Of a stretch of 64,000 bases of DNA, positions 1 through 64,000 are shown one piece after another. This stretch comes from Polaribacter sp. HaHaR_3_91. Lineage in GTDB: Bacteria > Bacteroidota > Bacteroidia > Flavobacteriales > Flavobacteriaceae. The translations under genes and the position numbers were made by a program. Every line of letters starts with the position of its first letter. The first letter of the stretch is position 1. A model generated the notes under the pieces. That model was not told the DNA's origin. It did not search any database and saw nothing but the letters and a program-made list of their open reading frames with translations. The stretch covers positions 1,894,001-1,958,000 of the forward strand of contig NZ_CP058986.1 in NCBI RefSeq assembly GCF_019278525.1, read 5' to 3'.

Positions 1-1590
1 CATTCTCAAGAAGAAACAGAAGTAACAATTGCAAAATTTAAAGAAGAAAAAATACCTGTAGATGCAGTGATTTTAGACTTGTATTGGTTTGGAAAAGAGT
101 TGCAAGGAACCATGGGGAATTTGGAGGTTTACAAAGATTCTTTTCCTGATATGAAAGGAATGATTTCTGGACTTAAAGACAAAGGTGTGAAAACGGTTTT
201 AATTACAGAACCTTTTATTTTATCTACTTCTAAAAAATGGGATGAAGCTGTAGCCAAAAAAGTTTTAGCAACAGATTCAATCGGAAATCCTGCAAAATAT
301 GATTTCTATTTTGGAAATACAGGTATAGTAGATATTTATAAAAAAGAAGGGAAAGAATGGTTCTGGAACATATATAAAGAACTTATAAATTTAGGAGCAA
401 AAGGACTTTGGGGAGATTTAGGAGAGCCAGAGGTTTTGCCTTCTTGGGTCAATTTTCAAGATAAAAAAGCAGACGAAATTCATAATATTTACGGGCATGA
501 TTGGGCACGTTTAATTTTTGAAGGATATCAAAAAGATTTTTCGAATGAAAGACCTTTTATTTTAATGCGAGCAGGTTATTCTGGGTCGCAACGTTTTGGG
601 ATGATTCCTTGGTCTGGAGATGTTAACAGAACTTGGGGAGGATTACAATCTCAACCAGAAATTTCCTTACAAATGGGTATGCAAGGTTTGGGATACATGC
701 ATTCTGATTTAGGCGGTTTTGCTGGCGCAAATTTAAATGATAATTTATATATCCGTTGGTTACAATATGGTGTTTTTCAACCGATATTTAGACCTCATGC
801 TCAAGAAGATGTTGCAAGTGAACCTGTTTTTAGAAGTGATAGAGCTAAGAAATTGACAAAAAAAGCAATTGAATTACGCTATAAATTATTGCCATATAAT
901 TACAATGTAGCGTTTGAGAACAATCAAAAAGGAACGCCTTTGATGCGACCTATCTTCTTTGAAGAAGACGATAAAAGATTGATGACTAATTCATCAACCT
1001 ATTTATGGGGAAAAGATTTTTTAATCACACCAATTTTAAAAGATTCGGTAGCAAGCAAAGAAATTTATTTTCCAAATACAGCCAATTGGTTTAATTTTTA
1101 TACAGATGAAAAAGTTATTGGTGGACAAACAAAATCCGTTGAATTAGATGAAGCAACAATTCCTACTTATGTTAGAGGAGGTGCTTTTATACCGATGGCA
1201 AAATTAGTACAGACTACAGATGCTTATAAAAGTGATGTTTTAGAAGTTCATTATTATTTAGATGCTTCTGTTAAAGAAAGTAAAAGAACGTTTTATAATG
1301 ATAATGGTTTGCTTTCTAAAGCATTTGAAAAAGGAGCTTATGAAATTCTAGAATTTGAGTCTAAATTAACTAAACGTTGCTTAGAATTTGAAATGAAAGC
1401 AGCATTTGGTGAAAATTGGAATCCAGAGCAAAAAGAAATTACGTTGGTATTGCATAATATCAATTGGAATCCTAAAAAGATAAAAGTTGATGGAAAAAGA
1501 AAACGAATTTTATCAGAAAAAAATACCCTTACAATTCCATTAAATTGGAATCCTAAGAAAGAATTAAAAGTAAAAATTTTATTAAAATAA
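1..1590 (+). CDS. GH31 family alpha-glucosidase, 5' end cut by window
   Basis: The frame is open from base 1, so only the last 529 residues are present and the true start lies upstream. The visible part is the GH31 TIM barrel plus C-terminal beta domains. The segment LWGDLGEPE carries the nucleophile Asp (visible residue 139), and WSGD (Asp at visible residue 207) is the usual GH31 acid/base. GH31 enzymes release glucose from the non-reducing ends of alpha-glucans. Two GH13 lipoproteins follow, the first after 10 bases, which fits the distal end of a starch/glycogen-type utilisation locus. The N-terminus is missing, so a signal peptide cannot be judged. Family is sure; exact linkage specificity is not. 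Confidence 0.9.
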   Translation, partial: HSQEETEVTIAKFKEEKIPVDAVILDLYWFGKELQGTMGNLEVYKDSFPDMKGMISGLKDKGVKTVLITEPFILSTSKKWDEAVAKKVLATDSIGNPAKYDFYFGNTGIVDIYKKEGKEWFWNIYKELINLGAKGLWGDLGEPEVLPSWVNFQDKKADEIHNIYGHDWARLIFEGYQKDFSNERPFILMRAGYSGSQRFGMIPWSGDVNRTWGGLQSQPEISLQMGMQGLGYMHSDLGGFAGANLNDNLYIRWLQYGVFQPIFRPHAQEDVASEPVFRSDRAKKLTKKAIELRYKLLPYNYNVAFENNQKGTPLMRPIFFEEDDKRLMTNSSTYLWGKDFLITPILKDSVASKEIYFPNTANWFNFYTDEKVIGGQTKSVELDEATIPTYVRGGAFIPMAKLVQTTDAYKSDVLEVHYYLDASVKESKRTFYNDNGLLSKAFEKGAYEILEFESKLTKRCLEFEMKAAFGENWNPEQKEITLVLHNINWNPKKIKVDGKRKRILSEKNTLTIPLNWNPKKELKVKILLK

Positions 1591-1600
1591 GAAATCAATT

Positions 1601-3478
1601 ATGAAAAAAATATACAGCGTTATATCTGTTTCAGTGTTAGCAATAATAATTGGTTGTTCAACAGAAAAAACACCAAAAATTAAGAAGATGAATTCAAATC
1701 AAGAGAAAAAAACAGTGGTTTATCAGGTATTTACACGATTATTCGGTAATACAAATACCACTAATAAACCTTGGGGAACTATTGAAGAAAATGGTGTTGG
1801 TAAATTCAATGATTTTACTGATAAAGCCTTGTCTGAAATTAAAGATTTAGGAGTTACACATATTTGGTACACAGGTGTTCCGCACCATGATGTAATTAGA
1901 GATTATACCGCGTTTGGCATTTCAAATGACGATCCAGATATTGTAAAAGGTAGAGCAGGATCTCCATATGCAGTAAAAGATTATTACAATGTTAATCCAG
2001 ATTTAGCAGTAAATGTAGAAAACAGATTAGAAGAATTTGAGGCTTTAATAGCGCGTTCTCATAAAAACGGATTAAAAGTAATTATAGATATTGTACCAAA
2101 TCACGTTGCTAGAAATTATCAAAGCTTATCTAACCCAGAAGGGACTAAAGATTTTGGAGCAGATGATGATAAAACAGTGGAGTATAATGTAGATAATAAC
2201 TTTTATTATGTGCCTAATAAAGCTTTCCAAGTACCAGACTTTTTAAATGGATATGCGCCTTTAGGCGGAGAAAAAAATCCATTATCAGATAATAAATTTG
2301 ATGAAAACCCAGCAAAATGGACAGGTAATGGTTCACGAGCTGCAAAACCTCATTTTAATGATTGGTATGAAACTGTAAAAGTAAATTATGGTATTGCTCC
2401 TGATGGGAAAAAAGATTTTGAAGAATTACCAGAAGGTTTTGATAATGAAGATTACAAAAAACACTTTGAGTTTTGGCAAGACAAAAAAGTGCCTAGTTCT
2501 TGGATTAAATTTAGAGATATTGCATTGTATTGGACTGCAAAAGGAGTAGACGGATTTAGATACGATATGGCAGAAATGGTGCCTGTAGAGTTTTGGAGTT
2601 TTATGAATTCTGCCATTAAAATGAAGAATGAAGATGCTTTTCTATTGGCAGAAGTGTACAACCCAAATGAATATAGAAATTATATTAGAAAAGGAAAAAT
2701 GGATTATTTGTATGACAAAGTGCAGTTGTATGATACCATAAAAAATATTATGCAAGGTCATGGATTAACAGATCATATTGCGCCAATTCAAGAAGATCTA
2801 AAAGATATTGAACACAATATGTTACATTTCTTAGAAAACCATGATGAGCAAAGAATTGCAAGTCCAGAATTTGCGGGAGATGCTTTAAAAGGAAAACCAG
2901 CAATGGTGGTTTCTGCAACAATTTCTACGGCACCAACAATGGTGTATTTCGGGCAAGAATTTGGAGAACCAGGTGCAGAAAATGCGGGGTTTGGTACTCC
3001 ATCTAGAACTTCAATTTTCGATTATATTGGTGTGCCTACATTACAACGTTGGGTAAATGATAAAGAGTATGATGGAGGCCAATCTACAGATCAAGAAAAA
3101 TCATTAAGAGATTTTTACAAGCGTTTGCTAAACTTTACCATTAAAAGTGATGCCTTAATGGGCGAGTATCAAGATATTCATCATTTTAATCGTGAAAATG
3201 CAGAATGGTATAATGAAAGAGTTTCTTCTTATGTAAGATGGAGTGATGATGAAAAATTAATTATCGTTTCTAATTTTAATGCTCATGATACTTATGGTTT
3301 CGAGTTAGGTTTACCACAAGATATTATTGCAAAATGGAACTTAAAAGAGGGGGGATATCAAGTAGAAGATCAATTGTATAAAGAGTATTCATCAACTTTA
3401 AAAGTAAAAAACGGAGAAGCTAGAGTTAGAGTAGATCTAAAACCATTAGAATCATTTATCCTTAAAGTTAAGTATTAA
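1601..3478 (+). CDS. GH13 alpha-amylase family lipoprotein
   Basis: The 625-residue product has a lipoprotein signal ending in IIGC, so it should be anchored in the outer membrane or periplasm. The GH13 catalytic set is complete: nucleophile Asp322 in GFRYDMAE, acid/base Glu351 in LAEVYNP, and the transition-state Asp415 in ENHDEQR. Family members hydrolyse alpha-1,4-glucans. It lies 10 bases after the GH31 gene and shares its transcription unit. A hairpin separates it from the next GH13 gene. The start is the ATG at 1601, just ahead of the signal peptide. The GH13 subfamily cannot be set by eye. Confidence 0.92.
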   Translation: MKKIYSVISVSVLAIIIGCSTEKTPKIKKMNSNQEKKTVVYQVFTRLFGNTNTTNKPWGTIEENGVGKFNDFTDKALSEIKDLGVTHIWYTGVPHHDVIRDYTAFGISNDDPDIVKGRAGSPYAVKDYYNVNPDLAVNVENRLEEFEALIARSHKNGLKVIIDIVPNHVARNYQSLSNPEGTKDFGADDDKTVEYNVDNNFYYVPNKAFQVPDFLNGYAPLGGEKNPLSDNKFDENPAKWTGNGSRAAKPHFNDWYETVKVNYGIAPDGKKDFEELPEGFDNEDYKKHFEFWQDKKVPSSWIKFRDIALYWTAKGVDGFRYDMAEMVPVEFWSFMNSAIKMKNEDAFLLAEVYNPNEYRNYIRKGKMDYLYDKVQLYDTIKNIMQGHGLTDHIAPIQEDLKDIEHNMLHFLENHDEQRIASPEFAGDALKGKPAMVVSATISTAPTMVYFGQEFGEPGAENAGFGTPSRTSIFDYIGVPTLQRWVNDKEYDGGQSTDQEKSLRDFYKRLLNFTIKSDALMGEYQDIHHFNRENAEWYNERVSSYVRWSDDEKLIIVSNFNAHDTYGFELGLPQDIIAKWNLKEGGYQVEDQLYKEYSSTLKVKNGEARVRVDLKPLESFILKVKY

Positions 3479-3484
3479 TAACAT

Positions 3485-3516
3485 AAACCTCAAAGGTTTT
3501 AAAACTTTTGAGGTTT
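3485..3516 (+). other. Intergenic hairpin between the two GH13 genes
   Basis: An inverted repeat with 16-base arms and one mismatch starts AAACCTCAAA and ends TTTTGAGGTTT. It is followed by AAAA rather than a T-run, so it does not look like a strong intrinsic terminator. It may stabilise or partly attenuate the polycistronic mRNA. Confidence 0.5.
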
Positions 3517-3534
3517 AAAACATAAAATATAATT

Positions 3535-5187
3535 ATGAAGAACCTTGTTTTTTTCATCTTCTTAGCATCTATTTTTAGTTGTAAAGAAAATTTATCAAAA
3601 GAAAAAGTAGCAACACAAACTGCTCAAAAAGAGTTTGTTTGGGAAGGCGCAAATATTTATTTTTTATTGACAGACCGCTTTAATAACGGAGATACCTCCA
3701 ATGATATTAATTTTGAAAGGACTAAAGAAACAGGGAAGTTACGTGGTTTTAAAGGTGGAGATATTAAAGGAATTACTCAAAAAATAAAAGAAGGTTATTT
3801 TACCAAGTTAGGAATTAATGCTATTTGGATGACGCCAATTGTAGAGCAAATTCATGGTGGAACCGATGAAGGAACTGGAGTATCTTATGGTTTTCATGGC
3901 TATTGGACAAAAGATTGGACAAGTATAGATCCAAATTTTGGGACTAAGGAAGACTTGAAAGAATTGGTGGCTATTGCGCATAAAAACGGAATTCGTATTT
4001 TATTAGATGCCGTTATCAATCACACAGGGCCTGTTACAGAAAAAGATCCTGTATGGCCTTCAGATTGGGTAAGAACAGAGCCTACGTGTACGTATGATTC
4101 ATATGAGCATACGGTTTCTTGTACGTTGGTAGAGAATTTACCAGACATTAAAACAGAAAGTAATAATGCTGTAGAATTGCCAATTCAGTTGGTAGAAAAG
4201 TGGAAAGCAGAAGGACGTTACGAGCTAGAAGTAAAAGAATTAGAGGAGTTTTTTACAAGAACTGGTCACCCAAGAGCACCTCGCTTTTACATTATGAAAT
4301 GGCTAACGGATTATATTACTGAATTTGGAATTGATGGTTACAGGGTAGACACCGTAAAACATACAGAAGAATTTGTATGGCAAGAATTTAAGCAAGAGTG
4401 TGATGCCGCTTTTGCTATTTATAAAAAAAATAATCCTGAGAAAGTTTTAGATGAAAATAATTTTTATTTAGTAGGCGAGGTGTATAATTACACGATATCA
4501 GATGGAAAAGAATTTGATTTAGGTGGAGAAAAAATTAATTATTATGACAATGCTTTTCAAAGTTTAATCAATTTTGAATTGAAATGGAATGTGAAACAAA
4601 TGGCAGAAACAGCTGTTTTTCAAAAATACGATTCACTTTTAAATACAGATTTTAAGGGATACGGAGTTTTGAATTATCTAACCTCTCATGATGATGGTCA
4701 GCCTTTTGATAAAGAAAGAGAACAGCCTTATAAAACAGCCACTATGTTGCTATTAACTCCGGGGACTTCACAAGTATATTATGGAGATGAATCGGCAAGA
4801 AATTTAATAATAGAAGACGCTGTTGGCGATGCAACCTTGCGTTCTTTTATGAATTGGGAAGACATTCAATCGAAAGAAGAAACTCAGAAAATTTTAGAGC
4901 ATTGGCAAAAATTAGGTCAGTTTAGAGCCAATCATCCAGGGGTAGGTGCAGGGAAACACTCCCTTATTACAAAAGAAAATGGAGTTGTTTTTTCGAGAGT
5001 TAGAAAAGAAGATAAAATTATTGTGGGTATCAATTTACAGAAAGGAAATAAAGAAATTGAGGTTTTATCATTATTTAAAAATGGAGAGAAATTGAATGAT
5101 TTTTATTCTAACCAAACTGTAGAAGTGAAAGACGGAAAAGTCGTTGTAAACTCAGAATTTGATCTTGTTTTGTTAGAAAAACAGTAA
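3535..5187 (+). CDS. GH13 alpha-amylase family lipoprotein
   Basis: The 550-residue product has a short lipoprotein signal with lipobox SIFSC. The GH13 motifs are intact: the DAVINHTG region, nucleophile Asp272 in GYRVDTVKH, acid/base Glu315 in VGEVYNY, and Asp386 in SHDD. It should cut alpha-glucans at the cell envelope together with the preceding GH13 and GH31 enzymes. The sequence differs strongly from the 625-residue GH13 upstream, so the two are not a recent duplication. A strong intrinsic terminator follows, making this the last gene of the alpha-glucan locus. Specificity (amylase, neopullulanase or cyclomaltodextrinase) is open. Confidence 0.92.
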   Translation: MKNLVFFIFLASIFSCKENLSKEKVATQTAQKEFVWEGANIYFLLTDRFNNGDTSNDINFERTKETGKLRGFKGGDIKGITQKIKEGYFTKLGINAIWMTPIVEQIHGGTDEGTGVSYGFHGYWTKDWTSIDPNFGTKEDLKELVAIAHKNGIRILLDAVINHTGPVTEKDPVWPSDWVRTEPTCTYDSYEHTVSCTLVENLPDIKTESNNAVELPIQLVEKWKAEGRYELEVKELEEFFTRTGHPRAPRFYIMKWLTDYITEFGIDGYRVDTVKHTEEFVWQEFKQECDAAFAIYKKNNPEKVLDENNFYLVGEVYNYTISDGKEFDLGGEKINYYDNAFQSLINFELKWNVKQMAETAVFQKYDSLLNTDFKGYGVLNYLTSHDDGQPFDKEREQPYKTATMLLLTPGTSQVYYGDESARNLIIEDAVGDATLRSFMNWEDIQSKEETQKILEHWQKLGQFRANHPGVGAGKHSLITKENGVVFSRVRKEDKIIVGINLQKGNKEIEVLSLFKNGEKLNDFYSNQTVEVKDGKVVVNSEFDLVLLEKQ

Positions 5188-5212
5188 ATTTTAATTATTA
5201 AACTAGTAATAC

Positions 5213-5245
5213 AAACGTTCAAAATTTATTTTTGGACGTTTTTAT
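5213..5245 (+). terminator. Intrinsic terminator of the alpha-glucan locus
   Basis: The arms AAACGTTCAAAA and TTTTGGACGTTT form a 12-bp stem with one G-T pair and a 5-base loop, followed by a run of T. It starts 25 bases after the GH13 stop codon. Confidence 0.85.
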
Positions 5246-5264
5246 GTATACTAATTTATTTTCA

Positions 5265-5342
5265 GGGCGTTACCTAAAGGTCGGGCTTTACACTATATCT
5301 TTTTGAGAAAAACAAAAAGGATGCCGTTTCAATCCCTAACGC
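5265..5342. repeat. Structured palindromic intergenic element
   Basis: An outer 6-bp stem pairs GCGTTA (5267-5272) with TAACGC (5337-5342). A nested stem pairs the ATCTTTTTG segment near 5297-5305 with CAAAAAGGAT at 5313-5322. The local G+C is clearly higher than the flanks. From memory, closely similar sequence sits between genes in many flavobacterial genomes; this is unverified. No protein-coding signal overlaps it. Confidence 0.5.
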
Positions 5343-5747
5343 AAGGACGTTTGCTAACAAAAGAGTAAAATAAAAGAATGAATAGAATTTTAAAAATTAT
5401 ATAAAGAAGTCTGTTTTTAGATTGTATTTTATTTTCATTTTTCTGTTTTAAAAAAAAAGAAAAGTCTATAAAAAAAATAATAAAAAAATCCACAAAAATA
5501 GCACAAACAGAGCGTACTTTTGTACTTGCTAAAAACAGTGTATTTAAAAGCAATTTAACTAGCAATTATTCATAAAGTAAGTGCCTATTACAAATTGGCA
5601 TAATTAATGAATAGATAAACAAAGTAAGTGTGTTATTTAGATATTATAAAAAAAAGTTGTAAATTATAATATCAAGTGCACAAAAAGAAGTATCATTTAA
5701 GTCGGTTGCAGTCAACTTAAAACGATATTTTTTTGAGAAAATAAAGA
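5343..5747. other. AT-rich intergenic stretch, no gene seen
   Basis: The stretch is very AT-rich with long A and T runs. The only sizeable open frame is on the minus strand and has the low-complexity, Phe/Ile/Lys-rich composition of translated AT-rich DNA. I see no tRNA-like or riboswitch-like element. It probably holds the promoter of the TPR gene that follows. Confidence 0.5.
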
Positions 5748-5765
5748 GTCATTTTGTAAAATGAC
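5748..5765 (+). promoter_or_regulatory. Perfect dyad upstream of the TPR gene
   Basis: The sequence GTCATTTTGTAAAATGAC has two 8-base arms around GT. It ends 15 bases before the start codon at 5781. It could be an operator or a small hairpin in the 5' leader. Confidence 0.35.
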
Positions 5766-5780
5766 AAATAAAGAAATAAT

Positions 5781-6317
5781 ATGGGGACATTAGTAAATAA
5801 TTATATTTTTAAAGCATTAGAGAGCTACCCTTTCGATTTGGAGGAGGTAATGGAGGCTTTAAATTTTGCATTATCTTATGATGATAAAAATACAATGGCA
5901 TTAACTTTAATGGGTAGGGTTTATGCGGAAAAGTTGTATAAATATGAAGAAGCAATTGTGTATTTTAAACAAGCTTTGGCAGAAAATATTCATGCTTTTG
6001 AGGTATATACACCTTATATTAATACACTTCTATGGAATGAAGATTATAAAGAAGTAGAAGATTTTATAGATTTTGCTTTAACAGTAAAAGGATCTGATAA
6101 AGCACTTTTATATCTAAAGAAAGCAATTTTGCATGAGCAATTAAAAGACTATAAAACAGCGCTTACTTTTATAAAGTTAGCAAAAGAGCATACTTTTAAT
6201 TCAGAATTTATGGCAGATATTGTTATCGAAAAAGAGAGAATAAAAGGAAAAATGCCTAAGAAAAAGAAAGCAAAAGCAACAAAGAAACCAGGTAAGACTT
6301 CTAAAAACAAGAAATAA
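5781..6317 (+). CDS. TPR-repeat protein
   Basis: The 178-residue product has no signal peptide. Residues about 15-150 form helical tetratricopeptide-like repeats, for example YAEKLYKYEEAIVYFKQAL and KDYKTALTFIKLAKEH. The C-terminal 25 residues are a strongly basic lysine-rich tail that may bind nucleic acid or acidic partners. It stands alone between an intergenic element and a terminator, with a convergent neighbour. No enzymatic motif is visible. TPR proteins usually act as scaffolds; the partner is unknown. Confidence 0.75.
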   Translation: MGTLVNNYIFKALESYPFDLEEVMEALNFALSYDDKNTMALTLMGRVYAEKLYKYEEAIVYFKQALAENIHAFEVYTPYINTLLWNEDYKEVEDFIDFALTVKGSDKALLYLKKAILHEQLKDYKTALTFIKLAKEHTFNSEFMADIVIEKERIKGKMPKKKKAKATKKPGKTSKNKK

Positions 6318-6323
6318 GTAAAA

Positions 6324-6354
6324 GGTGTTAGCAGAAAAAGCTAACATCTTTTTT
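6324..6354 (+). terminator. Intrinsic terminator after the TPR gene
   Basis: GGTGTTAGC pairs with GCTAACATC (8 of 9, the other pair G-T), followed by six T. It abuts the stop codon of the convergent gene and may work in both directions. Confidence 0.8.
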
Positions 6355-7003
6355 ATTCAAATAGGGCGTCTAGGGTTAAAACGTCTAAAACACCATCTAC
6401 AAAAAGGTTGTTTTTTTCTTCAAAATCTTTAATAGAATTTAAAGTTTCGAGCTTATAAAACCCATCTAATTTTATATTGAATCCCTTTTGATTTAATTGC
6501 TTTTGAATTTCAAATATCAAAGCACTTTTATACCCATAAAGCATTGTTTTATCAGGATTAAACATACTTTTAATTTTATTGATTGCAATTGATTTTTGGT
6601 GAGATTTTAAGTCGGTTCCGGTATTTTCTAAAAACTGAATTTCTTCATTAGACAAACCTTTCGTTTTTAATACAGCAGATTTTTCTAATTTACTTTCATA
6701 AAATTTAATAGTTGCAACTTTATCTGCATATTTTTTAACGGCTAATTTGGTTTCTTCTGTATCCTCTTCAGGAGTTCTAACATCAATATTATTAGCTGTC
6801 CACTGCAGTTTTACAAAACTATTTAAATCTTCAATAGCTTTATAATAATTGATAACCGTTTCCTGGTTGTAATAAGCGTTATCTATTTCTTTTGTCGTTT
6901 TATAATCAACATTAGGAGAATTGAATCTTTTATATTGAGAATATTGTCCGTAACCAATAAAAAAGGCAATAATCAATAAAAGTAAAATAATTAATTGTTT
7001 CAT
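6353..7003 (-). CDS. Membrane-anchored protein with peptidoglycan-binding-like C-terminus
   Basis: The 216-residue product starts with a single hydrophobic segment (residues 3-20) and then has a charged helical middle. The last 60 residues resemble a peptidoglycan-binding domain 1 (PG_binding_1) fold: a predicted helix IFEIQKQLNQKGFNIKLDG followed by a second helix and FVDGVLDVLTLDAL. Such domains anchor proteins to the cell wall. There is no hydrolase motif. It converges with the TPR gene and sits behind the LacI gene on the same strand. Its role is unknown. Confidence 0.65.
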   Translation of the reverse strand: MKQLIILLLLIIAFFIGYGQYSQYKRFNSPNVDYKTTKEIDNAYYNQETVINYYKAIEDLNSFVKLQWTANNIDVRTPEEDTEETKLAVKKYADKVATIKFYESKLEKSAVLKTKGLSNEEIQFLENTGTDLKSHQKSIAINKIKSMFNPDKTMLYGYKSALIFEIQKQLNQKGFNIKLDGFYKLETLNSIKDFEEKNNLFVDGVLDVLTLDALFE

Positions 7004-7055
7004 AAGGTTTGATTATTGTCTATTAGGTATTAACAAAAATAAGCAAAAGAAAAGG

Positions 7056-8147
7056 TTAGGAGTGTTTTCTATTAGAAGAATCTCTAATAAGTAATTCTAC
7101 ATCTAAAATCTTTTTGGTAAGTGTTTGTTTTACAACATCATTTTTAACATGTTCTAAAAAAGAAAGTGCAGCTAGTTTACCAATTTCCTCACTATGTTGC
7201 TCTATACTTGTAATAGAAGGAGTAACCATAGAACTAAAAGGTTCATTACCAAAACCAACCAAAGCTATTTCATCCGGAATACTAATTTTTTCTTCATTTA
7301 ACACTTGTAAAGCACCAAGAGCGGCATAATCTCCAGCTACATAAACAGCATCTGGTCTATGTTCTAACGCTAGTAATTGATGCATTTTTTCTCTACCATC
7401 TTCAGTTGTTAAGTTACTTTCTATCAATAACTCATCTATGAGAGGTAAGTTGTGTTTATTTAAAGCATCTATATATCCTTTAATTCTGTTGTTAAAAATT
7501 CGGGTACGTTTAAAACCACCAATATGTGCAATTCTTTTACATCCTTGTTCTGCAAGATGTGCGACTATTAAATGACTGCTATTGTAATCATCTATACCGA
7601 TATAATCTACATTTAAATCATTTTCTCCACGATCAAATGTGATCAAAGGAATTCCTGCTTTTTTAACTTTTTCAAAATAACTTAAGTCCACAGTTTCATT
7701 TGCCATGGAAGCAATAATACCATCTACTTGAGTAAATAATAAAGTATCTATACTAGCACATTCTTTTTTAAAAGATTCGTTAGATTGGGTGATAATAATG
7801 TTATAGCCTTCTTTATTTAGTACTTCTTCTATATTTTGTATTACAGAAGAAAAAAAATTGCTATTTGTTCTAGGAACAATCACACCCACTAGTTTACTTT
7901 TTCCACTTCTAAGAGCACTTGCTAGGTGATTTGGCTGGTAGTTTAGGTTTTTTGCAACTTGTCTAACGGCTTTTTTTGTTTTCTCACTTATTCGAGAATC
8001 GTTATGTAATGCCTTAGAAACAGCTGCTGGAGAGATGTTTAAAACACTTGCAATATCTTTTATGGTAGTTTTCTTTTTGATAATACTTTTTTTTATATAT
8101 TTGCTTAATCGATTAAGCAAATATAATTCGATATTTAATATAATCAA
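7056..8147 (-). CDS. LacI-family transcriptional regulator
   Basis: An N-terminal LacI helix-turn-helix (TIKDIASVLNISPAAVSKAL) is followed by the hinge region and a periplasmic-binding-protein-like effector domain (GVIVPRTNSNFFS to the C-terminus). The frame opens with TTG at 8147, but the conserved HTH begins only about 28 codons later and no ATG lies between. A palindromic operator (8101-8120) falls inside this N-terminal extension. The real start is therefore probably downstream, possibly a non-ATG codon near 8081-8087. The gene is divergent from the KDG kinase operon and likely represses it and itself; the effector may be a sugar acid or related metabolite (inference). Confidence 0.88.
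   Translation of the reverse strand: MIILNIELYLLNRLSKYIKKSIIKKKTTIKDIASVLNISPAAVSKALHNDSRISEKTKKAVRQVAKNLNYQPNHLASALRSGKSKLVGVIVPRTNSNFFSSVIQNIEEVLNKEGYNIIITQSNESFKKECASIDTLLFTQVDGIIASMANETVDLSYFEKVKKAGIPLITFDRGENDLNVDYIGIDDYNSSHLIVAHLAEQGCKRIAHIGGFKRTRIFNNRIKGYIDALNKHNLPLIDELLIESNLTTEDGREKMHQLLALEHRPDAVYVAGDYAALGALQVLNEEKISIPDEIALVGFGNEPFSSMVTPSITSIEQHSEEIGKLAALSFLEHVKNDVVKQTLTKKILDVELLIRDSSNRKHS
8101..8120. promoter_or_regulatory. LacI-type operator, perfect palindrome
   Basis: TTGCTTAATCGATTAAGCAA is a perfect 20-bp palindrome with the central CG typical of LacI/GalR operators. It lies at the 5' end of the divergent lacI-type gene, where it could autoregulate. Confidence 0.75.
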
Positions 8148-8188
8148 AACGATAGTTCATTTCTTTCCTTTTGATTTTATTTTGAAAC

Positions 8189-8210
8189 ATTGCTTAAACG
8201 TTTAACCAAT
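8189..8210. promoter_or_regulatory. LacI-type operator upstream of KDG kinase
   Basis: A 22-bp palindrome with one mismatched position is built on the perfect core TTAAACGTTTAA. Its arms match the 8101-8120 site (TTGCTTAA and TTAA-CAA). It ends 28 bases before the kdgK start, a repressor-like position. Centre-to-centre distance to the other site is about 89 bp. Confidence 0.75.
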
Positions 8211-8238
8211 TAACTATAATATTAAAAAAAGGATTAAA

Positions 8239-9285
8239 ATGGCAAAAGTAGTAACATTTGGAGAGATCATGTTAAGATTAGCTCCTCAAGGATTTCTAAG
8301 ATTTTCACAAGCAAATAATTTTGATGCAGTTTACGGAGGTGGAGAATCTAATGTAGCAGTATCATTAGCAAACTACGGAATTGATGTAGATTTTGTAACG
8401 CGTTTACCAAAAAATGATATTGGTGAGTGTGCAATGATGGAAATGCGTAAAAGAGGTGTTGGTGTAGATAAGATTGTTTATGGAGGAGACCGTTTAGGAA
8501 TTTATTTCTTAGAAACTGGAGCTGTATCTAGAGGATCTAAAGTGGTTTATGATAGAGCGCATTCTGCTATTGCAGAAGTAGAGTCTGGAATGATCGATTG
8601 GGATGCAGTTTTTGAAGGATGTGAATGGTTTCATTGGACAGGTATTATCCCTGCAATTTCTCAAGGTGCAGCAGATGTAACTTTAGAAGCTTTAAAAGCA
8701 GCTAGTGCAAAAGGAATTACTATTTCTACAGATTTAAACTACCGTGCAAAATTATGGAATTTCTGTGATGATGCTCATAGAGAGTCTATTATGACTGAAT
8801 TAACTTCTTACTGTGATATCGTTTTAGGAAATGAAGAAGATGCAGAAATGCATTTCGGAATTAAGCCTGATGGAGCGGCAGTTCAAACAGCAGGACATGA
8901 TGTAAAAGCAGAAGCTTTCTTATCTGTTTGTAAGCAAATGATGGAAAAATTTCCAAGAGCTAAAAAAGTAATTACTACTTTAAGAGGTTCTATTTCTGCA
9001 TCTCACAATACTTGGGCAGGAGTTTTATATGATGGAAATGAAATGTTACAAACGCGTCAATACCAAATTACAGATATTGTTGATAGAGTAGGTGGTGGAG
9101 ATTCTTTTATGGGAGGTTTAATCTACGGATTATTAACATACCCAGATAACGATCAAAATGCATTAGACTTTGCAGTTGCTGCATCTTGTTTAAAACACAC
9201 TATTAAAGGTGATGCAAACTTAGTTACAGTTGCAGAAGTAAATAAACTTATGGGTGGTGATGCATCTGGAAGAGTAGCTAGATAA
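8239..9285 (+). CDS. kdgK: 2-keto-3-deoxygluconate (KDG) kinase, PfkB family
   Basis: The 348-residue cytosolic protein is a PfkB-type sugar kinase. The N-terminal VTFGEIMLRLAP and YGGGESNVAVSLANYG match KDG kinases, and the C-terminal RVGGGDSFMGGLIYG carries the catalytic GxGD Asp. It would phosphorylate KDG to KDPG, the substrate of the aldolase encoded two genes downstream. It is first in an operon controlled by the divergent LacI-type protein through two palindromes. Other PfkB specificities such as fructokinase are possible, but the aldolase neighbour favours KDG. Confidence 0.88.
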   Translation: MAKVVTFGEIMLRLAPQGFLRFSQANNFDAVYGGGESNVAVSLANYGIDVDFVTRLPKNDIGECAMMEMRKRGVGVDKIVYGGDRLGIYFLETGAVSRGSKVVYDRAHSAIAEVESGMIDWDAVFEGCEWFHWTGIIPAISQGAADVTLEALKAASAKGITISTDLNYRAKLWNFCDDAHRESIMTELTSYCDIVLGNEEDAEMHFGIKPDGAAVQTAGHDVKAEAFLSVCKQMMEKFPRAKKVITTLRGSISASHNTWAGVLYDGNEMLQTRQYQITDIVDRVGGGDSFMGGLIYGLLTYPDNDQNALDFAVAASCLKHTIKGDANLVTVAEVNKLMGGDASGRVAR

Positions 9286-9295
9286 ATCTAGTTTT

Positions 9296-9339
9296 TTGTT
9301 TAACTGTTAAGTAGTTTACACTATTTAACAGTTAAACAA
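9296..9339 (+). other. Long intergenic hairpin, 19-bp stem
   Basis: The left arm starts TTGTTTAACTGTTAA and the right arm ends TTAACAGTTAAACAA, around the 6-base loop TTTACA, with one mismatch. No T-run follows, so a plain intrinsic terminator is unlikely. The stem lies between kdgK and the phosphofructokinase gene. Confidence 0.65.
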
Positions 9340-9383
9340 ATTTATAACTGTACATATACTAACTTTAAAATCAACGATATAAT

Positions 9384-10601
9384 ATGAAGAAATCTATAGC
9401 TATAATGTGTGGAGGTGGTCCTGCTCCAGGAATTAATACAGTAATTAGTACTGTTGCTAAAACCTTTATGAAAGATGGTTATGAAGTTATTGGTGTTCAT
9501 CATGGATATCAAGGATTGCTTTCGGAAAACCCTGAATTGGAGATTTTTGATTTTCATCGTGCAGATCGTATTTTTAGTAGAGGTGGTTCTAGTCTTATAA
9601 TGAGTAGATTTAAACCTAAAGACAGTGATTTTAAAGCAGATTTTTTTAAGAAAAATAACGTAAAATTATTGGTTACTATTGGAGGAGATGATACTGCTTC
9701 TACTGCAAATAGATTAACCAAATATTTAAAAAGTGAAGCATTAGACGTTAGACATATCCATGTTCCAAAAACAATAGATAACGATTTACCTTTGCCAGAT
9801 AGAAACCCAACATTTGGTTTTCATACAGCAAAAGATGAAGGTGTTCGTATTGGAAATACCGTTTATGAAGATGCTAGAACCAGTCAAAACTGGTTTGTAA
9901 TGTCTGCAATGGGACGTTCTGCAGGACATTTGGCGTTTGGAATTGCTTCGGCATGTCATTTTCAAATGGTGATTATTCCAGAAATGTTTAACAAAACAAC
10001 GATTACATTTGAGAAGTTAATCAATATGATTATTTCTTCTATTATAAAATGTAAGGTTATGGGGGTAGAATACGGTGTCGCTTTAATTAGCGAAGGTGTT
10101 TTTCACTTTATGGAAGAGAAAGAAATTATCAATTCAGGGATTAACTTTACCTATGATGATCACGGACATCCAGAATTAGGAAACGTAAGTAAATCGCATA
10201 TATTTAATTACTTACTGCAAGTTAAATTAAAAGAAATAGGATTAAATATTAAATCTAGACCAGTAGAATTGGGATATGAATTAAGATGTTGCAATCCTAT
10301 AGCGTTCGATTTAACTTTATGTACTTTACTTGGTATTGGAGTTAAAAAATTATTTGATCAAGGTATTACAGGTTGTATTGTAAGTGCTAATTCTAATGGA
10401 GATATTTCACCTTTATATCTAAAAGATTTTGAAGATGAAAAGGGTAAAATTCCACCAAGATTAGTAGATATCAATTCTGATATGGCACAATTATTCATAC
10501 AAAACTTATTCTTTTTAAAAGAAAAAGACTATGAAAATGCGAAAAAATATGTTACCAATCCGGAAGCATACGATTTCAAAAAAATATTAAACTGGGTATA
10601 A
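9384..10601 (+). CDS. 6-phosphofructokinase, probably pyrophosphate-dependent
   Basis: The 405-residue product has the PFK fold with a glycine-rich N-terminus (CGGGPAPGIN). Two positions separate PPi-using from ATP-using enzymes. Here GGDD (residues 100-103) and PKTIDND (128-134) carry the Asp and Lys typical of PPi-PFK, where ATP enzymes have GGDG and PGTIDND. A PPi-enzyme runs reversibly between fructose-6-phosphate and fructose-1,6-bisphosphate. Placed between KDG kinase and KDPG aldolase, it could help send the glyceraldehyde-3-phosphate from KDPG cleavage upward to hexose phosphates. It keeps the operon orientation with hairpins on both sides. Confidence 0.85.
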   Translation: MKKSIAIMCGGGPAPGINTVISTVAKTFMKDGYEVIGVHHGYQGLLSENPELEIFDFHRADRIFSRGGSSLIMSRFKPKDSDFKADFFKKNNVKLLVTIGGDDTASTANRLTKYLKSEALDVRHIHVPKTIDNDLPLPDRNPTFGFHTAKDEGVRIGNTVYEDARTSQNWFVMSAMGRSAGHLAFGIASACHFQMVIIPEMFNKTTITFEKLINMIISSIIKCKVMGVEYGVALISEGVFHFMEEKEIINSGINFTYDDHGHPELGNVSKSHIFNYLLQVKLKEIGLNIKSRPVELGYELRCCNPIAFDLTLCTLLGIGVKKLFDQGITGCIVSANSNGDISPLYLKDFEDEKGKIPPRLVDINSDMAQLFIQNLFFLKEKDYENAKKYVTNPEAYDFKKILNWV

Positions 10602-10617
10602 TATTTAATTCGTGTAA

Positions 10618-10666
10618 TTGTTTAATTGTTAAATTAATTGCAATTTTAAATTACGTAATTAAACAA
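10618..10666 (+). other. Intergenic hairpin before KDPG aldolase
   Basis: TTGTTTAATTG at the left pairs with TAATTAAACAA at the right (10 of 11), enclosing further AT-rich pairing. The left arm resembles the outer arm of the hairpin at 9296-9339 (both begin TTGTTTAA). No T-run follows. Confidence 0.5.
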
Positions 10667-10713
10667 TAACCAAGTAAAGGATTAAACAAACAGTTAAAAA
10701 AACACAAAATAAA

Positions 10714-11382
10714 ATGGCACAATTTTCAAGATTAGAAGTAGCGCAAGTAATGAAAGAAACAGGAATGATTCCTTTATTTTTTCATAACGATATAGAATTA
10801 AGTAAAAAAGTATTAAAAGCATGTTACGATGGTGGGGCTCGTTTAATGGAGTTTACAGCACGTGGAGATTTCGCTCACGAAGTTTTTGGAGCGTTAACTA
10901 AATACGCTATTGCAGAATTACCAGGTATGATTATGGGAGTTGGATCTGTAACAGATGCAGGAGCAGCATCTTTATACATGGCTTTAGGAGCAAACTTTAT
11001 TGTAACTCCGGTTTTAAGAGAAGATATTGCAATTGCTTGTAACCGTAAAAAAGTATTATGGTCTCCTGGTTGTGGTACTTTAACAGAAATTACTAGAGCA
11101 GAAGAATTAGGATGTGAAATCGTAAAATTATTTCCTGGTGATATTTATGGACCACAATTTGTTAAAGGAGTAAAAGGGCCTCAACCTTGGACTAGCTTAA
11201 TGCCAACAGGTGGAGTTTCTCCAACGGAAGAAAATTTAAAAGGTTGGTTTGATGCAGGTGTAACTTGTGTTGGAATGGGATCTAAATTAATTTCAAAAGA
11301 AATTATTGCAAATAAAGATTATGCTAAATTAGAAAAAGATGTGAGAGCAGCTTTAGCTATTGTAAAAGCAGTAAGAAAATAG
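10714..11382 (+). CDS. eda: KDPG aldolase (2-dehydro-3-deoxyphosphogluconate aldolase)
   Basis: The 222-residue product is a class I aldolase of the KDPG/KHG family. Lys138 in IVKLFPGD is the expected Schiff-base lysine, and LMEFTARGD supplies the conserved Glu. The enzyme cleaves KDPG to pyruvate and glyceraldehyde-3-phosphate. It closes the kdgK-pfk-eda operon, with a textbook terminator 19 bases after the stop. The operon would serve uronate-derived KDG (for example from alginate or pectin) or gluconate. No polysaccharide lyase is present in the window, so the carbon source is not fixed here. Confidence 0.93.
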   Translation: MAQFSRLEVAQVMKETGMIPLFFHNDIELSKKVLKACYDGGARLMEFTARGDFAHEVFGALTKYAIAELPGMIMGVGSVTDAGAASLYMALGANFIVTPVLREDIAIACNRKKVLWSPGCGTLTEITRAEELGCEIVKLFPGDIYGPQFVKGVKGPQPWTSLMPTGGVSPTEENLKGWFDAGVTCVGMGSKLISKEIIANKDYAKLEKDVRAALAIVKAVRK

Positions 11383-11400
11383 TCTAAACTATTTAATACA

Positions 11401-11432
11401 AAAAGCTCCAACTGAAAAGTTGGAGCTTTTTT
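11401..11432 (+). terminator. Intrinsic terminator of the kdgK-eda operon
   Basis: AGCTCCAACT and AGTTGGAGCT form a perfect 10-bp stem around a GAAA tetraloop, flanked by A4 and a T-run. Confidence 0.95.
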
Positions 11433-11491
11433 GTTTTTACAATTAAATGTGGTCTATACTTTTTTGCATTTCGTCGATACTTTAACATTCC

Positions 11492-11536
11492 TGACCAACC
11501 ATCTAAATAATGGTCAATTAAATTAACTTAGATTTG
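11492..11536 (+). promoter_or_regulatory. Candidate promoter and dyad of the signalling operon
   Basis: TAGATTTG at 11529-11536 matches the Bacteroidota -7 consensus TAnnTTTG and lies 25 bases before the first start codon. A dyad with arms TGACCA (11492-11497) and TGGTCA (11511-11516) sits just upstream, over the expected -33 position. No clean TTG is found at -33. Confidence 0.4.
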
Positions 11537-11561
11537 TATATATAAATTAAAAACTTCTGAA

Positions 11562-11975
11562 ATGTCTAAGAGCTTAAAAATATTATTAATAGAAGATAAT
11601 CTAATTGAAATAATGAAAATGAAAAGAACACTTTCATTATTAAAATTAGAACATACAATTCAAGAAGCTAAAAATGGTGAGGAAGCTTTAAAAATTTTAG
11701 AAGATAAAAGTAATTTTCCTGATTTAATTTTATTAGATTTAAACATGCCAAAAATGAGTGGTATAGAATTTTTATCTATTTTAAAAAAAGATGAAAGTAT
11801 ACAGCATATTCCTACTGTAATTTTAACCACATCAGATAATCAAAGAGATTTAGACCAATGCTATAAAATTGGGGTTTCTGGTTATATTTTAAAACCTTTA
11901 AAATATGATGATTATGTTCATAAAATTGAAAAAGTTTTATCCTATTGGAGTACAAATGAATTAAAAAAATATTAA
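11562..11975 (+). CDS. CheY-like single-domain response regulator
   Basis: The 137-residue product is a lone receiver domain. Asp59 in LILLDLNMP is the phosphoacceptor, Glu11/Asp12 form the acidic pocket, and the TTSD and LKPL motifs supply Thr and Lys. The length and SxNF-PDLILLDLNMP layout resemble Rcp1-type receivers that pair with phytochrome-like or PAS histidine kinases. With no output domain it must act by protein contact or as a phosphate shuttle or sink. It is first in a tight operon with an H-NOX sensor, two histidine kinases, an Hpt and a LytTR regulator. Confidence 0.93.
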   Translation: MSKSLKILLIEDNLIEIMKMKRTLSLLKLEHTIQEAKNGEEALKILEDKSNFPDLILLDLNMPKMSGIEFLSILKKDESIQHIPTVILTTSDNQRDLDQCYKIGVSGYILKPLKYDDYVHKIEKVLSYWSTNELKKY

Positions 11976-11977
11976 AG

Positions 11978-12517
11978 ATGAAGGGGATAGTTTTTACAGA
12001 GTTTTTAGATTTAGTTGAGGAAAAGTTTGGTTTAGAAATGGTTGATAAAATTATTTCTCAATCAGAATTAGCCTCTGAAGGAGTGTACACATCTATAGGA
12101 ACCTATAGTTTTTCTGAAATGTTACAATTGGTAACTAACTTAAGTGGTAATACAGGTATCTCTACAGATGATTTACTTTTGGTTTATGCAGAACATTTTT
12201 TTTCCGTTATAAAAACGAGTTATCCCGGTCTTTTAGAAACATATAAAGACCCAATAGAAATGTTAGCTTCTATAGAAAATCATATACATGTAGAAGTTCA
12301 AAAAATATATCCAGATGCAGAACTACCAACATTTGTTGTAGAAGAAAAAACAGATAACTCTATTATAATGCTTTATAAATCTAGCAGAGCAATGCATCAC
12401 TTTGGATTAGGTTTAATGAACAAAACTTTTGAACATTTTAATGCAAAGGCATCTATTGTTTTAGAGAAAATTAAAGAAGACGGAACAGAAGTAAGGTTTA
12501 TTGTCCACAAAATTTAA
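11978..12517 (+). CDS. H-NOX haem nitric-oxide/oxygen-binding protein
   Basis: The 179-residue product starts MKGIVFTEFLDLVEEKFG, the H-NOX hallmark. The proximal haem ligand is predicted to be His104 in HIHVEVQKIYP, followed by LPTF (Pro117). The Tyr-x-Ser-x-Arg haem-propionate motif is present as Tyr133, Ser135 and Arg137. It is a standalone, cytosolic sensor of normal length. Bacterial standalone H-NOX proteins bind NO and change the activity of a partner histidine kinase, and here a kinase gene follows after 76 bases. Start and stop neighbours are only 2 bases from the receiver gene. Ligand preference (NO or O2) needs the distal pocket to be modelled. Confidence 0.93.
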   Translation: MKGIVFTEFLDLVEEKFGLEMVDKIISQSELASEGVYTSIGTYSFSEMLQLVTNLSGNTGISTDDLLLVYAEHFFSVIKTSYPGLLETYKDPIEMLASIENHIHVEVQKIYPDAELPTFVVEEKTDNSIIMLYKSSRAMHHFGLGLMNKTFEHFNAKASIVLEKIKEDGTEVRFIVHKI

Positions 12518-12593
12518 AAAAGGTTTTATTTATATCAGAATTTTTTATGAGCTAAAAATAAATTTAAGAGCTATATTATAAAAGAAATATAAA

Positions 12594-14957
12594 ATGAATA
12601 CCCCTTTAAAAGAAAATCAAGACCAAATAGGAATATTACAACGCGCTCTAAAACGCGAAAAAGCAGCAAGGAAAGCTGCCGAAAAAATTCTTGAAGATAA
12701 GTCTAGAGAATTATATTCTAAATCTGAAGAGTTAACAGAACTTTTAAACGAGAAATCATCTACACTAGAAGGAGTTTTTAAAAACATTAATGATGCATAT
12801 TTAGTTATGGATTTATATGGAAATGTTTTAAAGATGAATGAAGTTGCTGTAGAAGTTTTTGGCTATGATATAAATAAAGAGGCATTTAATCTTTCGAAAA
12901 TTGTTTATAAAGAAGATTTAGAATATACCGCTAAATCTTTTAATAAATTATACACAGAGGGGTCTTTTAATGATTATACCGCAAGAATTGTTGATAAGAA
13001 TAATAATCTAAAGTGGATAGAAGTAAATTGTTCTTTAATTTATAATAAAGAAAATAAACCAATTGCTGCCCAAGGTATTATTAGAGATGTTAGCGAATGG
13101 GTAAGGATGAAAAAGCAATTAGAAGATCAAAAACACCAGTTAAGTATTATTATAAACAACTCTCCTATTGGTATTACTTTATCTAGAAATGATCAAAAAG
13201 GATTATTATTAATAAATAATTCTTTAAAAGAAATGTTAGGTTATTCTTCAGAAGAATTTGATAATATTAAAGTTGGAGACTTAACACACCCAGATGATAT
13301 AGAAAAATCTAAAAAACTAACAGATCAACTTTATAAGGGAGCAATAAGTACTTACAATTTAGAAAAAAGATATATAAAAAAGAATGGCGATGTTTTATGG
13401 GCAAAAGTTACAGTTACTGCCGTAAAAGATGACAATAATATTATTAACTATAATGTAGTTACCGTAGAAGATATTGAGAAAGAAAGATTAGATAAAGAAA
13501 AAATTATAGAATCAGAAAATAGATTATCTGCGCTTGTTTTAAATTTAAATAGTGGTATTATTTTAGAAGATGAAAATAGAAAGATAGTTTTATCCAATAC
13601 CAAATTTTGTCAACTATTTAATATAGATGTACAACCAACTGATTTAATAGGTATGGATTGTAGAGAAGCATCTGAACAGAATAAAGTTTTATTTAAAGAC
13701 TCTTCTAATTTTGTTCAAAGAATGAATGAAATTGTAGAAAATAAAGTAGCTGTTTTTGGTGAAGAACTAGAAATGGTTGATGGTAAAATTTTAGAACGAA
13801 ATTATACACCTGTTATAGTTAACGGTAAAATAAAAGGTTATTTATGGGCATTTAGTGATGTAACCTTAGAGAAGAAATACAACTTAAGTTTAGAGGTAGA
13901 AAAAGAAAAATACAGCAATATTATAGCTAATATGAATTTAGGATTGCTAGAGATTGATATAGATGATCAAATTTCGATGGTAAACCAAAGTTTTTTAGAA
14001 ATGTCTGGTTATGCCAAAGAAGAATTATTAGGAAAAGTAGGTCGTGATATTTTTACATTAAAAGGTAGTCCGGAGGTTTTAAAAAATCAAAAAGAAAAAC
14101 GACTTAGAGGTGAGTCTACTTCTTATGAAATTAAAACGGAAAATAAAAAAGGAGAAACTAAATATTGGTTGGTAAGTGCTGCTCCTAATTACAATTTATT
14201 TGGAGAAAATATTGGGTCTATTGCCTTGAGTCTTGATATTACAGAAATTAAAAAATTAGAATTACAAAAAGAACAAATTTTAAAAGAATTAGAAAACAGT
14301 AATGAACATTTGCATGAATACGCACATATTGTTTCTCATGATTTAAAATCTCCGCTTAGAAGTTTAGAAGCTTTAATTTCTTGGATTAAAACAGATAATG
14401 AAGGAAAATTTGATGAAATAACACTTCAAAATTTTGACCTTTTAGAAACTACACTAGAAACTATGGAAAAATTAATTTCTGATGTTTTAGAGTATTCGAG
14501 TGCAGGTTCTATTACACAAGAAGATGAAGAGGTAGATTTAAATACTACGCTATGCGATTTACAAAAGGTTTTATTTATACCAGAAAATATTTCTGTTAAT
14601 GTCTTAAAAATATTACCGATAATAAAAGGAGATAAAACAAAATTTCAGCAGTTATTTCAAAATTTTATAAGTAATGCAATTAAATTTTGTGACAAAGAAA
14701 TAGGGATTGTAGAAGTAGATTATATAGAAGATACTACTTTCCATCAATTTTCTATAAGAGACAATGGTATTGGAATTGAAAAGAAATATCATGATAAAAT
14801 TTTTGAAGTTTTTACCTCTTTAAATAAAAGAGAAGATTCAACAGGAATAGGCTTGTCAATTGTAAAAAAAATAATTGACTTACATGAGGGAGCTATTTGG
14901 TTAGAAAGTGAACCAAATAAGGGAACTACTTTTTATTTCACCATTAAAAAAACTTAA
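12594..14957 (+). CDS. Multi-PAS sensor histidine kinase
   Basis: The 787-residue product has no transmembrane segment. A basic coiled coil (ALKREKAARKAAEKILEDK) is followed by four PAS-like domains (about 60-170, 175-295, 305-425 and 440-555). Then come HisKA with His582 in SHDLKSPL, and HATPase with FISNAIKF, DNGIGI and TGIGLSIVKK. The lysine/alanine-rich N-terminal helix is, from memory, common in kinases encoded beside H-NOX in Bacteroidota. It has no attached receiver, so phosphate must go to the separate receiver or the Hpt in the operon. Its stop is directly followed by the FIST gene start. Confidence 0.93.
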   Translation: MNTPLKENQDQIGILQRALKREKAARKAAEKILEDKSRELYSKSEELTELLNEKSSTLEGVFKNINDAYLVMDLYGNVLKMNEVAVEVFGYDINKEAFNLSKIVYKEDLEYTAKSFNKLYTEGSFNDYTARIVDKNNNLKWIEVNCSLIYNKENKPIAAQGIIRDVSEWVRMKKQLEDQKHQLSIIINNSPIGITLSRNDQKGLLLINNSLKEMLGYSSEEFDNIKVGDLTHPDDIEKSKKLTDQLYKGAISTYNLEKRYIKKNGDVLWAKVTVTAVKDDNNIINYNVVTVEDIEKERLDKEKIIESENRLSALVLNLNSGIILEDENRKIVLSNTKFCQLFNIDVQPTDLIGMDCREASEQNKVLFKDSSNFVQRMNEIVENKVAVFGEELEMVDGKILERNYTPVIVNGKIKGYLWAFSDVTLEKKYNLSLEVEKEKYSNIIANMNLGLLEIDIDDQISMVNQSFLEMSGYAKEELLGKVGRDIFTLKGSPEVLKNQKEKRLRGESTSYEIKTENKKGETKYWLVSAAPNYNLFGENIGSIALSLDITEIKKLELQKEQILKELENSNEHLHEYAHIVSHDLKSPLRSLEALISWIKTDNEGKFDEITLQNFDLLETTLETMEKLISDVLEYSSAGSITQEDEEVDLNTTLCDLQKVLFIPENISVNVLKILPIIKGDKTKFQQLFQNFISNAIKFCDKEIGIVEVDYIEDTTFHQFSIRDNGIGIEKKYHDKIFEVFTSLNKREDSTGIGLSIVKKIIDLHEGAIWLESEPNKGTTFYFTIKKT

Positions 14958-16103
14958 ATGAAAACCGTACAACTTAAAAAACATAAAAATGCTGATTGGA
15001 AATACTTATCGGAAAATATAACTTTAAAAGCACCGTTAGTACTTGTATTTGGAAATAGATATTTATTAGAAGATGAAATTATTTTTGAAGAAATTAGAGA
15101 CAAATTTAAAGACGGACATATAGTTTTTGGTTCGGCTTGTGGAGATATTTCATCAGAATCTATTGATGATGAAAGTATTACTATTACAGCTATAGAGTTT
15201 GAAAAAAGTAATTTTATTATTAAAACTACAAATGTTTTAAATGCTGCTTCTGATGCTAAAGTAGATAGTTTTAAAGTTGGAAAGGATTTAATTAGCCAAT
15301 TTTCTGAAGAAGGTCTAAAGCACATTTTTGTAGTTTCTGAAGGTAGTTTTATAAATGGTAGTCAATTAACAGAAGGCATGAATTCGGCTACAGATAATAA
15401 CTTATTAATTACTGGAGCTTTGTGTGGTGATGATGCTAGATTTGAAAAAACAATAGCTTCTTATAACGAAAAACCAAAACCAGGAGAAATAGTTGCCATT
15501 GGTTTGTATGGAGAATCTTTAGAAATAACATTTTCTATTAATGGAGGTTGGACTCCTTTTGGACCAGAACGAATTGTAACAAAATCTGAAGGAAATACGT
15601 TATATGAATTAGATAACTTACCAGCATTAGATTTATACAAAAAATATTTAGGAGAAAAATCTAAAGAATTGCCAGGAGCAGCCTTATTGTATCCATTAAA
15701 TGTAAAAACAGAAAATGGACACAATACGATTGTAAGAAGTATTTTAAATATAAACGAAGCTGAAAATTCTATGATTTTGGCTGGTGATATCTTAGAGAAT
15801 TCTAAAGTACAATTAATGATGACCAATGTAGATAATATTGTAAATGCAGCAGAAAAAGCGGCTAAAAGTGCACTAGAGTTTAGAAATAAAAAACCAGAAT
15901 TAGCAATTTTAGTAAGCTGTATTGGTAGAAAATTGGTTTTAGACCAAAGAGTAGAAGAAGAGGTAGAAGAAGTGATAGAAGTTGTAGGAGATACAACAAC
16001 AATAACAGGCTTGTATTCTTATGGAGAAATTGCTCCTTTTATTGGAGAAAATAGTTGTCAACTTCATAACCAAACCATGACAGTTACACTAATAAGCGAA
16101 TAA
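14958..16103 (+). CDS. FIST-domain sensor protein (NosP-like)
   Basis: The 381-residue product covers the whole FIST N and FIST C pair. FIST N includes LVFGNRYLLEDE and FGSACGDISSESI, and FIST C ends in GLYSYGEIAPF and LHNQTMTVTLI. FIST proteins are ligand sensors beside histidine kinases, and one branch, NosP, is an established haem-based NO sensor. The gene begins on the base after the upstream kinase stop and overlaps the downstream kinase by one base (TAATG), so translation is coupled to both. Pairing with H-NOX in the operon supports an NO role, but haem binding here is inference. Confidence 0.88.
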   Translation: MKTVQLKKHKNADWKYLSENITLKAPLVLVFGNRYLLEDEIIFEEIRDKFKDGHIVFGSACGDISSESIDDESITITAIEFEKSNFIIKTTNVLNAASDAKVDSFKVGKDLISQFSEEGLKHIFVVSEGSFINGSQLTEGMNSATDNNLLITGALCGDDARFEKTIASYNEKPKPGEIVAIGLYGESLEITFSINGGWTPFGPERIVTKSEGNTLYELDNLPALDLYKKYLGEKSKELPGAALLYPLNVKTENGHNTIVRSILNINEAENSMILAGDILENSKVQLMMTNVDNIVNAAEKAAKSALEFRNKKPELAILVSCIGRKLVLDQRVEEEVEEVIEVVGDTTTITGLYSYGEIAPFIGENSCQLHNQTMTVTLISE

Positions 16104-17146
16104 TGAATTCTTTATTAAAAAGACAAATAAGAAAGTATCTACCCCAAGAATTGCAATCTAATGAAGATTTAGAGCGGTTCTTAGATGCTGTTGATAAATC
16201 TTATACTACTTCAGAAGAGCAGTTTTTAATGCTTCAGAGAGCTACTAAATTTAGTTCTGAGGAGCTATTTTGTGCAAATGAGCAGCTTAGAGAAGAATCT
16301 GATTCTCAGAAAAAAGTAATCTCAAAATTAGAAAGTGTCATAGACAAATTACAGTTTTATGATTTAAAAAATAACCGTCCTAAAGAAAGCGTAGATTCTT
16401 TAAAATTGGTTGACTTTATTGATGATCAAACTAAAGAAATCATTAAAATTAATCAGCAAAAAGATAAACTTTTAAGAAATTTAGAACGACAAAATCAGGA
16501 ATTAAATGATTATGCTCACATGGTTTCTCATGATTTAAAATCTCCTCTACAAAGCATTGAAGTTTTGACTGCATGGGTCTTAGAAGATTATTCTGGGGTT
16601 TTAGATGCTGCCGGAAAGGAAAATTTACAATTTATTAGAGACAATGTAGAGAAAATGGACACACTTGTAAAAGGAATTTTAGAATACTCTACAATCGGTA
16701 GAATGGAAAAAGATATTTATGATGTAAATTTAAATGATTTAGTAAATAACTTAAAAAAGAAAGAAGAAAAATTAAATAGCGCTACTTATATAATTCCTGA
16801 AAGATTACCTACCATCAAAGGTGATAAATTTAGATTAGAGCAATTATTTTTACATTTATTAGATAATGCTGTCAAATTTAATGATAAAAAAGAACCTACG
16901 GTAGAAATAGGTTTTACTGAAGATTCTGATTTTTGGAAATTTTACATAGAGGATAATGGAAATGGAATTGATAACAAATATTTTGATAAAATATTTGTTG
17001 CATTTCAAAAATTAGAAGATGATTATAAATCTACTGGAATAGGTTTGTCTATCGTAAAAAAAATTGTTGAAGTATATAATGGAGAAATTTATTTAAAATC
17101 TGAGCAAAATGTGGGTTCTACTTTTTACTTTAGCATAAAAAAATAA
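16103..17146 (+). CDS. Cytosolic histidine kinase paired with FIST protein
   Basis: The 347-residue product has no membrane segment. The N-terminal 90 residues (LLKRQIRKYLP, then SYTTSEEQFLMLQRA and SSEELFCANEQL) form a helical module that I recall from kinases encoded beside FIST genes. A coiled coil leads to HisKA with His143 in SHDLKSPL and an HATPase with LHLLDNAVKF, DNGNGI and STGIGLSIVKK. Its DHp region closely resembles that of the upstream PAS kinase, suggesting shared phosphotransfer partners. The start codon overlaps the FIST stop, which argues for a FIST-kinase complex. Confidence 0.92.
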   Translation: MNSLLKRQIRKYLPQELQSNEDLERFLDAVDKSYTTSEEQFLMLQRATKFSSEELFCANEQLREESDSQKKVISKLESVIDKLQFYDLKNNRPKESVDSLKLVDFIDDQTKEIIKINQQKDKLLRNLERQNQELNDYAHMVSHDLKSPLQSIEVLTAWVLEDYSGVLDAAGKENLQFIRDNVEKMDTLVKGILEYSTIGRMEKDIYDVNLNDLVNNLKKKEEKLNSATYIIPERLPTIKGDKFRLEQLFLHLLDNAVKFNDKKEPTVEIGFTEDSDFWKFYIEDNGNGIDNKYFDKIFVAFQKLEDDYKSTGIGLSIVKKIVEVYNGEIYLKSEQNVGSTFYFSIKK

Positions 17147-17148
17147 AG

Positions 17149-17466
17149 ATGGAACAACCAAACTTAATATATATAGAACAATTAGCAAGAGGAGATGAAT
17201 CTATTAGAGCAGAGCTTATTGGGGTGATTAAAACAGAGTTTCCTGAAGAAAAGAAAGAATACCATAATAGCTTAGAGCATAAACAATTTAAAAAAATTGA
17301 AGAAAATGTTCATAAGATTAAACATAAAATTAGTATTTTGGGACTTGAAAAGAGTTACGAAATGGCAAATAAGTTTGAACATAATCTTAGAGAACAAAGT
17401 TTAGAAGGTCAGGAAGATTTTGATAAAATTTTAAAAGCAATTTCAGACTATATAGAAACTATATAA
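17149..17466 (+). CDS. Hpt histidine phosphotransfer protein
   Basis: The 105-residue all-helical protein has the Hpt signature HKIKHKISILGL, with His55 as the phosphorylated residue and the expected Lys three positions later. It lies 2 bases after the kinase stop and 5 bases before the LytTR gene. Neither kinase in the operon carries a receiver domain, so this Hpt most likely exchanges phosphate with the separate receiver proteins. Confidence 0.85.
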   Translation: MEQPNLIYIEQLARGDESIRAELIGVIKTEFPEEKKEYHNSLEHKQFKKIEENVHKIKHKISILGLEKSYEMANKFEHNLREQSLEGQEDFDKILKAISDYIETI

Positions 17467-17471
17467 GTTTT

Positions 17472-18182
17472 ATGAATTGTATTATTATTGATGATGAAAA
17501 AATGGCAAGGGCTATTATAAAAACCCTTTGTAATGAAGTTAAGTCGTTAAACGTTGTTGAAGAGTTTTCTGGAGCTATTGAAGCCATGAAATATTTGATA
17601 GAAAATACGGTAGATTTAATTTTCTTAGATATCCATATGCCTGGTTTTAGTGGATTAGACTTTATAAAAACCTTAAAAAACCCACCTAAAATTATCTTAA
17701 CAACTTCAGATCCTAAGTTTGCCATTGAAGCTTTTGAGTATGATTTTATTATAGATTATTTATTGAAACCGTTAGAATTTCCTCGATTTAAGAAAGCTAT
17801 TCTTAAAGCAGAAACTAAAACGATTTCTATTAATGAACCTAAAAAAGAAGTTGTTGATTCTAAAAAAGTTGATAACGATTTTTATATTAATATCGATCGT
17901 AGATTAATAAAAATAGACTTACCAAGTATTTACTTAATAGAAGCTAAAGGAGATTATATTAAAATAAAAACAGAAACCAAAGATTATACGGTTCACTCTA
18001 CACTTAAGAAGATAGAAGAGAAGTTGCCTGAATCCCTTTTTTTAAAAATACATCGTTCATATATCATCAATATTAAAAAAATTATAGATATTGAAGATAA
18101 TAGTGTCTTAATCAAAAAAGATGTTATCCCTGTTAGTAGGTCTAAACGTCCAGAATTAATGAAAAGACTAGACTTACTTTAA
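17472..18182 (+). CDS. LytTR-family response regulator
   Basis: The 236-residue product has an N-terminal receiver with phosphoacceptor Asp53 in IFLDIHMP, then a linker. The C-terminal LytTR DNA-binding domain (about 130-236) contains INIDRRLIKIDLPSIYLIEA, FLKIHRSYIIN and SRSKRPEL. It is the last gene and the only clear DNA-binding output of the H-NOX/FIST operon. The next gene, 99 bases downstream on the same strand, encodes a T9SS-exported protein and begins the polysaccharide cluster, which is a plausible target region. Confidence 0.93.
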   Translation: MNCIIIDDEKMARAIIKTLCNEVKSLNVVEEFSGAIEAMKYLIENTVDLIFLDIHMPGFSGLDFIKTLKNPPKIILTTSDPKFAIEAFEYDFIIDYLLKPLEFPRFKKAILKAETKTISINEPKKEVVDSKKVDNDFYINIDRRLIKIDLPSIYLIEAKGDYIKIKTETKDYTVHSTLKKIEEKLPESLFLKIHRSYIINIKKIIDIEDNSVLIKKDVIPVSRSKRPELMKRLDLL

Positions 18183-18280
18183 TGCTTGTCTAAACAAGTC
18201 TTACAGCTCATCTATAGTTAAAGTGTTAGTGGCTAAAAGTTTATAAACCACCTTTACTTTGTGCTTATTTTTGTGATATA

Positions 18281-19951
18281 ATGAAACATATCATAGAAAA
18301 AATAGTGCTAATTCTCCTTTTAATAACAATTGGAAACACAAATGCTCAAACAGACAAAAGTAATTTTGTTGGTGGAGATCGTGTGAAAAATAAGCAACAA
18401 TTTTATAAAAAGAATTCTACAAATTCTTTTATCGATTATTTACCAGAAACAGGAATGAATCATACAGAAACAGCATTAGTTTCGATTCCTGAAAAACTTG
18501 TTGTAAATAAAAATATAAAAGATTTTTTATCGGTAGTTTATCATCAAGGAGATCAACAAGTGGCATCTGTTATAGCTACTGAAACAGAAGGCGGTATTTA
18601 TAATCATTTTAAAGCAATTTGTAACAGGTTTAATGGCGTTAGTTTAGACAGTATTAATACAATTTTAATTAAAGAACACAAATTAATAAAAACTAAAATT
18701 AGCAACGTCTCAGGTGAAACAGAATATACTTTAAGTTTTTCTATTAATACACATAGAAAAGAACATGAGTTGTTTAGTTTTTGGAACATAGACCAATATC
18801 CTTCGAGTAATTATCAAAATTATTTTATTTGGGGAAGTTCTTTCGCTCAGGTTTATTCAATAGCAGATTATATTATAGAACAGCATACTGAAAAAAATAA
18901 CTTAAAAAGTACTTTGGTACCTAAGGTATTACCTAATGTTTTTGTGAAAAAAGGAACTTATTCTAACGGCATTGTTCATTTAAATTTGGTAAATAGAACA
19001 CAAGAGAAATCTGTTAATTTTGTTGGTAATATAGCAGAAACTGAGATTGCAGAGCATGTTAAAGTGGCTAATACGTTTTCTCTATCAGGAGCATATAATG
19101 AAGTTTTATCAATACAAACAGGCGTTTTATTTGATATTGGTTTTTATTTAGAAACTTCTTCTTCTTCTCAAAAAGATGATTTGTATTTGGCAGGTGGAAC
19201 ATGGGGTTTAGATTATTTAAAAGAATATGTAACGGTTTCAGACTTTGAAGTACATACTTTTGAAAGAGAATTAAAAGAGGATGTATATGAGGTAGAAAGA
19301 AGTGTTAAGGCTATTGGAGAGGTGAAAGGAAATATTAATTTATTTAGACACCTTTTACCTGAAAATAAAACTTTAAATGTAACTCAATATGACTTGATTA
19401 ATTTTAATATTAAAAATAATGAGCCTGTAGAAATAGTACTTATGTCTGGTGAAGATAGAGCTTGGGAAAATAGGTTACGTTATACAATTCCTGTAAATTC
19501 AGAAGAAAAAAGGTATAGTATTTCATTCTTAGATTTTGTAGATCATCAAGGAAATCATGTAAATATTTCAGATATTAAAACTATTGTATTTTCAATTATA
19601 GGTGATTATACCAATTACAAACCTTTTAATTTTGATATAAATAAAATAGCATTTACAACAAATAGTAATTTAAGTACAGATGATCTTATCCTAGAAAATA
19701 ATAACAAATTAATAAATTACCCTAATCCTTTTACGAGTTCTACAACAATTCAACTTTCAGCAGCTTCTAATGATATTCAAATTCAAGTTTATGACTTAAT
19801 GGGTAGAGTAGTAGATATTCAAAAAATAAGCAGCCGTTCTTCTTTTACAAAAGTACAATACAATGCTCCTCAATTAAAAAAAGGAGTTTATAAATATAAT
19901 TTGATTGACGATGAATACAAGCAACATTCCGGAACCTTTATCGTCAAGTAG
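18281..19951 (+). CDS. T9SS-exported protein of unknown function
   Basis: The 556-residue product has a signal peptide (about residues 1-23, ending TNAQ) and a type A T9SS sorting tail from about residue 480 (YPNPFTSSTTIQ, VYDLMGRVV, final GTFIVK). The middle is beta-rich. Residues about 60-240 have no family I recognise, and residues about 340-470 look like a carbohydrate-binding jelly roll (FNIKNNEPVEIVLMSGED). It follows the LytTR gene and faces the TPR/beta-barrel gene. A role as a matrix or polysaccharide-associated surface protein is inference. Confidence 0.8.
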   Translation: MKHIIEKIVLILLLITIGNTNAQTDKSNFVGGDRVKNKQQFYKKNSTNSFIDYLPETGMNHTETALVSIPEKLVVNKNIKDFLSVVYHQGDQQVASVIATETEGGIYNHFKAICNRFNGVSLDSINTILIKEHKLIKTKISNVSGETEYTLSFSINTHRKEHELFSFWNIDQYPSSNYQNYFIWGSSFAQVYSIADYIIEQHTEKNNLKSTLVPKVLPNVFVKKGTYSNGIVHLNLVNRTQEKSVNFVGNIAETEIAEHVKVANTFSLSGAYNEVLSIQTGVLFDIGFYLETSSSSQKDDLYLAGGTWGLDYLKEYVTVSDFEVHTFERELKEDVYEVERSVKAIGEVKGNINLFRHLLPENKTLNVTQYDLINFNIKNNEPVEIVLMSGEDRAWENRLRYTIPVNSEEKRYSISFLDFVDHQGNHVNISDIKTIVFSIIGDYTNYKPFNFDINKIAFTTNSNLSTDDLILENNNKLINYPNPFTSSTTIQLSAASNDIQIQVYDLMGRVVDIQKISSRSSFTKVQYNAPQLKKGVYKYNLIDDEYKQHSGTFIVK

Positions 19952-19979
19952 TCCCCCAATTTCTAGAAGGAATGTTATT

Positions 19980-20012
19980 AGGCGAAAGAGAAATCTTTTG
20001 CCTTATTTTTTA
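19980..20012 (+). terminator. Terminator between convergent genes
   Basis: AGGCGAAAGA and TCTTTTGCCT pair over 10 bp with one G-T pair around a GAAA loop, followed by TATTTTTTA. It overlaps the stop of the convergent minus-strand gene. Confidence 0.8.
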
Positions 20013-22078
20013 TATAAAGGTTTTCTTAAAAAAATCCATTTAAATCTTACACCAAACTCTGTATATGTAAAACCAGCAGAACCTGCAGTGGCAACAGCAG
20101 AAGCAATATTACTTTGTAATCCGTAGATATTTAAGAGTGCGCGTTCGGAAAACTTATAGCCTAATTTAGCTTGAACCCTATAGGTGCTAAGTGCGTCATC
20201 ACCTTCTATGTATTGCAAACCAGTAGCCGCCGTTAATCCATAAAACCACTCCTTGTTTTTTGCAGCCGCTTCATCTTTAATAAGATTAACAAAAATCTCT
20301 ACAGCATTAAATTTACTAGGACTAAAATAATTATCTCTAGATTCTTTAAAAGAGATGTTCTGGTAATTAAATCCTGCTTTTATAGAAGGTTTTGCAAAAA
20401 TATTATAGTAAAGAGAAGTAAATAATAGGTTTCTAGCGTTGTCATCACTTTGCCAAGTATAATAATACTGAGTAAACCAACCTAAATTAAAGTTGGTATT
20501 TAAGCTATAATTTAAAATAAGATTATTTTGCACAATTTCATCATTCAATAATGTTGCATTAAAATTCTGAACATCTCTTTTGTATCCTAATTCTAAGCTT
20601 TGAAGCTTAAATGGTTTTATATTAAGTGAAATATCTGTTAATAGTTGATTGTATTTTTTTGATTCTGAATCAGAAGAAGTAACACCAAAACTACCTTTTA
20701 AGGTTAGGTTATTTAGTAATTGATAAGAAACACCTAACAATAAGTTATTTGTAGTGGCTTTTAATGAGTCAATTTGATTATTAAGAGTTGTTCTAAAGTT
20801 ATAGTTTGCTAAAATTTTAAACTTTGTAGAAAACGGAACTTCAGCTTTTAGGTCGTATGCATTTGCTTCGTTATTTCCATTATCATAAGAATAAGAATAT
20901 TTGGTTTCTACATACGGAGTAAAACTTAAATCTAGTTCCTTAATAAAATTAGAGGCATCTTTTTGTTTTTCATAAAAAACTAAAGTGTTTTCTGCACTTT
21001 TATAAGCACTATTATAATAGCCAGATGCTTTTAAAGCATTTGCTTTTCCTAAATTACCATCAAAAGAAGCACTGTCTTTTTTTAAGATTAAATTATAATC
21101 ATTAATACTTTTCTTAAAATCACTTTTATAAATATTAAGTGTTGCTCGTAAAGAAAGCATCCAGTTTTCTGGGGTTTTATTATCATCTAATAGTTTATCA
21201 ATTTCAGTTTTGGCAGACGTATATTTTTTATTCCAAATTAAAGCTTGAATGTATCTTTCTATCGTTTGTTTTTTTAAGGTTTCAGAGGTGTTTTTATCAA
21301 TACTTTTTAGCGCTGTTTTGCTTACAGTTAATGCTGTTTTATCATCACCATCTAAGTGATGTGCTAAAGCGATTCCATTTAACGAAATAAGTTTATCTTC
21401 TGGCTTTTTACCTATAATTTCATAAGTGTTTTTTGCTTTTTCTATTTGTTTAGAAATTAAATATAAATTAGCAAGGTTTAGTAATGTTTCTTTATCGTCT
21501 TTAAATGAAGTGAAATTTTCTTTTAAAATGGTTTCTGCTTCCTTATATTTTTGATCACTTACTTTCTTACTTGCCAAGCCTAATCTCATGTATTTTTTAG
21601 AAACCAAAGCATTAGGATTACCAGGAAGTACCTCTAAGGCTTTGTCTACATTTATTAAAGCAGCTTTAAATTCTTTTAAATTAGATAAGGTATTAGCATA
21701 GCCTAATAATGCAGCAAAGCTTTTATCATTTTCTTTTAATAATGTTTGATAATAGATTTTTGCATCAGGGTAGTTTTTACTCCAAAGCAAAGACTCTGCA
21801 TAATTAAGTTTTACTTCAAAATCTGTAGGGTAATCTTTTAATAAGTTGGTAAAAAGTGTTACGGCAGCAGTATCTTTCCCATTTAAACCAATAGCTCTTC
21901 CGTAACAAAGTCTGGCCGTTTTATTTGTAGGATACTCTTTTAATATGTCTTTAAAAAAAACTTCGGCTTCCTTGTATTTACCTGTTTCTAAATAGGTAAA
22001 GCCTTCTTGCATGTCTTGACTAAAACTTTGTATACTAAAGAAAAGAAAGAAGATCAGTGTTGAATATAAAAATTTCAT
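20003..22078 (-). CDS. TPR protein with C-terminal outer-membrane beta-barrel (YaiO-like)
   Basis: The 691-residue product has a signal peptide ending QSFSQ. Residues about 22-380 are tandem TPR repeats (for example YLETGKYKEAEVFFKDILKEYP). Residues about 395-691 are amphipathic beta strands rich in Tyr, Asn and Leu, like a YaiO-family barrel. A periplasmic TPR scaffold fused to an outer-membrane barrel is the architecture of exopolysaccharide exporters such as PgaA and BcsC, although the sequence family differs. The nearby flippase, glycosyltransferases and membrane-tethered glycosidase support an export role, which remains inference. Confidence 0.8.
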   Translation of the reverse strand: MKFLYSTLIFFLFFSIQSFSQDMQEGFTYLETGKYKEAEVFFKDILKEYPTNKTARLCYGRAIGLNGKDTAAVTLFTNLLKDYPTDFEVKLNYAESLLWSKNYPDAKIYYQTLLKENDKSFAALLGYANTLSNLKEFKAALINVDKALEVLPGNPNALVSKKYMRLGLASKKVSDQKYKEAETILKENFTSFKDDKETLLNLANLYLISKQIEKAKNTYEIIGKKPEDKLISLNGIALAHHLDGDDKTALTVSKTALKSIDKNTSETLKKQTIERYIQALIWNKKYTSAKTEIDKLLDDNKTPENWMLSLRATLNIYKSDFKKSINDYNLILKKDSASFDGNLGKANALKASGYYNSAYKSAENTLVFYEKQKDASNFIKELDLSFTPYVETKYSYSYDNGNNEANAYDLKAEVPFSTKFKILANYNFRTTLNNQIDSLKATTNNLLLGVSYQLLNNLTLKGSFGVTSSDSESKKYNQLLTDISLNIKPFKLQSLELGYKRDVQNFNATLLNDEIVQNNLILNYSLNTNFNLGWFTQYYYTWQSDDNARNLLFTSLYYNIFAKPSIKAGFNYQNISFKESRDNYFSPSKFNAVEIFVNLIKDEAAAKNKEWFYGLTAATGLQYIEGDDALSTYRVQAKLGYKFSERALLNIYGLQSNIASAVATAGSAGFTYTEFGVRFKWIFLRKPLYKK

Positions 22079-22330
22079 AGATTTTGATTTAGCTTTGGCA
22101 AGTTAAGCATTAGTAATTAATCATTAAACTATATAAAAGTGTTTTTCAACCTAGAAATGTATTATTTTTAAAGGATCTAGATGATATTTGTCTAAGTATT
22201 ACTTAAAAATTGAATGTTACTAATATCAGTAATTTTTGACTAATTGTAAAATAATAAAAGAATACTAGTGATTGTAAAGAAATTTATAATAATTTTAAAA
22301 GCCTAAATAGGATCATAAATTAGCAAAAAA

Positions 22331-23596
22331 ATGCAAGAAATTATAAGGTTTGTAAAAAAAGGTATAAAACCTGAACAATTATTTATGCTAAGTGTGCTCT
22401 TAGTAAACGGAGGTAATTATATATATAATTTAGTTTTAGGAAGGGTTTTAGGTCCTGAGAAATTTGCAGATGCTGCTATTTTAATTACTTTTTTATTGGT
22501 TTTATCTTTTGTAGCCATGACTTTTCAGTTGGTAACAGCTAAGTTTTCTGTACTTTTTGAGGATAGTATTTTTTCGGGTTTTATTTCTAAAATTTATAAA
22601 AATGCTTTATTTACAGGAATTATTTTAGGTATTGCAATCATTGTTTTTGCTACACAATTACAACATTTTTTTAAAACGACTTCTTCTACAATGTTTGTTA
22701 TTTTTGGAGTTGGTGTACCATTTTACTTTTTAATGAGTGTAAATAGAGGTGTTTTTCAAGGAAAGCAGGAATTGAAATCACTGTCTGTAACTTATCAATC
22801 AGAAATGATGAGTAGGTTATTATTAACATTTGCCTTGTTGTATTTTCTAGACATAGATTCTTCATTGATAATTGCTATTGGTATTTTTTTCTCTTTTGTT
22901 TTTGGGTTAATTCCTTTTAGAACGAGTAACTTTTCTTTATTCAAACCTTTTAAATTAGACAATGTTAATAAGAAATTGGTAAAGAATTTTTTTATTATTA
23001 CGGCGTTTTATGAGTTAACTCAAATTATTATAAACAATAGTGATATTTTGCTAGTAAAACATTATTTTGATTCTTATGAAGCAGGTTTGTATGCTTCTTT
23101 AGCTTTAATAGGTAGAGTTGTTTATTTTATTGCTTGGATGTTTGTAATGTTACTTTTGCCAACAGTAGTTCAACTTAAAAAAGAAGGAAAAGATACGTTA
23201 CCTATCTTATTAAAATATGTAGCATATATTGGCTTTATAGCTGCAACTATTGTAATTAGTTGCTTTTTCTTTCCCAATGAAATTATTAATATTTTATTTG
23301 GTAATGAATACGTGTCTGTAGCGTCATTACTATGGAAATATGCATCAGCAACAGGTATTTTTGCAATTTCAAACATATTTGCTTATTATTATTTATCATT
23401 AGACAAGTATGTGCCCGTTGTTCTGTCTGGTATTTTTGGAATGTTACAAATTGTTTTAGTTGTACTTTTTCATGAAAGTTTAGAACAAGTTGTACATGTG
23501 CAAATTATAGCAATGGTTTTATTATTAATAGTACAACTTAGTATCTTCTTTTTTAAAGATTCTAAGTCTTCCAAAAACCCAAAAGAAATAACCTAG
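22331..23596 (+). CDS. Polysaccharide flippase-like membrane protein (MATE/Wzx superfamily)
   Basis: The 421-residue polytopic protein has about 12 membrane segments. An early GGNYIYNLVLGRVLGPEKFADAAIL motif region is typical of oligosaccharide flippases and PST transporters. Such proteins move lipid-linked glycans from the cytosolic to the periplasmic face. The GT4 gene follows on the same strand after 112 bases. No Wzy polymerase or Wza/Wzc-type exporter is visible in the window, so if this is a polysaccharide system the later steps are unusual or encoded elsewhere. Confidence 0.85.
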   Translation: MQEIIRFVKKGIKPEQLFMLSVLLVNGGNYIYNLVLGRVLGPEKFADAAILITFLLVLSFVAMTFQLVTAKFSVLFEDSIFSGFISKIYKNALFTGIILGIAIIVFATQLQHFFKTTSSTMFVIFGVGVPFYFLMSVNRGVFQGKQELKSLSVTYQSEMMSRLLLTFALLYFLDIDSSLIIAIGIFFSFVFGLIPFRTSNFSLFKPFKLDNVNKKLVKNFFIITAFYELTQIIINNSDILLVKHYFDSYEAGLYASLALIGRVVYFIAWMFVMLLLPTVVQLKKEGKDTLPILLKYVAYIGFIAATIVISCFFFPNEIINILFGNEYVSVASLLWKYASATGIFAISNIFAYYYLSLDKYVPVVLSGIFGMLQIVLVVLFHESLEQVVHVQIIAMVLLLIVQLSIFFFKDSKSSKNPKEIT

Positions 23597-23708
23597 AAGC
23601 AATGTCTATAGTTATTTTCCAATCAACTATATATAATTGCGTTTGAGCAGTTTATTTAATTAAAATTGCTGCAAAATTTTGAAATTTGTAGTACCATAAA
23701 AAAACAAT

Positions 23709-24893
23709 ATGAAATTAGCAATCGTAACAGCGTATCCACCAAGTAAAGTAACCCTAAACGAATATGCATATCACTTAGTTAAAAGTTTTAGGTTGAAAGA
23801 AAAGGTTACAGAATTAATTCTTTTAACCGATGAAACTCCAGGTGAAAAAGAGATTCAGTTTGAAGCAGATGGTTGTAAAATTACGGTAAAAGAATGTTGG
23901 CAATTTAATAGCTACGCTAATACTAATAATGTTATAAAAGCAATTAATGAAACAAAGCCAGATGCTGTTTTATTCAACTTACAATTTATGAAGTTTGGAG
24001 ACAAGAAAGTTGTTGCTGCATTAGGATTAACATTGCCATTAATTTGTAAGGTGAAAGGAATTCCTACCATTGTTTTATTACATAATATTTTAGAACAAGT
24101 AGATTTAGAAAGTGCCGGATTTACCTCAAATAAATTGGCTCAAAAAGTATATAATTTTATTGGTACTTCATTAACAAAGTTGATCTTAAAAGCAGATTTA
24201 GTTGCGGTTACCATGGATAAATATGTAACAACTTTAGTAGATAAATACAAGGTTGATAATGTGAAAATGATTCCTCACGGAACTTTTGAAATTCCAGAAA
24301 ATCCATCACAAAAATTACCTGAAGGTCCTTTAAAGATTATGACTTTTGGAAAGTTTGGGACCTACAAAAAAGTAGAATCTATGATTGAAGCTGTAGAAAT
24401 TGTAAGAAGAGAAACAGGTGTAGATTTAGAAATTGTAATTGCAGGAACAGACAACCCAAATGTACCTGGTTATTTAGAGAATGCTCAAGAAACTTACAAA
24501 CATGTACCACAACTTACGTTTACTGGGTATGTAGAAGAAAATGAAGTAGCACCGTTGTTTACAGAAAGTGCTGTAGTTGTTTTTCCTTATACGTCTACAA
24601 CCGGAAGTTCTGGAGTATTACATCAAGCTGGAAGTTATGGTAGAGCAGTGGTAATGCCTAATTTAGGAGATTTAGCAACCTTAATTGAAGATGAAGGTTA
24701 TAGAGGTGAGTTTTTTGAACCAGAAAGTGTAACAAGTTTGGCAAATGCAATTAAAGCAATTGTAACAGATGATACATATAGAATAGAACTTGGCGAAGCA
24801 AATTACAAAGCAGCAACGGCGTTCCCTATGGCAAGAATTACAGATATTTATTTAGAAGAATTTGATAAAATTATATCCAAAAAGAAGTCATAA
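23709..24893 (+). CDS. GT4-family glycosyltransferase
   Basis: The 394-residue cytosolic GT-B protein has an N-terminal acceptor half starting MKLAIVTAYPPSKVTLNEYA. The C-terminal donor half contains GKFGTYKKVESMIEAV, the PYTSTTGSSGVLHQA stretch and the trailing acidic FEPESV. This is the GT4 pattern of a retaining transferase using a nucleotide sugar. It probably extends a lipid-linked glycan for the flippase encoded upstream. Its stop codon abuts the stop codon of the convergent minus-strand operon with no gap. Sugar and linkage are unknown. Confidence 0.9.
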   Translation: MKLAIVTAYPPSKVTLNEYAYHLVKSFRLKEKVTELILLTDETPGEKEIQFEADGCKITVKECWQFNSYANTNNVIKAINETKPDAVLFNLQFMKFGDKKVVAALGLTLPLICKVKGIPTIVLLHNILEQVDLESAGFTSNKLAQKVYNFIGTSLTKLILKADLVAVTMDKYVTTLVDKYKVDNVKMIPHGTFEIPENPSQKLPEGPLKIMTFGKFGTYKKVESMIEAVEIVRRETGVDLEIVIAGTDNPNVPGYLENAQETYKHVPQLTFTGYVEENEVAPLFTESAVVVFPYTSTTGSSGVLHQAGSYGRAVVMPNLGDLATLIEDEGYRGEFFEPESVTSLANAIKAIVTDDTYRIELGEANYKAATAFPMARITDIYLEEFDKIISKKKS

Positions 24894-26411
24894 TTATTCT
24901 TTAGAAATGTATTTATAAGATAATTTTTTTTCTCCTTTATTATTGATAAAACCAAATTTCTTCTGCGGATTAGTTCTCCAAGGCAGTCTACCTAAAACCT
25001 CTTTAGGAACCACATCAAAATCATATAAAGTCCATGACATAAAAGGAACAGAGTTCTTTGTCAGGACTTTTTGTATTTCTTTATAATAGTTAGCTTGTTT
25101 TTCTTCAGAACCAACAAAAGGTCTCCAAAAACCACCATAAGATGATAGCCCAAACTCTTGTAATACAATAGGTTTGTCTTTTATTTCTTCTTTTAAGGCT
25201 AAGTATTCATCCTCAAAATTAAGTAAGTCTTCATAATAGTGAAAAGAAACAACATCTACTTTGTCTTTTAAAATAGTGGCACTTTTGGTGTTAGACCAAC
25301 CAATGGTTACGGGATGTTTTTTATCAATATTTTTTATCAAAATAATCATAAAATCTAACCAAGCGGTTACATTTTCTTTACCTCTAGAGTTAAAATCTAA
25401 ATTAGGTTCATTTTTTACGTCCCAAGCCAAAATAGCTTCATGTTCTTTAAAAGTTTCAACAATTTTCTCTGCATGTCTTTGGTTCAATGTCCAGTCTAAA
25501 ACATCATAATTTCCATAAAAATCAAACAAAGTAACCACAACTTTTAGGTTTTCTGCTAATGCGGTGTCTAATACGTTTTTTAATTTTTCTAGTTTTTCTG
25601 GTTTCACATTTGCTTTACCAAAATCTTCATAAGGCACAAAAATTCGAATAGAATTTAATGCAGCCTCTTTTATAATTTTAAAATCGTTTTTTATAATATC
25701 AATATCAAATTCATCACCGTACATATTCCATGGGGTCGCTTGTGGGTAATAATTGATCCCTTTAATATCAGCAAATTCTAAGGATCTTTTTACAGGAGTA
25801 TTTTTAAAATTTTCCGAAGCTTCTTTTACCATGTGTCTTACGCGCCAAAAGCCATCTTCTAATAATAATACATATTTGTAAGAAGTAACTTCGGTAGTTT
25901 CTAAGATTAACTTTTCATCTTTAAAAACCTTTTTATACTCGATTGCATTGGTGTCTTTTAAAACAATTAATTGTCCGTCTTCACTAAAAAACTCGATGTC
26001 TAAATTATGTTCTAATGTAGTAGCTTCTATAGAAGTGTTGTTCAGTTTGTTGTAATCTAAATTAGCATAGATGTTTTTTCTTGCACTTTTAGTAAAGTAA
26101 TCTTCTATACCAACTCTTGTGTTTGTTTTGTAAGCAATTTGCTTTACATACCACGCGTCTAAATAATCGTTTTGCACGGCAGCAATTTTTTGAGGACTTA
26201 TTTTTCTGCCTTCATTACCATCATCTTTCCATGTTACTTTAGGTAAGTATTGTTCTACTTTTTTAACTTCTGTATGCAACATTTTGCTTCTATCTGCACC
26301 AGTGTTTAAAAAACTGTATAGAGAGCTTACCAAGAATAAAAGAACGCCAATTATTGCTAGGTAAGTTAGCATTAACACACCTCTAAGAATTTGTTTATTT
26401 ATTTTTACCAT
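24894..26411 (-). CDS. Membrane-tethered clan GH-A glycoside hydrolase-like protein
   Basis: The 505-residue product has one N-terminal membrane segment (about residues 10-32). An extracytoplasmic region (about 35-200) is followed by a TIM barrel (about 205-500). AWDVKNEPNLDF supplies the acid/base Glu after Asn, and VLQEFGLSSYGG the nucleophile Glu, as in clan GH-A families such as GH5. It is last in an overlapping trio with a big membrane protein. A glycosidase tethered in a polysaccharide cluster recalls the hydrolases of synthase-dependent secretion systems. Its substrate may be the cluster's own polymer. Confidence 0.82.
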   Translation of the reverse strand: MVKINKQILRGVLMLTYLAIIGVLLFLVSSLYSFLNTGADRSKMLHTEVKKVEQYLPKVTWKDDGNEGRKISPQKIAAVQNDYLDAWYVKQIAYKTNTRVGIEDYFTKSARKNIYANLDYNKLNNTSIEATTLEHNLDIEFFSEDGQLIVLKDTNAIEYKKVFKDEKLILETTEVTSYKYVLLLEDGFWRVRHMVKEASENFKNTPVKRSLEFADIKGINYYPQATPWNMYGDEFDIDIIKNDFKIIKEAALNSIRIFVPYEDFGKANVKPEKLEKLKNVLDTALAENLKVVVTLFDFYGNYDVLDWTLNQRHAEKIVETFKEHEAILAWDVKNEPNLDFNSRGKENVTAWLDFMIILIKNIDKKHPVTIGWSNTKSATILKDKVDVVSFHYYEDLLNFEDEYLALKEEIKDKPIVLQEFGLSSYGGFWRPFVGSEEKQANYYKEIQKVLTKNSVPFMSWTLYDFDVVPKEVLGRLPWRTNPQKKFGFINNKGEKKLSYKYISKE

Positions 26412-27622
26412 AATTTAATACTTTTAAAATCTTTTTTAAGACCTGCAGTTTCAATACTAAAATCATAAACATCATTTTCAAAAATATTGGGATCTAAGTA
26501 AAAAATTGCTATCCCGTTTAAAGACTCATTATATTTTTCTTTGATAAGTACGTTGTTTTTATAAATAGATAGTTTTACAGATAAACCATCTGGAATGATT
26601 TGATCCATAAAACTTTTTAAAGGACCAATTTTAATACTTCTATTCTTCTCTAAAAAGGAAACGATATAATCTTCAACAACTTTTTTATACTTTACTGTTA
26701 TTGTATTGCTTTCTGCAATACCAATAAAATAGGCTTGCACGTTCCAAGTATCTTCAAAATCTGGATGTATAATTTTTGCGTGTGCGACTCCGTTTACAGT
26801 AGTACCAGCAGTTTTTAAAATATTTCCTTTTTTATTCGTAACGTAAAATTCAATATAACTACCATCACTAACAATATTTTTATTTTTGTCTTTTATTGTT
26901 GATGTAAAAAAAGTTGTTATTTGATTTCCATCTGCATACTCATGATTTCTACGAACATATAGTTTAAAGTTAGTAGCAATTGCTGGCATTACATTTACAT
27001 CAAATTCTTTAGAATTTAAACCGAAAGATTCTGAGGAAATAATCATTCTACCACTTTTTTTAGGAGCATAAATATTTTTATGACCAATTAGCTTATCTGT
27101 AAAAATAGCTTCGGTTTTTTCAGATTTTAGAAATTGATACTTTACATCCACCTTACTTTTATTCGGTATAGGGTTGTCTAAGCTATCTGTTGGTATTACC
27201 ACCAGCATTGTGTAATCGGTATCACCTGCATCTATACTTGGCGGACCTAAATAAGTTTCTATGGATGTTGGTTCTTGCAGAGGTGAAATAGAAATGTTCC
27301 CTGAAATTATGGTATCTGTTTGTGTGGTTTTCCAAGAAAGTATTCCTCTTTTTCTTGTTAAAAAATCGGGGATTTTAAATGTAACTTTTTTATTGATACT
27401 TTTAGATTCTATTACTGTAGCTCCATAACTGTTAGTACAATATAATTGAAATGTGGTATCTTTTTTAACTTTAAAATCGAGTGATATTTTATCACCAACC
27501 AGATAATTTATTTTTGTTGATACTAATAAAACAGCAGGTTTTTTAGTTGTTGTTTCTTGTGAAAAAAAAGAAACAATAACCAATTGAAAGAGAAGTAGAA
27601 AAAATACTTGTTTTAATTTCAT
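26405..27622 (-). CDS. Exported Ig-like repeat protein
   Basis: The 405-residue product has a signal peptide (MKLKQVFFLLLFQLVIVSFF) and then beta-rich modules. They recall bacterial Ig-like or macroglobulin-like domains, for example LVSTKINYLVGDKISLDF near the start and ADGNQITTFFTSTIKDKNKN in the middle. There is no enzymatic motif. It overlaps the downstream GH gene by 7 bases and the upstream membrane-protein gene by 1 base, so the three products should be made together and may form an envelope complex. Function is unknown. Confidence 0.72.
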   Translation of the reverse strand: MKLKQVFFLLLFQLVIVSFFSQETTTKKPAVLLVSTKINYLVGDKISLDFKVKKDTTFQLYCTNSYGATVIESKSINKKVTFKIPDFLTRKRGILSWKTTQTDTIISGNISISPLQEPTSIETYLGPPSIDAGDTDYTMLVVIPTDSLDNPIPNKSKVDVKYQFLKSEKTEAIFTDKLIGHKNIYAPKKSGRMIISSESFGLNSKEFDVNVMPAIATNFKLYVRRNHEYADGNQITTFFTSTIKDKNKNIVSDGSYIEFYVTNKKGNILKTAGTTVNGVAHAKIIHPDFEDTWNVQAYFIGIAESNTITVKYKKVVEDYIVSFLEKNRSIKIGPLKSFMDQIIPDGLSVKLSIYKNNVLIKEKYNESLNGIAIFYLDPNIFENDVYDFSIETAGLKKDFKSIKLW

Positions 27623-30600
27623 TATTTAGGATTACCGATATACATACTTAATTCTATTCTAACATAGCTAAAAAGTGGATGGATTACTTTTTGTAGTTTA
27701 CCAATAGTATGGTTTTTTATTCTATTTGGCATTATTTTAGAAGCAATATCTTTATTTGGTAAACCGTTTACAAAGCAAAAATCCATATTTTTACTTATTG
27801 TTTTAATGGTTGGGTTTAGAGGAATAGCATAATTAAAACGAATTTTTCTTTCTTGTCGTATCCCTTCTTTTAAAAATAAATTATCCACCCAAATCATTTC
27901 TTTATCCTTGTTATAAAATGTAATAATTAATTGAGGAACCGTAATTTCTTGAATTCCACTATTAAATAAAGTTCCGCTTATGCTAGTTGGTTTTATATTA
28001 ATTTCACTTAAAACAATATCCTTAAACAAGTCCGAATTGGTTGTGTTTCCTGCAGCTTGTAAGTTAAATTTTGTGGGTTGCTCACTGAGTTCTATAGGTG
28101 TAAATTCGTCAGGATTAAAAGTTTTAGGAATAGAATCTTTTGTTTTAGACCAAGCAATACCTTCAAAATTAATTCTAAAAGCACTAATCTCTTTTGGCAT
28201 TAATTTGTGTTTTAAAATGTGTTTAGCATTATAAGTAGCCAATTCTTTATTCTCATCATTATAAAGTGTCCCTTTTAAGACTACGTCTGATGGAACATTA
28301 TCTATATTTTGTACTTCTCCAATAATAGCATAACGTTTGTTAAACTTTATTAGTTTGGCAGAAACAATTTCTAAAACGGGTTGTTTTAAAACATCTTCGT
28401 GATGGGTTTGTTCTGTAGTAATTCTTCTTCTTCCTTGATTAAAATAACCTGTAGAATTCTTAGAATATAATTGATCTGGTGGTAAATCTATCGATTTTCT
28501 TGTTGGTTTTAAATACCACTTACTGTTTCTTTTAACAGTTGTTTTAAATTCAGTTTTTGATAATTTTTCTAATGGAGTAATCCATTTTGTTTCTACCTTT
28601 AAAGTGGCCAAACTATCTGTCTGCTTTATAATCTCTGTGGTTATAGCGTCTAACTTTGCATAAGAACTTAACAAGCCATCTGTAACAGATATCTCTAGTA
28701 AATATTGTGCTCTTGTAAGCTCATCTTTTGGATCTATGTAGGTATAACTTTTATTCAACTCTTTAAAATCGACAGCGTCATAATATGCTTTTACTACATT
28801 TTCTGGAGATCTTTGTGTATCGTTTTTAATATAAAACATATAGCATGCATAACCAATTGTAATTATTAAAATAACTGCCCAGAGATGAAATGCTTTTAAT
28901 ACAATTCTCGGAAACTTATTGTAATCTACTTTAAATTTAAAGTATACAGGAACAGCTTTAAACTTTGTTTTTAAACTATGAACAAATAAGGACTGTATAT
29001 TTAAAATAAATGCAATAAGTACAGTTAAAAAAGGAATGATCCCCCAAATTATTTTTACCCAAGCAGGTACATCTTCTTTGGGTAAAATAGATGAAATAGG
29101 GGGTACGTTTAATTTTTCCCAAACCATAATGCCGTTCTCTAATTGCGATAAACGCTGCCATCCGCAGAAAAATAATACGGGGTCATAAAATTTATCATTA
29201 GAAAAAATATATTTTAAATTATACTTTTCTGGTGTTGTTAAAAATTGTTGCAGAGAACCAATACCGGCAACTCCTTTAAACTTTGAGTTTTCTAAACGTT
29301 CTATAGGTCTTGTTGTTAGCTCTGGCAAACGTCTAGCAGAGTGATAATTACCATCTACACTCATTGCGTTTGTTTGGGCCGCTAACCACGCCATTTGATC
29401 TCCAAACCCCAACGTTAAATACCTCCAATGGTCATGCGAATCTTGACTTAGAAAGTTTACAATAGGAAGCATTTTTATCTTTTGAGGTTGAGAAGGTCTA
29501 AAATATCCCAAACTCATGGTAAAAATTACCATAGAAACATAAAAAGCGGCCAAAAGTCCTCCTAATAAACGGTGATAAACGGCACCAAATCGTTCTTGTA
29601 TTAGAACTTTTAAATCTCCTTCTACAAACCTATAGATAAACTCTCCAAATATAGGAATAGACATGATTGAACCCCAAAGTGTAAACCTGTCTAAGGTTAA
29701 AATATTAAAGGCCGTTTCACCTAAAATCATTTTAGGTATTGGTGTTGTGCCACCCGTTCCCAAAATAACTAACATGGTAAAAGACAATCCGAAAAATAAA
29801 TACCTTTTACTAAAGTATCTGTAAAAGATATAAGGAAAAATGAATAGTAAAATTCCCCATGGAATTGTGAAAAATACTAAACCCGAAGATGTTATATCTA
29901 TAAAACTGTCTCTAGATCCGTGAGGGATAGGTACTTGTGTTATTGGGTTTAATTTTGAATTCATCCAATAGGGAAAAATACAAAATATTATAAGGAACAG
30001 TGAAGAGAACCCAAACGCAAGGTTTTTCTTCAGTTGTTTCATAAATGTTTTTAGAAATAAAGATAAAGTAACTTCTTTATAAGAGTTAACTTCTTCTCTA
30101 GCAACATCCATAATAACTGTTCCTATTAAAGGAAATATAAAAAATAACATTCCAAAGATAGGGGTAACATGATGAGAAGTAACGGTAACAGCGATTAAGG
30201 AAAGAGAAGTAAAGAAAAATTTATATTTTCCCGTTTTAAGCCATAGGTATATTTCGGGTAACGAATGCATTAAAACAGAAACTCCTATAATACTGGGTAA
30301 TTGACCAAATATATGCAAAGTCTCTACAAAAGAAGACGAAAAAACAGCTAAAATAGCAGCATAACCAGCAACAGTTCTATTAGATGTTATTAATAAAGAA
30401 TATCTGTAGGCCCCAGTAACAAATAGAACAATGGCTATTAGAGCCACTGTAAACATCCCAAATTTTAAGCCTCCGATTAACGATAAAGCTCCAATTGTTT
30501 GATGCACCAATGGAGGATAACTCTGCACCGTAAAGCCAGTATACCATTTATAATTCCAAGGTTCAAACCAACTAGTTGCATAATGATCTGCAAAAAATAA

Positions 30601-30711
30601 ATGAATTAAAGCGTCATAGGTAGTTTCTAATGTAAAGAAAATAGTAGAACCATGAAAAAGAACTGCCAATAGAATTGCAGTAATTAAGTATTTATTAGAT
30701 TTTTCTTTCAT
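27622..30711 (-). CDS. Large polytopic membrane protein (GT-C / PTPS-related type)
   Basis: The 1029-residue product has about 12 membrane segments in residues 1-590. One loop has the acidic motif ETTYDALIHLFFADHYA early in the chain, as in GT-C-like proteins annotated as 6-pyruvoyl-tetrahydropterin-synthase-related membrane proteins. Another membrane segment (about 605-630) leads to a soluble extracytoplasmic part with three beta-type domains. GT-C enzymes take sugar from polyprenyl-phosphate donors on the periplasmic side. The DPM1-like GT2 in the divergent operon could make such a donor. Enzymatic activity is not proven by any motif I can verify. Confidence 0.75.
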   Translation of the reverse strand: MKEKSNKYLITAILLAVLFHGSTIFFTLETTYDALIHLFFADHYATSWFEPWNYKWYTGFTVQSYPPLVHQTIGALSLIGGLKFGMFTVALIAIVLFVTGAYRYSLLITSNRTVAGYAAILAVFSSSFVETLHIFGQLPSIIGVSVLMHSLPEIYLWLKTGKYKFFFTSLSLIAVTVTSHHVTPIFGMLFFIFPLIGTVIMDVAREEVNSYKEVTLSLFLKTFMKQLKKNLAFGFSSLFLIIFCIFPYWMNSKLNPITQVPIPHGSRDSFIDITSSGLVFFTIPWGILLFIFPYIFYRYFSKRYLFFGLSFTMLVILGTGGTTPIPKMILGETAFNILTLDRFTLWGSIMSIPIFGEFIYRFVEGDLKVLIQERFGAVYHRLLGGLLAAFYVSMVIFTMSLGYFRPSQPQKIKMLPIVNFLSQDSHDHWRYLTLGFGDQMAWLAAQTNAMSVDGNYHSARRLPELTTRPIERLENSKFKGVAGIGSLQQFLTTPEKYNLKYIFSNDKFYDPVLFFCGWQRLSQLENGIMVWEKLNVPPISSILPKEDVPAWVKIIWGIIPFLTVLIAFILNIQSLFVHSLKTKFKAVPVYFKFKVDYNKFPRIVLKAFHLWAVILIITIGYACYMFYIKNDTQRSPENVVKAYYDAVDFKELNKSYTYIDPKDELTRAQYLLEISVTDGLLSSYAKLDAITTEIIKQTDSLATLKVETKWITPLEKLSKTEFKTTVKRNSKWYLKPTRKSIDLPPDQLYSKNSTGYFNQGRRRITTEQTHHEDVLKQPVLEIVSAKLIKFNKRYAIIGEVQNIDNVPSDVVLKGTLYNDENKELATYNAKHILKHKLMPKEISAFRINFEGIAWSKTKDSIPKTFNPDEFTPIELSEQPTKFNLQAAGNTTNSDLFKDIVLSEINIKPTSISGTLFNSGIQEITVPQLIITFYNKDKEMIWVDNLFLKEGIRQERKIRFNYAIPLNPTIKTISKNMDFCFVNGLPNKDIASKIMPNRIKNHTIGKLQKVIHPLFSYVRIELSMYIGNPK

Positions 30712-30888
30712 TAATAGATATCTGACTTAGAATCATGTAAAGGTAAAAATTTTAAGCTTAGTTTTTTTTATTTGTCTAAAGTAACTTACCTTTCATCCTA
30801 ATTAATCAACCTTTAAAGATCATATTATAAAATAAAAATAAAACAAAAGTATTTTTGAGGTGTAAATAAGTAATATAAAAATATCGTT

Positions 30889-32061
30889 ATGAGAATTTTA
30901 GCTATTGATGATCAAAAATTAGTTCTAATACCTTTAGAAAGTAGGTTAAAAGAAATGGGGTATGAAGTATTAACAGAAACAGATGCTTTAAAAGGAATTG
31001 AACTATACAATTCTTTTAAACCAGATTTAGTGATTGTTGATATTAATATGCCAACTATTTCTGGTTTAGAGGTTGTAAAACATATTAGGGAAGTTAAAAA
31101 ATCTAATACACCAATTATGATTTTATCTGGTAATACAGATGATGACATGATTACAAAAGGCTTTGATTTAGGTGTAAACGATTATATGAAAAAACCTCTA
31201 AGTTTAACAGAGGTTGGGTTAAGAACAAAAAGATTAATTGGTCTTCCTGAAAATACAGATACTACAAAAAAATATAAGAACACTATTATACAACAAAGAT
31301 GTGTTGGGGTTGTAATACCTTGTTATAATGAAGAAGAAAGATTGCTTAGCAAAGAATTTACAGATTATATAGATAAAAATACCGGATATCACTTATGTTT
31401 TGTAAATGATGGAAGTAAAGATAAAACTTTAGAGGTTTTACATAAGTTAAGAAAAGGTAGAGAAGACTTTATTACTGTTTATGATTGTGAAAAAAATGGA
31501 GGTAAAGCAGAAGCTGTTAGGCAAGGTATGTTATATATGGCTAAGCAAGAAGATTTAGACTATATAGGTTTTTTAGATGCAGATTTATCAACAGATTTAG
31601 CAGATTTTGATGATTTAGTTTCAACTATTGAAAAATCTAATTATAAGATTGTAAGTGGTTCTAGAATTAGTAGAATGGGTGCAAATATTACAAAAGAGTC
31701 AGCAAGAAAGATTATTAGTTTGACCATTAATTACATCATTAGAAAAATTCTTTCTATGGACTTTAAAGATACCCAATGTGGTGCTAAAATTTTTCATAAA
31801 GATGTGATAGATATTTCTTTTAAAGAAAAATTTGTTACCCAATGGATTTTTGATGTTGAAATTTTTAGAAGAATAACGCTTCATTTTGGATTAAAAAAAG
31901 CGAAAGAAATATTATGTGAACAGCCATTAAAAAGATGGATTCATGCTGATGGTTCTAAACTATCAATGAAAGATTCTGTTAAAATAGTTGGTCAACTAGG
32001 GCAAATTGCTTGGCATTATAGAAGTGGAAAAAAAGATTATAAAAGTACTGTTGTTGCATAA
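30889..32061 (+). CDS. Response-regulator receiver fused to GT2 (DPM1-like) glycosyltransferase
   Basis: The 390-residue product joins two domains in one frame. Residues 1-120 form a receiver with Asp7/Asp8, phosphoacceptor Asp51 in IVDINMP, Ser80 and Lys102, so all key residues are present. Residues 139-390 form a GT2 catalytic domain with VVIPCYNEEERL, VNDGSKD and the metal-binding DAD at 230-232. DTQCGAKIF resembles dolichyl/polyprenyl-phosphate sugar synthases. No membrane segment follows. Phosphorylation could switch sugar transfer. The kinase could come from the H-NOX/FIST operon of the same cluster (inference). ManA lies downstream in the same operon. Confidence 0.93.
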   Translation: MRILAIDDQKLVLIPLESRLKEMGYEVLTETDALKGIELYNSFKPDLVIVDINMPTISGLEVVKHIREVKKSNTPIMILSGNTDDDMITKGFDLGVNDYMKKPLSLTEVGLRTKRLIGLPENTDTTKKYKNTIIQQRCVGVVIPCYNEEERLLSKEFTDYIDKNTGYHLCFVNDGSKDKTLEVLHKLRKGREDFITVYDCEKNGGKAEAVRQGMLYMAKQEDLDYIGFLDADLSTDLADFDDLVSTIEKSNYKIVSGSRISRMGANITKESARKIISLTINYIIRKILSMDFKDTQCGAKIFHKDVIDISFKEKFVTQWIFDVEIFRRITLHFGLKKAKEILCEQPLKRWIHADGSKLSMKDSVKIVGQLGQIAWHYRSGKKDYKSTVVA

Positions 32062-32080
32062 TCTTTTTTATCGAAAAAAT

Positions 32081-32491
32081 ATGAAAAAAGGAATCATAAT
32101 AATATGTAATAAGAATGACCTTGATGTTTTAGAGGAAATCCGTTTTAAATCACTTTTTAATAAAGAGTTTAAAATATGTATCGTTAATAATGGTAACAAT
32201 AATAAAATATTAAATTTCTTACTTAAGTTAAAAGAATCTTCTAAATTTGATATTTCTATTTTAAACTTGAGAAAAGAAACAGCTTTAAAGTTAGCAATGA
32301 AAGCAGGAGTGCGGTTTTTGTCTAACTTATATGATGTTCAGTTATTTGTGCATACTACCCCAAAAAGTGTTTTTAAACACAATTTAAAAAAGAAATTAGA
32401 AAGTATTAAGGATGAAAATTTCATAAATAAAAAAAATGAAAGGGTTTTGTTGCGAAGCGTGTATTCGTTAAACGAAATTACTAGTTTATAA
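32081..32491 (+). CDS. Small GT2-like protein, probably non-catalytic
   Basis: The frame extends upstream to 32006, overlapping the receiver-GT2 gene, but ATG at 32081 is the natural start (MKKGIIIICNKNDLD), giving 136 residues. The order IIIICNKND, CIVNNGNNNKILNFLLKL, NLRKETALKLAMKAG mirrors the first half of a GT2 Rossmann fold (PCYNE, VNDGS, KNGGKAEAVRQG). The metal-binding DxD and the second half are absent. It may be a degraded GT2 copy or a regulatory partner of the fusion protein 19 bases upstream. It lies 10 bases before manA. Confidence 0.65.
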   Translation: MKKGIIIICNKNDLDVLEEIRFKSLFNKEFKICIVNNGNNNKILNFLLKLKESSKFDISILNLRKETALKLAMKAGVRFLSNLYDVQLFVHTTPKSVFKHNLKKKLESIKDENFINKKNERVLLRSVYSLNEITSL

Positions 32492-32501
32492 AAAATATAT
32501 A

Positions 32502-33719
32502 ATGAAAAACTTAGAAAACAAACTACTTAGAATTGAAGGTAAAGTGCAAAATTATGATTGGGGAGGAGAAAGCTTCATTCCTAATTTAGTTTCAGAAACT
32601 ATAGAGCCAAACACTACATATGCAGAATATTGGTTAGGAGCACATTTAAAAGCACCTTCAAAAGTTATTACAGAAGAAGGTAGTGTTTCATTAGATGAGT
32701 TTTTAGAACAAAATATAACAGAAAATTTAGGCGTTGAAGTAGCAAAAGACTTTGGTAAACTACCATATTTATTCAAAGTTTTAGATGTAAGTAAAATGTT
32801 ATCTATTCAAGTACATCCAAGTATTGCTGCTGCTAAAATAGGGTACAAAAAAGAAAATAAACAAGGAATTCCTTTAACTGCTGATAATAGAAACTATAAA
32901 GACGAAAATCATAAGCCAGAAATAATGGTGGCTTTAACCGATTTTTGGTTGTTACATGGATTTTTAGAAAGTGAAAAATTAGCAAAAAACTTAAAAGAAA
33001 CTATAGAGTTAAGTTTCTTATTAAATACTTTCTTAGAAGAAGGTTATTTAGGGCTTTATAAAAAAGTGATGGAATACTCACAAGAAGAAGTAAATACAAT
33101 TTTGAGACCTTTGGTAAAAAGAATTCTTCCAAAATTTGTTAATAATGAATTAGAGAAATCTTCACCAGCATATTGGGCAGCCAAATCATTAAACAATAAA
33201 GATTCTGAAGATATTGATAAAGGTATTTTTTCTATTTACTTTTTTAATATTTTAAATTTAAGTAGAGGAGAAGCAATTTTTCAAGATGCAGGAGTGCCGC
33301 ATGCGTATTTAGAAGGTGTAAATATGGAGTTAATGGCAAATTCAGACAATGTGTTAAGAGCAGGGTTAACTAGCAAACACATAGATGTTGAAGAACTTAT
33401 AAAAAACACAAAATTCGAAGAAACGATTCCTATTATTTTATTCGGTGACGAAAATAAAGAGAATGGAGAAGTTATTTTTAAAACCAAAGCAAAAGACTTC
33501 GAATTAAGTAAAATTGAATTGATTAAAACAATGTCTCATACTTCAACTTCAAATTCCGTAGAAATATTAATGACTTTAAAAGGAGTTGCTGTTGTTACTC
33601 AAGAAAATGAATCTATCTCTTTAGATAAAGGGCAGTCTGTGCTTATAAAAGCAAATACTAGGTATAAAATTACTACAACTTCTGAAGTAGAAATTTATAA
33701 GGCAAGTGTGCCAAAATAA
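32502..33719 (+). CDS. manA: Mannose-6-phosphate isomerase, class I
   Basis: The 405-residue product begins LRIEGKVQNYDWGG, and carries the zinc-site motifs SIQVHPS, HKPEIMVAL and GVPHAYLEG, with NSDNVLRAGLT further on. It interconverts fructose-6-phosphate and mannose-6-phosphate, the entry to GDP-mannose. It closes the operon of the receiver-GT2 fusion, which suggests that the sugar handled there is mannose or a mannose-derived sugar. A very strong hairpin follows. Confidence 0.93.
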   Translation: MKNLENKLLRIEGKVQNYDWGGESFIPNLVSETIEPNTTYAEYWLGAHLKAPSKVITEEGSVSLDEFLEQNITENLGVEVAKDFGKLPYLFKVLDVSKMLSIQVHPSIAAAKIGYKKENKQGIPLTADNRNYKDENHKPEIMVALTDFWLLHGFLESEKLAKNLKETIELSFLLNTFLEEGYLGLYKKVMEYSQEEVNTILRPLVKRILPKFVNNELEKSSPAYWAAKSLNNKDSEDIDKGIFSIYFFNILNLSRGEAIFQDAGVPHAYLEGVNMELMANSDNVLRAGLTSKHIDVEELIKNTKFEETIPIILFGDENKENGEVIFKTKAKDFELSKIELIKTMSHTSTSNSVEILMTLKGVAVVTQENESISLDKGQSVLIKANTRYKITTTSEVEIYKASVPK

Positions 33720-33728
33720 ATTTATAAA

Positions 33729-34088
33729 CTAATTTAAAATTGTTTTAGAGTGCTTTACTCTAAAACAATTTTCTAATCCCAAGAATTTAGGATCTCCTGC
33801 TTCTTCAGACCAAAATCCTTCTAGAATATCTTTATTCAAGCATTTGTAAACCACTACTCCTTTATAAACTTTATCTTCAAAACCTAAATATTTAAAGTTG
33901 ATAACAAGAATATTATTCTTAAAGAAACCTACTCCTGTTTGCTCTTGAGAGTCACTAATATTCCACTTAGCAACAATTCTGTTATTTTCATCTAAAGTTA
34001 GTTGTAGCTCTCCTTTATACGAATTTTCATTAGCATCTTGGTTGCTACCAATAATAGAATATGTTCCAGCTAAATCTTGAGTTGTCAT
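33729..34088 (-). CDS. Small conserved-looking protein of unknown function
   Basis: The 119-residue product has no signal peptide. It opens with DLAGTYSIIGSN and alternates short beta strands (GELQLTLDENNRIVAKWNI, FFKNNILVINFKYLG, KGVVVYKCLN), suggesting a small beta-barrel of lipocalin-like size. The phrase LEGFWSEEAGDPKFLGLENC carries a cluster of conserved-looking residues. I do not recognise the family. The gene converges with manA, and its final residues are encoded by the terminator stem. Confidence 0.6.
   Translation of the reverse strand: MTTQDLAGTYSIIGSNQDANENSYKGELQLTLDENNRIVAKWNISDSQEQTGVGFFKNNILVINFKYLGFEDKVYKGVVVYKCLNKDILEGFWSEEAGDPKFLGLENCFRVKHSKTILN
33736..33772. terminator. 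Bidirectional terminator, perfect 16-bp stem
   Basis: The arms AAAATTGTTTTAGAGT and ACTCTAAAACAATTTT are perfectly complementary around the loop GCTTT. On both strands the stem ends in a T-run. The last codons of the convergent minus-strand gene lie inside the stem. Confidence 0.9.
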
Positions 34089-34440
34089 TTTTTTTGAAAG
34101 GTTTAGACTTTTAAGTTTACAATAATAAGCTATTTTATAATTTCATAATTAATTTTACTATTTTATATACTAAATCATGGTTTTAAAATATTATGTAATT
34201 TAAAAAATAAGCCGGATAATTCGGGTTGAGGAGCTTATATGGCTAAGAAATTGGAATTAGACGGTCTGTATAATTATTGAAAAGTTAGGAATAAGTATTG
34301 TTGAAACAAACATAGTTTAAATTTTGATGTGCAAATAAAAAGCACCCACAATAAAAATTAAGTTTTTATTTTCTAATTTTATCAGAAGAAGAAAAAAACA
34401 ATATAGATGGGCACACAAAACATAAAATTAAGATAAAAAT
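34089..34440. other. Intergenic region between divergent genes
   Basis: The stretch contains promoters for the small protein (minus) and kduD (plus). Visible elements are GTGC and GCAC arms near 34329-34344 and an inverted repeat AATAAAAA / TTTTTATT at 34350-34370. A 13-codon ATG frame lies at 34239-34280. I see no RNA gene or clear operator. Confidence 0.4.
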
Positions 34441-35235
34441 ATGTCTCAAACATTATTTGATATTACAGGGAAAGTAGCCTTAATTACGGGGTCTACGCAT
34501 GGTTTAGGAATGGCGATGGCTATGGGGTTAGGGAGAGCAGGTGCTACTATTGTAGTGAATGGAAATTCATCACAAGAAAAAGTAGACAATGCAGTTGTTG
34601 AATATCAAAAAGAAGGAATTATAGCTTTTGGTTATCAGTTTAATGTTGCAGATGAAGAAGAAGTTATTGCTGCCGTTAAAAAAATAGAAAAAGATGTGGG
34701 GGGTATTGATATTTTGGTAAATAATGCAGGAATTATTAAAAGAACTCCTTTGGTAGACATGGAGGTTGCTGATTTTAGGCAAGTAGTAGATATCGATTTG
34801 GTGAGTCCTTTTATTGTTTCTAAACACGTAGTTCGTGGAATGATGGAAAGAAAATCTGGTAAAATTATTAATATATGTTCTATGATGAGCGAGTTGGGTA
34901 GAAATACAGTTGGGGCTTATGCAGCAGCAAAAGGAGGCTTGGTTATGCTAACCAAAAACATGGCAACTGAGTGGGCGCGTTTTAATATTCAAATAAACGG
35001 AATTGGTCCTGGTTACTTTGCGACTTCACAAACAGCTTCTATTAGAATGGAAGGGCATCCGTTTAACGATTTTATTGTAAACAGAACTCCAGCAGAAAAA
35101 TGGGGAAATCCTAATGATTTGGCGGGAGCAGCAATTTTCTTATCATCTAAAGCAAGCGATTTTGTAAACGGTCATATTTTATATGTAGATGGTGGGATTT
35201 TAGCAACCATAGGAAAACCATTCAACGAAGATTAA
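34441..35235 (+). CDS. kduD: KduD-type 3-ketoacid-sugar short-chain dehydrogenase
   Basis: The 264-residue SDR protein has the TGSTHGLGMAMA cofactor motif, NNAG, and the catalytic set Ser147, Tyr160 and Lys164 (AYAAAKGG). The phrases GIIKRTPL and MATEWARFNIQINGIGPGYF are typical of gluconate 5-dehydrogenase / 2-dehydro-3-deoxy-D-gluconate 5-dehydrogenase. KduD makes KDG from its diketo precursor in uronate breakdown, the substrate of KdgK encoded near 8.2 kb. It stands alone here, with no KduI, lyase or transporter beside it. Confidence 0.82.
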   Translation: MSQTLFDITGKVALITGSTHGLGMAMAMGLGRAGATIVVNGNSSQEKVDNAVVEYQKEGIIAFGYQFNVADEEEVIAAVKKIEKDVGGIDILVNNAGIIKRTPLVDMEVADFRQVVDIDLVSPFIVSKHVVRGMMERKSGKIINICSMMSELGRNTVGAYAAAKGGLVMLTKNMATEWARFNIQINGIGPGYFATSQTASIRMEGHPFNDFIVNRTPAEKWGNPNDLAGAAIFLSSKASDFVNGHILYVDGGILATIGKPFNED

Positions 35236-35446
35236 AAAAATATAGTTTATTAGTAAAAAATAAAGATATAATAAGCTGAAAAAAATAGAATTCTTTTAAT
35301 ACGAATATATAAGTGAGGTAAAGGGAATTTATGTATTGTTTATTAATAAGGTTTATTCTTTAAATAAAAACCATACAACTTATTAATTTTAGTCTTATTT
35401 AATGATATTTAATGTAACTTAGTAACCAAACATATTATAACAAGTT

Positions 35447-38224
35447 ATGTATAGACTTTTATTTTTTATTTTTTTTATTAACGTTGTTAGTACTGCTCAA
35501 GAATTACCGCCAATTAAAATTTTTACAGCAGAAGATTACAATGCTCAAAATCAGAATTGGGAAATTTCACAATCTGAAGATAATCTAATATATGTAGCGA
35601 ATAATGGAGGTCTTCTAGAATACAATGGTGAGCATTGGCAATTGTATACTCATTTTTCAAATCCTATTTTAAGATCTGTGAAAGTAAAAGATAAAATAAT
35701 CTATACGGGGTCTTTTATGGATTTTGGTTTTTGGAAAAAAAATAAAAAAGGCCAATTAGAATATAATTCATTAGTAGAAAAGTTACAAATAAAATTAAAA
35801 GAAGGAGAGGAGTTTTGGGAAGTTGAATTTTATCAAAACTGGATTCTTTTTAAATCTAAAACAAGAATTTATTTTGTAAATACCATTTCTAATGAAGTTA
35901 AAATAATTGATTCTGAGGAAACCATTTCTGGACTTTTTATAATAAACAACACCATTTTTTTTCAAAAAAAGAGCATTGGTTTGTTCACATTACAAAATGG
36001 AGAAGAAAAAATTTATTCAGATGATGTGTTTTTTAAAAACAATAATATTATCAATTGTTTTTATTATAATAAAGAGCTTGTTTTTTTATCTGAAGAAAAA
36101 GGTTTTGTTTCAGTAAAAGGAAGTAAAGTTGTGTCTCAAGAAACAGACTTAAATAATGAGAGCTTTTTAATTTTTAGTGCAATTCAATTAGAAGATAAAA
36201 GTTTTTTGCTTGGTACAATCTCTAATGGAATTGTTTTTCTGAGTAAAGATGGGGTAATTACGTCTATTATTAACCGTAAGAATGGATTAAGTAATAATAC
36301 AGCGTTGTCTTTGCTTCAAGACAATTCTGGTAATATTTGGATTGGTTTAGATAACGGTATAAATTATTTAAATGTTTCTTCAGCATTTAAAATTTTTGAA
36401 GATGAAGAAGGTACTTTAGGTACCATTTATACCTCTTTGTTTTTTGAAAATGAACTTTATTTAGGGACAAATCAGGGACTGTTTTTTAAAGATGAAAATT
36501 TAAAATTTAAATTAATAGAAAAGACAGAAGGACAAGTTTGGTTTTTGAAAGAAATTGATGGGAATCTTTTTTGTGGGCATGATAAAGGAACTTTTATTAT
36601 TAAAAACAAAAAGGTAATTAATGCTATAACCGAAGAGCTTGGAACCTGGAACATAAAAAAAGTACCAGGAAACAATAATTATTTAATTCAAGGGAGTTAT
36701 CAAGGCTTGTCTATTTTAGAGAACGACAATGGGGATTGGCAGTTCAGAAATAAAATTGATGGTTTTGATGTTTCTAGTAGGTTTTTTGAGTTTTATAATG
36801 ATAGATTATATGTAAACCATGAGTTAAAAGGCTTATATGAATTACAAATTGATAATAGTTATGTTAAAGTTCAACAAAAAGAGAAAATTATCATTCCAAA
36901 AGTAGGTTATGGATCTAATATTTTTTCTTTTGGCAATAATTTATTTTACTCATCATCAGAAGGTGTGTATAAAAAACAAGACGATGGTAGTTTTAAAGTA
37001 GACTCATTGTTTACAAAAAATTTAAAAGATTTAGATAACTTAACAACGATAAGGAAATTAGCTCAAAAAAAGAATGCTTTATATAGTTTCTCTAAAAATA
37101 ATATTCTTTTTATCACCTCTAACAGTATTAGTTTAAGTCCGCAAGTAAAAGCGATTCCTATTGATGGTACTATAAGGAATAATGTTTTGGGGTTTGAGAA
37201 CTTAACCCAAATTAGTGCAGAGAATTATTTAATAGGTACCTCTCATGGGTATTTACTTTTAAATGATGCTCTTGTAAAAAATGAAAAAAACGTTGATATT
37301 TCTTTTCAACAAATACTTGTCAATAAAATAGATAGTGATAAGATTCATCTTTCATTAGCAGAAGCCGTAGAATTAGAAAATAAGCAGAATAATATATCGT
37401 TTTCATATAGTATTTCTAAATATGATAAAATGATAAAGAATGAATATCAATATCAGTTAGAAGGATTGACTAATAAATGGTCAGATTGGACAGAGGACTC
37501 TACACAATTGTATGAAAACTTATCTTATGGAGATTACACTTTTAACGTAAGAGGTAAATATGGAAACCAGATGACGGATATTAAATCTTTTGAATTTTCT
37601 GTCAAGCGTCCTTTTTATTTAAGTAATTTATATTTAGTTTTTTATGTAATATTTATGGTGTTTATTATTGTATTGATAAATATTTATTACAGAAGAAGGT
37701 ATAAACGTAAAAATAAGATTCTATTAGAGAAAGCGCAGAAAGAGTTAAAGTTAAAAGAGTTGGAAAGTGCTCAAATAATTATGAAACTTAATAATGATAA
37801 ATTAAAAGTAGATATAGAAAGTAAGAGTAGAGAGTTGGCTAGTTCTACAATGAATATTATTAAGAAGAATGATTTTTTAAACACAATTAAAACAGAATTG
37901 ACAAACGGAGAGAGTAAAGACGTCTCAAAAGTGGTTAAGATTATTGATAAGAACTTAAACAATACAGACGATTGGAAAATGTTTCAAGAAGCATTTAATA
38001 ATGCTGATAAAAACTTTCTAAAAAAGGTAAAAGACAAGCACACTAGTTTAACTCCAAATGATTTAAGACTTTGTGCCTACCTTAGGTTAAACCTATCTTC
38101 TAAAGAAATTGCTCCTTTATTAAATATTTCTCCTAGAAGTGTAGAAGTTAAAAGATATCGATTAAGGAAAAAAATGGGGTTACCACATGATGAGAACTTA
38201 ACAAATTATATTTTGGAAATTTAA
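35447..38224 (+). CDS. Reg_prop / Y_Y_Y sensor with LuxR-type HTH
   Basis: The 925-residue product has a signal peptide followed by beta-propeller repeats (about 20-590; NNGGLLEYNGEHWQLY, DNSGNIWIGLDNGINYL). A Y_Y_Y domain (about 650-715) leads to one membrane segment (about 725-747), a coiled coil, and a C-terminal LuxR-like helix-turn-helix (LSSKEIAPLLNISPRSVEVKRYRL). It lacks kinase modules, so it is a one-component transmembrane regulator rather than a hybrid two-component system. It precedes susC by 221 bases and probably controls the glucan locus after sensing an oligosaccharide in the periplasm. Confidence 0.9.
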   Translation: MYRLLFFIFFINVVSTAQELPPIKIFTAEDYNAQNQNWEISQSEDNLIYVANNGGLLEYNGEHWQLYTHFSNPILRSVKVKDKIIYTGSFMDFGFWKKNKKGQLEYNSLVEKLQIKLKEGEEFWEVEFYQNWILFKSKTRIYFVNTISNEVKIIDSEETISGLFIINNTIFFQKKSIGLFTLQNGEEKIYSDDVFFKNNNIINCFYYNKELVFLSEEKGFVSVKGSKVVSQETDLNNESFLIFSAIQLEDKSFLLGTISNGIVFLSKDGVITSIINRKNGLSNNTALSLLQDNSGNIWIGLDNGINYLNVSSAFKIFEDEEGTLGTIYTSLFFENELYLGTNQGLFFKDENLKFKLIEKTEGQVWFLKEIDGNLFCGHDKGTFIIKNKKVINAITEELGTWNIKKVPGNNNYLIQGSYQGLSILENDNGDWQFRNKIDGFDVSSRFFEFYNDRLYVNHELKGLYELQIDNSYVKVQQKEKIIIPKVGYGSNIFSFGNNLFYSSSEGVYKKQDDGSFKVDSLFTKNLKDLDNLTTIRKLAQKKNALYSFSKNNILFITSNSISLSPQVKAIPIDGTIRNNVLGFENLTQISAENYLIGTSHGYLLLNDALVKNEKNVDISFQQILVNKIDSDKIHLSLAEAVELENKQNNISFSYSISKYDKMIKNEYQYQLEGLTNKWSDWTEDSTQLYENLSYGDYTFNVRGKYGNQMTDIKSFEFSVKRPFYLSNLYLVFYVIFMVFIIVLINIYYRRRYKRKNKILLEKAQKELKLKELESAQIIMKLNNDKLKVDIESKSRELASSTMNIIKKNDFLNTIKTELTNGESKDVSKVVKIIDKNLNNTDDWKMFQEAFNNADKNFLKKVKDKHTSLTPNDLRLCAYLRLNLSSKEIAPLLNISPRSVEVKRYRLRKKMGLPHDENLTNYILEI

Positions 38225-38300
38225 CACCCCTACATCTTCTTTTTTTACCACAACAACACCAATACATTGGTAATTTAATTGTGTTTTAGGTTAATATTTA

Positions 38301-38310
38301 ACACATGTGT
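38301..38310. promoter_or_regulatory. Palindrome upstream of susC
   Basis: ACACATGTGT is a perfect 10-bp palindrome flanked by TTTA and AAAG, about 140 bases before the susC start. It is a candidate operator only. Confidence 0.3.
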
Positions 38311-38362
38311 AAAGTCTTGTGTTTATTAGGGATATGGTATTTTTTAGCCATTTTATTTGTGA

Positions 38363-38388
38363 TGTATGTTTTTTGTTGTGGTTGTTTT
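38363..38388 (+). promoter_or_regulatory. Element shared by susC and the T9SS glycan-binding gene
   Basis: The block starts TGTATGTTTTTTG and continues TTGTGGTTGTTTT. An almost identical block occurs at 58187-58211 upstream of the T9SS protein gene. The distance from block start to start codon is 83 bases here and 85 there. Confidence 0.65.
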
Positions 38389-38445
38389 TATCATTTAACT
38401 ATAATTTAACTATAATTTTATAATCAAATAATAAATACCTTATTC

Positions 38446-41400
38446 ATGAGAAAACAAATCACATTATTACTCCTTTTATTTGTAGGTTTTTGTGCTTCTG
38501 CACAAACTATAAATGTAAAAGGTGTTGTTAAAGATGCTAAAACGGGTGATCCATTACCGGGAGTAAGTATATTAATTAAAGGAACAACTGTTGGAACTGA
38601 AACTGATTTTGATGGACTTTTTAGTCTTGCTAAAGTTGAGAAAGGAGCAACTTTTGTATTTAATTATTTAGGATACGCTGTAAAAGAAGTATTGGTTAAT
38701 CAACAAACTTTAAATATTTCTTTAGAAGAGTCGGCAGAGGCTTTAGATGAAATTGTTGTTGTTGGTTATGGTAAGCAAAAAAGAAAAGATGTTACGGGTT
38801 CTGTATCTATAGTAGGAGAGAAAACCTTAGAAGCATTAAAACCTATTGATGCAACGAGTGCATTACAAGGAACAACTTCTGGAGTTGCTGTTAACCTTTC
38901 GTCTGGATCACCAGGTGCAAAAGTGAATATTTTAATTAGAGGTGTTAGTTCTAATACCAATAATCAACCGTTAACAATTGTAGATGGTTATGAAGGAGAT
39001 TTAAATAGTATCAATCCAAATGACATTGAATCTATTACCGTTTTAAAAGATGCACAAGCAGCTATTTATGGTATAAAAGGGGCAAATGGTGTTGTTTTGG
39101 TAACTACTAAAATTGGTAAGAAAAATAAAAAAGCAACTGTAAAATACGATACGTATGCTGCTTTTCAACAAACTACCAAAAAATTAGATTATTTAAACGC
39201 AACTGAATATGCTTTAGTTTTAAATGAAGCGTATGCAGCAAGTGGGCAAACATTACCTTTTAGTAATGTAGGAGAATTAGGTAAAGGTACGGACTGGCAA
39301 GATGAACTTTTTAATGATGCCATGTTAATGAATCATAATATTAGTGTATCTGGTGGTGGAGAAAGTTTTAGATACTTTGTAAGTGCATCTAGAACAGAGC
39401 AAGATGGTATTATTGCAAAAGATAAGTCTAATTTTATTAGAAACAATATCAAATTAAACTTAGGTATAGATATTAGTGAAAAATTAAATTTCTCTGTAAT
39501 AGCAAACTATTACACAAGTGCTTCACAAGGTTTTGACGCTTCACTTTTATTTAATGGTTTAAATTATGCACCAACTTTTGGGCTAAATGAAAATGATACA
39601 AATAACTTTTTAGGGATAGAGGTTGTAAACCCTTTATCATTATTACAAAATACTTTTGGTGAAAATAATGGTAATGGAATAGAAGGTAATTTTAAGCTAG
39701 AATATAAACCAATAGAAGGTTTAAATATCGTTTCACGTGTTGGTTATAAGATTTATAATGAAAAGCAACGCTCATTTACACCTATTCAAGAATATGGTTT
39801 AGCTAAAGTATACAATAAAACACAAAGTTCTGTTTATCAATTTAAAGCAACTTCTACAAGAGTAAATTGGGAAACATTTGCAACGTATCAGAAAACATTT
39901 TTAGAAAACCATAATACTACTTTTACTGTAGGTACAAGTGTACAGAATGATTTGTTTGATGGTATCTATGCTACAGGATTTGATGTGCCTAATAACTCGT
40001 ATGAATTTGCGGACATTAGTTTAACCAATAAACAAAGTGAACAAAGAAGTTTAAATACTGGGAATGGAGATATTAGGTTAACCTCTTTCTTTGGTAGAGC
40101 TCAGTATGATTATAAAGGTAAATATTTATTTTCTGGATTAGTTAGAAGAGACGGAGCTTCTGTTTTTGCAGAAGATCAAAGAGTAGATAATTTTTGGTCT
40201 GTAACTACAGGTTGGAAAATTTCTGATGAAAACTTCTTAAAAGATAATAAAACGATTAACTTTTTAAAATTAAGAGCAAGTTACGGTACTTTAGGAAACT
40301 TAGTTGGAGATAATCTATACAGATCTTTATTAGATGGTGAAGGTGAGTATGTTTTTAATGGAAGCTTAGTAGATGGTACTGCACAAGGTGCTTTGTCTAA
40401 TCCGTCAGCAACTTGGGAAACGGCAGAGAAATTAGACATTGGTTTAGATATGAATCTATTTGATGATAAACTGACAATTGTTGCAGATTATTTTGAAGAA
40501 ACAAGAAAAGATTTATTAATTGAAGACTTCCCAGTTTCTGGTTTGTTAGGTTCTGGTGCAGCAGGAGGATCAAACCCAACAGTAAACGCAGGTACTTCTA
40601 AAAATACAGGTGGAGAATTGGCAATTAATTATAATGCTATTTCTAAAGAAGATTTTTCTTTAAATATTGGATACAATGTTACCTATGTAAAAAACAAAGT
40701 AACAGACGTTTTAGACGACGCTATTGTAGAAGGAGGTGATTTTGGAATCGGTAACCTTCCAACATCAAGAATGGAAGTAGGACAACCAATTGGTTATTTC
40801 TTAGGCTTACAAACAGACGGAATTTTTCAAACACAAGCAGAAGTAGATGCACATCCTTCTCAAACAGGGCTAGGAGCAAGTGTTACTTCTCCTGGAGATA
40901 TCAGATATAAAGATACAAATAACGATGGTGTTATAGACTTTGACGACCGTGTGAACATTGGTAATCCGCAAGCAGATTTCTATATGGGATTCAATATTTC
41001 TGCAAAATATAAAAATTGGGATTTTACTTCTTATTTATATGCAGAGCTAGGAAAAGACATGGTTAGAAATTTTGAACGTTTTTTACCAAATGTGAATAAG
41101 CCTGCTTATTACTTAGATAGATGGACAGGTGCAGGTACAAGTAACTCGGTACCAAGATTAACTAACGATGCTACAAATAACAGACTTTTTTCAGATTTCT
41201 TTGTAGAAGATGCTTCTTTCTTACGTATGCAAAACATACAAGTAGGATACACTTTTGCACCAGATTTATTAGAAAAAGTAGGGTTGTCTAAATTAAGATT
41301 ATATACTTCTATCAATAACTTATTTACGCTCACAGATTACACTGGTTATGATCCTTCTATTAATGACGGAGCAATTGGTGCAGGTATCGATTCTGGTAAC

Positions 41401-41448
41401 TACCCATCTGCTAGACAATTCTTGTTAGGTTTAAATGTTGAATTTTAA
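38446..41448 (+). CDS. susC: SusC-type TonB-dependent outer-membrane transporter
   Basis: The 1000-residue product has a signal peptide ending CASAQ. A carboxypeptidase-regulatory-like domain follows (about 22-105, VKGVVKDAKTGDPLPGVSI), then a plug with DEIVVVGYGKQKRKDVTGSVS, and a 22-strand barrel ending in Phe. It imports oligosaccharides across the outer membrane together with the SusD lipoprotein encoded 10 bases downstream. The surrounding GH16, GH17, GH30 and GH149 genes point to beta-1,3-glucan oligosaccharides. The upstream block at 38363-38388 is a likely control site. Confidence 0.95.
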   Translation: MRKQITLLLLLFVGFCASAQTINVKGVVKDAKTGDPLPGVSILIKGTTVGTETDFDGLFSLAKVEKGATFVFNYLGYAVKEVLVNQQTLNISLEESAEALDEIVVVGYGKQKRKDVTGSVSIVGEKTLEALKPIDATSALQGTTSGVAVNLSSGSPGAKVNILIRGVSSNTNNQPLTIVDGYEGDLNSINPNDIESITVLKDAQAAIYGIKGANGVVLVTTKIGKKNKKATVKYDTYAAFQQTTKKLDYLNATEYALVLNEAYAASGQTLPFSNVGELGKGTDWQDELFNDAMLMNHNISVSGGGESFRYFVSASRTEQDGIIAKDKSNFIRNNIKLNLGIDISEKLNFSVIANYYTSASQGFDASLLFNGLNYAPTFGLNENDTNNFLGIEVVNPLSLLQNTFGENNGNGIEGNFKLEYKPIEGLNIVSRVGYKIYNEKQRSFTPIQEYGLAKVYNKTQSSVYQFKATSTRVNWETFATYQKTFLENHNTTFTVGTSVQNDLFDGIYATGFDVPNNSYEFADISLTNKQSEQRSLNTGNGDIRLTSFFGRAQYDYKGKYLFSGLVRRDGASVFAEDQRVDNFWSVTTGWKISDENFLKDNKTINFLKLRASYGTLGNLVGDNLYRSLLDGEGEYVFNGSLVDGTAQGALSNPSATWETAEKLDIGLDMNLFDDKLTIVADYFEETRKDLLIEDFPVSGLLGSGAAGGSNPTVNAGTSKNTGGELAINYNAISKEDFSLNIGYNVTYVKNKVTDVLDDAIVEGGDFGIGNLPTSRMEVGQPIGYFLGLQTDGIFQTQAEVDAHPSQTGLGASVTSPGDIRYKDTNNDGVIDFDDRVNIGNPQADFYMGFNISAKYKNWDFTSYLYAELGKDMVRNFERFLPNVNKPAYYLDRWTGAGTSNSVPRLTNDATNNRLFSDFFVEDASFLRMQNIQVGYTFAPDLLEKVGLSKLRLYTSINNLFTLTDYTGYDPSINDGAIGAGIDSGNYPSARQFLLGLNVEF

Positions 41449-41458
41449 AAAATAAAAG

Positions 41459-42943
41459 ATGAGAAATTACAATAAAATAATAAAATTAGGATTCATCTTT
41501 ATGGCAAGCTTATTTATTTTAAGCGCTTGTTCTGATGACTATTTAAATAATTCTAAAATTTACGCGGAAGATTCTGAATCTTTTTTCAATTCAGAAACAG
41601 ATTATTACAATGCTTTGGTAGCAGCTTATGATCCTTTACAATCTACATTTAGAAATGTATTAATGGGAGAAATAGCTTCTAACAATACTTTGTGTGGTGG
41701 AGAAACAGCTACAGATGTTCCTGGATATCAACAAATAGATGATATGACTCATACTCCTGTTAACGATCAACTTCAAGACCTTTGGAGCCTAATGTATGGT
41801 GGTGTTAATAGAGCCGCTTATATAATAGAATTTAAAGATAAAACAGACTTTACAGGTAAAAATGTAATTCTTGGGGAAGCTTATTTCTTAAGAGCGTATT
41901 ATAATTTTGAATTGGTAAAATGGTTTGGAGATATTCCTATTAAAGCAGACGGTCGTTTTGTTTTGGGTGATGAAAAAACAATACCAAGATCGCCAAAAGC
42001 AGATGTATATGCTTTAATTGAAGCAGACTTAGAATATGCAATTGCAAACATGACGTATACAGCGCCTCAAGTTGGTAGAGCAACAAAAGGTTCTGCACAA
42101 GCATTATTAGGAAAAGTTTATTTATATCAAGATAAATTTGATGAAGCTGCAAGCATTTTAGAAAATGTAATTAATAACGGAGGATACGTATTAGAGTCTG
42201 ACTACAACAAAATTTTTGAATTTGACGGAGAAAATGGTACAGGTGCTGTTTTTGAAGTGCAATATACAGATACACAAGGTGCAAGTTTCGATTGTTTACA
42301 GTGTAGTGAAGGAAATGTTGCCGTTGGGTATCAGGGGGTAAGAGGTTATGAAGGTAGTTTGTTTACTTCTGGATTTAGTTTTAATGTACCAACACAAGAA
42401 GTGGTAGATGAATTTGAAGATGGAGATAACAGAAAAGAGGTTGCTATTTTAGATATTGATGCATGGGCAGCTTCTACAGGTGCAAAATTTACTACAGGTT
42501 ATGAGCATACAGGTTATTTTAATAGAAAATATCTTCCTAGAAAAAGAAATGAAGAGGCAGCAGGAGATTTAAACTTAACAAACCCTAATAATTATAGAGC
42601 TATTCGTTTTGCAGATGTTTTATTAATGGCAGCAGAAGCTTTTAATAGAAAACCGAGTCCAGATGATGCTAAAGCAAAAACATACTTAAATAGGGTTAGA
42701 GAAAGAGCTTTTGGTGATGCAGATCATAATATTGTTACAACAGGTTCTAATTTAACAGCTGCAATTTATAAAGAGCGTAGAGTGGAATTAGTAGGAGAAG
42801 GTCATCAATTTTTCGACTTGGTAAGAACAGGTAGAGGATCTCAGATATCAGGTTTTACAACGGGTAAAAATGAGGTTTTTCCAATTCCGATTGAAGAAAT
42901 ACAATTTGCACAAGGAAATTGGGAACAAAACGATAAATACTAA
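41459..42943 (+). CDS. susD: SusD/RagB-type glycan-binding lipoprotein
   Basis: The 494-residue lipoprotein has its lipid-attachment Cys at 24 (LSAC). It shows the SusD pattern of TPR-like helices (LGEAYFLRAYYNFELVKWFGDIP, GSAQALLGKVYLYQDKFDEAA) and the C-terminal RAIRFADVLLMAAEA and YKERRVELVGEGHQFFDLVRTGRG. It acts as the surface lid and binding subunit of the SusC transporter. It is translated right after susC and 5 bases before the surface glycan-binding protein gene. Confidence 0.95.
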   Translation: MRNYNKIIKLGFIFMASLFILSACSDDYLNNSKIYAEDSESFFNSETDYYNALVAAYDPLQSTFRNVLMGEIASNNTLCGGETATDVPGYQQIDDMTHTPVNDQLQDLWSLMYGGVNRAAYIIEFKDKTDFTGKNVILGEAYFLRAYYNFELVKWFGDIPIKADGRFVLGDEKTIPRSPKADVYALIEADLEYAIANMTYTAPQVGRATKGSAQALLGKVYLYQDKFDEAASILENVINNGGYVLESDYNKIFEFDGENGTGAVFEVQYTDTQGASFDCLQCSEGNVAVGYQGVRGYEGSLFTSGFSFNVPTQEVVDEFEDGDNRKEVAILDIDAWAASTGAKFTTGYEHTGYFNRKYLPRKRNEEAAGDLNLTNPNNYRAIRFADVLLMAAEAFNRKPSPDDAKAKTYLNRVRERAFGDADHNIVTTGSNLTAAIYKERRVELVGEGHQFFDLVRTGRGSQISGFTTGKNEVFPIPIEEIQFAQGNWEQNDKY

Positions 42944-42948
42944 TAATT

Positions 42949-44970
42949 ATGAAGAAATTAAAAATAATATACAAAGCATTAGTAATACTTTTGATCATTA
43001 GTGCTTGTACAGAAGAAGATAGATCTTTAGACTTCTTAGATAATGTAGTACCTCCATCAAATGTTGCAGCTAGTTATAACTTATCTCAAGATAATTCAGG
43101 TTTGGTTACTATTTTACCAACAGCAGTTGGGGCTACCTCATTTGATGTGTATTTTGGAGATGCATCGGCAGAAGAAAAGGGTGTTGAAGCTGGTAAAATG
43201 GCACAACATACCTATGCGGAAGGTACCTATACAGTAAAAGTGGTAGCTTATAATACTAAAGGAGATACAACAGAAGCAACACAAGAATTAGTAGTTTCTT
43301 TTAAAGCTCCAGAAAATTTAGAAGTTACTTTAGAAAATGATATTGCTATTTCTAAACAAGTAAATATTACAGCGAAAGCAGATTATGCTGCCACTTATGA
43401 TTTTTATTCAGGAGAAGCAGATGTACCACAACCAGCAGCATCAGCTAACATTGGTGATGCTATAAATTATCAATACTCTACAGCAGGTACGTATACTGTA
43501 AAAGTGATTGCAAAAGGTGGTGCCATCGAAACAACAGAATACACGAGTGAGTTTGAAGTTACTGCTATTTTAGCACCTTTAAAATCTGCAAGTACACAAC
43601 CGGCAAGAGATGCTGTAGATGTTATTTCTATTTTTAGTGATAAATATACAGATGTTGCGGGTACAGATTTTAATCCAAACTGGAGCCAATCAACTATTTA
43701 TACTCCTTTTGAATTAAATGGAGATGCAATGATTCAGTATAGTAATTTAAACTATCAAGGAATTCAAATAGGTTCAATGCAAGATGTTTCTACTATGGAG
43801 TTTCTTCATTTAGATGTTTGGACAGCAGATGCTACGGAATTAGATACCTATTTAATTAGTGTTGGCAGTGGAGAGAAAATGGTAAAAACTGCATTAACAA
43901 AAGATGCTTGGACTACGATTAACATTCCTATTTCAGCATTTACAGATCAGGGATTAACCTTAAATGATATTCACCAATTCAAGTTAGAAGGTTCTGGTAC
44001 TGTTTTTATAGACAATCTTTATTTTTACAAAGTGAGTTCAACTCCTGTTTCTGGTGTAACACCATTAACTTTTGAAGTGGATTACGAATTAAGTTCTTTT
44101 GATGGTGGTGCAGCTGCTGTAGTAGCAAATCCAGATACAAATGGTAATAGTTCTTCTTCAGTTTTAGAACTTGTAAAAAATGCAGGTCAACCTTGGGCTG
44201 GTTCTAAAGTTACAATTTCATCAACATTTGATGTTTCTAATGCAGTAATAACCGCAAAAGTTTGGTCTCCAAGAGCAGGTTTAAATTTATTATTAAAGTT
44301 TGAAGACGCTACACCATGGCCAAATACGGTAGCTTCAGAAGAAATTACAGCTACAACAACTACAGCGAATGCTTGGGAAGAATTAACGTTTGATTTTTCA
44401 GGAATAAGCACAACTGTAGATTTTAGTAATCTAGTTTTAATAATGGATAATGGTACAGAAGGAGATGGATCTGCTAATTATACTATTTATTTAGATGATA
44501 TTTCTACAAGTCCTGTTTTAGATTTTGAACCAGAATTTATATTAAGTTCTTTTGATGGTGGAGCAATTTCTGTAATTGCAAATCCAGACACAAACGGAAA
44601 TGCATCTGCAATGGTTGCACAAGTTGTTAAAAATGCGGGGCAGCCTTGGGCAGGATCTAAAATTACAGTTCCTACACCATTTAGCTTTACAGCTGGAACA
44701 AGTGTAAAAGTTAAAGTTTGGTCTCCGAGAGCAGGTTTAAATTTATTATTAAAGTTTGAAGATGCTACCGCATGGCCAAATACAGTTGCTTCCGAAGAAA
44801 TTACAGCAACTACAACAACAGCTAATGCTTGGGAGGAATTAACATTCGATTTTTCTGGAATTAGTACTTCTGTAGATTTTACAAACTTAGTTTTAATAAT
44901 GGATAATGGTACAGAAGGAGATGGTTCTGCTAATTATACTATTTATCTAGATGATATATCACAATTTTAA
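42949..44970 (+). CDS. Surface glycan-binding lipoprotein with tandem binding-like domains
   Basis: The 673-residue lipoprotein (Cys20, ISAC) sits where SusE/F-type proteins sit. Two PKD-like domains (about 30-115 and 118-205) lead to a jelly-roll domain (about 215-360) that starts STQPARDAVDVISIFSDKYTD, a module often attached to laminarinases. Then come two near-identical modules of about 147 residues (373-519 and 524-671) with conserved Trp in GQPWAGSK and DGTxGDGSANYT. It has no catalytic motif. It most likely holds glucan at the cell surface for SusC/D. The same module occurs in the T9SS protein at 58272. Confidence 0.85.
   Translation: MKKLKIIYKALVILLIISACTEEDRSLDFLDNVVPPSNVAASYNLSQDNSGLVTILPTAVGATSFDVYFGDASAEEKGVEAGKMAQHTYAEGTYTVKVVAYNTKGDTTEATQELVVSFKAPENLEVTLENDIAISKQVNITAKADYAATYDFYSGEADVPQPAASANIGDAINYQYSTAGTYTVKVIAKGGAIETTEYTSEFEVTAILAPLKSASTQPARDAVDVISIFSDKYTDVAGTDFNPNWSQSTIYTPFELNGDAMIQYSNLNYQGIQIGSMQDVSTMEFLHLDVWTADATELDTYLISVGSGEKMVKTALTKDAWTTINIPISAFTDQGLTLNDIHQFKLEGSGTVFIDNLYFYKVSSTPVSGVTPLTFEVDYELSSFDGGAAAVVANPDTNGNSSSSVLELVKNAGQPWAGSKVTISSTFDVSNAVITAKVWSPRAGLNLLLKFEDATPWPNTVASEEITATTTTANAWEELTFDFSGISTTVDFSNLVLIMDNGTEGDGSANYTIYLDDISTSPVLDFEPEFILSSFDGGAISVIANPDTNGNASAMVAQVVKNAGQPWAGSKITVPTPFSFTAGTSVKVKVWSPRAGLNLLLKFEDATAWPNTVASEEITATTTTANAWEELTFDFSGISTSVDFTNLVLIMDNGTEGDGSANYTIYLDDISQF
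44065..44505 (+). repeat. Binding-domain repeat, copy A
   Basis: This encodes residues 373-519 of the glycan-binding lipoprotein. Its second half differs from copy B at only a few amino acids, while many third codon positions differ. Confidence 0.85.
44518..44961 (+). repeat. Binding-domain repeat, copy B
   Basis: This encodes residues 524-671, directly after copy A with an 12-base spacer, and runs to the end of the protein. Confidence 0.85.
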
Positions 44971-44980
44971 AATAATGATT

Positions 44981-46660
44981 ATGAAAAAACTTAAAAATAT
45001 TTATATAATCTTATTTTCTTTAATGACAGTACTTTATGGCTGTCAAGAGAATGAGCACGAATTTGGAGAAATTGTTTCACCAACAGACATCGTCATTACT
45101 GCAGAAATTGTAGGTGCAGATGTAGACAACCCTTATGGAGACGGAAGCGGTTCTGTAAATTTTACAGCTACTGCTGCCAATGCTTCTTCTTATGTATATT
45201 ATTTTGACGGAGTTGCAGAAGCAGCACCTTCAGGAATCTTCACAAATAGATTTTCTAAAGTAGGTGTAAACTTGTATACAGTTGTTGTAAAAGCAAATGG
45301 TACAGGTGGGATTTCATCAACAAAAACAATAGATGTAGAAGTTTATAGTTCTTTTTCTGATGTTGATGCAGAAAACTTTTTAAGTGGTGCCAATGTTGGT
45401 GACAGTAAAAAATGGTATTGGCAAGCAGATGTGGCTGTTCATGTAGGTATGGGACCAGCTACAGATGATTATGGAAATGGAGAGTTTGCTTACGAAGCTT
45501 GGTGGAATGGAATTAAAGCATGGGATGATGAAAAATCTTGTATGTATGATAATGAGTTTGTATTTACAAGAACAGCAACCGGACTTACTTTTGAACAAAC
45601 TGTTGGACCTGCTTTTGTGCCAGGAACGTATGCAGGTGTATTAGGTGTAAATGGAGATCAATGTCATGATGAAACTGTAGTAACAACAATGTTTGGAACT
45701 AAAAATGTTTCTTTTGGACCTTCAACATCTAAAGCAGGTACAGAAGGTTCTTATAACAATGTGGAATACAGAGGTACTGAATTTGAAATTTCTGATGGTG
45801 GATTTATGGGATGGTATGTAGGTGCTAGTACGTATGATATTATTTCGATTTCTAATGATGAAATGATTGTTAGAATTATAGAAAATTCAAATTCTGGTAG
45901 TGGTGCAGCTTGGTATCATAAATTTACATCAACTAAACCTGTAGAAGGAGCAAGTACTCCAGATTATACCTACAATAATTTAGTATGGGAAGATGATTTT
46001 AATACAGATGGAGCACCAGATGCAGCAAACTGGACTTACGACCTCGGTGCAGGTGGTTGGGGTAATGGAGAATTACAAACTTATACCAATACAACAGAAA
46101 ATGCCAAGGTAGAAGGTGGTTCTTTAATTATTACAGCAAAAGCTGATGGTAGTGGAGGTTATACTTCTGCTAGGTTAAAATCTCAAGGATTGTATAAATT
46201 TAAATACGGTAGAGTTGAGGTAAAAGCAAAGTTACCAGCTGCGGCAGGTACTTGGCCAGCAATTTGGATGTTGGGTTCTAACTTTCCAACTGTAGGGTGG
46301 CCTCTATGTGGTGAAATGGATATTATGGAACAGACAGGTGCAGATAAAAATACGTCTTTAGGTACTTTACATTGGTTAGATAGTGCTAGTTCTACCAACG
46401 CAAGTTATGGTGAAACAACTTCTGTTTCTAACGCATCTTCAGAATTCCATTTATATACTTTAGAATGGTCGGAAGAAAAAGTAAAAATATATGTAGATGA
46501 TGTTCCTTTTTATGAGTTAACAAACAATGCAGATTTACCATTTAATGCAGATTTCTTCTTAATTCTTAATGTAGCAATGGGAGGTTCACTTGGAGGAAGT
46601 GTAGACGATGGATTTACAGAAGATACTATGGAAATAGATTATGTAAAAGTATTTCAATAA
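44981..46660 (+). CDS. GH16 endo-beta-1,3-glucanase (laminarinase-type) lipoprotein
   Basis: The ATG at 44981 is chosen because it directly precedes the lipoprotein signal (LYGC, Cys21); an upstream ATG at 44951 would overlap the previous gene. The 559-residue product has a PKD-like domain, a middle domain (about 115-325), and a C-terminal GH16 jelly roll (about 330-559). Its catalytic motif EMDIME lies at residues 445-450, with nucleophile Glu445 and acid/base Glu450, of the beta-bulge type seen in laminarinases. It would cut beta-1,3-glucan outside the cell. A terminator follows. Confidence 0.92.
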   Translation: MKKLKNIYIILFSLMTVLYGCQENEHEFGEIVSPTDIVITAEIVGADVDNPYGDGSGSVNFTATAANASSYVYYFDGVAEAAPSGIFTNRFSKVGVNLYTVVVKANGTGGISSTKTIDVEVYSSFSDVDAENFLSGANVGDSKKWYWQADVAVHVGMGPATDDYGNGEFAYEAWWNGIKAWDDEKSCMYDNEFVFTRTATGLTFEQTVGPAFVPGTYAGVLGVNGDQCHDETVVTTMFGTKNVSFGPSTSKAGTEGSYNNVEYRGTEFEISDGGFMGWYVGASTYDIISISNDEMIVRIIENSNSGSGAAWYHKFTSTKPVEGASTPDYTYNNLVWEDDFNTDGAPDAANWTYDLGAGGWGNGELQTYTNTTENAKVEGGSLIITAKADGSGGYTSARLKSQGLYKFKYGRVEVKAKLPAAAGTWPAIWMLGSNFPTVGWPLCGEMDIMEQTGADKNTSLGTLHWLDSASSTNASYGETTSVSNASSEFHLYTLEWSEEKVKIYVDDVPFYELTNNADLPFNADFFLILNVAMGGSLGGSVDDGFTEDTMEIDYVKVFQ

Positions 46661-46679
46661 TATTATTGGGTTATTTTTT

Positions 46680-46714
46680 AATAAGGTCAGTTTTATATGG
46701 CTGGCCTTATTTTT
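46680..46714 (+). terminator. Terminator after GH16
   Basis: AATAAGGTCAG pairs with CTGGCCTTATT (10 of 11, one G-T pair) around a 10-base loop, followed by T5. It probably gives stepped expression between the susCD-GH16 part and the downstream enzymes. Confidence 0.8.
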
Positions 46715-46765
46715 CTATATTTTTATAACTACAATACTTTAAAATTTATGTCAAAGTTGATATTT

Positions 46766-48025
46766 ATGAAATATATTTTCTTACCAATTATACTATTAGT
46801 TTTTATTTTAAATTCTTGTGATACAAAAACAGATAAAGTATCTATCTTAAAGAATAAGCAAGGAATGAAATTAGTTGTAAATGGAGAAGATTTTATAATT
46901 AATGGTATGAATTGGGATTATTTTCCGATTGGTACAAATTTTTCTTACAGTTTATGGGAGCAATCAGATGCGTTTATAAAAACGGCATTAGATGCAGAAA
47001 TGAATTTATTGAAAGAAATGGGCGTTAATACAATTCGTGTTTATGAAGGTATTCAACCCAAATGGATTACTTATATCTATAAAGAGTATGGTATTTACAC
47101 TATGTTAAATCATTCTTTTGGTAGATATGGTGTTGCTATAAATGGAAATTGGAAACAAGAAACAGACTACAGTAATGCTAAGGCACAACAAAGCTTGCTA
47201 ACAGAGGTTAGTGAAATGGCAGAAACATATAAAAATACTCCTGGATTATTATTATTCCTTTTAGGTAATGAAAATAACTTCGGACTTTTTTGGGCAGGAT
47301 CAGAAACAGAAGATTTTCCTGAAGGAGAGTCTGAAAAAAATGAGATAGGAGAGTTAAGAGGTAGAGCAATGTATAAGTTAATGAATGAAGCTGCCATTAA
47401 AATGAAGGAGATAGATAAAAATCACCCGGTTGCTATTTGTAATGGAGATGATTTGTATATAGATATCATTGCAGAAGAATGTACAGACGTAGATATTTAT
47501 GGAACAAACATGTATCGAGGTAAATCTTTTGGAGATGCTTTTGAAAGAGCTAAAAAAACATTGGATATGCCCATATTATTTACAGAATTTGGAGCTGATG
47601 CTTTTAACTCAATAACGCTAAAGGAAGATCAAAAAATGCAAGCCTATTACATGTTAGAAAATTGGAAAGAGATTTATGAAAATGTTTCGGGTTTAGAAAA
47701 GGCAGGAAATGCTATTGGGGGGTTTACGTTTCAATTTAGTGATGGCTGGTGGAAACTTGGACAAACAACAAACTTACATATTCATGATAACCAAGCTTCT
47801 TGGGCAAATGGAGGATACGCTTTAGATTATATAAAAGGAGCCAATAATATGAGTGAGGAGTGGTTTGGTATTTGTGCAAAAGGACCAACTGATACAAAAG
47901 GTTTTTATACGTTAACACCAAGAGCTGCTTATTTTGCTTTACAAAAAGCACACCAATTAAATCCCTATGCAAAAGGGATTACAACAGATTTAATTTCTAA
48001 ACATTTTAGAAAAATTAAAATTTAA
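46766..48025 (+). CDS. Clan GH-A glycoside hydrolase lipoprotein
   Basis: The ATG at 46766 precedes a lipoprotein signal (ILNSC, Cys18). Frames starting at 46697 lie in the terminator and are rejected. The 419-residue TIM-barrel enzyme starts with FIINGMNWDYFPIG and LLKEMGVNTIRVYEG. Glu169 in LGNENNFG is the likely acid/base and Glu274 in LFTEFGADAF the likely nucleophile. The pattern resembles GH2/GH5-like barrels, but I cannot assign a family. Its place in a beta-glucan locus suggests a beta-glucanase or transglycosylase. Confidence 0.82.
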   Translation: MKYIFLPIILLVFILNSCDTKTDKVSILKNKQGMKLVVNGEDFIINGMNWDYFPIGTNFSYSLWEQSDAFIKTALDAEMNLLKEMGVNTIRVYEGIQPKWITYIYKEYGIYTMLNHSFGRYGVAINGNWKQETDYSNAKAQQSLLTEVSEMAETYKNTPGLLLFLLGNENNFGLFWAGSETEDFPEGESEKNEIGELRGRAMYKLMNEAAIKMKEIDKNHPVAICNGDDLYIDIIAEECTDVDIYGTNMYRGKSFGDAFERAKKTLDMPILFTEFGADAFNSITLKEDQKMQAYYMLENWKEIYENVSGLEKAGNAIGGFTFQFSDGWWKLGQTTNLHIHDNQASWANGGYALDYIKGANNMSEEWFGICAKGPTDTKGFYTLTPRAAYFALQKAHQLNPYAKGITTDLISKHFRKIKI

Positions 48026-48134
48026 TAGCTTTTAGCTAATTAATAACAAAAACGTACAAGGTTAAAAAAGCCTTACAGGATAAATAAATAACAACTTCTT
48101 TAATTAAGAATAAGAGGTTAAAAAAATAATTTTG

Positions 48135-51100
48135 ATGACAAAAAAAACTGTTTTTTTAGGAAATAATAAGGCCGAGTTTAAAACACAAGAGGTAAAAGGG
48201 GAAATGATCAACTTCGAAAATGAAGTATATTATAAAATTTCGAATAGTAATGAAATGAGACCTTTTTTTATGAGTATTGTTTCAGACTCTAATCATTGGA
48301 TGTTTATTTCTAGTAATGGAGGTTTATCTGCTGGTAGAAAAAATAGTGAATACTCACTTTTTCCTTATTATACAGATGATAAAATTACAGAATCTGCAGA
48401 TGTAACTGGTAGTAAATCTATTTTTCAAGTTTCAAAAAACGGAAATATATATTTATGGGAACCTTTTTCTCAAAGACAAATAGGGTTATATAAAACAAAA
48501 CAAAACTTATATAAAAACAGTTTTGGAAATAAAGTTGTTTTCGAAGAAATTAATGAAGATTTAGGAGTTACTTTTAGATATCAATGGAGTTCTTCTGATA
48601 AATTCGGATTTGTAAAAAAATCAACTTTAATAAATAATTCTTCAGATAAAACAGTTGTTACGTTTTTAGATGGTTTACAGAATATTTTACCTTCGGATGT
48701 AGAAACAGACTTACAAAATTCTAGAAGTAATTTAGTAGATGCTTATAAAAAGAGCGAACTGCAAGTAGAAGCTGGTTTAGGTATTTATGCATTAAGTGCT
48801 ATTATTGTTGATAAAGCAGAACCTAGTGAAGCTTTAAAAGCAAATATAGTTTGGTCTTTAGGTGTTAAGAATCCTACGTATTTGTTATCATCATTACAAT
48901 TAGATAATTTTAGAAGAGGTATAGAATTACAGCAAGAGGTGGCAATTAAAGCCGAAAAAGGAGCTTATTTTATTAGTGCAGAGGTAACTTTAGAAGCAGA
49001 TGAAACGAAAGAATGGATTTTTATAGCCAATGTGAATCAAACTATTGGAGATATTCAAAGAGTTTCTAAAGCAATAAAGGATGATGAAAATTTATCAGAA
49101 ATTATTCATAAAGATATAGCATTAGGAACAAAAAAGTTAATTGATTTAACAGGTGCAGCAGATGGTTTGCAAGTATCTAACGATGCTTTGGTAAACACAA
49201 GACACTTTGCAAATACACTTTTCAATTTAATGAGAGGTGGTACTTTTGATGATGATTATAAAATTGAAAAAGATGACTTTATAAAATATATTGGTAAGGC
49301 AAATAAAAAAGTTTTAAAATTAAAAGAGGCTGTTTTAAATGAGTTACCAGAATTATTTACACTAGATACCATTATAGCTATTGCAGAGAAAGATGAAGAT
49401 AAAAACTTTAAAAGACTTTGTTTCGAATATTTACCATTAAAATTTAGTAGAAGACATGGAGACCCAAGTAGACCTTGGAATAAGTTTTCTATCAACACAA
49501 AAAATGAAATTGACGGTTCTAAAGTTTTAGATTATGAAGGTAATTGGCGTGATATTTTTCAGAACTGGGAAACATTAGCACATTCATATCCAGAGTTTAT
49601 AGAAAGCATGATTCATAAGTTTTTAAACGCCACAACTTTTGATGGTTACAATCCTTATAGAGTTACAAAAGATGGTTTCGATTGGGAGGTTATTGAAGAG
49701 AATGATCCTTGGTCTTATATTGGATATTGGGGAGATCATCAAATTATTTACTTATTAAAATTCTTAGAATTTATAGAGAATCACTATCCAAATCAATTAG
49801 AAAAACGTTTTTCTGAAGCTGTTTTTGTATACGCAAATGTGCCTTATAGAATTAAAAAGTATGATGACATTCTAAAAAATCCTAAAGATACTATTGATTT
49901 TGATTTTGAAGAGCAAGAAAATATAGAAAAAAGAAGAGAAAGACTAGGTGCTGATGGTGCTTTATTAAGGGATGAAAACTACTTTATTTATAAAGTAAAT
50001 TTAATTGAAAAATTATTAGCTACAGTTTTAGCAAAAGTTTCTAATTTTATTCCTGAAGGTGGAATTTGGATGAATACACAAAGACCAGAATGGAATGATG
50101 CAAACAACGCTTTGGTAGGAAATGGTGTTTCTATGGTAACACTAAATTACTTGAATCGTTTTTTAAACTTCTTTGATAAAGTAGTTTCAAAATCAGATAC
50201 TGAGCAATTTGAGATTTCATCAGAATTATCAACTTTCTTTAATGAGGTAGTTGCTACGCTTAAAGAAAATAAAAATATTCTTGAAGGAAAAGTATCTGAT
50301 AAGAATAGAAAAGTTGTTTTAGACGGATTGGGTTCTGCAGCAAGTACTTATAGAAGTACTGTTTATGAGGTTGGTTTTTCTAGTGATAAAACAATGCTAT
50401 CTAAAGCAGGTCTTTTAGAATTTTTATCAGTTACAAAACAATATTTAGAGCATACTATAAAAGCCAATAAGCGTTCAGATAATTTATACCATTCTTATAA
50501 TTTAATGACTATTGAAAATGATGCAGAAGTGTCTGTTTCTTATCTATCTGAAATGTTAGAAGGTCAAGTTGCTGTATTAAGTTCTGGGTATTTATCGCCA
50601 AAAGAAGCTTTAAAAGTTTTAGACGGAATGAAAGCTAGTGCGCTTTTTAGAGAAGATCAATACAGTTATATTTTATATCCAAATAAAGAATTACCAAGTT
50701 TTGATGAGAAAAACGTAATTCCGAAAGCTTCGGTAGACGGTTCTCAATTATTATCAAAATTAATTGCAGATAACAATACACAAATTATCAATAAAGATGT
50801 TTTAGGTAACTATCATTTCAATGCCAACTTTAACAATGCAAATAGTTTAAAAGCAACTTTTGAAAGTTTACCAGAAGTATATGCCGATTTAGTAGAAAAA
50901 GAAGCTGATTTATTAGCTACTATTTTCGAAGAAGTTTTTAACCACAAGGCATTTACAGGTCGTTCTGGAACTTTCTTTGGTTATGAAGGTTTGGGGTCTA
51001 TTTATTGGCACATGGTTTCTAAATTATTATTGGCAGTGCAAGAAAATTGTTTATTAGCCATAAAAAATAATGAAGATGAAGCTGTAATTGGTCAGTTATT

Positions 51101-51593
51101 AGATCATTATTATGAAATTCAGGCAGGAATTGGAGTGCATAAATCTCCTCAATTATATGGTGCCTTTCCTACAGATCCATATTCTCATACACCAGCAGGA
51201 AAAGGTGCGCAACAACCAGGAATGACAGGTCAGGTAAAAGAAGATGTGTTAAGTAGAATAGGGGAGTTGGGTGTTTTTGTTAAAGATGGAAAAATCAACT
51301 TTAATCCAAGATTATTAAAAGGAAGTGAGTTTGTAGAAACTGCTAAGGTTTTTAAATATAATGCAATTAATAAAGAACCAAAATTTATCAATTTAGAAAA
51401 AGGTACTCTTTGTTTTACTTATTGTCAAGTACCAATTATTTATAAAAACACAGGAGGTGAAGGTGTTACAATCTTTTTTACAAATACAGAAACAGTCACA
51501 TCAGAAAGCTTAATTCTTAATACGACTATTTCAAAAAAGATGTTTGAGAGAACAGGAGAAATAGATCGTATAGAAGTTGCTATTAAAAAATAA
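48135..51593 (+). CDS. GH149-like beta-1,3-glucan phosphorylase
   Basis: The 1152-residue product has no signal peptide, so it is cytosolic. Start is the ATG at 48135 (a TTG one codon earlier is possible). Length and layout match the GH149/GH94 phosphorylase group: an N-terminal beta-sandwich (FFMSIVSDSNHWMFISSNGG), an alpha/alpha-barrel with PEWNDANNALVGNGVS (Asp655 as probable catalytic acid), and a late SPQLYGAFPTDPYSHTPAGKG segment. Such enzymes split beta-1,3-glucooligosaccharides with phosphate to glucose-1-phosphate. It is the only intracellular enzyme of the locus and pairs logically with the GPH symporter. Confidence 0.85.
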   Translation: MTKKTVFLGNNKAEFKTQEVKGEMINFENEVYYKISNSNEMRPFFMSIVSDSNHWMFISSNGGLSAGRKNSEYSLFPYYTDDKITESADVTGSKSIFQVSKNGNIYLWEPFSQRQIGLYKTKQNLYKNSFGNKVVFEEINEDLGVTFRYQWSSSDKFGFVKKSTLINNSSDKTVVTFLDGLQNILPSDVETDLQNSRSNLVDAYKKSELQVEAGLGIYALSAIIVDKAEPSEALKANIVWSLGVKNPTYLLSSLQLDNFRRGIELQQEVAIKAEKGAYFISAEVTLEADETKEWIFIANVNQTIGDIQRVSKAIKDDENLSEIIHKDIALGTKKLIDLTGAADGLQVSNDALVNTRHFANTLFNLMRGGTFDDDYKIEKDDFIKYIGKANKKVLKLKEAVLNELPELFTLDTIIAIAEKDEDKNFKRLCFEYLPLKFSRRHGDPSRPWNKFSINTKNEIDGSKVLDYEGNWRDIFQNWETLAHSYPEFIESMIHKFLNATTFDGYNPYRVTKDGFDWEVIEENDPWSYIGYWGDHQIIYLLKFLEFIENHYPNQLEKRFSEAVFVYANVPYRIKKYDDILKNPKDTIDFDFEEQENIEKRRERLGADGALLRDENYFIYKVNLIEKLLATVLAKVSNFIPEGGIWMNTQRPEWNDANNALVGNGVSMVTLNYLNRFLNFFDKVVSKSDTEQFEISSELSTFFNEVVATLKENKNILEGKVSDKNRKVVLDGLGSAASTYRSTVYEVGFSSDKTMLSKAGLLEFLSVTKQYLEHTIKANKRSDNLYHSYNLMTIENDAEVSVSYLSEMLEGQVAVLSSGYLSPKEALKVLDGMKASALFREDQYSYILYPNKELPSFDEKNVIPKASVDGSQLLSKLIADNNTQIINKDVLGNYHFNANFNNANSLKATFESLPEVYADLVEKEADLLATIFEEVFNHKAFTGRSGTFFGYEGLGSIYWHMVSKLLLAVQENCLLAIKNNEDEAVIGQLLDHYYEIQAGIGVHKSPQLYGAFPTDPYSHTPAGKGAQQPGMTGQVKEDVLSRIGELGVFVKDGKINFNPRLLKGSEFVETAKVFKYNAINKEPKFINLEKGTLCFTYCQVPIIYKNTGGEGVTIFFTNTETVTSESLILNTTISKKMFERTGEIDRIEVAIKK

Positions 51594-51623
51594 TTTAAAG
51601 AAGTATTTAAAATTATAATGTAT

Positions 51624-51661
51624 TACGCATCTGCAAGGTCTTTTTACTTTGTAGGTGTGTA
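51624..51661 (+). other. Hairpin before the first GH30 gene
   Basis: TACGCATCTGCAA pairs with TTGTAGGTGTGTA over 13 bp when three G-T pairs are allowed. It covers the in-frame GTG at 51655, which argues against that codon as start. Confidence 0.45.
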
Positions 51662-51687
51662 ACATTAGAAAAAAATATAGAAAGAAT

Positions 51688-53319
51688 ATGTTTAGTATCA
51701 AAAATAGAAGAGAAAATGATAAAGGAGAGAGTACTCAATCTGATTTTCTAAAGATTACTTGGTTACAATTTCTGGTTATGTCTATATTACTTGCGAGCTG
51801 CTCACAAAAAAGTGCTTATCAAGATTACGTATCAGATGTGTATCAAACATCTCAAGCTGGAGATAACCTAAAATTAATAGCAAGTGATGTTGCTAAGACA
51901 ACTTCTTCTGAAGTAAAGAAAGTAAGAATAGAGCTTCTTCCTAATCAAGAATTTCAAAAGTATTACGGTTTTGGAGCTTCATTTACAGAGTCCTCTGCAT
52001 GGAATTTAGCTACAATTCCGGTTGAATTACGTAAAAATGTTTTGACCAAACTTTTTAGTCCTACAGAAGGTGCAGGATTCACCCTTACACGAACACACAT
52101 TAATAGCAGTGATTATTCAAACACGCACTATACGTATATTGAAGAGGGAGATGAAGATCTTTCAACATTCAGTATTCAAGAAGATATGAAAGGGTTTTCT
52201 GGTGATGAAAATGATCAGGTACGTGGTATTGAATTGATAGATCCAAATTATGATATTATCCCAATGATTTTAGAAGCATCTAGCATTCCTGGTGCAGATT
52301 TTAAAATTATTGCTTCGCCTTGGAGTCCTCCATCGTGGATGAAAATAGGAGAAACAGCTAAAATGACTAACGGTACGTTACTTCCTAAATATTATGGTCT
52401 GTGGGCTAAATATTTATCAAAATATGTAAGTGCTTATAAAGAAAAAGGGATTACTCTTTGGGGGCTAACACCACAGAATGAACCACTACATGCTCATGAT
52501 GCAGCATGGGATAGTAATGGGTTTACTCCTGAACAAGGTAGAGATTTTTTAAGAGACCATCTTGGTCCTCAACTTGTAAAAGATGGCCATCTTAAACTTG
52601 ATGATTTGGATGCTGGATTACGCGTATTGATTTATGATCATAATAAATCTACAATGAATGATTATGTTGCAGCAACCTACCGAGATCCTGAAGCATCTAA
52701 ATATGCTTGGGGAACTGCTTTTCATTGGTATACAAATTCTGAATTAAAAGAAAATAATTGGTATTCGAATGAATTAGCTGAGTTAGAAAAAACTTGGCCT
52801 AATAAAGGGATGATTCATACGGAATCAAGTATAGATATTGATGCTAATGACCCGATTGGGCAATATTGGAGAGCAAGTACAGACTATGCAGGTACTTTTG
52901 TTCCTTTCGAGACGTATGCTTACGATATTATTACAGATTTAAATCATGGAACTCAAGGTTACATTGAATGGTGTAGTATTCTTAGCAACAAAGGACAACC
53001 AAATCCTTACGACAACTTTAATAGTGCTCCGGTACTTATTAATCCTGTTAGTGATGAGGTAACATACACGCCACTTTATTACTTGCTTAGTCACTTTAGT
53101 AAGTTCATTCGCCCTGATGCACATAGAATAGGTGTAAAAGGAGAAGAGGTAGATGGATTGATATACACTGCTGCTAAAAATTCTGATGGTTCAATTGCTG
53201 TTGTTATTTTTAACAAAAATGAAGAAATTAAAGAAGTATCAATTGCATTAGAAACAAAGACTTTTACATCGAGAATTGCACCTAGATCTGTTCAAACTAT
53301 TCATTTACGTAGTAAGTAA
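51688..53319 (+). CDS. GH30 glycoside hydrolase, probable lipoprotein
   Basis: The frame opens with GTG at 51655, but ATG at 51688 is preferred because the earlier codon lies in a hairpin. The 543-residue product has an unusually long hydrophilic leader before the lipobox LLASC. The GH30 fold follows, with YYGFGASFTESSAW, FKIIASPWSPPSWMK, acid/base Glu265 in TPQNEP and nucleophile Glu379 in IHTES. GH30 enzymes here probably remove or cut beta-1,6-linked glucose branches. Its codon use (more CTT, CGN and ACG codons) differs from its neighbours, and it differs clearly from the second GH30. Confidence 0.9.
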   Translation: MFSIKNRRENDKGESTQSDFLKITWLQFLVMSILLASCSQKSAYQDYVSDVYQTSQAGDNLKLIASDVAKTTSSEVKKVRIELLPNQEFQKYYGFGASFTESSAWNLATIPVELRKNVLTKLFSPTEGAGFTLTRTHINSSDYSNTHYTYIEEGDEDLSTFSIQEDMKGFSGDENDQVRGIELIDPNYDIIPMILEASSIPGADFKIIASPWSPPSWMKIGETAKMTNGTLLPKYYGLWAKYLSKYVSAYKEKGITLWGLTPQNEPLHAHDAAWDSNGFTPEQGRDFLRDHLGPQLVKDGHLKLDDLDAGLRVLIYDHNKSTMNDYVAATYRDPEASKYAWGTAFHWYTNSELKENNWYSNELAELEKTWPNKGMIHTESSIDIDANDPIGQYWRASTDYAGTFVPFETYAYDIITDLNHGTQGYIEWCSILSNKGQPNPYDNFNSAPVLINPVSDEVTYTPLYYLLSHFSKFIRPDAHRIGVKGEEVDGLIYTAAKNSDGSIAVVIFNKNEEIKEVSIALETKTFTSRIAPRSVQTIHLRSK

Positions 53320-53327
53320 AGAAATCA

Positions 53328-53358
53328 GAAACATAGCATTAGCTAAGTGCTATGTTTC
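53328..53358 (+). other. Perfect hairpin after the first GH30 gene
   Basis: GAAACATAGCA and TGCTATGTTTC form a perfect 11-bp stem around a 9-base loop, 8 bases after the stop. No T-run follows, so termination would be weak. Confidence 0.6.
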
Positions 53359-53432
53359 ATTAGAAATATTAGATAATAAAGATATTCAAAGTTTCAGCTT
53401 TGGAGTATAAATAGCATTTAATCATCAAAAAT

Positions 53433-54701
53433 ATGAATTCAATTTTTAAAATATCTTTTGTAATTATTATGTTAATTTTTGGTGTTGGTTGTAATTCTAA
53501 AACAGCAATTAAAGATAAGAATCTTACTGCAGAACATATTTTAGGAAATCCTGATTATTTAGCAATTTCCTATGGAGGTTATAGAGGAAAATCAAGAGAA
53601 GATAATCAGCCAACAATTCTTCAACTAAAAGAAGATTTAAAGTTGATGCACGCAATGGGGATTCGTATTTTAAGAACCTATAACGTACAACCAAAATTGC
53701 CACATGCTGCAAATGTTTTAGAAGCCATTCATCAACTTAAAAAAGAAGATGCCAATTTTGAAATGTATGTAATGTTGGGTGCTTGGATAGATTGTTTAAA
53801 TGCATGGACAGACAAAGAGCCAAATCATAATCTTGAAAGTCCAGAAAATGAAGGAGAAATAGCAAGAGCTGTAGCCTTGGCAAATAAATACCCAGACATT
53901 GTAAAAGTAATAGCTGTTGGTAATGAAGCAATGGTAAAATGGGCGGCAAGTTATTTTGTGCAACCGAATGTGATTTTAAAATGGGTAAATTATCTTCAGA
54001 ATTTAAAGAAAAAGGGAGAGTTGTCTAAAGATGTTTGGATTACAAGTTCAGACGATTTTTCTTGTTGGGGTGGCGGAGATTCTTTGTATCACACTAAAGA
54101 TTTAGAAGATTTAATAAAAGCGGTAGATTATATTTCAACACATACATATCCATATCATAATTCTCACCACAATTCAGAATTTTGGAAAGTACCCGATAAT
54201 GAGTTTCATTTATCAGACAAAGATAAAATTGATGCAGCCATGTTAAGGTCTAAAAAATTTGCCATAAAGCAATATAATGCTGTAAAAAGCTATATGAAAA
54301 GTTTGGGAGTAAACAAACCTATTCATATTGGTGAAACAGGTTGGTCAACTATTTCTAACGGATATTATGGTGTAAACGGTTCTAGGGCTAGTGATGAATA
54401 TAAGCAAGGATTGTATTACAATCATCTTAGAGAATGGACGAATAAAGAAGGTATTTCTTGTTTCTATTTTGAAGCTTTTGATGAACAATGGAAAGATGTG
54501 GAAAACCCAAATGGATCGGAAAATCACTTTGGATTGATCAACCTAAAAGGAGAAGCAAAATTCCCAATTTGGAATTTAGTTGACAAAGGTGTTTTTAACG
54601 GATTAACAAGAGGAGGAAAGTCAATTACAAAAACATATAATGGAAATAAAGAAGCATTAATGAATGATGTTTTGGTTCCGAATACAGAGTATAATAGATA
54701 A
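53433..54701 (+). CDS. GH17 family beta-1,3-glucanase-type lipoprotein
   Basis: The 422-residue lipoprotein (GVGC) carries the GH17 pattern. AISYGGYRG opens the barrel, IAVGNEAMV holds acid/base Glu165, HIGETGWST holds nucleophile Glu301, and FYFEAFDEQWK closes it. GH17 enzymes act on beta-1,3-glucan as endo- or exo-enzymes or transglycosylases. It is 11 bases ahead of the second GH30 and should be co-transcribed with it and the symporter gene. Confidence 0.92.
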   Translation: MNSIFKISFVIIMLIFGVGCNSKTAIKDKNLTAEHILGNPDYLAISYGGYRGKSREDNQPTILQLKEDLKLMHAMGIRILRTYNVQPKLPHAANVLEAIHQLKKEDANFEMYVMLGAWIDCLNAWTDKEPNHNLESPENEGEIARAVALANKYPDIVKVIAVGNEAMVKWAASYFVQPNVILKWVNYLQNLKKKGELSKDVWITSSDDFSCWGGGDSLYHTKDLEDLIKAVDYISTHTYPYHNSHHNSEFWKVPDNEFHLSDKDKIDAAMLRSKKFAIKQYNAVKSYMKSLGVNKPIHIGETGWSTISNGYYGVNGSRASDEYKQGLYYNHLREWTNKEGISCFYFEAFDEQWKDVENPNGSENHFGLINLKGEAKFPIWNLVDKGVFNGLTRGGKSITKTYNGNKEALMNDVLVPNTEYNR

Positions 54702-54712
54702 AAATAATAAAA

Positions 54713-56203
54713 ATGAAAACAAACTATTTTTTTTACACGCTATTTTTAGTAGTGATGATTAGTTGTAATCAAAAGGATAATAAATTATCTGTAGAGGTTT
54801 ATGAAACTTCGGAAGCAGGGAATAAGTTAACCCAAATTACAGATTTTGTTCCTGTTGAAAATGCAGCTACCATAACACTTAATCCTAAAAAAACTTTTCA
54901 AACAATTACAGGTTTTGGTGGTGCATTTACAGAATCATCTGCTTATTTATTAAATAAATTGAGTCAGAAAAACAGAGATACCATTATTCAGGCTTATTTC
55001 TCAGAAGAAGGCGCAAATTACTCATTAACAAGAACACATATGAATTCGTGTGATTTTTCTTTAAGTCAGTATTCATATTCTCCAGTAGCGGATGATGTAA
55101 AATTAGAGCATTTTACCATTAAAGATGATATGGATGATTTAATTCCGATGATAAAAGATGCCATGAACGCGTCTAAAGATGGATTTAAAATATTTGCTTC
55201 ACCTTGGACAGCTGCTCCGTGGATGAAAGACAATAATGAGTGGGTTGGAGGAAAATTACTACCAAAATATTATGATACATGGGCATTATTTTTCTCTAAA
55301 TACATAGATGCTTACGAGGCTGAAGGGATAGATATTTGGGGGTTTACAGTTGAAAATGAACCACACGGAAATGGGAATAACTGGGAGAGCATGCATTTTA
55401 CGCCTAAAGAAATGACCGATTTTGTAGAGATTCATTTAGGTCCAAAATTAGAAAAAGATGGGTATGGTGATAAAATTATTTTAGGTTATGACCAAAATAG
55501 AGAAGGTTTAAAAGAATGGGTTGATGAAATGTATAGAAGCGAAAGTTCATCAAAATATTTTGACGGAACTGCTATCCATTGGTATGAAAGTACGTATGAA
55601 ATTTTTCCAGAAGCGTTACAATATGCGCATGATAAAGCACCAGAAAAATACTTAATTGAAACAGAAGGATGTATCGATTCTGAAATACCTGTTTGGCAAG
55701 ATGATGCTTGGTATTGGAAAAAAGAAGCAACAGATTGGGGATATGACTGGAGAGAGCCAGAGAATAAATATTTACACCCAAAATATGCTCCTGTAAATAG
55801 ATATGCAAGAGACATTATTGGTTGCCTTAATAATTGGGTAGACGGTTGGGTAGATTGGAATATGGTTTTAGATACAAAAGGTGGTCCAAATTGGTTTGAG
55901 AATTGGTGTGTGGCTCCGGTAATTGTAGATCCAGAAAAAGATGAGGTGTATTTTACACCACTTTATTATACGATGGCTCATTTTAGCAAATACATTAGAC
56001 CAGAAGCAAAAGTTATAGAGCTAGAAAATTCAGATAAAGATTTACAAGTTACAGCAGCACAAAATACTGATGGTTCTATAGCTGTGGTGGTTTTTAATGA
56101 AGGAAAAACAAAGAAAAGTTTTAAAATCTCTTTAGGAGAAAAAGAAACCAATATTAATATTGATGCCCAAGCACTGCAAACTATTATGATTGCAACAAAT
56201 TAA
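54713..56203 (+). CDS. GH30 glycoside hydrolase lipoprotein
   Basis: The 496-residue lipoprotein signal ends MISC. GH30 motifs are FQTITGFGGAFTESSAY, FKIFASPWTAAPWMK, acid/base Glu216 in VENEPHG and nucleophile Glu318 in IETEGCID. Its AT-rich codon use (TTA, AGA) matches the rest of the locus, unlike the other GH30. A beta-1,6-glucanase or beta-glucosidase role on laminarin-type glucan is likely. It lies 12 bases before the symporter gene. Confidence 0.93.
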   Translation: MKTNYFFYTLFLVVMISCNQKDNKLSVEVYETSEAGNKLTQITDFVPVENAATITLNPKKTFQTITGFGGAFTESSAYLLNKLSQKNRDTIIQAYFSEEGANYSLTRTHMNSCDFSLSQYSYSPVADDVKLEHFTIKDDMDDLIPMIKDAMNASKDGFKIFASPWTAAPWMKDNNEWVGGKLLPKYYDTWALFFSKYIDAYEAEGIDIWGFTVENEPHGNGNNWESMHFTPKEMTDFVEIHLGPKLEKDGYGDKIILGYDQNREGLKEWVDEMYRSESSSKYFDGTAIHWYESTYEIFPEALQYAHDKAPEKYLIETEGCIDSEIPVWQDDAWYWKKEATDWGYDWREPENKYLHPKYAPVNRYARDIIGCLNNWVDGWVDWNMVLDTKGGPNWFENWCVAPVIVDPEKDEVYFTPLYYTMAHFSKYIRPEAKVIELENSDKDLQVTAAQNTDGSIAVVVFNEGKTKKSFKISLGEKETNINIDAQALQTIMIATN

Positions 56204-56215
56204 AAAGATAACAAT

Positions 56216-57631
56216 ATGTCTACTTATAAAACGTCTTCTAAAGTTCCATTGAGCCAAAAAATAGCCTTTGGAGTTGGAATGCTTGCAAATCAAATGTTTC
56301 CAGCTGTAATTGGTATTTTTATAGTCGTTTTGGTAAAAGACTTAGGCTTTCCAGGATGGATGTGGGGAGTTATTTCTTTAGTTCCAAGAATTTTTGATGC
56401 TGTCACAGACCCTATTATGGGATATATTTCAGATAACACAAAATCTCGCTGGGGTAGACGAAGACAATATGTGTTTATTGGGGCAATTGTAATGGGAATT
56501 TCTTTTATAATTATGTGGCAATTGTTTAGAGAAAACTCGCTTGATTATAATTTTTGGTATTTCTTATTAACCTCATTTGCATTTTATTTAGGTCTTACCA
56601 TTTTTAGTGTTCCTTATGTAGCTATGGGTTATGAAATGAGTGATGATTTTCATGAGAGAACAAGTATCATGGCAGTTGCACAATGGATTGGTCAATGGGC
56701 TTGGGTTATTGCACCTTGGTTCTGGGTTATTATGTATGATCCGGAATGGTATATAACTGCGGACGTTGCTGTAAGAGAATTGGCCGTTTGGGTAGGCGTT
56801 ATTTTTGCAATTTGTGCAATGATACCAGCAATTTTTATTGAAAGTAAATCTACTGTAAATGAGAATTATGCCTCTTTAACATTAAAAAATATTGGAAAAA
56901 GTTTAAAAGAAATAGGAGATAACTTTGTGGAGGCTTTTAAGTCTAAACCTTTTAAGAAATTATGTTTTGCTACCTTTTTTGTTTTTAATGCATTTAATAC
57001 TGTAGCAAGTTTTACCTTTTTTATTATTGTGTATTATCTTTTTAAAGGAGATGCCGCTGCCGCGGGAATTTGGCCAACGTTATTTGGTAGTATAGGTGCT
57101 TTAGTAACTACTTTTTTAGTAATTCCTATTGTGGCTAAAATGTCTAAAATGTTAGGGAAAAAACAAGCTTTTATGGTTTCTCAAGGGATTTCTGTGGTTG
57201 GTTATATTATGCTATGGTTTTTATTTATTCCTGGTAAACCTTATATGTTTCTATTTGCATTGCCTTTCTTTTCTTTTGGTATTGGTGGCTTATTTACATT
57301 AATGATGTCTATGACTGCAGATGTTATCGATCTAGATGAGTTAAATACAGGTAAACGTAGAGAAGGTGTTTTTGGAGCTATTTATTGGTGGATGGTTAAA
57401 TTTGGATTTGGAATTGCAGGTGGTTTAAGTGGTGCAATTTTATCTGTAGTAGGGTTTGATTCTGCAGTTAATATTCAGACAGAAGAGGCACTTATTGGAT
57501 TAAGATTATTCTTTTCAGGTTTTCCTATAGCAGGAACTCTTATTGCAATGTACATCATGAGAAATTATGACCTTTCTGAAAAACGTTCAGGTGAAATTAG
57601 AATAGAGTTAGACAAGCGTAAGGGACACTAA
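56216..57631 (+). CDS. GPH-type sugar:cation symporter (MFS)
   Basis: The 471-residue protein has 12 membrane segments. It has the GPH-family signatures LVPRIFDAVTDPIMGYISDNTKSRWGRRR after the second helix and ADVIDLDELNTGKRREGVFGA in the second half. It should carry the glucan-derived oligosaccharides or glucose across the inner membrane. As the locus also encodes a cytosolic phosphorylase, oligosaccharide import fits best. It is the last gene before a strong terminator. Confidence 0.92.
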   Translation: MSTYKTSSKVPLSQKIAFGVGMLANQMFPAVIGIFIVVLVKDLGFPGWMWGVISLVPRIFDAVTDPIMGYISDNTKSRWGRRRQYVFIGAIVMGISFIIMWQLFRENSLDYNFWYFLLTSFAFYLGLTIFSVPYVAMGYEMSDDFHERTSIMAVAQWIGQWAWVIAPWFWVIMYDPEWYITADVAVRELAVWVGVIFAICAMIPAIFIESKSTVNENYASLTLKNIGKSLKEIGDNFVEAFKSKPFKKLCFATFFVFNAFNTVASFTFFIIVYYLFKGDAAAAGIWPTLFGSIGALVTTFLVIPIVAKMSKMLGKKQAFMVSQGISVVGYIMLWFLFIPGKPYMFLFALPFFSFGIGGLFTLMMSMTADVIDLDELNTGKRREGVFGAIYWWMVKFGFGIAGGLSGAILSVVGFDSAVNIQTEEALIGLRLFFSGFPIAGTLIAMYIMRNYDLSEKRSGEIRIELDKRKGH

Positions 57632-57741
57632 AATAGAGAAATTGATGATGTTTAAGTTTCTAGGGATAACAGATAATAGGTTAAGAAAGGAAAATTAAAA
57701 GATTAAGAAATAAGATAAGTTACTTTTTAAATTATTTTTTT

Positions 57742-57779
57742 AAACGCTATGAATATTAATTATTTATAGCGTTTTTTTT
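57742..57779 (+). terminator. Intrinsic terminator ending the glucan locus
   Basis: AAACGCTAT and ATAGCGTTT form a perfect 9-bp stem around a 15-base AT-rich loop, followed by T8. Confidence 0.88.
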
Positions 57780-58186
57780 GTAGGATCTGTATTGCATAAA
57801 TAAAGGAGTTTAAGTTGAGGTTTTAATGGTTATTGATGCCAAATTAGGGGGGGTAATAGTTATACTTTTTGTGTAGGATGTTGTATAACAGGTTTTAATC
57901 CTTATTTAACTTTAAGAACATAAAGGGGATTCAAATTGCATAAAAGTAATTAAGATCATTGATAAATGAATTGTTTATTTTGTGTATAGTCGAAAGTTAT
58001 TCGTTTTATTTTGGTTTAGAACAATCTCAAACAAAAATAGAACTCTAATTATGTTTCTTTAGCTATACATTACCAATACAAATAAATATATCTGTTTAAT
58101 AATTAGTGATTTAAAGTGAAAAATAAAACGTTGTTAAGTACTTATTTCATTGATAAGTAAACTTAAAATTCATAATATTTTTTGGT
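57780..58186. other. Long leader/promoter region, no gene seen
   Basis: No convincing open frame or RNA fold is visible in these 407 bases. The region is AT-rich with scattered G-runs near 57845. It leads into the shared promoter element at 58187. Confidence 0.45.
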
Positions 58187-58211
58187 TGTATGTTTTTTGC
58201 TGTAGTGTTTT
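58187..58211 (+). promoter_or_regulatory. Second copy of the susC upstream element
   Basis: It starts with the same TGTATGTTTTTTG as the susC block at 38363 and continues CTGTAGTGTTTT, differing by two substitutions and one base gap. It lies 85 bases before the start codon at 58272. Confidence 0.65.
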
Positions 58212-58271
58212 ATGTTAATATAGTATACAATAGGGTTAATATTGTTTTGTAAATTTAAAATACAAACAATT

Positions 58272-60098
58272 ATGAAAAAAATTACTTTACTACTAGCCTT
58301 TTTAATTACTTCAATAGGCTTTTCACAACAACAAGAATATCATTTAGATTTTGAAGAAGGTACTCCGTCAGGATTAGCGTCTAATTGGTATACCTTTGAT
58401 AACGAACCTGCTCCAGCAGAAATAGTAGACAATCCAAATTTAAATGGTGTAAATACTACCGCTTCTAAAGTAATGAAAGTTGTTATGGGACCTGGTAATG
58501 CTTTTTATGCAGGTGTTAATAATAAATGGGAAGACTCTAAATTTGGTACTTGGAAAATTGATATGAGTGTTGCAAATAACTTAACCTTAACTATGGATGT
58601 ACATAAAAATTACGTAGGTACTGTAGGTATTAAAATGGGAACAAATAGTGCAGGAACATCATTTCAAATTACAGACCAAAATGTTGGTAATTCAGTTGTA
58701 AATGAATGGCAAACTTTAACATTCGATCTTTCTGGTATAAATCCTAATGGCGATTTATCAAATATTAGTCAAATGGTTGTTTTTGTAGATTGGAGGCAAG
58801 ATATGGCTGATAGAGCAGAAGGTAATACCATTTATATTGATAATATAAAATTTAATGCAGAAAAATTAACAGATGCACCAGCAGCTCCTGTTGCAGGTAC
58901 TGCTTCGTTACCATTAGATTTTGAAAGCGAAATAACTTGGTCAGATTTTGATGGAGGAGTTGTATCAACAGAAACAAACCCTTATAACAATGCAGACAAT
59001 ACTTCTGCTAAAGTTGGTAAGATGGTAAAATTTGAAGGTAAAACTTGGGGAGGAAGTGCGTTAACCTTAAGTTCTGCAATGGATTTTGCTAATAATGATA
59101 CTTTTACAATGAAAGTATATTCACCAAGAGTAGGAGCAAAAGTATTATTAAAAGTAGAAAATTCTGGAGATGCAGGAATTAATTATAGTAAAGAAGTTCT
59201 AACAACAATTGCTAATGGATGGGAAACTTTAACTTTTGATTATGCAGCAATAAGTAAAACGGCTTCTTATGAAAAATTAGTTATTATTTTTGACAATGAC
59301 ATAATGGGAGATGGAAGCGCAAATTATACTTTTTATATAGATGATATTACGTTGTCTTCTTCAGGCGTTGTACTACCTACAGTAGCATTACCTCTAGATT
59401 TTGAAAGTGCAACAACATGGACCAATTTTGACGGAGGAGTTGTCACCACAGAAACAAACCCTTATAACAATGCAGAGAATTTTTCTGAAAATGTTGGTAA
59501 AATGGTGAAAAATGCAGGTCAACCTTGGGGAGGAAGTGTCGTCAAATTAAGTTCAGCAATGGATTTTGCAGCGAATGATACTTTTACAATGAAAGTATAT
59601 TCTCCAAGAGCAAACGCTAAAGTATTATTAAAAGTAGAAAATTCAGCAAGTCCAGCTACTAGTTTCGAGAAAGAAGTAACCATATCTACAGCAAATGCTT
59701 GGGAAACAATTACGTTCGATTATTCAGCAATTCCAAGCGGATCTTATGACAGTGTTGTTTTAATTTTCGATTTAGGAACCATGGGAGATGGAAGTGCAAA
59801 CAATACCTTTTATATTGATGATGTTGTTTTATTTAATTCTGCAACAGCAGATGTAAAAGATAATGAATTAATAAAAATTTCGATGTTTCCTAACCCTACT
59901 ACAAGTAGATTAAACATTTCAGCTCAAAACCCTATTAAAAGTGCCGTTATCTATAATTTATTGGGTAAACAAATAATGAATTTGGAAATCAATAAAAATA
60001 ACGAATCTATTGATGTTTCTAATTTATCCTCTGGAATTTACTTAATTAAGTATTCTATAAATAACGTATTTGCAACAGCAAAATTTATTAAAGAATAA
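58272..60098 (+). CDS. T9SS-exported protein with three glycan-binding-like domains
   Basis: The ATG at 58272 directly precedes a signal peptide ending SIGFSQ; an ATG 30 bases earlier adds an implausible charged leader. The 608-residue product has one divergent module (about 23-200) and two close modules (213-361 and 373-520), homologous to the repeats of the surface lipoprotein at 42949. A T9SS type A tail follows (MFPNPTTSRLNIS to KFIKE). It has no catalytic motif. It is probably a secreted or surface-attached glucan-binding protein, co-regulated with susC through the shared upstream element although separated from the locus by a terminator. Confidence 0.85.
   Translation: MKKITLLLAFLITSIGFSQQQEYHLDFEEGTPSGLASNWYTFDNEPAPAEIVDNPNLNGVNTTASKVMKVVMGPGNAFYAGVNNKWEDSKFGTWKIDMSVANNLTLTMDVHKNYVGTVGIKMGTNSAGTSFQITDQNVGNSVVNEWQTLTFDLSGINPNGDLSNISQMVVFVDWRQDMADRAEGNTIYIDNIKFNAEKLTDAPAAPVAGTASLPLDFESEITWSDFDGGVVSTETNPYNNADNTSAKVGKMVKFEGKTWGGSALTLSSAMDFANNDTFTMKVYSPRVGAKVLLKVENSGDAGINYSKEVLTTIANGWETLTFDYAAISKTASYEKLVIIFDNDIMGDGSANYTFYIDDITLSSSGVVLPTVALPLDFESATTWTNFDGGVVTTETNPYNNAENFSENVGKMVKNAGQPWGGSVVKLSSAMDFAANDTFTMKVYSPRANAKVLLKVENSASPATSFEKEVTISTANAWETITFDYSAIPSGSYDSVVLIFDLGTMGDGSANNTFYIDDVVLFNSATADVKDNELIKISMFPNPTTSRLNISAQNPIKSAVIYNLLGKQIMNLEINKNNESIDVSNLSSGIYLIKYSINNVFATAKFIKE
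58908..59354 (+). repeat. Binding-domain repeat in the T9SS protein, first close copy
   Basis: This encodes residues 213-361, beginning LPLDFESEITWSDFDGG. Nucleotide matches to the next copy include long identical stretches such as the one coding TETNPYNNA. Confidence 0.8.
59388..59831 (+). repeat. Binding-domain repeat in the T9SS protein, second close copy
   Basis: This encodes residues 373-520, beginning LPLDFESATTWTNFDGG. It includes KNAGQPWGGS, matching KNAGQPWAGS of the surface lipoprotein. Confidence 0.8.
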
Positions 60099-60118
60099 TT
60101 AATATTTTTATTTAACTT

Positions 60119-60150
60119 AAAAAGGATACTATTTTAGTATCCTTTTTTTT
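60119..60150 (+). terminator. Intrinsic terminator
   Basis: AAAGGATACTA and TAGTATCCTTT form a perfect 11-bp stem around TTT, followed by a T-run of about eight. Confidence 0.93.
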
Positions 60151-60260
60151 GTCCATTATATAAAATAATTTATAAAAGTTTAACAAAACGTCTGAATGAC
60201 TAACTTTTTACATAAAAAAATCCTATATTTTTTATATAATTTAGTTCTAATGAAGATTTG

Positions 60261-60308
60261 TATTTTTGCTTTTCAATATCATTATAAATAACGATAATTA
60301 TTTATAAT
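60261..60308 (+). promoter_or_regulatory. Candidate promoter and dyad before the LytTR gene
   Basis: TATTTTTG at 60261-60268 fits the TAnnTTTG -7 box. ATTATAAATAA (60281-60291) and TTATTTATAAT (60298-60308) form a perfect 11-base dyad in the leader, 48 bases before the start codon. Confidence 0.35.
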
Positions 60309-60356
60309 AATATTGAGTAAGTTACCCTCGGCTTTAAAATTATAAATCAATTTAGA

Positions 60357-61127
60357 ATGGATATTGTTATTATTGAAGATGAAGATTTGGCAGCAGCATC
60401 TTTAGAAAAGTTATTATTAAAAAGTAATTATCCGATACGTATTAAAAAACGATTAGAAAGTGTTGCACAATCTATAGAATGGTTTAAAAATAACAGTTGC
60501 GATTTAATTTTAAGTGATATCCATCTAGGAGATGGAGAAAGTTTTGAGATTTTTGAAAATTTAAAAATTAAAATTCCTATTATTTTTACAACCGCCTTTA
60601 ATCAATATGCAATACAATCGTTTCAGTTTTTTGCTATCGATTATTTATTAAAACCTTATGATAAAAATAAATTAAATACTGCTTTAGAAAAATACACCAA
60701 CTACACAGCAAAACCGGTTACTGATTATAGTGATTTAGAAAATTTATTATCTCATTTAAACACTTCTAAAGAAAGTAAAACAAATCAAAAAAGATTTTTG
60801 GTTTCTAGAGGAGAAAAATTAATTTCGATTAGCGATAGTGAGATAGCCTATTTTATGGCAGAAAATAAATCACTTTTTTTATTTACTACTAAAGGAGAAA
60901 GTTATTTGTATGACGATACTATATTGAATTTAGATTTAAAATTATCTAAAAAGGATTTTTTTAAAATAAATAGAAAATTCATTGTAAGACATAGTGCTAT
61001 AAAAACAATTATAAAATACAGTCAGAATCGATTAAAAATAGAATTAGAACCTTTTTCTAAAGGCAACGATTTTATTTTAATTAGTTCTAAAAATGTTCGA
61101 GAGTTTAAAGAATGGTTAAATAATTAA
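60357..61127 (+). CDS. LytTR-family response regulator
   Basis: The 256-residue product has a receiver with phosphoacceptor Asp54 in LILSDIHLG, Thr in FTTAFN and Lys in LLKPYD. A C-terminal LytTR domain follows (about 150-256; FLVSRGEKLISISDSEIAYFMAENK, FFKINRKFIVRHSAI). The sensor kinase gene starts one base after its stop, so the two form a cognate LytS/LytR-type pair. Targets may be the neighbouring T9SS protein or the metalloprotease gene, both adjacent. Confidence 0.93.
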   Translation: MDIVIIEDEDLAAASLEKLLLKSNYPIRIKKRLESVAQSIEWFKNNSCDLILSDIHLGDGESFEIFENLKIKIPIIFTTAFNQYAIQSFQFFAIDYLLKPYDKNKLNTALEKYTNYTAKPVTDYSDLENLLSHLNTSKESKTNQKRFLVSRGEKLISISDSEIAYFMAENKSLFLFTTKGESYLYDDTILNLDLKLSKKDFFKINRKFIVRHSAIKTIIKYSQNRLKIELEPFSKGNDFILISSKNVREFKEWLNN

Positions 61128-61128
61128 T

Positions 61129-62766
61129 ATGCGATCATCTAAATTTAGTACCCGATTAAAAAAGAATCAGCAATATTTGTATATCAGTTTATTGTTGATC
61201 GCTATTTTTTTTGTTGGTAATTCGTTAATCACTCCTAAAATTACATCAGTAACAGAAGAATTAATTCAAGATATAATTCAAGGGAATTTAAAATCTAAAG
61301 AGAATATTGTTGCATTCGAATTTAATCAACTGAATAATTCTTTTAAAAATTCACAAAAAATCTTACAAAATTTAGAAAACAACTCTTTCGAGTTTGTAAA
61401 GGAGAAATTACTTTTTACTTCAGATTTAGCCTTAGAGCATCACAGTATTCATAATAGTTTTGTGTCTATAATAAGCTCTAATGATGTAAATGAAAATTAT
61501 TTTTCTAATAAGAAAGATAGCTTGTATCAAAAAGAAATAAAAGCATTACTAAAAGAGATTCAATTTATAAAAAATGACGTTTTAATCGATACAATTCTAA
61601 CTAAGAATGGTAATGTAATTAATAGAAAAATCTATGCAAAAAAACTGCGAAACAATAAGATTGTTTATACGGGTTACGATGTAGATTTAATTTCGTTATG
61701 GAGTTATTTTTCTGAAACTTATAAAGGGGACGGAGGTTATACGGTAGTTGCCAATAAAGACGGTATTTGTATGCTGCATCCCGATACAAAATACATCGGA
61801 AAAAAAATAAACATGTATTTTAATACCATTTCTGTTGAACAAATTTTAAAAAGTTCCCTTAAAATTAATGGATATTATGTGCCTGATAATGTCAATTCGT
61901 TAAAAGATAAAGCAATATCAGAATTTCTTGGGTTGGAAGTTTTACGTTATTTTGATACCATAATGACCGGAAATTCACCTTTAATAGTAGTTATTAGTTT
62001 TCCTATAGATATTCATTTAAAAGAAACCACAAAAAATATACAAGGGTATTTTTCTTGGATTAGTTTTTTAGCTTTTTCTACATTTATGTTAATCTTATTG
62101 GTTTCTAGATTACAGTTAAAAAAAGAATATGTAGAGAATATAAAGGTTGTAGAAGAAAAAGAACATTTAATAAATAGCAACGAGAAGTATCAAAAAGAAA
62201 ATGCTATTCTGCAATTAAATCAACTTAAGAAAAAAATAAATCCACATTTTTTATTCAATAGTTTAAATTCTTTGCATGTTTTAATTGATTTAAATCCAGA
62301 TTTATCTCAGCAATTTGTATTAAAACTGGCTGATGTATATCGATACCTTTTAGAAGAGCGTGAAGGAAATTTAATTTCTGTGAAAAAGGAAATTACTTTT
62401 TTAGAACAGTATGTCTTTTTGCAAGAAATTAGATTTAATAAAAGCTTAAGTGTATCCATCGTTAATAATTGTGATGCTGAAATTTTGGGAAGAAATATTC
62501 CGTTTCTGTCTTTAGAAACCTTGGTAGAAAATGCAATAAAACATAATGAAATCACTAAAATAAAGCCTTTAATTATAGAGATTATTATTGATAAAGATTT
62601 TATTACTGTAAAAAATAATTTTACACCAAGAAAGCATAAAGCTAAAGATAGCCATCATATTGGGTTGAATTATTTAGAGAATACCTACCAATATTATCAA
62701 ATTGCTACCTTTAAAACAGGTGTTGTAGACGGTAAATTTGTCTGCACATTGCCTTATATAACCTAA
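61129..62766 (+). CDS. LytS-type sensor histidine kinase with extracytoplasmic Cache-like domain
   Basis: The 545-residue product has a membrane segment near residues 17-37, an extracytoplasmic domain (about 40-300) and a second membrane segment (about 308-328). GGYTVVANKDGICMLHPD in the sensor is typical of Cache domains, which bind small ligands. The cytosolic part has the LytS-type His box with His373 in INPHFLFNSLNSL and ATP-site motifs LETLVENAIKHN and HHIGLNYLENTY. It should phosphorylate the LytTR regulator encoded just upstream. The ligand is unknown. Confidence 0.92.
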   Translation: MRSSKFSTRLKKNQQYLYISLLLIAIFFVGNSLITPKITSVTEELIQDIIQGNLKSKENIVAFEFNQLNNSFKNSQKILQNLENNSFEFVKEKLLFTSDLALEHHSIHNSFVSIISSNDVNENYFSNKKDSLYQKEIKALLKEIQFIKNDVLIDTILTKNGNVINRKIYAKKLRNNKIVYTGYDVDLISLWSYFSETYKGDGGYTVVANKDGICMLHPDTKYIGKKINMYFNTISVEQILKSSLKINGYYVPDNVNSLKDKAISEFLGLEVLRYFDTIMTGNSPLIVVISFPIDIHLKETTKNIQGYFSWISFLAFSTFMLILLVSRLQLKKEYVENIKVVEEKEHLINSNEKYQKENAILQLNQLKKKINPHFLFNSLNSLHVLIDLNPDLSQQFVLKLADVYRYLLEEREGNLISVKKEITFLEQYVFLQEIRFNKSLSVSIVNNCDAEILGRNIPFLSLETLVENAIKHNEITKIKPLIIEIIIDKDFITVKNNFTPRKHKAKDSHHIGLNYLENTYQYYQIATFKTGVVDGKFVCTLPYIT

Positions 62767-62780
62767 AAATAGTATTTCAC

Positions 62781-62814
62781 TCCGTTTTTTATAGAGTTCA
62801 CTCTATTCCGTTTT
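62781..62814 (+). promoter_or_regulatory. Direct repeat with central dyad before the metalloprotease gene
   Basis: TCCGTTTT occurs at 62781-62788 and 62807-62814. Between them lies the dyad ATAGAGT/ACTCTAT (62791-62806) with a 2-base centre. It is 48 bases before the start codon. It could be a regulator site, possibly for the adjacent LytTR protein. Confidence 0.35.
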
Positions 62815-62862
62815 GCTAAGTTGTTGATATCATGCAAATTTGATGTTTTAACACTATTATTT

Positions 62863-64000
62863 ATGAAAACATCCTCTTTTAAAGGTGCTTTATTGGTTCC
62901 ATTTTTAATGACTTCTCTTTTGATATTTACCTCTTTATCTGGTTTTTCTCAAGATAAAAAGGAAACAGCTAATGACGAAAAAAAAGATTCTATAAAATCT
63001 ACTGATGATAAAAAACTTTCCTACCAAAAGTTTTTAAAAGAAGGGAATGTTAAAGAAGGATTATTTAATGTATACGCTATAAAAGAAGATTATTATTTCG
63101 AAATTCCAGATTCGTTATTGTCTAGAGATTTGTTAATTGTAAATAAGGTATCTAGTGTTCCTTATGCTTTAAACGGACATGGTTTAAATAAAGGAATGAC
63201 TTTTGAAACCAAGCTTATTCGGTTTTATAAAGATACTATTCTAAACAAGGTTTGGGTTAAAACGGTGAATCCTAGAGTTCAATCTCCAGAAAATGATGCA
63301 ATTACTTTATCTGTAAAAGATAATTTTGGTGAGTCTATTATAGAAGAGTTTAAAATAGAAGCAATAAATACAGATTCTACATCCGTATTTATTAAAGTAA
63401 ATAAAATATTTAACGGTAAAGAACAGAGTTTTAGTGATTTGTTAACCAATATAGGTTTGGGCGGTAGTTTAAAAACAAACTTATCTATTTTAGAAACGAT
63501 TAAATCTTTCCCTAAAAATATTGTTGTAAAATCTTTATTAACGACTTCTGTTAAAGAGGGCGGAAGTGCAGCTTTACCTTTAACAATTGGAGTTACTACT
63601 AATATTGTTTTATTGCCAACAGATATAATGAAACCTCGTTTTTCAGACAAACGTATTGGGTATTTTGATAAACCAATGGATTATTTTTCTGATGATCAAC
63701 AAGAAGTTGAGTCTAGAGGAATGATTACAAGATGGAGATTAGAACCTAAAGAAGAAGATATTGAAAAATATAAGCGAGGAGAATTGGTACAGCCCAAAGA
63801 ACAAATCATTTACTATTTAGATCCTGCTACGCCAAAACAATGGAGACCTTTTATAGAACAAGGTGTGTATGATTGGAATGTAGCTTTTGAAGCTGCTGGA
63901 TTTAAAAATGTGCTAAAAGTAAAGTTTCCTTCGGATGAGGACAGGAATTTTGATGCAGATGATGTTCGCTATTCTGTAATAACCTATGCAGCATCAGAAA
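62863..64000 (+). CDS. Zinc-dependent metalloprotease (DUF5117/DUF5118 type), 3' end cut by window
   Basis: About 379 codons are visible before the window ends. A signal peptide (ending SGFSQ) is followed by a charged linker and the DUF5118-like segment LSYQKFLKEG. The DUF5117-like region includes DSLLSRDLLIVNKVSSVP and the later YFDKPMDYFSDDQQEVESRGMI and YYLDPATPKQWRPFIEQGVYDWNVAFEAAGFKN. That order is typical of large Bacteroidota exported metalloproteases with an HExxH site further on. The HExxH motif lies beyond the window, so activity cannot be checked here. Confidence 0.85.
   Translation, partial: MKTSSFKGALLVPFLMTSLLIFTSLSGFSQDKKETANDEKKDSIKSTDDKKLSYQKFLKEGNVKEGLFNVYAIKEDYYFEIPDSLLSRDLLIVNKVSSVPYALNGHGLNKGMTFETKLIRFYKDTILNKVWVKTVNPRVQSPENDAITLSVKDNFGESIIEEFKIEAINTDSTSVFIKVNKIFNGKEQSFSDLLTNIGLGGSLKTNLSILETIKSFPKNIVVKSLLTTSVKEGGSAALPLTIGVTTNIVLLPTDIMKPRFSDKRIGYFDKPMDYFSDDQQEVESRGMITRWRLEPKEEDIEKYKRGELVQPKEQIIYYLDPATPKQWRPFIEQGVYDWNVAFEAAGFKNVLKVKFPSDEDRNFDADDVRYSVITYAASE

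Follow-up and report, generated by a model that had tools for sequence, protein, structure and literature searches.

A switch-enzyme fusion near nitric oxide relay-like genes suggests that slime production may be toggled without the usual messenger molecule

The stretch of DNA analysed here (the window; 64,000 nucleotides from Polaribacter sp. HaHaR_3_91) encodes a predicted enzyme-output response regulator. This 390-residue protein, REC-GT2, joins an intact receiver domain to a GT2-class glycosyltransferase domain resembling polyprenyl-phosphate sugar synthases. Its gene belongs to an exopolysaccharide-type locus, which is preceded in the window by a signalling module containing H-NOX, FIST and Hpt genes. 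The features considered below are the following:

11562..11975, + strand: single-domain receiver, head of the signalling module (PF00072, E 1.7e-23)
11978..12517, + strand: H-NOX haem nitric-oxide sensor (PF07700, E 5.7e-40)
12594..14957, + strand: multi-PAS histidine kinase
14958..16103, + strand: FIST protein (PF08495, E 5.8e-39; PF10442, E 3.1e-35)
16103..17146, + strand: histidine kinase (PF02518, PF00512)
17149..17466, + strand: Hpt phosphotransfer protein, 105 aa (PF01627, E 2.2e-6)
17472..18182, + strand: receiver-LytTR DNA-binding response regulator (PF04397, PF00072)
20003..22078, - strand: 691-aa TPR protein of the exopolysaccharide-type locus
22331..23596, + strand: Wzx-like polysaccharide transporter (PF13440, E 2.2e-10)
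23709..24893, + strand: GT4 glycosyltransferase (PF13692, E 7.5e-19)
24894..26411, - strand: 505-aa glycosidase-like TIM barrel (PF02836, E 2.7e-8), N-terminal hydrophobic segment by eye
26405..27622, - strand: 405-aa Ig-like (Big_1/invasin-like) probable periplasmic protein (Pfam matches below cut-off)
27622..30711, - strand: 1029-aa membrane protein of GT-C-like predicted fold, probable lipid-linked-sugar-dependent glycosyltransferase
30889..32061, + strand: REC-GT2 fusion protein, 390 aa (ORF, Pfam, homolog alignment)
30889..31242, + strand: receiver domain of REC-GT2, residues 1-118
31303..32028, + strand: GT2 domain of REC-GT2, residues 139-380, polyprenyl-phosphate sugar synthase-like
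32081..32491, + strand: GT2-like companion of 136 aa, similar to the N-terminal half of a GT2 and probably non-catalytic (PF00535, BLASTP, alignment)
32502..33719, + strand: mannose-6-phosphate isomerase (TIGR00218, 252.7 bits, cut-off 116.2)

An earlier note on this DNA had proposed that receiver and GT2 domain share one continuous frame. This was confirmed: the ORF runs uninterrupted from ATG to TAA and its product matches two Pfam models far over their cut-offs, Response_reg at residues 3-108 (E 7.2e-24) and Glycos_transf_2 at residues 141-306 (E 2.9e-21). A search for overlapping reverse-strand ORFs of at least 80 aa found none. Querying about 5.8 billion proteins with REC-GT2 returned 7913 matches at E <= 0.001 (7998 candidates scored), with Polaribacter, Tenacibaculum, Kordia, Winogradskyella and Portibacter, among others, represented in the matches listed. 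Splitting of the frame in relatives had been set beforehand as a check; all 120 matches listed (of the 7913), which are 78-100% identical to REC-GT2, carry both Pfam domains, and the fusion is therefore not the product of chance, a frameshift or an assembly error. Full-length REC-GT2 occurs once in its own genome, where the query has 33 matches, mostly other receivers, and the protein is present in 12 of 395 Bacteroidota genomes.

The signature residues lie where the note had placed them: D7, D8, D51, S80 and K102 in the receiver (acidic pair, phosphoacceptor Asp, Ser/Thr and Lys, all intact) and a DAD motif at 230-232 in the GT2 half. We aligned 109 rows, some of them overlapping fetches of one gene and six of them stand-alone receivers. 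D7, D51 and K102 are kept in every row; position 80 is Ser in 108 rows and Thr in one, and position 8 is Asp in 105 and His in four (two genes, each fetched twice). With the stand-alone receivers left out, D230 of the DXD motif is kept in 102 of 103 rows and D232 in all of them. Conservation over these 109 and 103 rows supports an intact receiver and an intact PF00535 enzyme domain with conserved catalytic residues in the same polypeptide, and rules out a dead GT2 half. Both halves are under purifying selection: in 15 pairs of close relatives, dN/dS was 0.03-0.18 for the receiver (one of the pairs gave 0.27, at a dS of just 0.03) and 0.03-0.12 for the GT2 half. We consider it likely that phosphorylation of the receiver changes the function of REC-GT2. 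Since this candidate switch has the phosphate site and the enzyme in one soluble chain, the question reduces to a one-protein assay.

Variants of the receiver and of the enzyme were found in several genomes. Two genomes of the same genus (G088 and G312) have a tandem REC-GT2 copy with D8 changed to His, adjoining an intact copy; these account for the overlapping rows L009/L019 and L010/L020. Six Algibacter loci (L043, L046, L051, L064, L069 and L072; around 8001-8372) have an extra stand-alone receiver, 24-26 bp upstream of REC-GT2 and 52-62% identical to the REC-GT2 receiver. In G218, a paralog (locus L023, 1492-2583, - strand) combines an intact receiver with a degenerate GT2 half (VNYS, FLNED). 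These three kinds of copy suggest duplication followed by uneven loss of receiver and enzyme, a pattern that would fit a regulated multi-subunit enzyme.

The note had likened the GT2 half to polyprenyl-phosphate sugar synthases, and sequence and fold matches support these as its closest structural class. It has a GT-A fold of the DPMS/GtrB/ArnC type with a DXD motif, and its best matches in both respects are DPM synthase (5mm1/9ep0), GtrB (5ekp/9nyd) and ArnC (9bhe). In sequence, the alignment extends over residues 3-175 of 254 for ArnC and 4-141 for GtrB. We know of no polyprenyl-phosphate sugar synthase of this kind that carries a receiver. GtrB and ArnC carry membrane helices, which are seemingly absent from REC-GT2: no strong or obvious hydrophobic membrane segment was seen by eye in its 390 residues, and a conserved C-terminal helix spans residues 360-378. 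The two-domain model has a pLDDT of 81.6 and a pTM of 0.70, values that do not prove a domain interface. From the class resemblance we infer the reaction and its acceptor: the GT2 half probably makes a polyprenyl-phosphate sugar. In two other loci (L015, 17-2235; L016, 1495-3669), stand-alone GT2 relatives are encoded beside a DUF6056 membrane protein, giving a second pairing of a GT2 with a membrane protein.

The divergent neighbour of REC-GT2, back to back with it, is the gene for the 1029-aa membrane protein, which was found in precisely those 12 Bacteroidota genomes (out of 395) that have REC-GT2 (best four candidates per genome scored). The protein is predicted to have a GT-C transmembrane fold. 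Its model is weak overall (pLDDT 62), particularly beyond the first 400 residues, and the best Foldseek match is an OST chain with an E value of only 6.8e-4. The acidic residue after the first helix, D33 (TYDALIH), is invariant in 24 aligned sequences and is presumably the catalytic residue. PTPS_related (PF10131), which we take to belong to the GT-C clan, matches eight of the 24 homologs (best E 0.001) and not the window protein. GT-C enzymes are the usual consumers of lipid-linked sugars. Clustering of neighbours was done on 98 loci plus the window (L001 being the window itself, and L009/L019 and L010/L020 overlapping); loci L004-L023 span about 3-4 kb, farther genes being out of view there. 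The 405-aa Ig-like protein recurs in 78 of these 99 stretches.

On its other side REC-GT2 is followed by the companion, which resembles it in BLASTP (E 0.001) and matches PF00535 with an E value of 0.003 in the window (below cut-off) and 1.8e-7 in L032. A profile search placed the companion in 64 of 81 loci, the window included, and an ORF of its size lies at most 150 bp downstream of REC-GT2 in 62 of the 81. Over the 65 rows of its alignment, in which the window appears twice (as L001), Asn occupies the position of D174 throughout, D230 is kept in only seven rows and D232 in two, and the remainder evolves fast. A constant Asn amid fast change suggests that the companion is being kept in a non-catalytic role rather than decaying, possibly as a regulatory subunit.

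The signalling module (11562-18182) comprises, in order, a receiver, H-NOX, PAS kinase, FIST protein, second kinase, Hpt and receiver-LytTR regulator. The Hpt motif VHK.KHK is present in nine of nine aligned homologs. In eight of eight aligned H-NOX proteins the haem-ligand His column and Y.S.R are invariant, YxSxR being the H-NOX motif. The proximal His of H-NOX is discussed, and FIST named as the family that includes NosP, in PMC8738867. H-NOX was found in 12 of 12 REC-GT2 genomes versus four of 29 same-family genomes without full-length REC-GT2 (Fisher p 2.3e-7, shared descent ignored; the 29 came from earlier listings and are not a random draw). The LytTR regulator (at least 60% identity) is likewise present in 12 of 12, and is common elsewhere too (43 of 395 genomes at E <= 1e-50). 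H-NOX, kinase, Hpt and LytTR genes border the locus in nine of the ten genomes that could be judged by their contigs, namely the window genome, G103, G158, G182, G130, G134, G218, G289 and G257, the last counted through a contig carrying the module and the TPR gene. In the nine, all four genes are found no farther than about 6 kb from the TPR end of the locus, and seven of the nine also have FIST. The exception is G335, where the contig of the main locus, followed as far as its TPR-side end, is without the module; the module is on a different contig, some 20 kb away from a second copy of REC-GT2 (51% identical). G088 and G312 allowed no judgement, the contig stopping next to the TPR gene; both have an Hpt/LytTR module without H-NOX near the end of another contig, with H-NOX elsewhere, in G312 at a separate site with its own receiver and kinase.

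Some related arrangements were seen alongside. A distant H-NOX subfamily, 25-29% identical to the window protein, occupies the same module position in G218, G289, G257 and G335 (L144, 9981-10523; L145, 7450-7992; L158, 5378-5917; L159, 2606-3148). The module occurs without REC-GT2 in four of the 29 same-family genomes, and the Hpt may therefore serve LytTR alone. In two genomes of this kind, G084 and G304, other polysaccharide-type genes adjoin the module, as read from ORFs rather than from a family search. By eye, the module is followed by a Wzz/Wzx/Wzy-type-looking cluster at L153 (8742-19900) and L154 (10242-19901), with no REC-GT2 in the genome. Proteins of about 100 aa, STAS-like by eye, recur near module and polysaccharide genes (L121, 15979-16623; L153, 7828-8454; L154, 7019-7321).

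The suggestion that the fusion works without c-di-GMP was supported by the genomes: GGDEF was found in none of the 12 REC-GT2 genomes, the window genome included, whereas the same search was positive in eight of 14 named control genomes. The companion claim, that transcription is bypassed, proved only half right. A receiver-LytTR transcription regulator sits in the linked module, so that enzyme activity and transcription may both be controlled. The locus invites comparison with the c-di-GMP-controlled, synthase-dependent Pel and cellulose systems, in which a polysaccharide machine with the same kinds of component (GT4, transporter, glycosidase, TPR) is regulated after translation, as proposed here; unlike them, it occurs in genomes in which no GGDEF was found. 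Identification of the locus as Pel was unsupported, with no PelF or PelG model among the listed matches of the GT4 and Wzx-like proteins.

We propose that the GT2 half would make a polyprenyl-phosphate-linked sugar at the cytoplasmic face of the membrane, with the receiver half setting the timing. In the periplasm, this lipid-linked sugar would serve the GT-C-like protein as substrate for building or decorating the exopolysaccharide of the locus, whose machine would consist of the GT4 enzyme, Wzx-like transporter, glycosidase and TPR protein. The most likely phosphate source for the receiver would be the Hpt encoded in the neighbouring kinase module, which includes H-NOX and FIST in most genomes; we think the linked Hpt a fairly likely donor and nitric oxide a reasonably likely input signal. 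The Hpt would also feed the LytTR regulator, and one relay would thus set both expression and enzyme activity. The identity of the sugar and the sign of control are guesses; for the latter, the kinase would be active and phosphorylated REC-GT2 on when nitric oxide is absent, and the enzyme off when it is present. That the mechanism as a whole holds, with relay-phosphorylated REC-GT2 controlling lipid-linked sugar synthesis, we consider an even matter. Its most specific form can be offered only tentatively and is somewhat doubtful: that in bacteria without c-di-GMP enzymes a nitric oxide-sensing H-NOX/FIST/Hpt relay gates lipid-linked sugar supply by phosphorylating a glycosyltransferase and sets transcription through LytTR, with a dedicated, catalytically dead GT2 half-protein as regulatory partner subunit.

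Other explanations of the same arrangement were weighed. Phosphorylation could set the location of the enzyme rather than its rate, by enabling docking of the receiver to the GT-C-like protein, the companion or the transporter. The lack of a visible membrane segment, the conserved C-terminal helix, a membrane partner that always co-occurs and the closely spaced companion-sized ORF would all suit such a role. However, the soluble subunits of human-type DPM synthase are active, which deprives a missing anchor of diagnostic value, and we rate docking as possible but rather unlikely. A similarly modest likelihood attaches to the view that another kinase phosphorylates REC-GT2, the nitric oxide-type module being merely a neighbour in a polysaccharide island. 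The four genomes with the module and no REC-GT2 are in keeping with it, as are G335, G088 and G312, where the module was not seen beside the locus, the many other receivers among the 33 matches in the window genome, and the kinase-like genes adjoining REC-GT2 in Maribacter (L065) and G335 (L122). Against this stand the presence of H-NOX and of LytTR in all 12 REC-GT2 genomes, the linkage in nine of ten judgeable genomes, and the rarity of kinase genes near REC-GT2: when the neighbouring ORFs were queried with the C-terminal portions of both window kinases, a kinase gene turned up in only two of 97 other stretches (L044 and L065). A conserved, immediately adjoining kinase gene was rejected on these grounds, the longer stretch L122 of G335 being the one addition by BLAST.

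The breadth of the GT2 family and the limited reach of the ArnC and GtrB sequence alignments would also allow the GT2 half to be a chain-extending or priming exopolysaccharide glycosyltransferase. We hold this to be improbable. Least probable is that the fusion is real and the receiver a passive dimerisation or folding domain, no longer phosphorylated. The tandem D8 to His paralogs of two genomes show that an acidic-pocket residue can be lost in some copies, but both adjoin an intact copy and the other aligned rows keep all five signature positions.

The receiver-glycosyltransferase architecture is not unprecedented, and enzyme-output response regulators are known. PMC5847659 describes methanogen fusions of the MTH_548 type, with a BcsA-like PF13641 domain, in three Methanobacteriaceae genera only. 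Like REC-GT2, these are response regulators with enzyme output in which one or two receivers are fused to a GT2-class enzyme; compared by description only, they are archaeal and BcsA-like, whereas REC-GT2 is polyprenyl-phosphate-synthase-like (PF00535), H-NOX-linked and found in Flavobacteriaceae and Portibacter. Assignment of REC-GT2 to the MTH_548 type was rejected, PF13641 scoring only 19.9 bits (cut-off 27) versus 76.6 bits for PF00535. As for the relay, PMC8738867 describes c-di-GMP enzymes, kinases, quorum sensing and gene expression as lying downstream of H-NOX and NosP, with FIST genes near hnox, and PMC12369376 reports that the kinase HahK of V. fischeri is inhibited by HnoX, SypG and SypE exerting their effects transcriptionally and post-transcriptionally. 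The window module resembles these systems in joining a haem sensor, FIST, histidine kinase and Hpt to response regulators that would set biofilm or polysaccharide; the outputs described in those papers are c-di-GMP enzymes, quorum sensing, gene expression and SypG/SypE, whereas the candidate output here is a glycosyltransferase, in genomes with no GGDEF found. By analogy, the flavobacterial arrangement could mirror that of V. fischeri, with LytTR in place of SypG and REC-GT2 in place of SypE.

Our literature search, directed at receiver-glycosyltransferase fusions and H-NOX links and with most subscription papers outside its coverage, had no paper on a Bacteroidota REC-GT2 fusion among the matches listed. 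Word searches found no word starting with "glycosyl" in the text of a 2015 survey of two-component proteins (PMC4558063), nor "H-NOX", "nitric oxide" or "exopolysaccharide" in that of a comparative genomics study of Flavobacteriaceae (PMC7440613). As far as these searches go, the different GT2 class, the constant GT-C-like partner, the dead GT2 companion and the linkage to a nitric oxide-type phosphorelay in genomes with no GGDEF found are new. The findings bear on how bacteria without c-di-GMP achieve fast control of exopolysaccharide. If the proposal is true, sugar-donor synthesis would join the outputs of nitric oxide phosphorelays, and biofilm decisions of marine Flavobacteriaceae would be tied to a defined signal.

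Two further observations concern neighbouring genes. In Maribacter antarcticus (L065, 9370-12814), two kinase-like genes lie downstream of REC-GT2; one of them starts with a receiver-like region, and they may include a local kinase. In the window, the segment 34441-48025 is a probable polysaccharide-utilisation locus, with SusC-like (by eye), SusD, GH16 and TIM-barrel glycosidase genes, and adjoins a Y_Y_Y/LuxR-type regulator.
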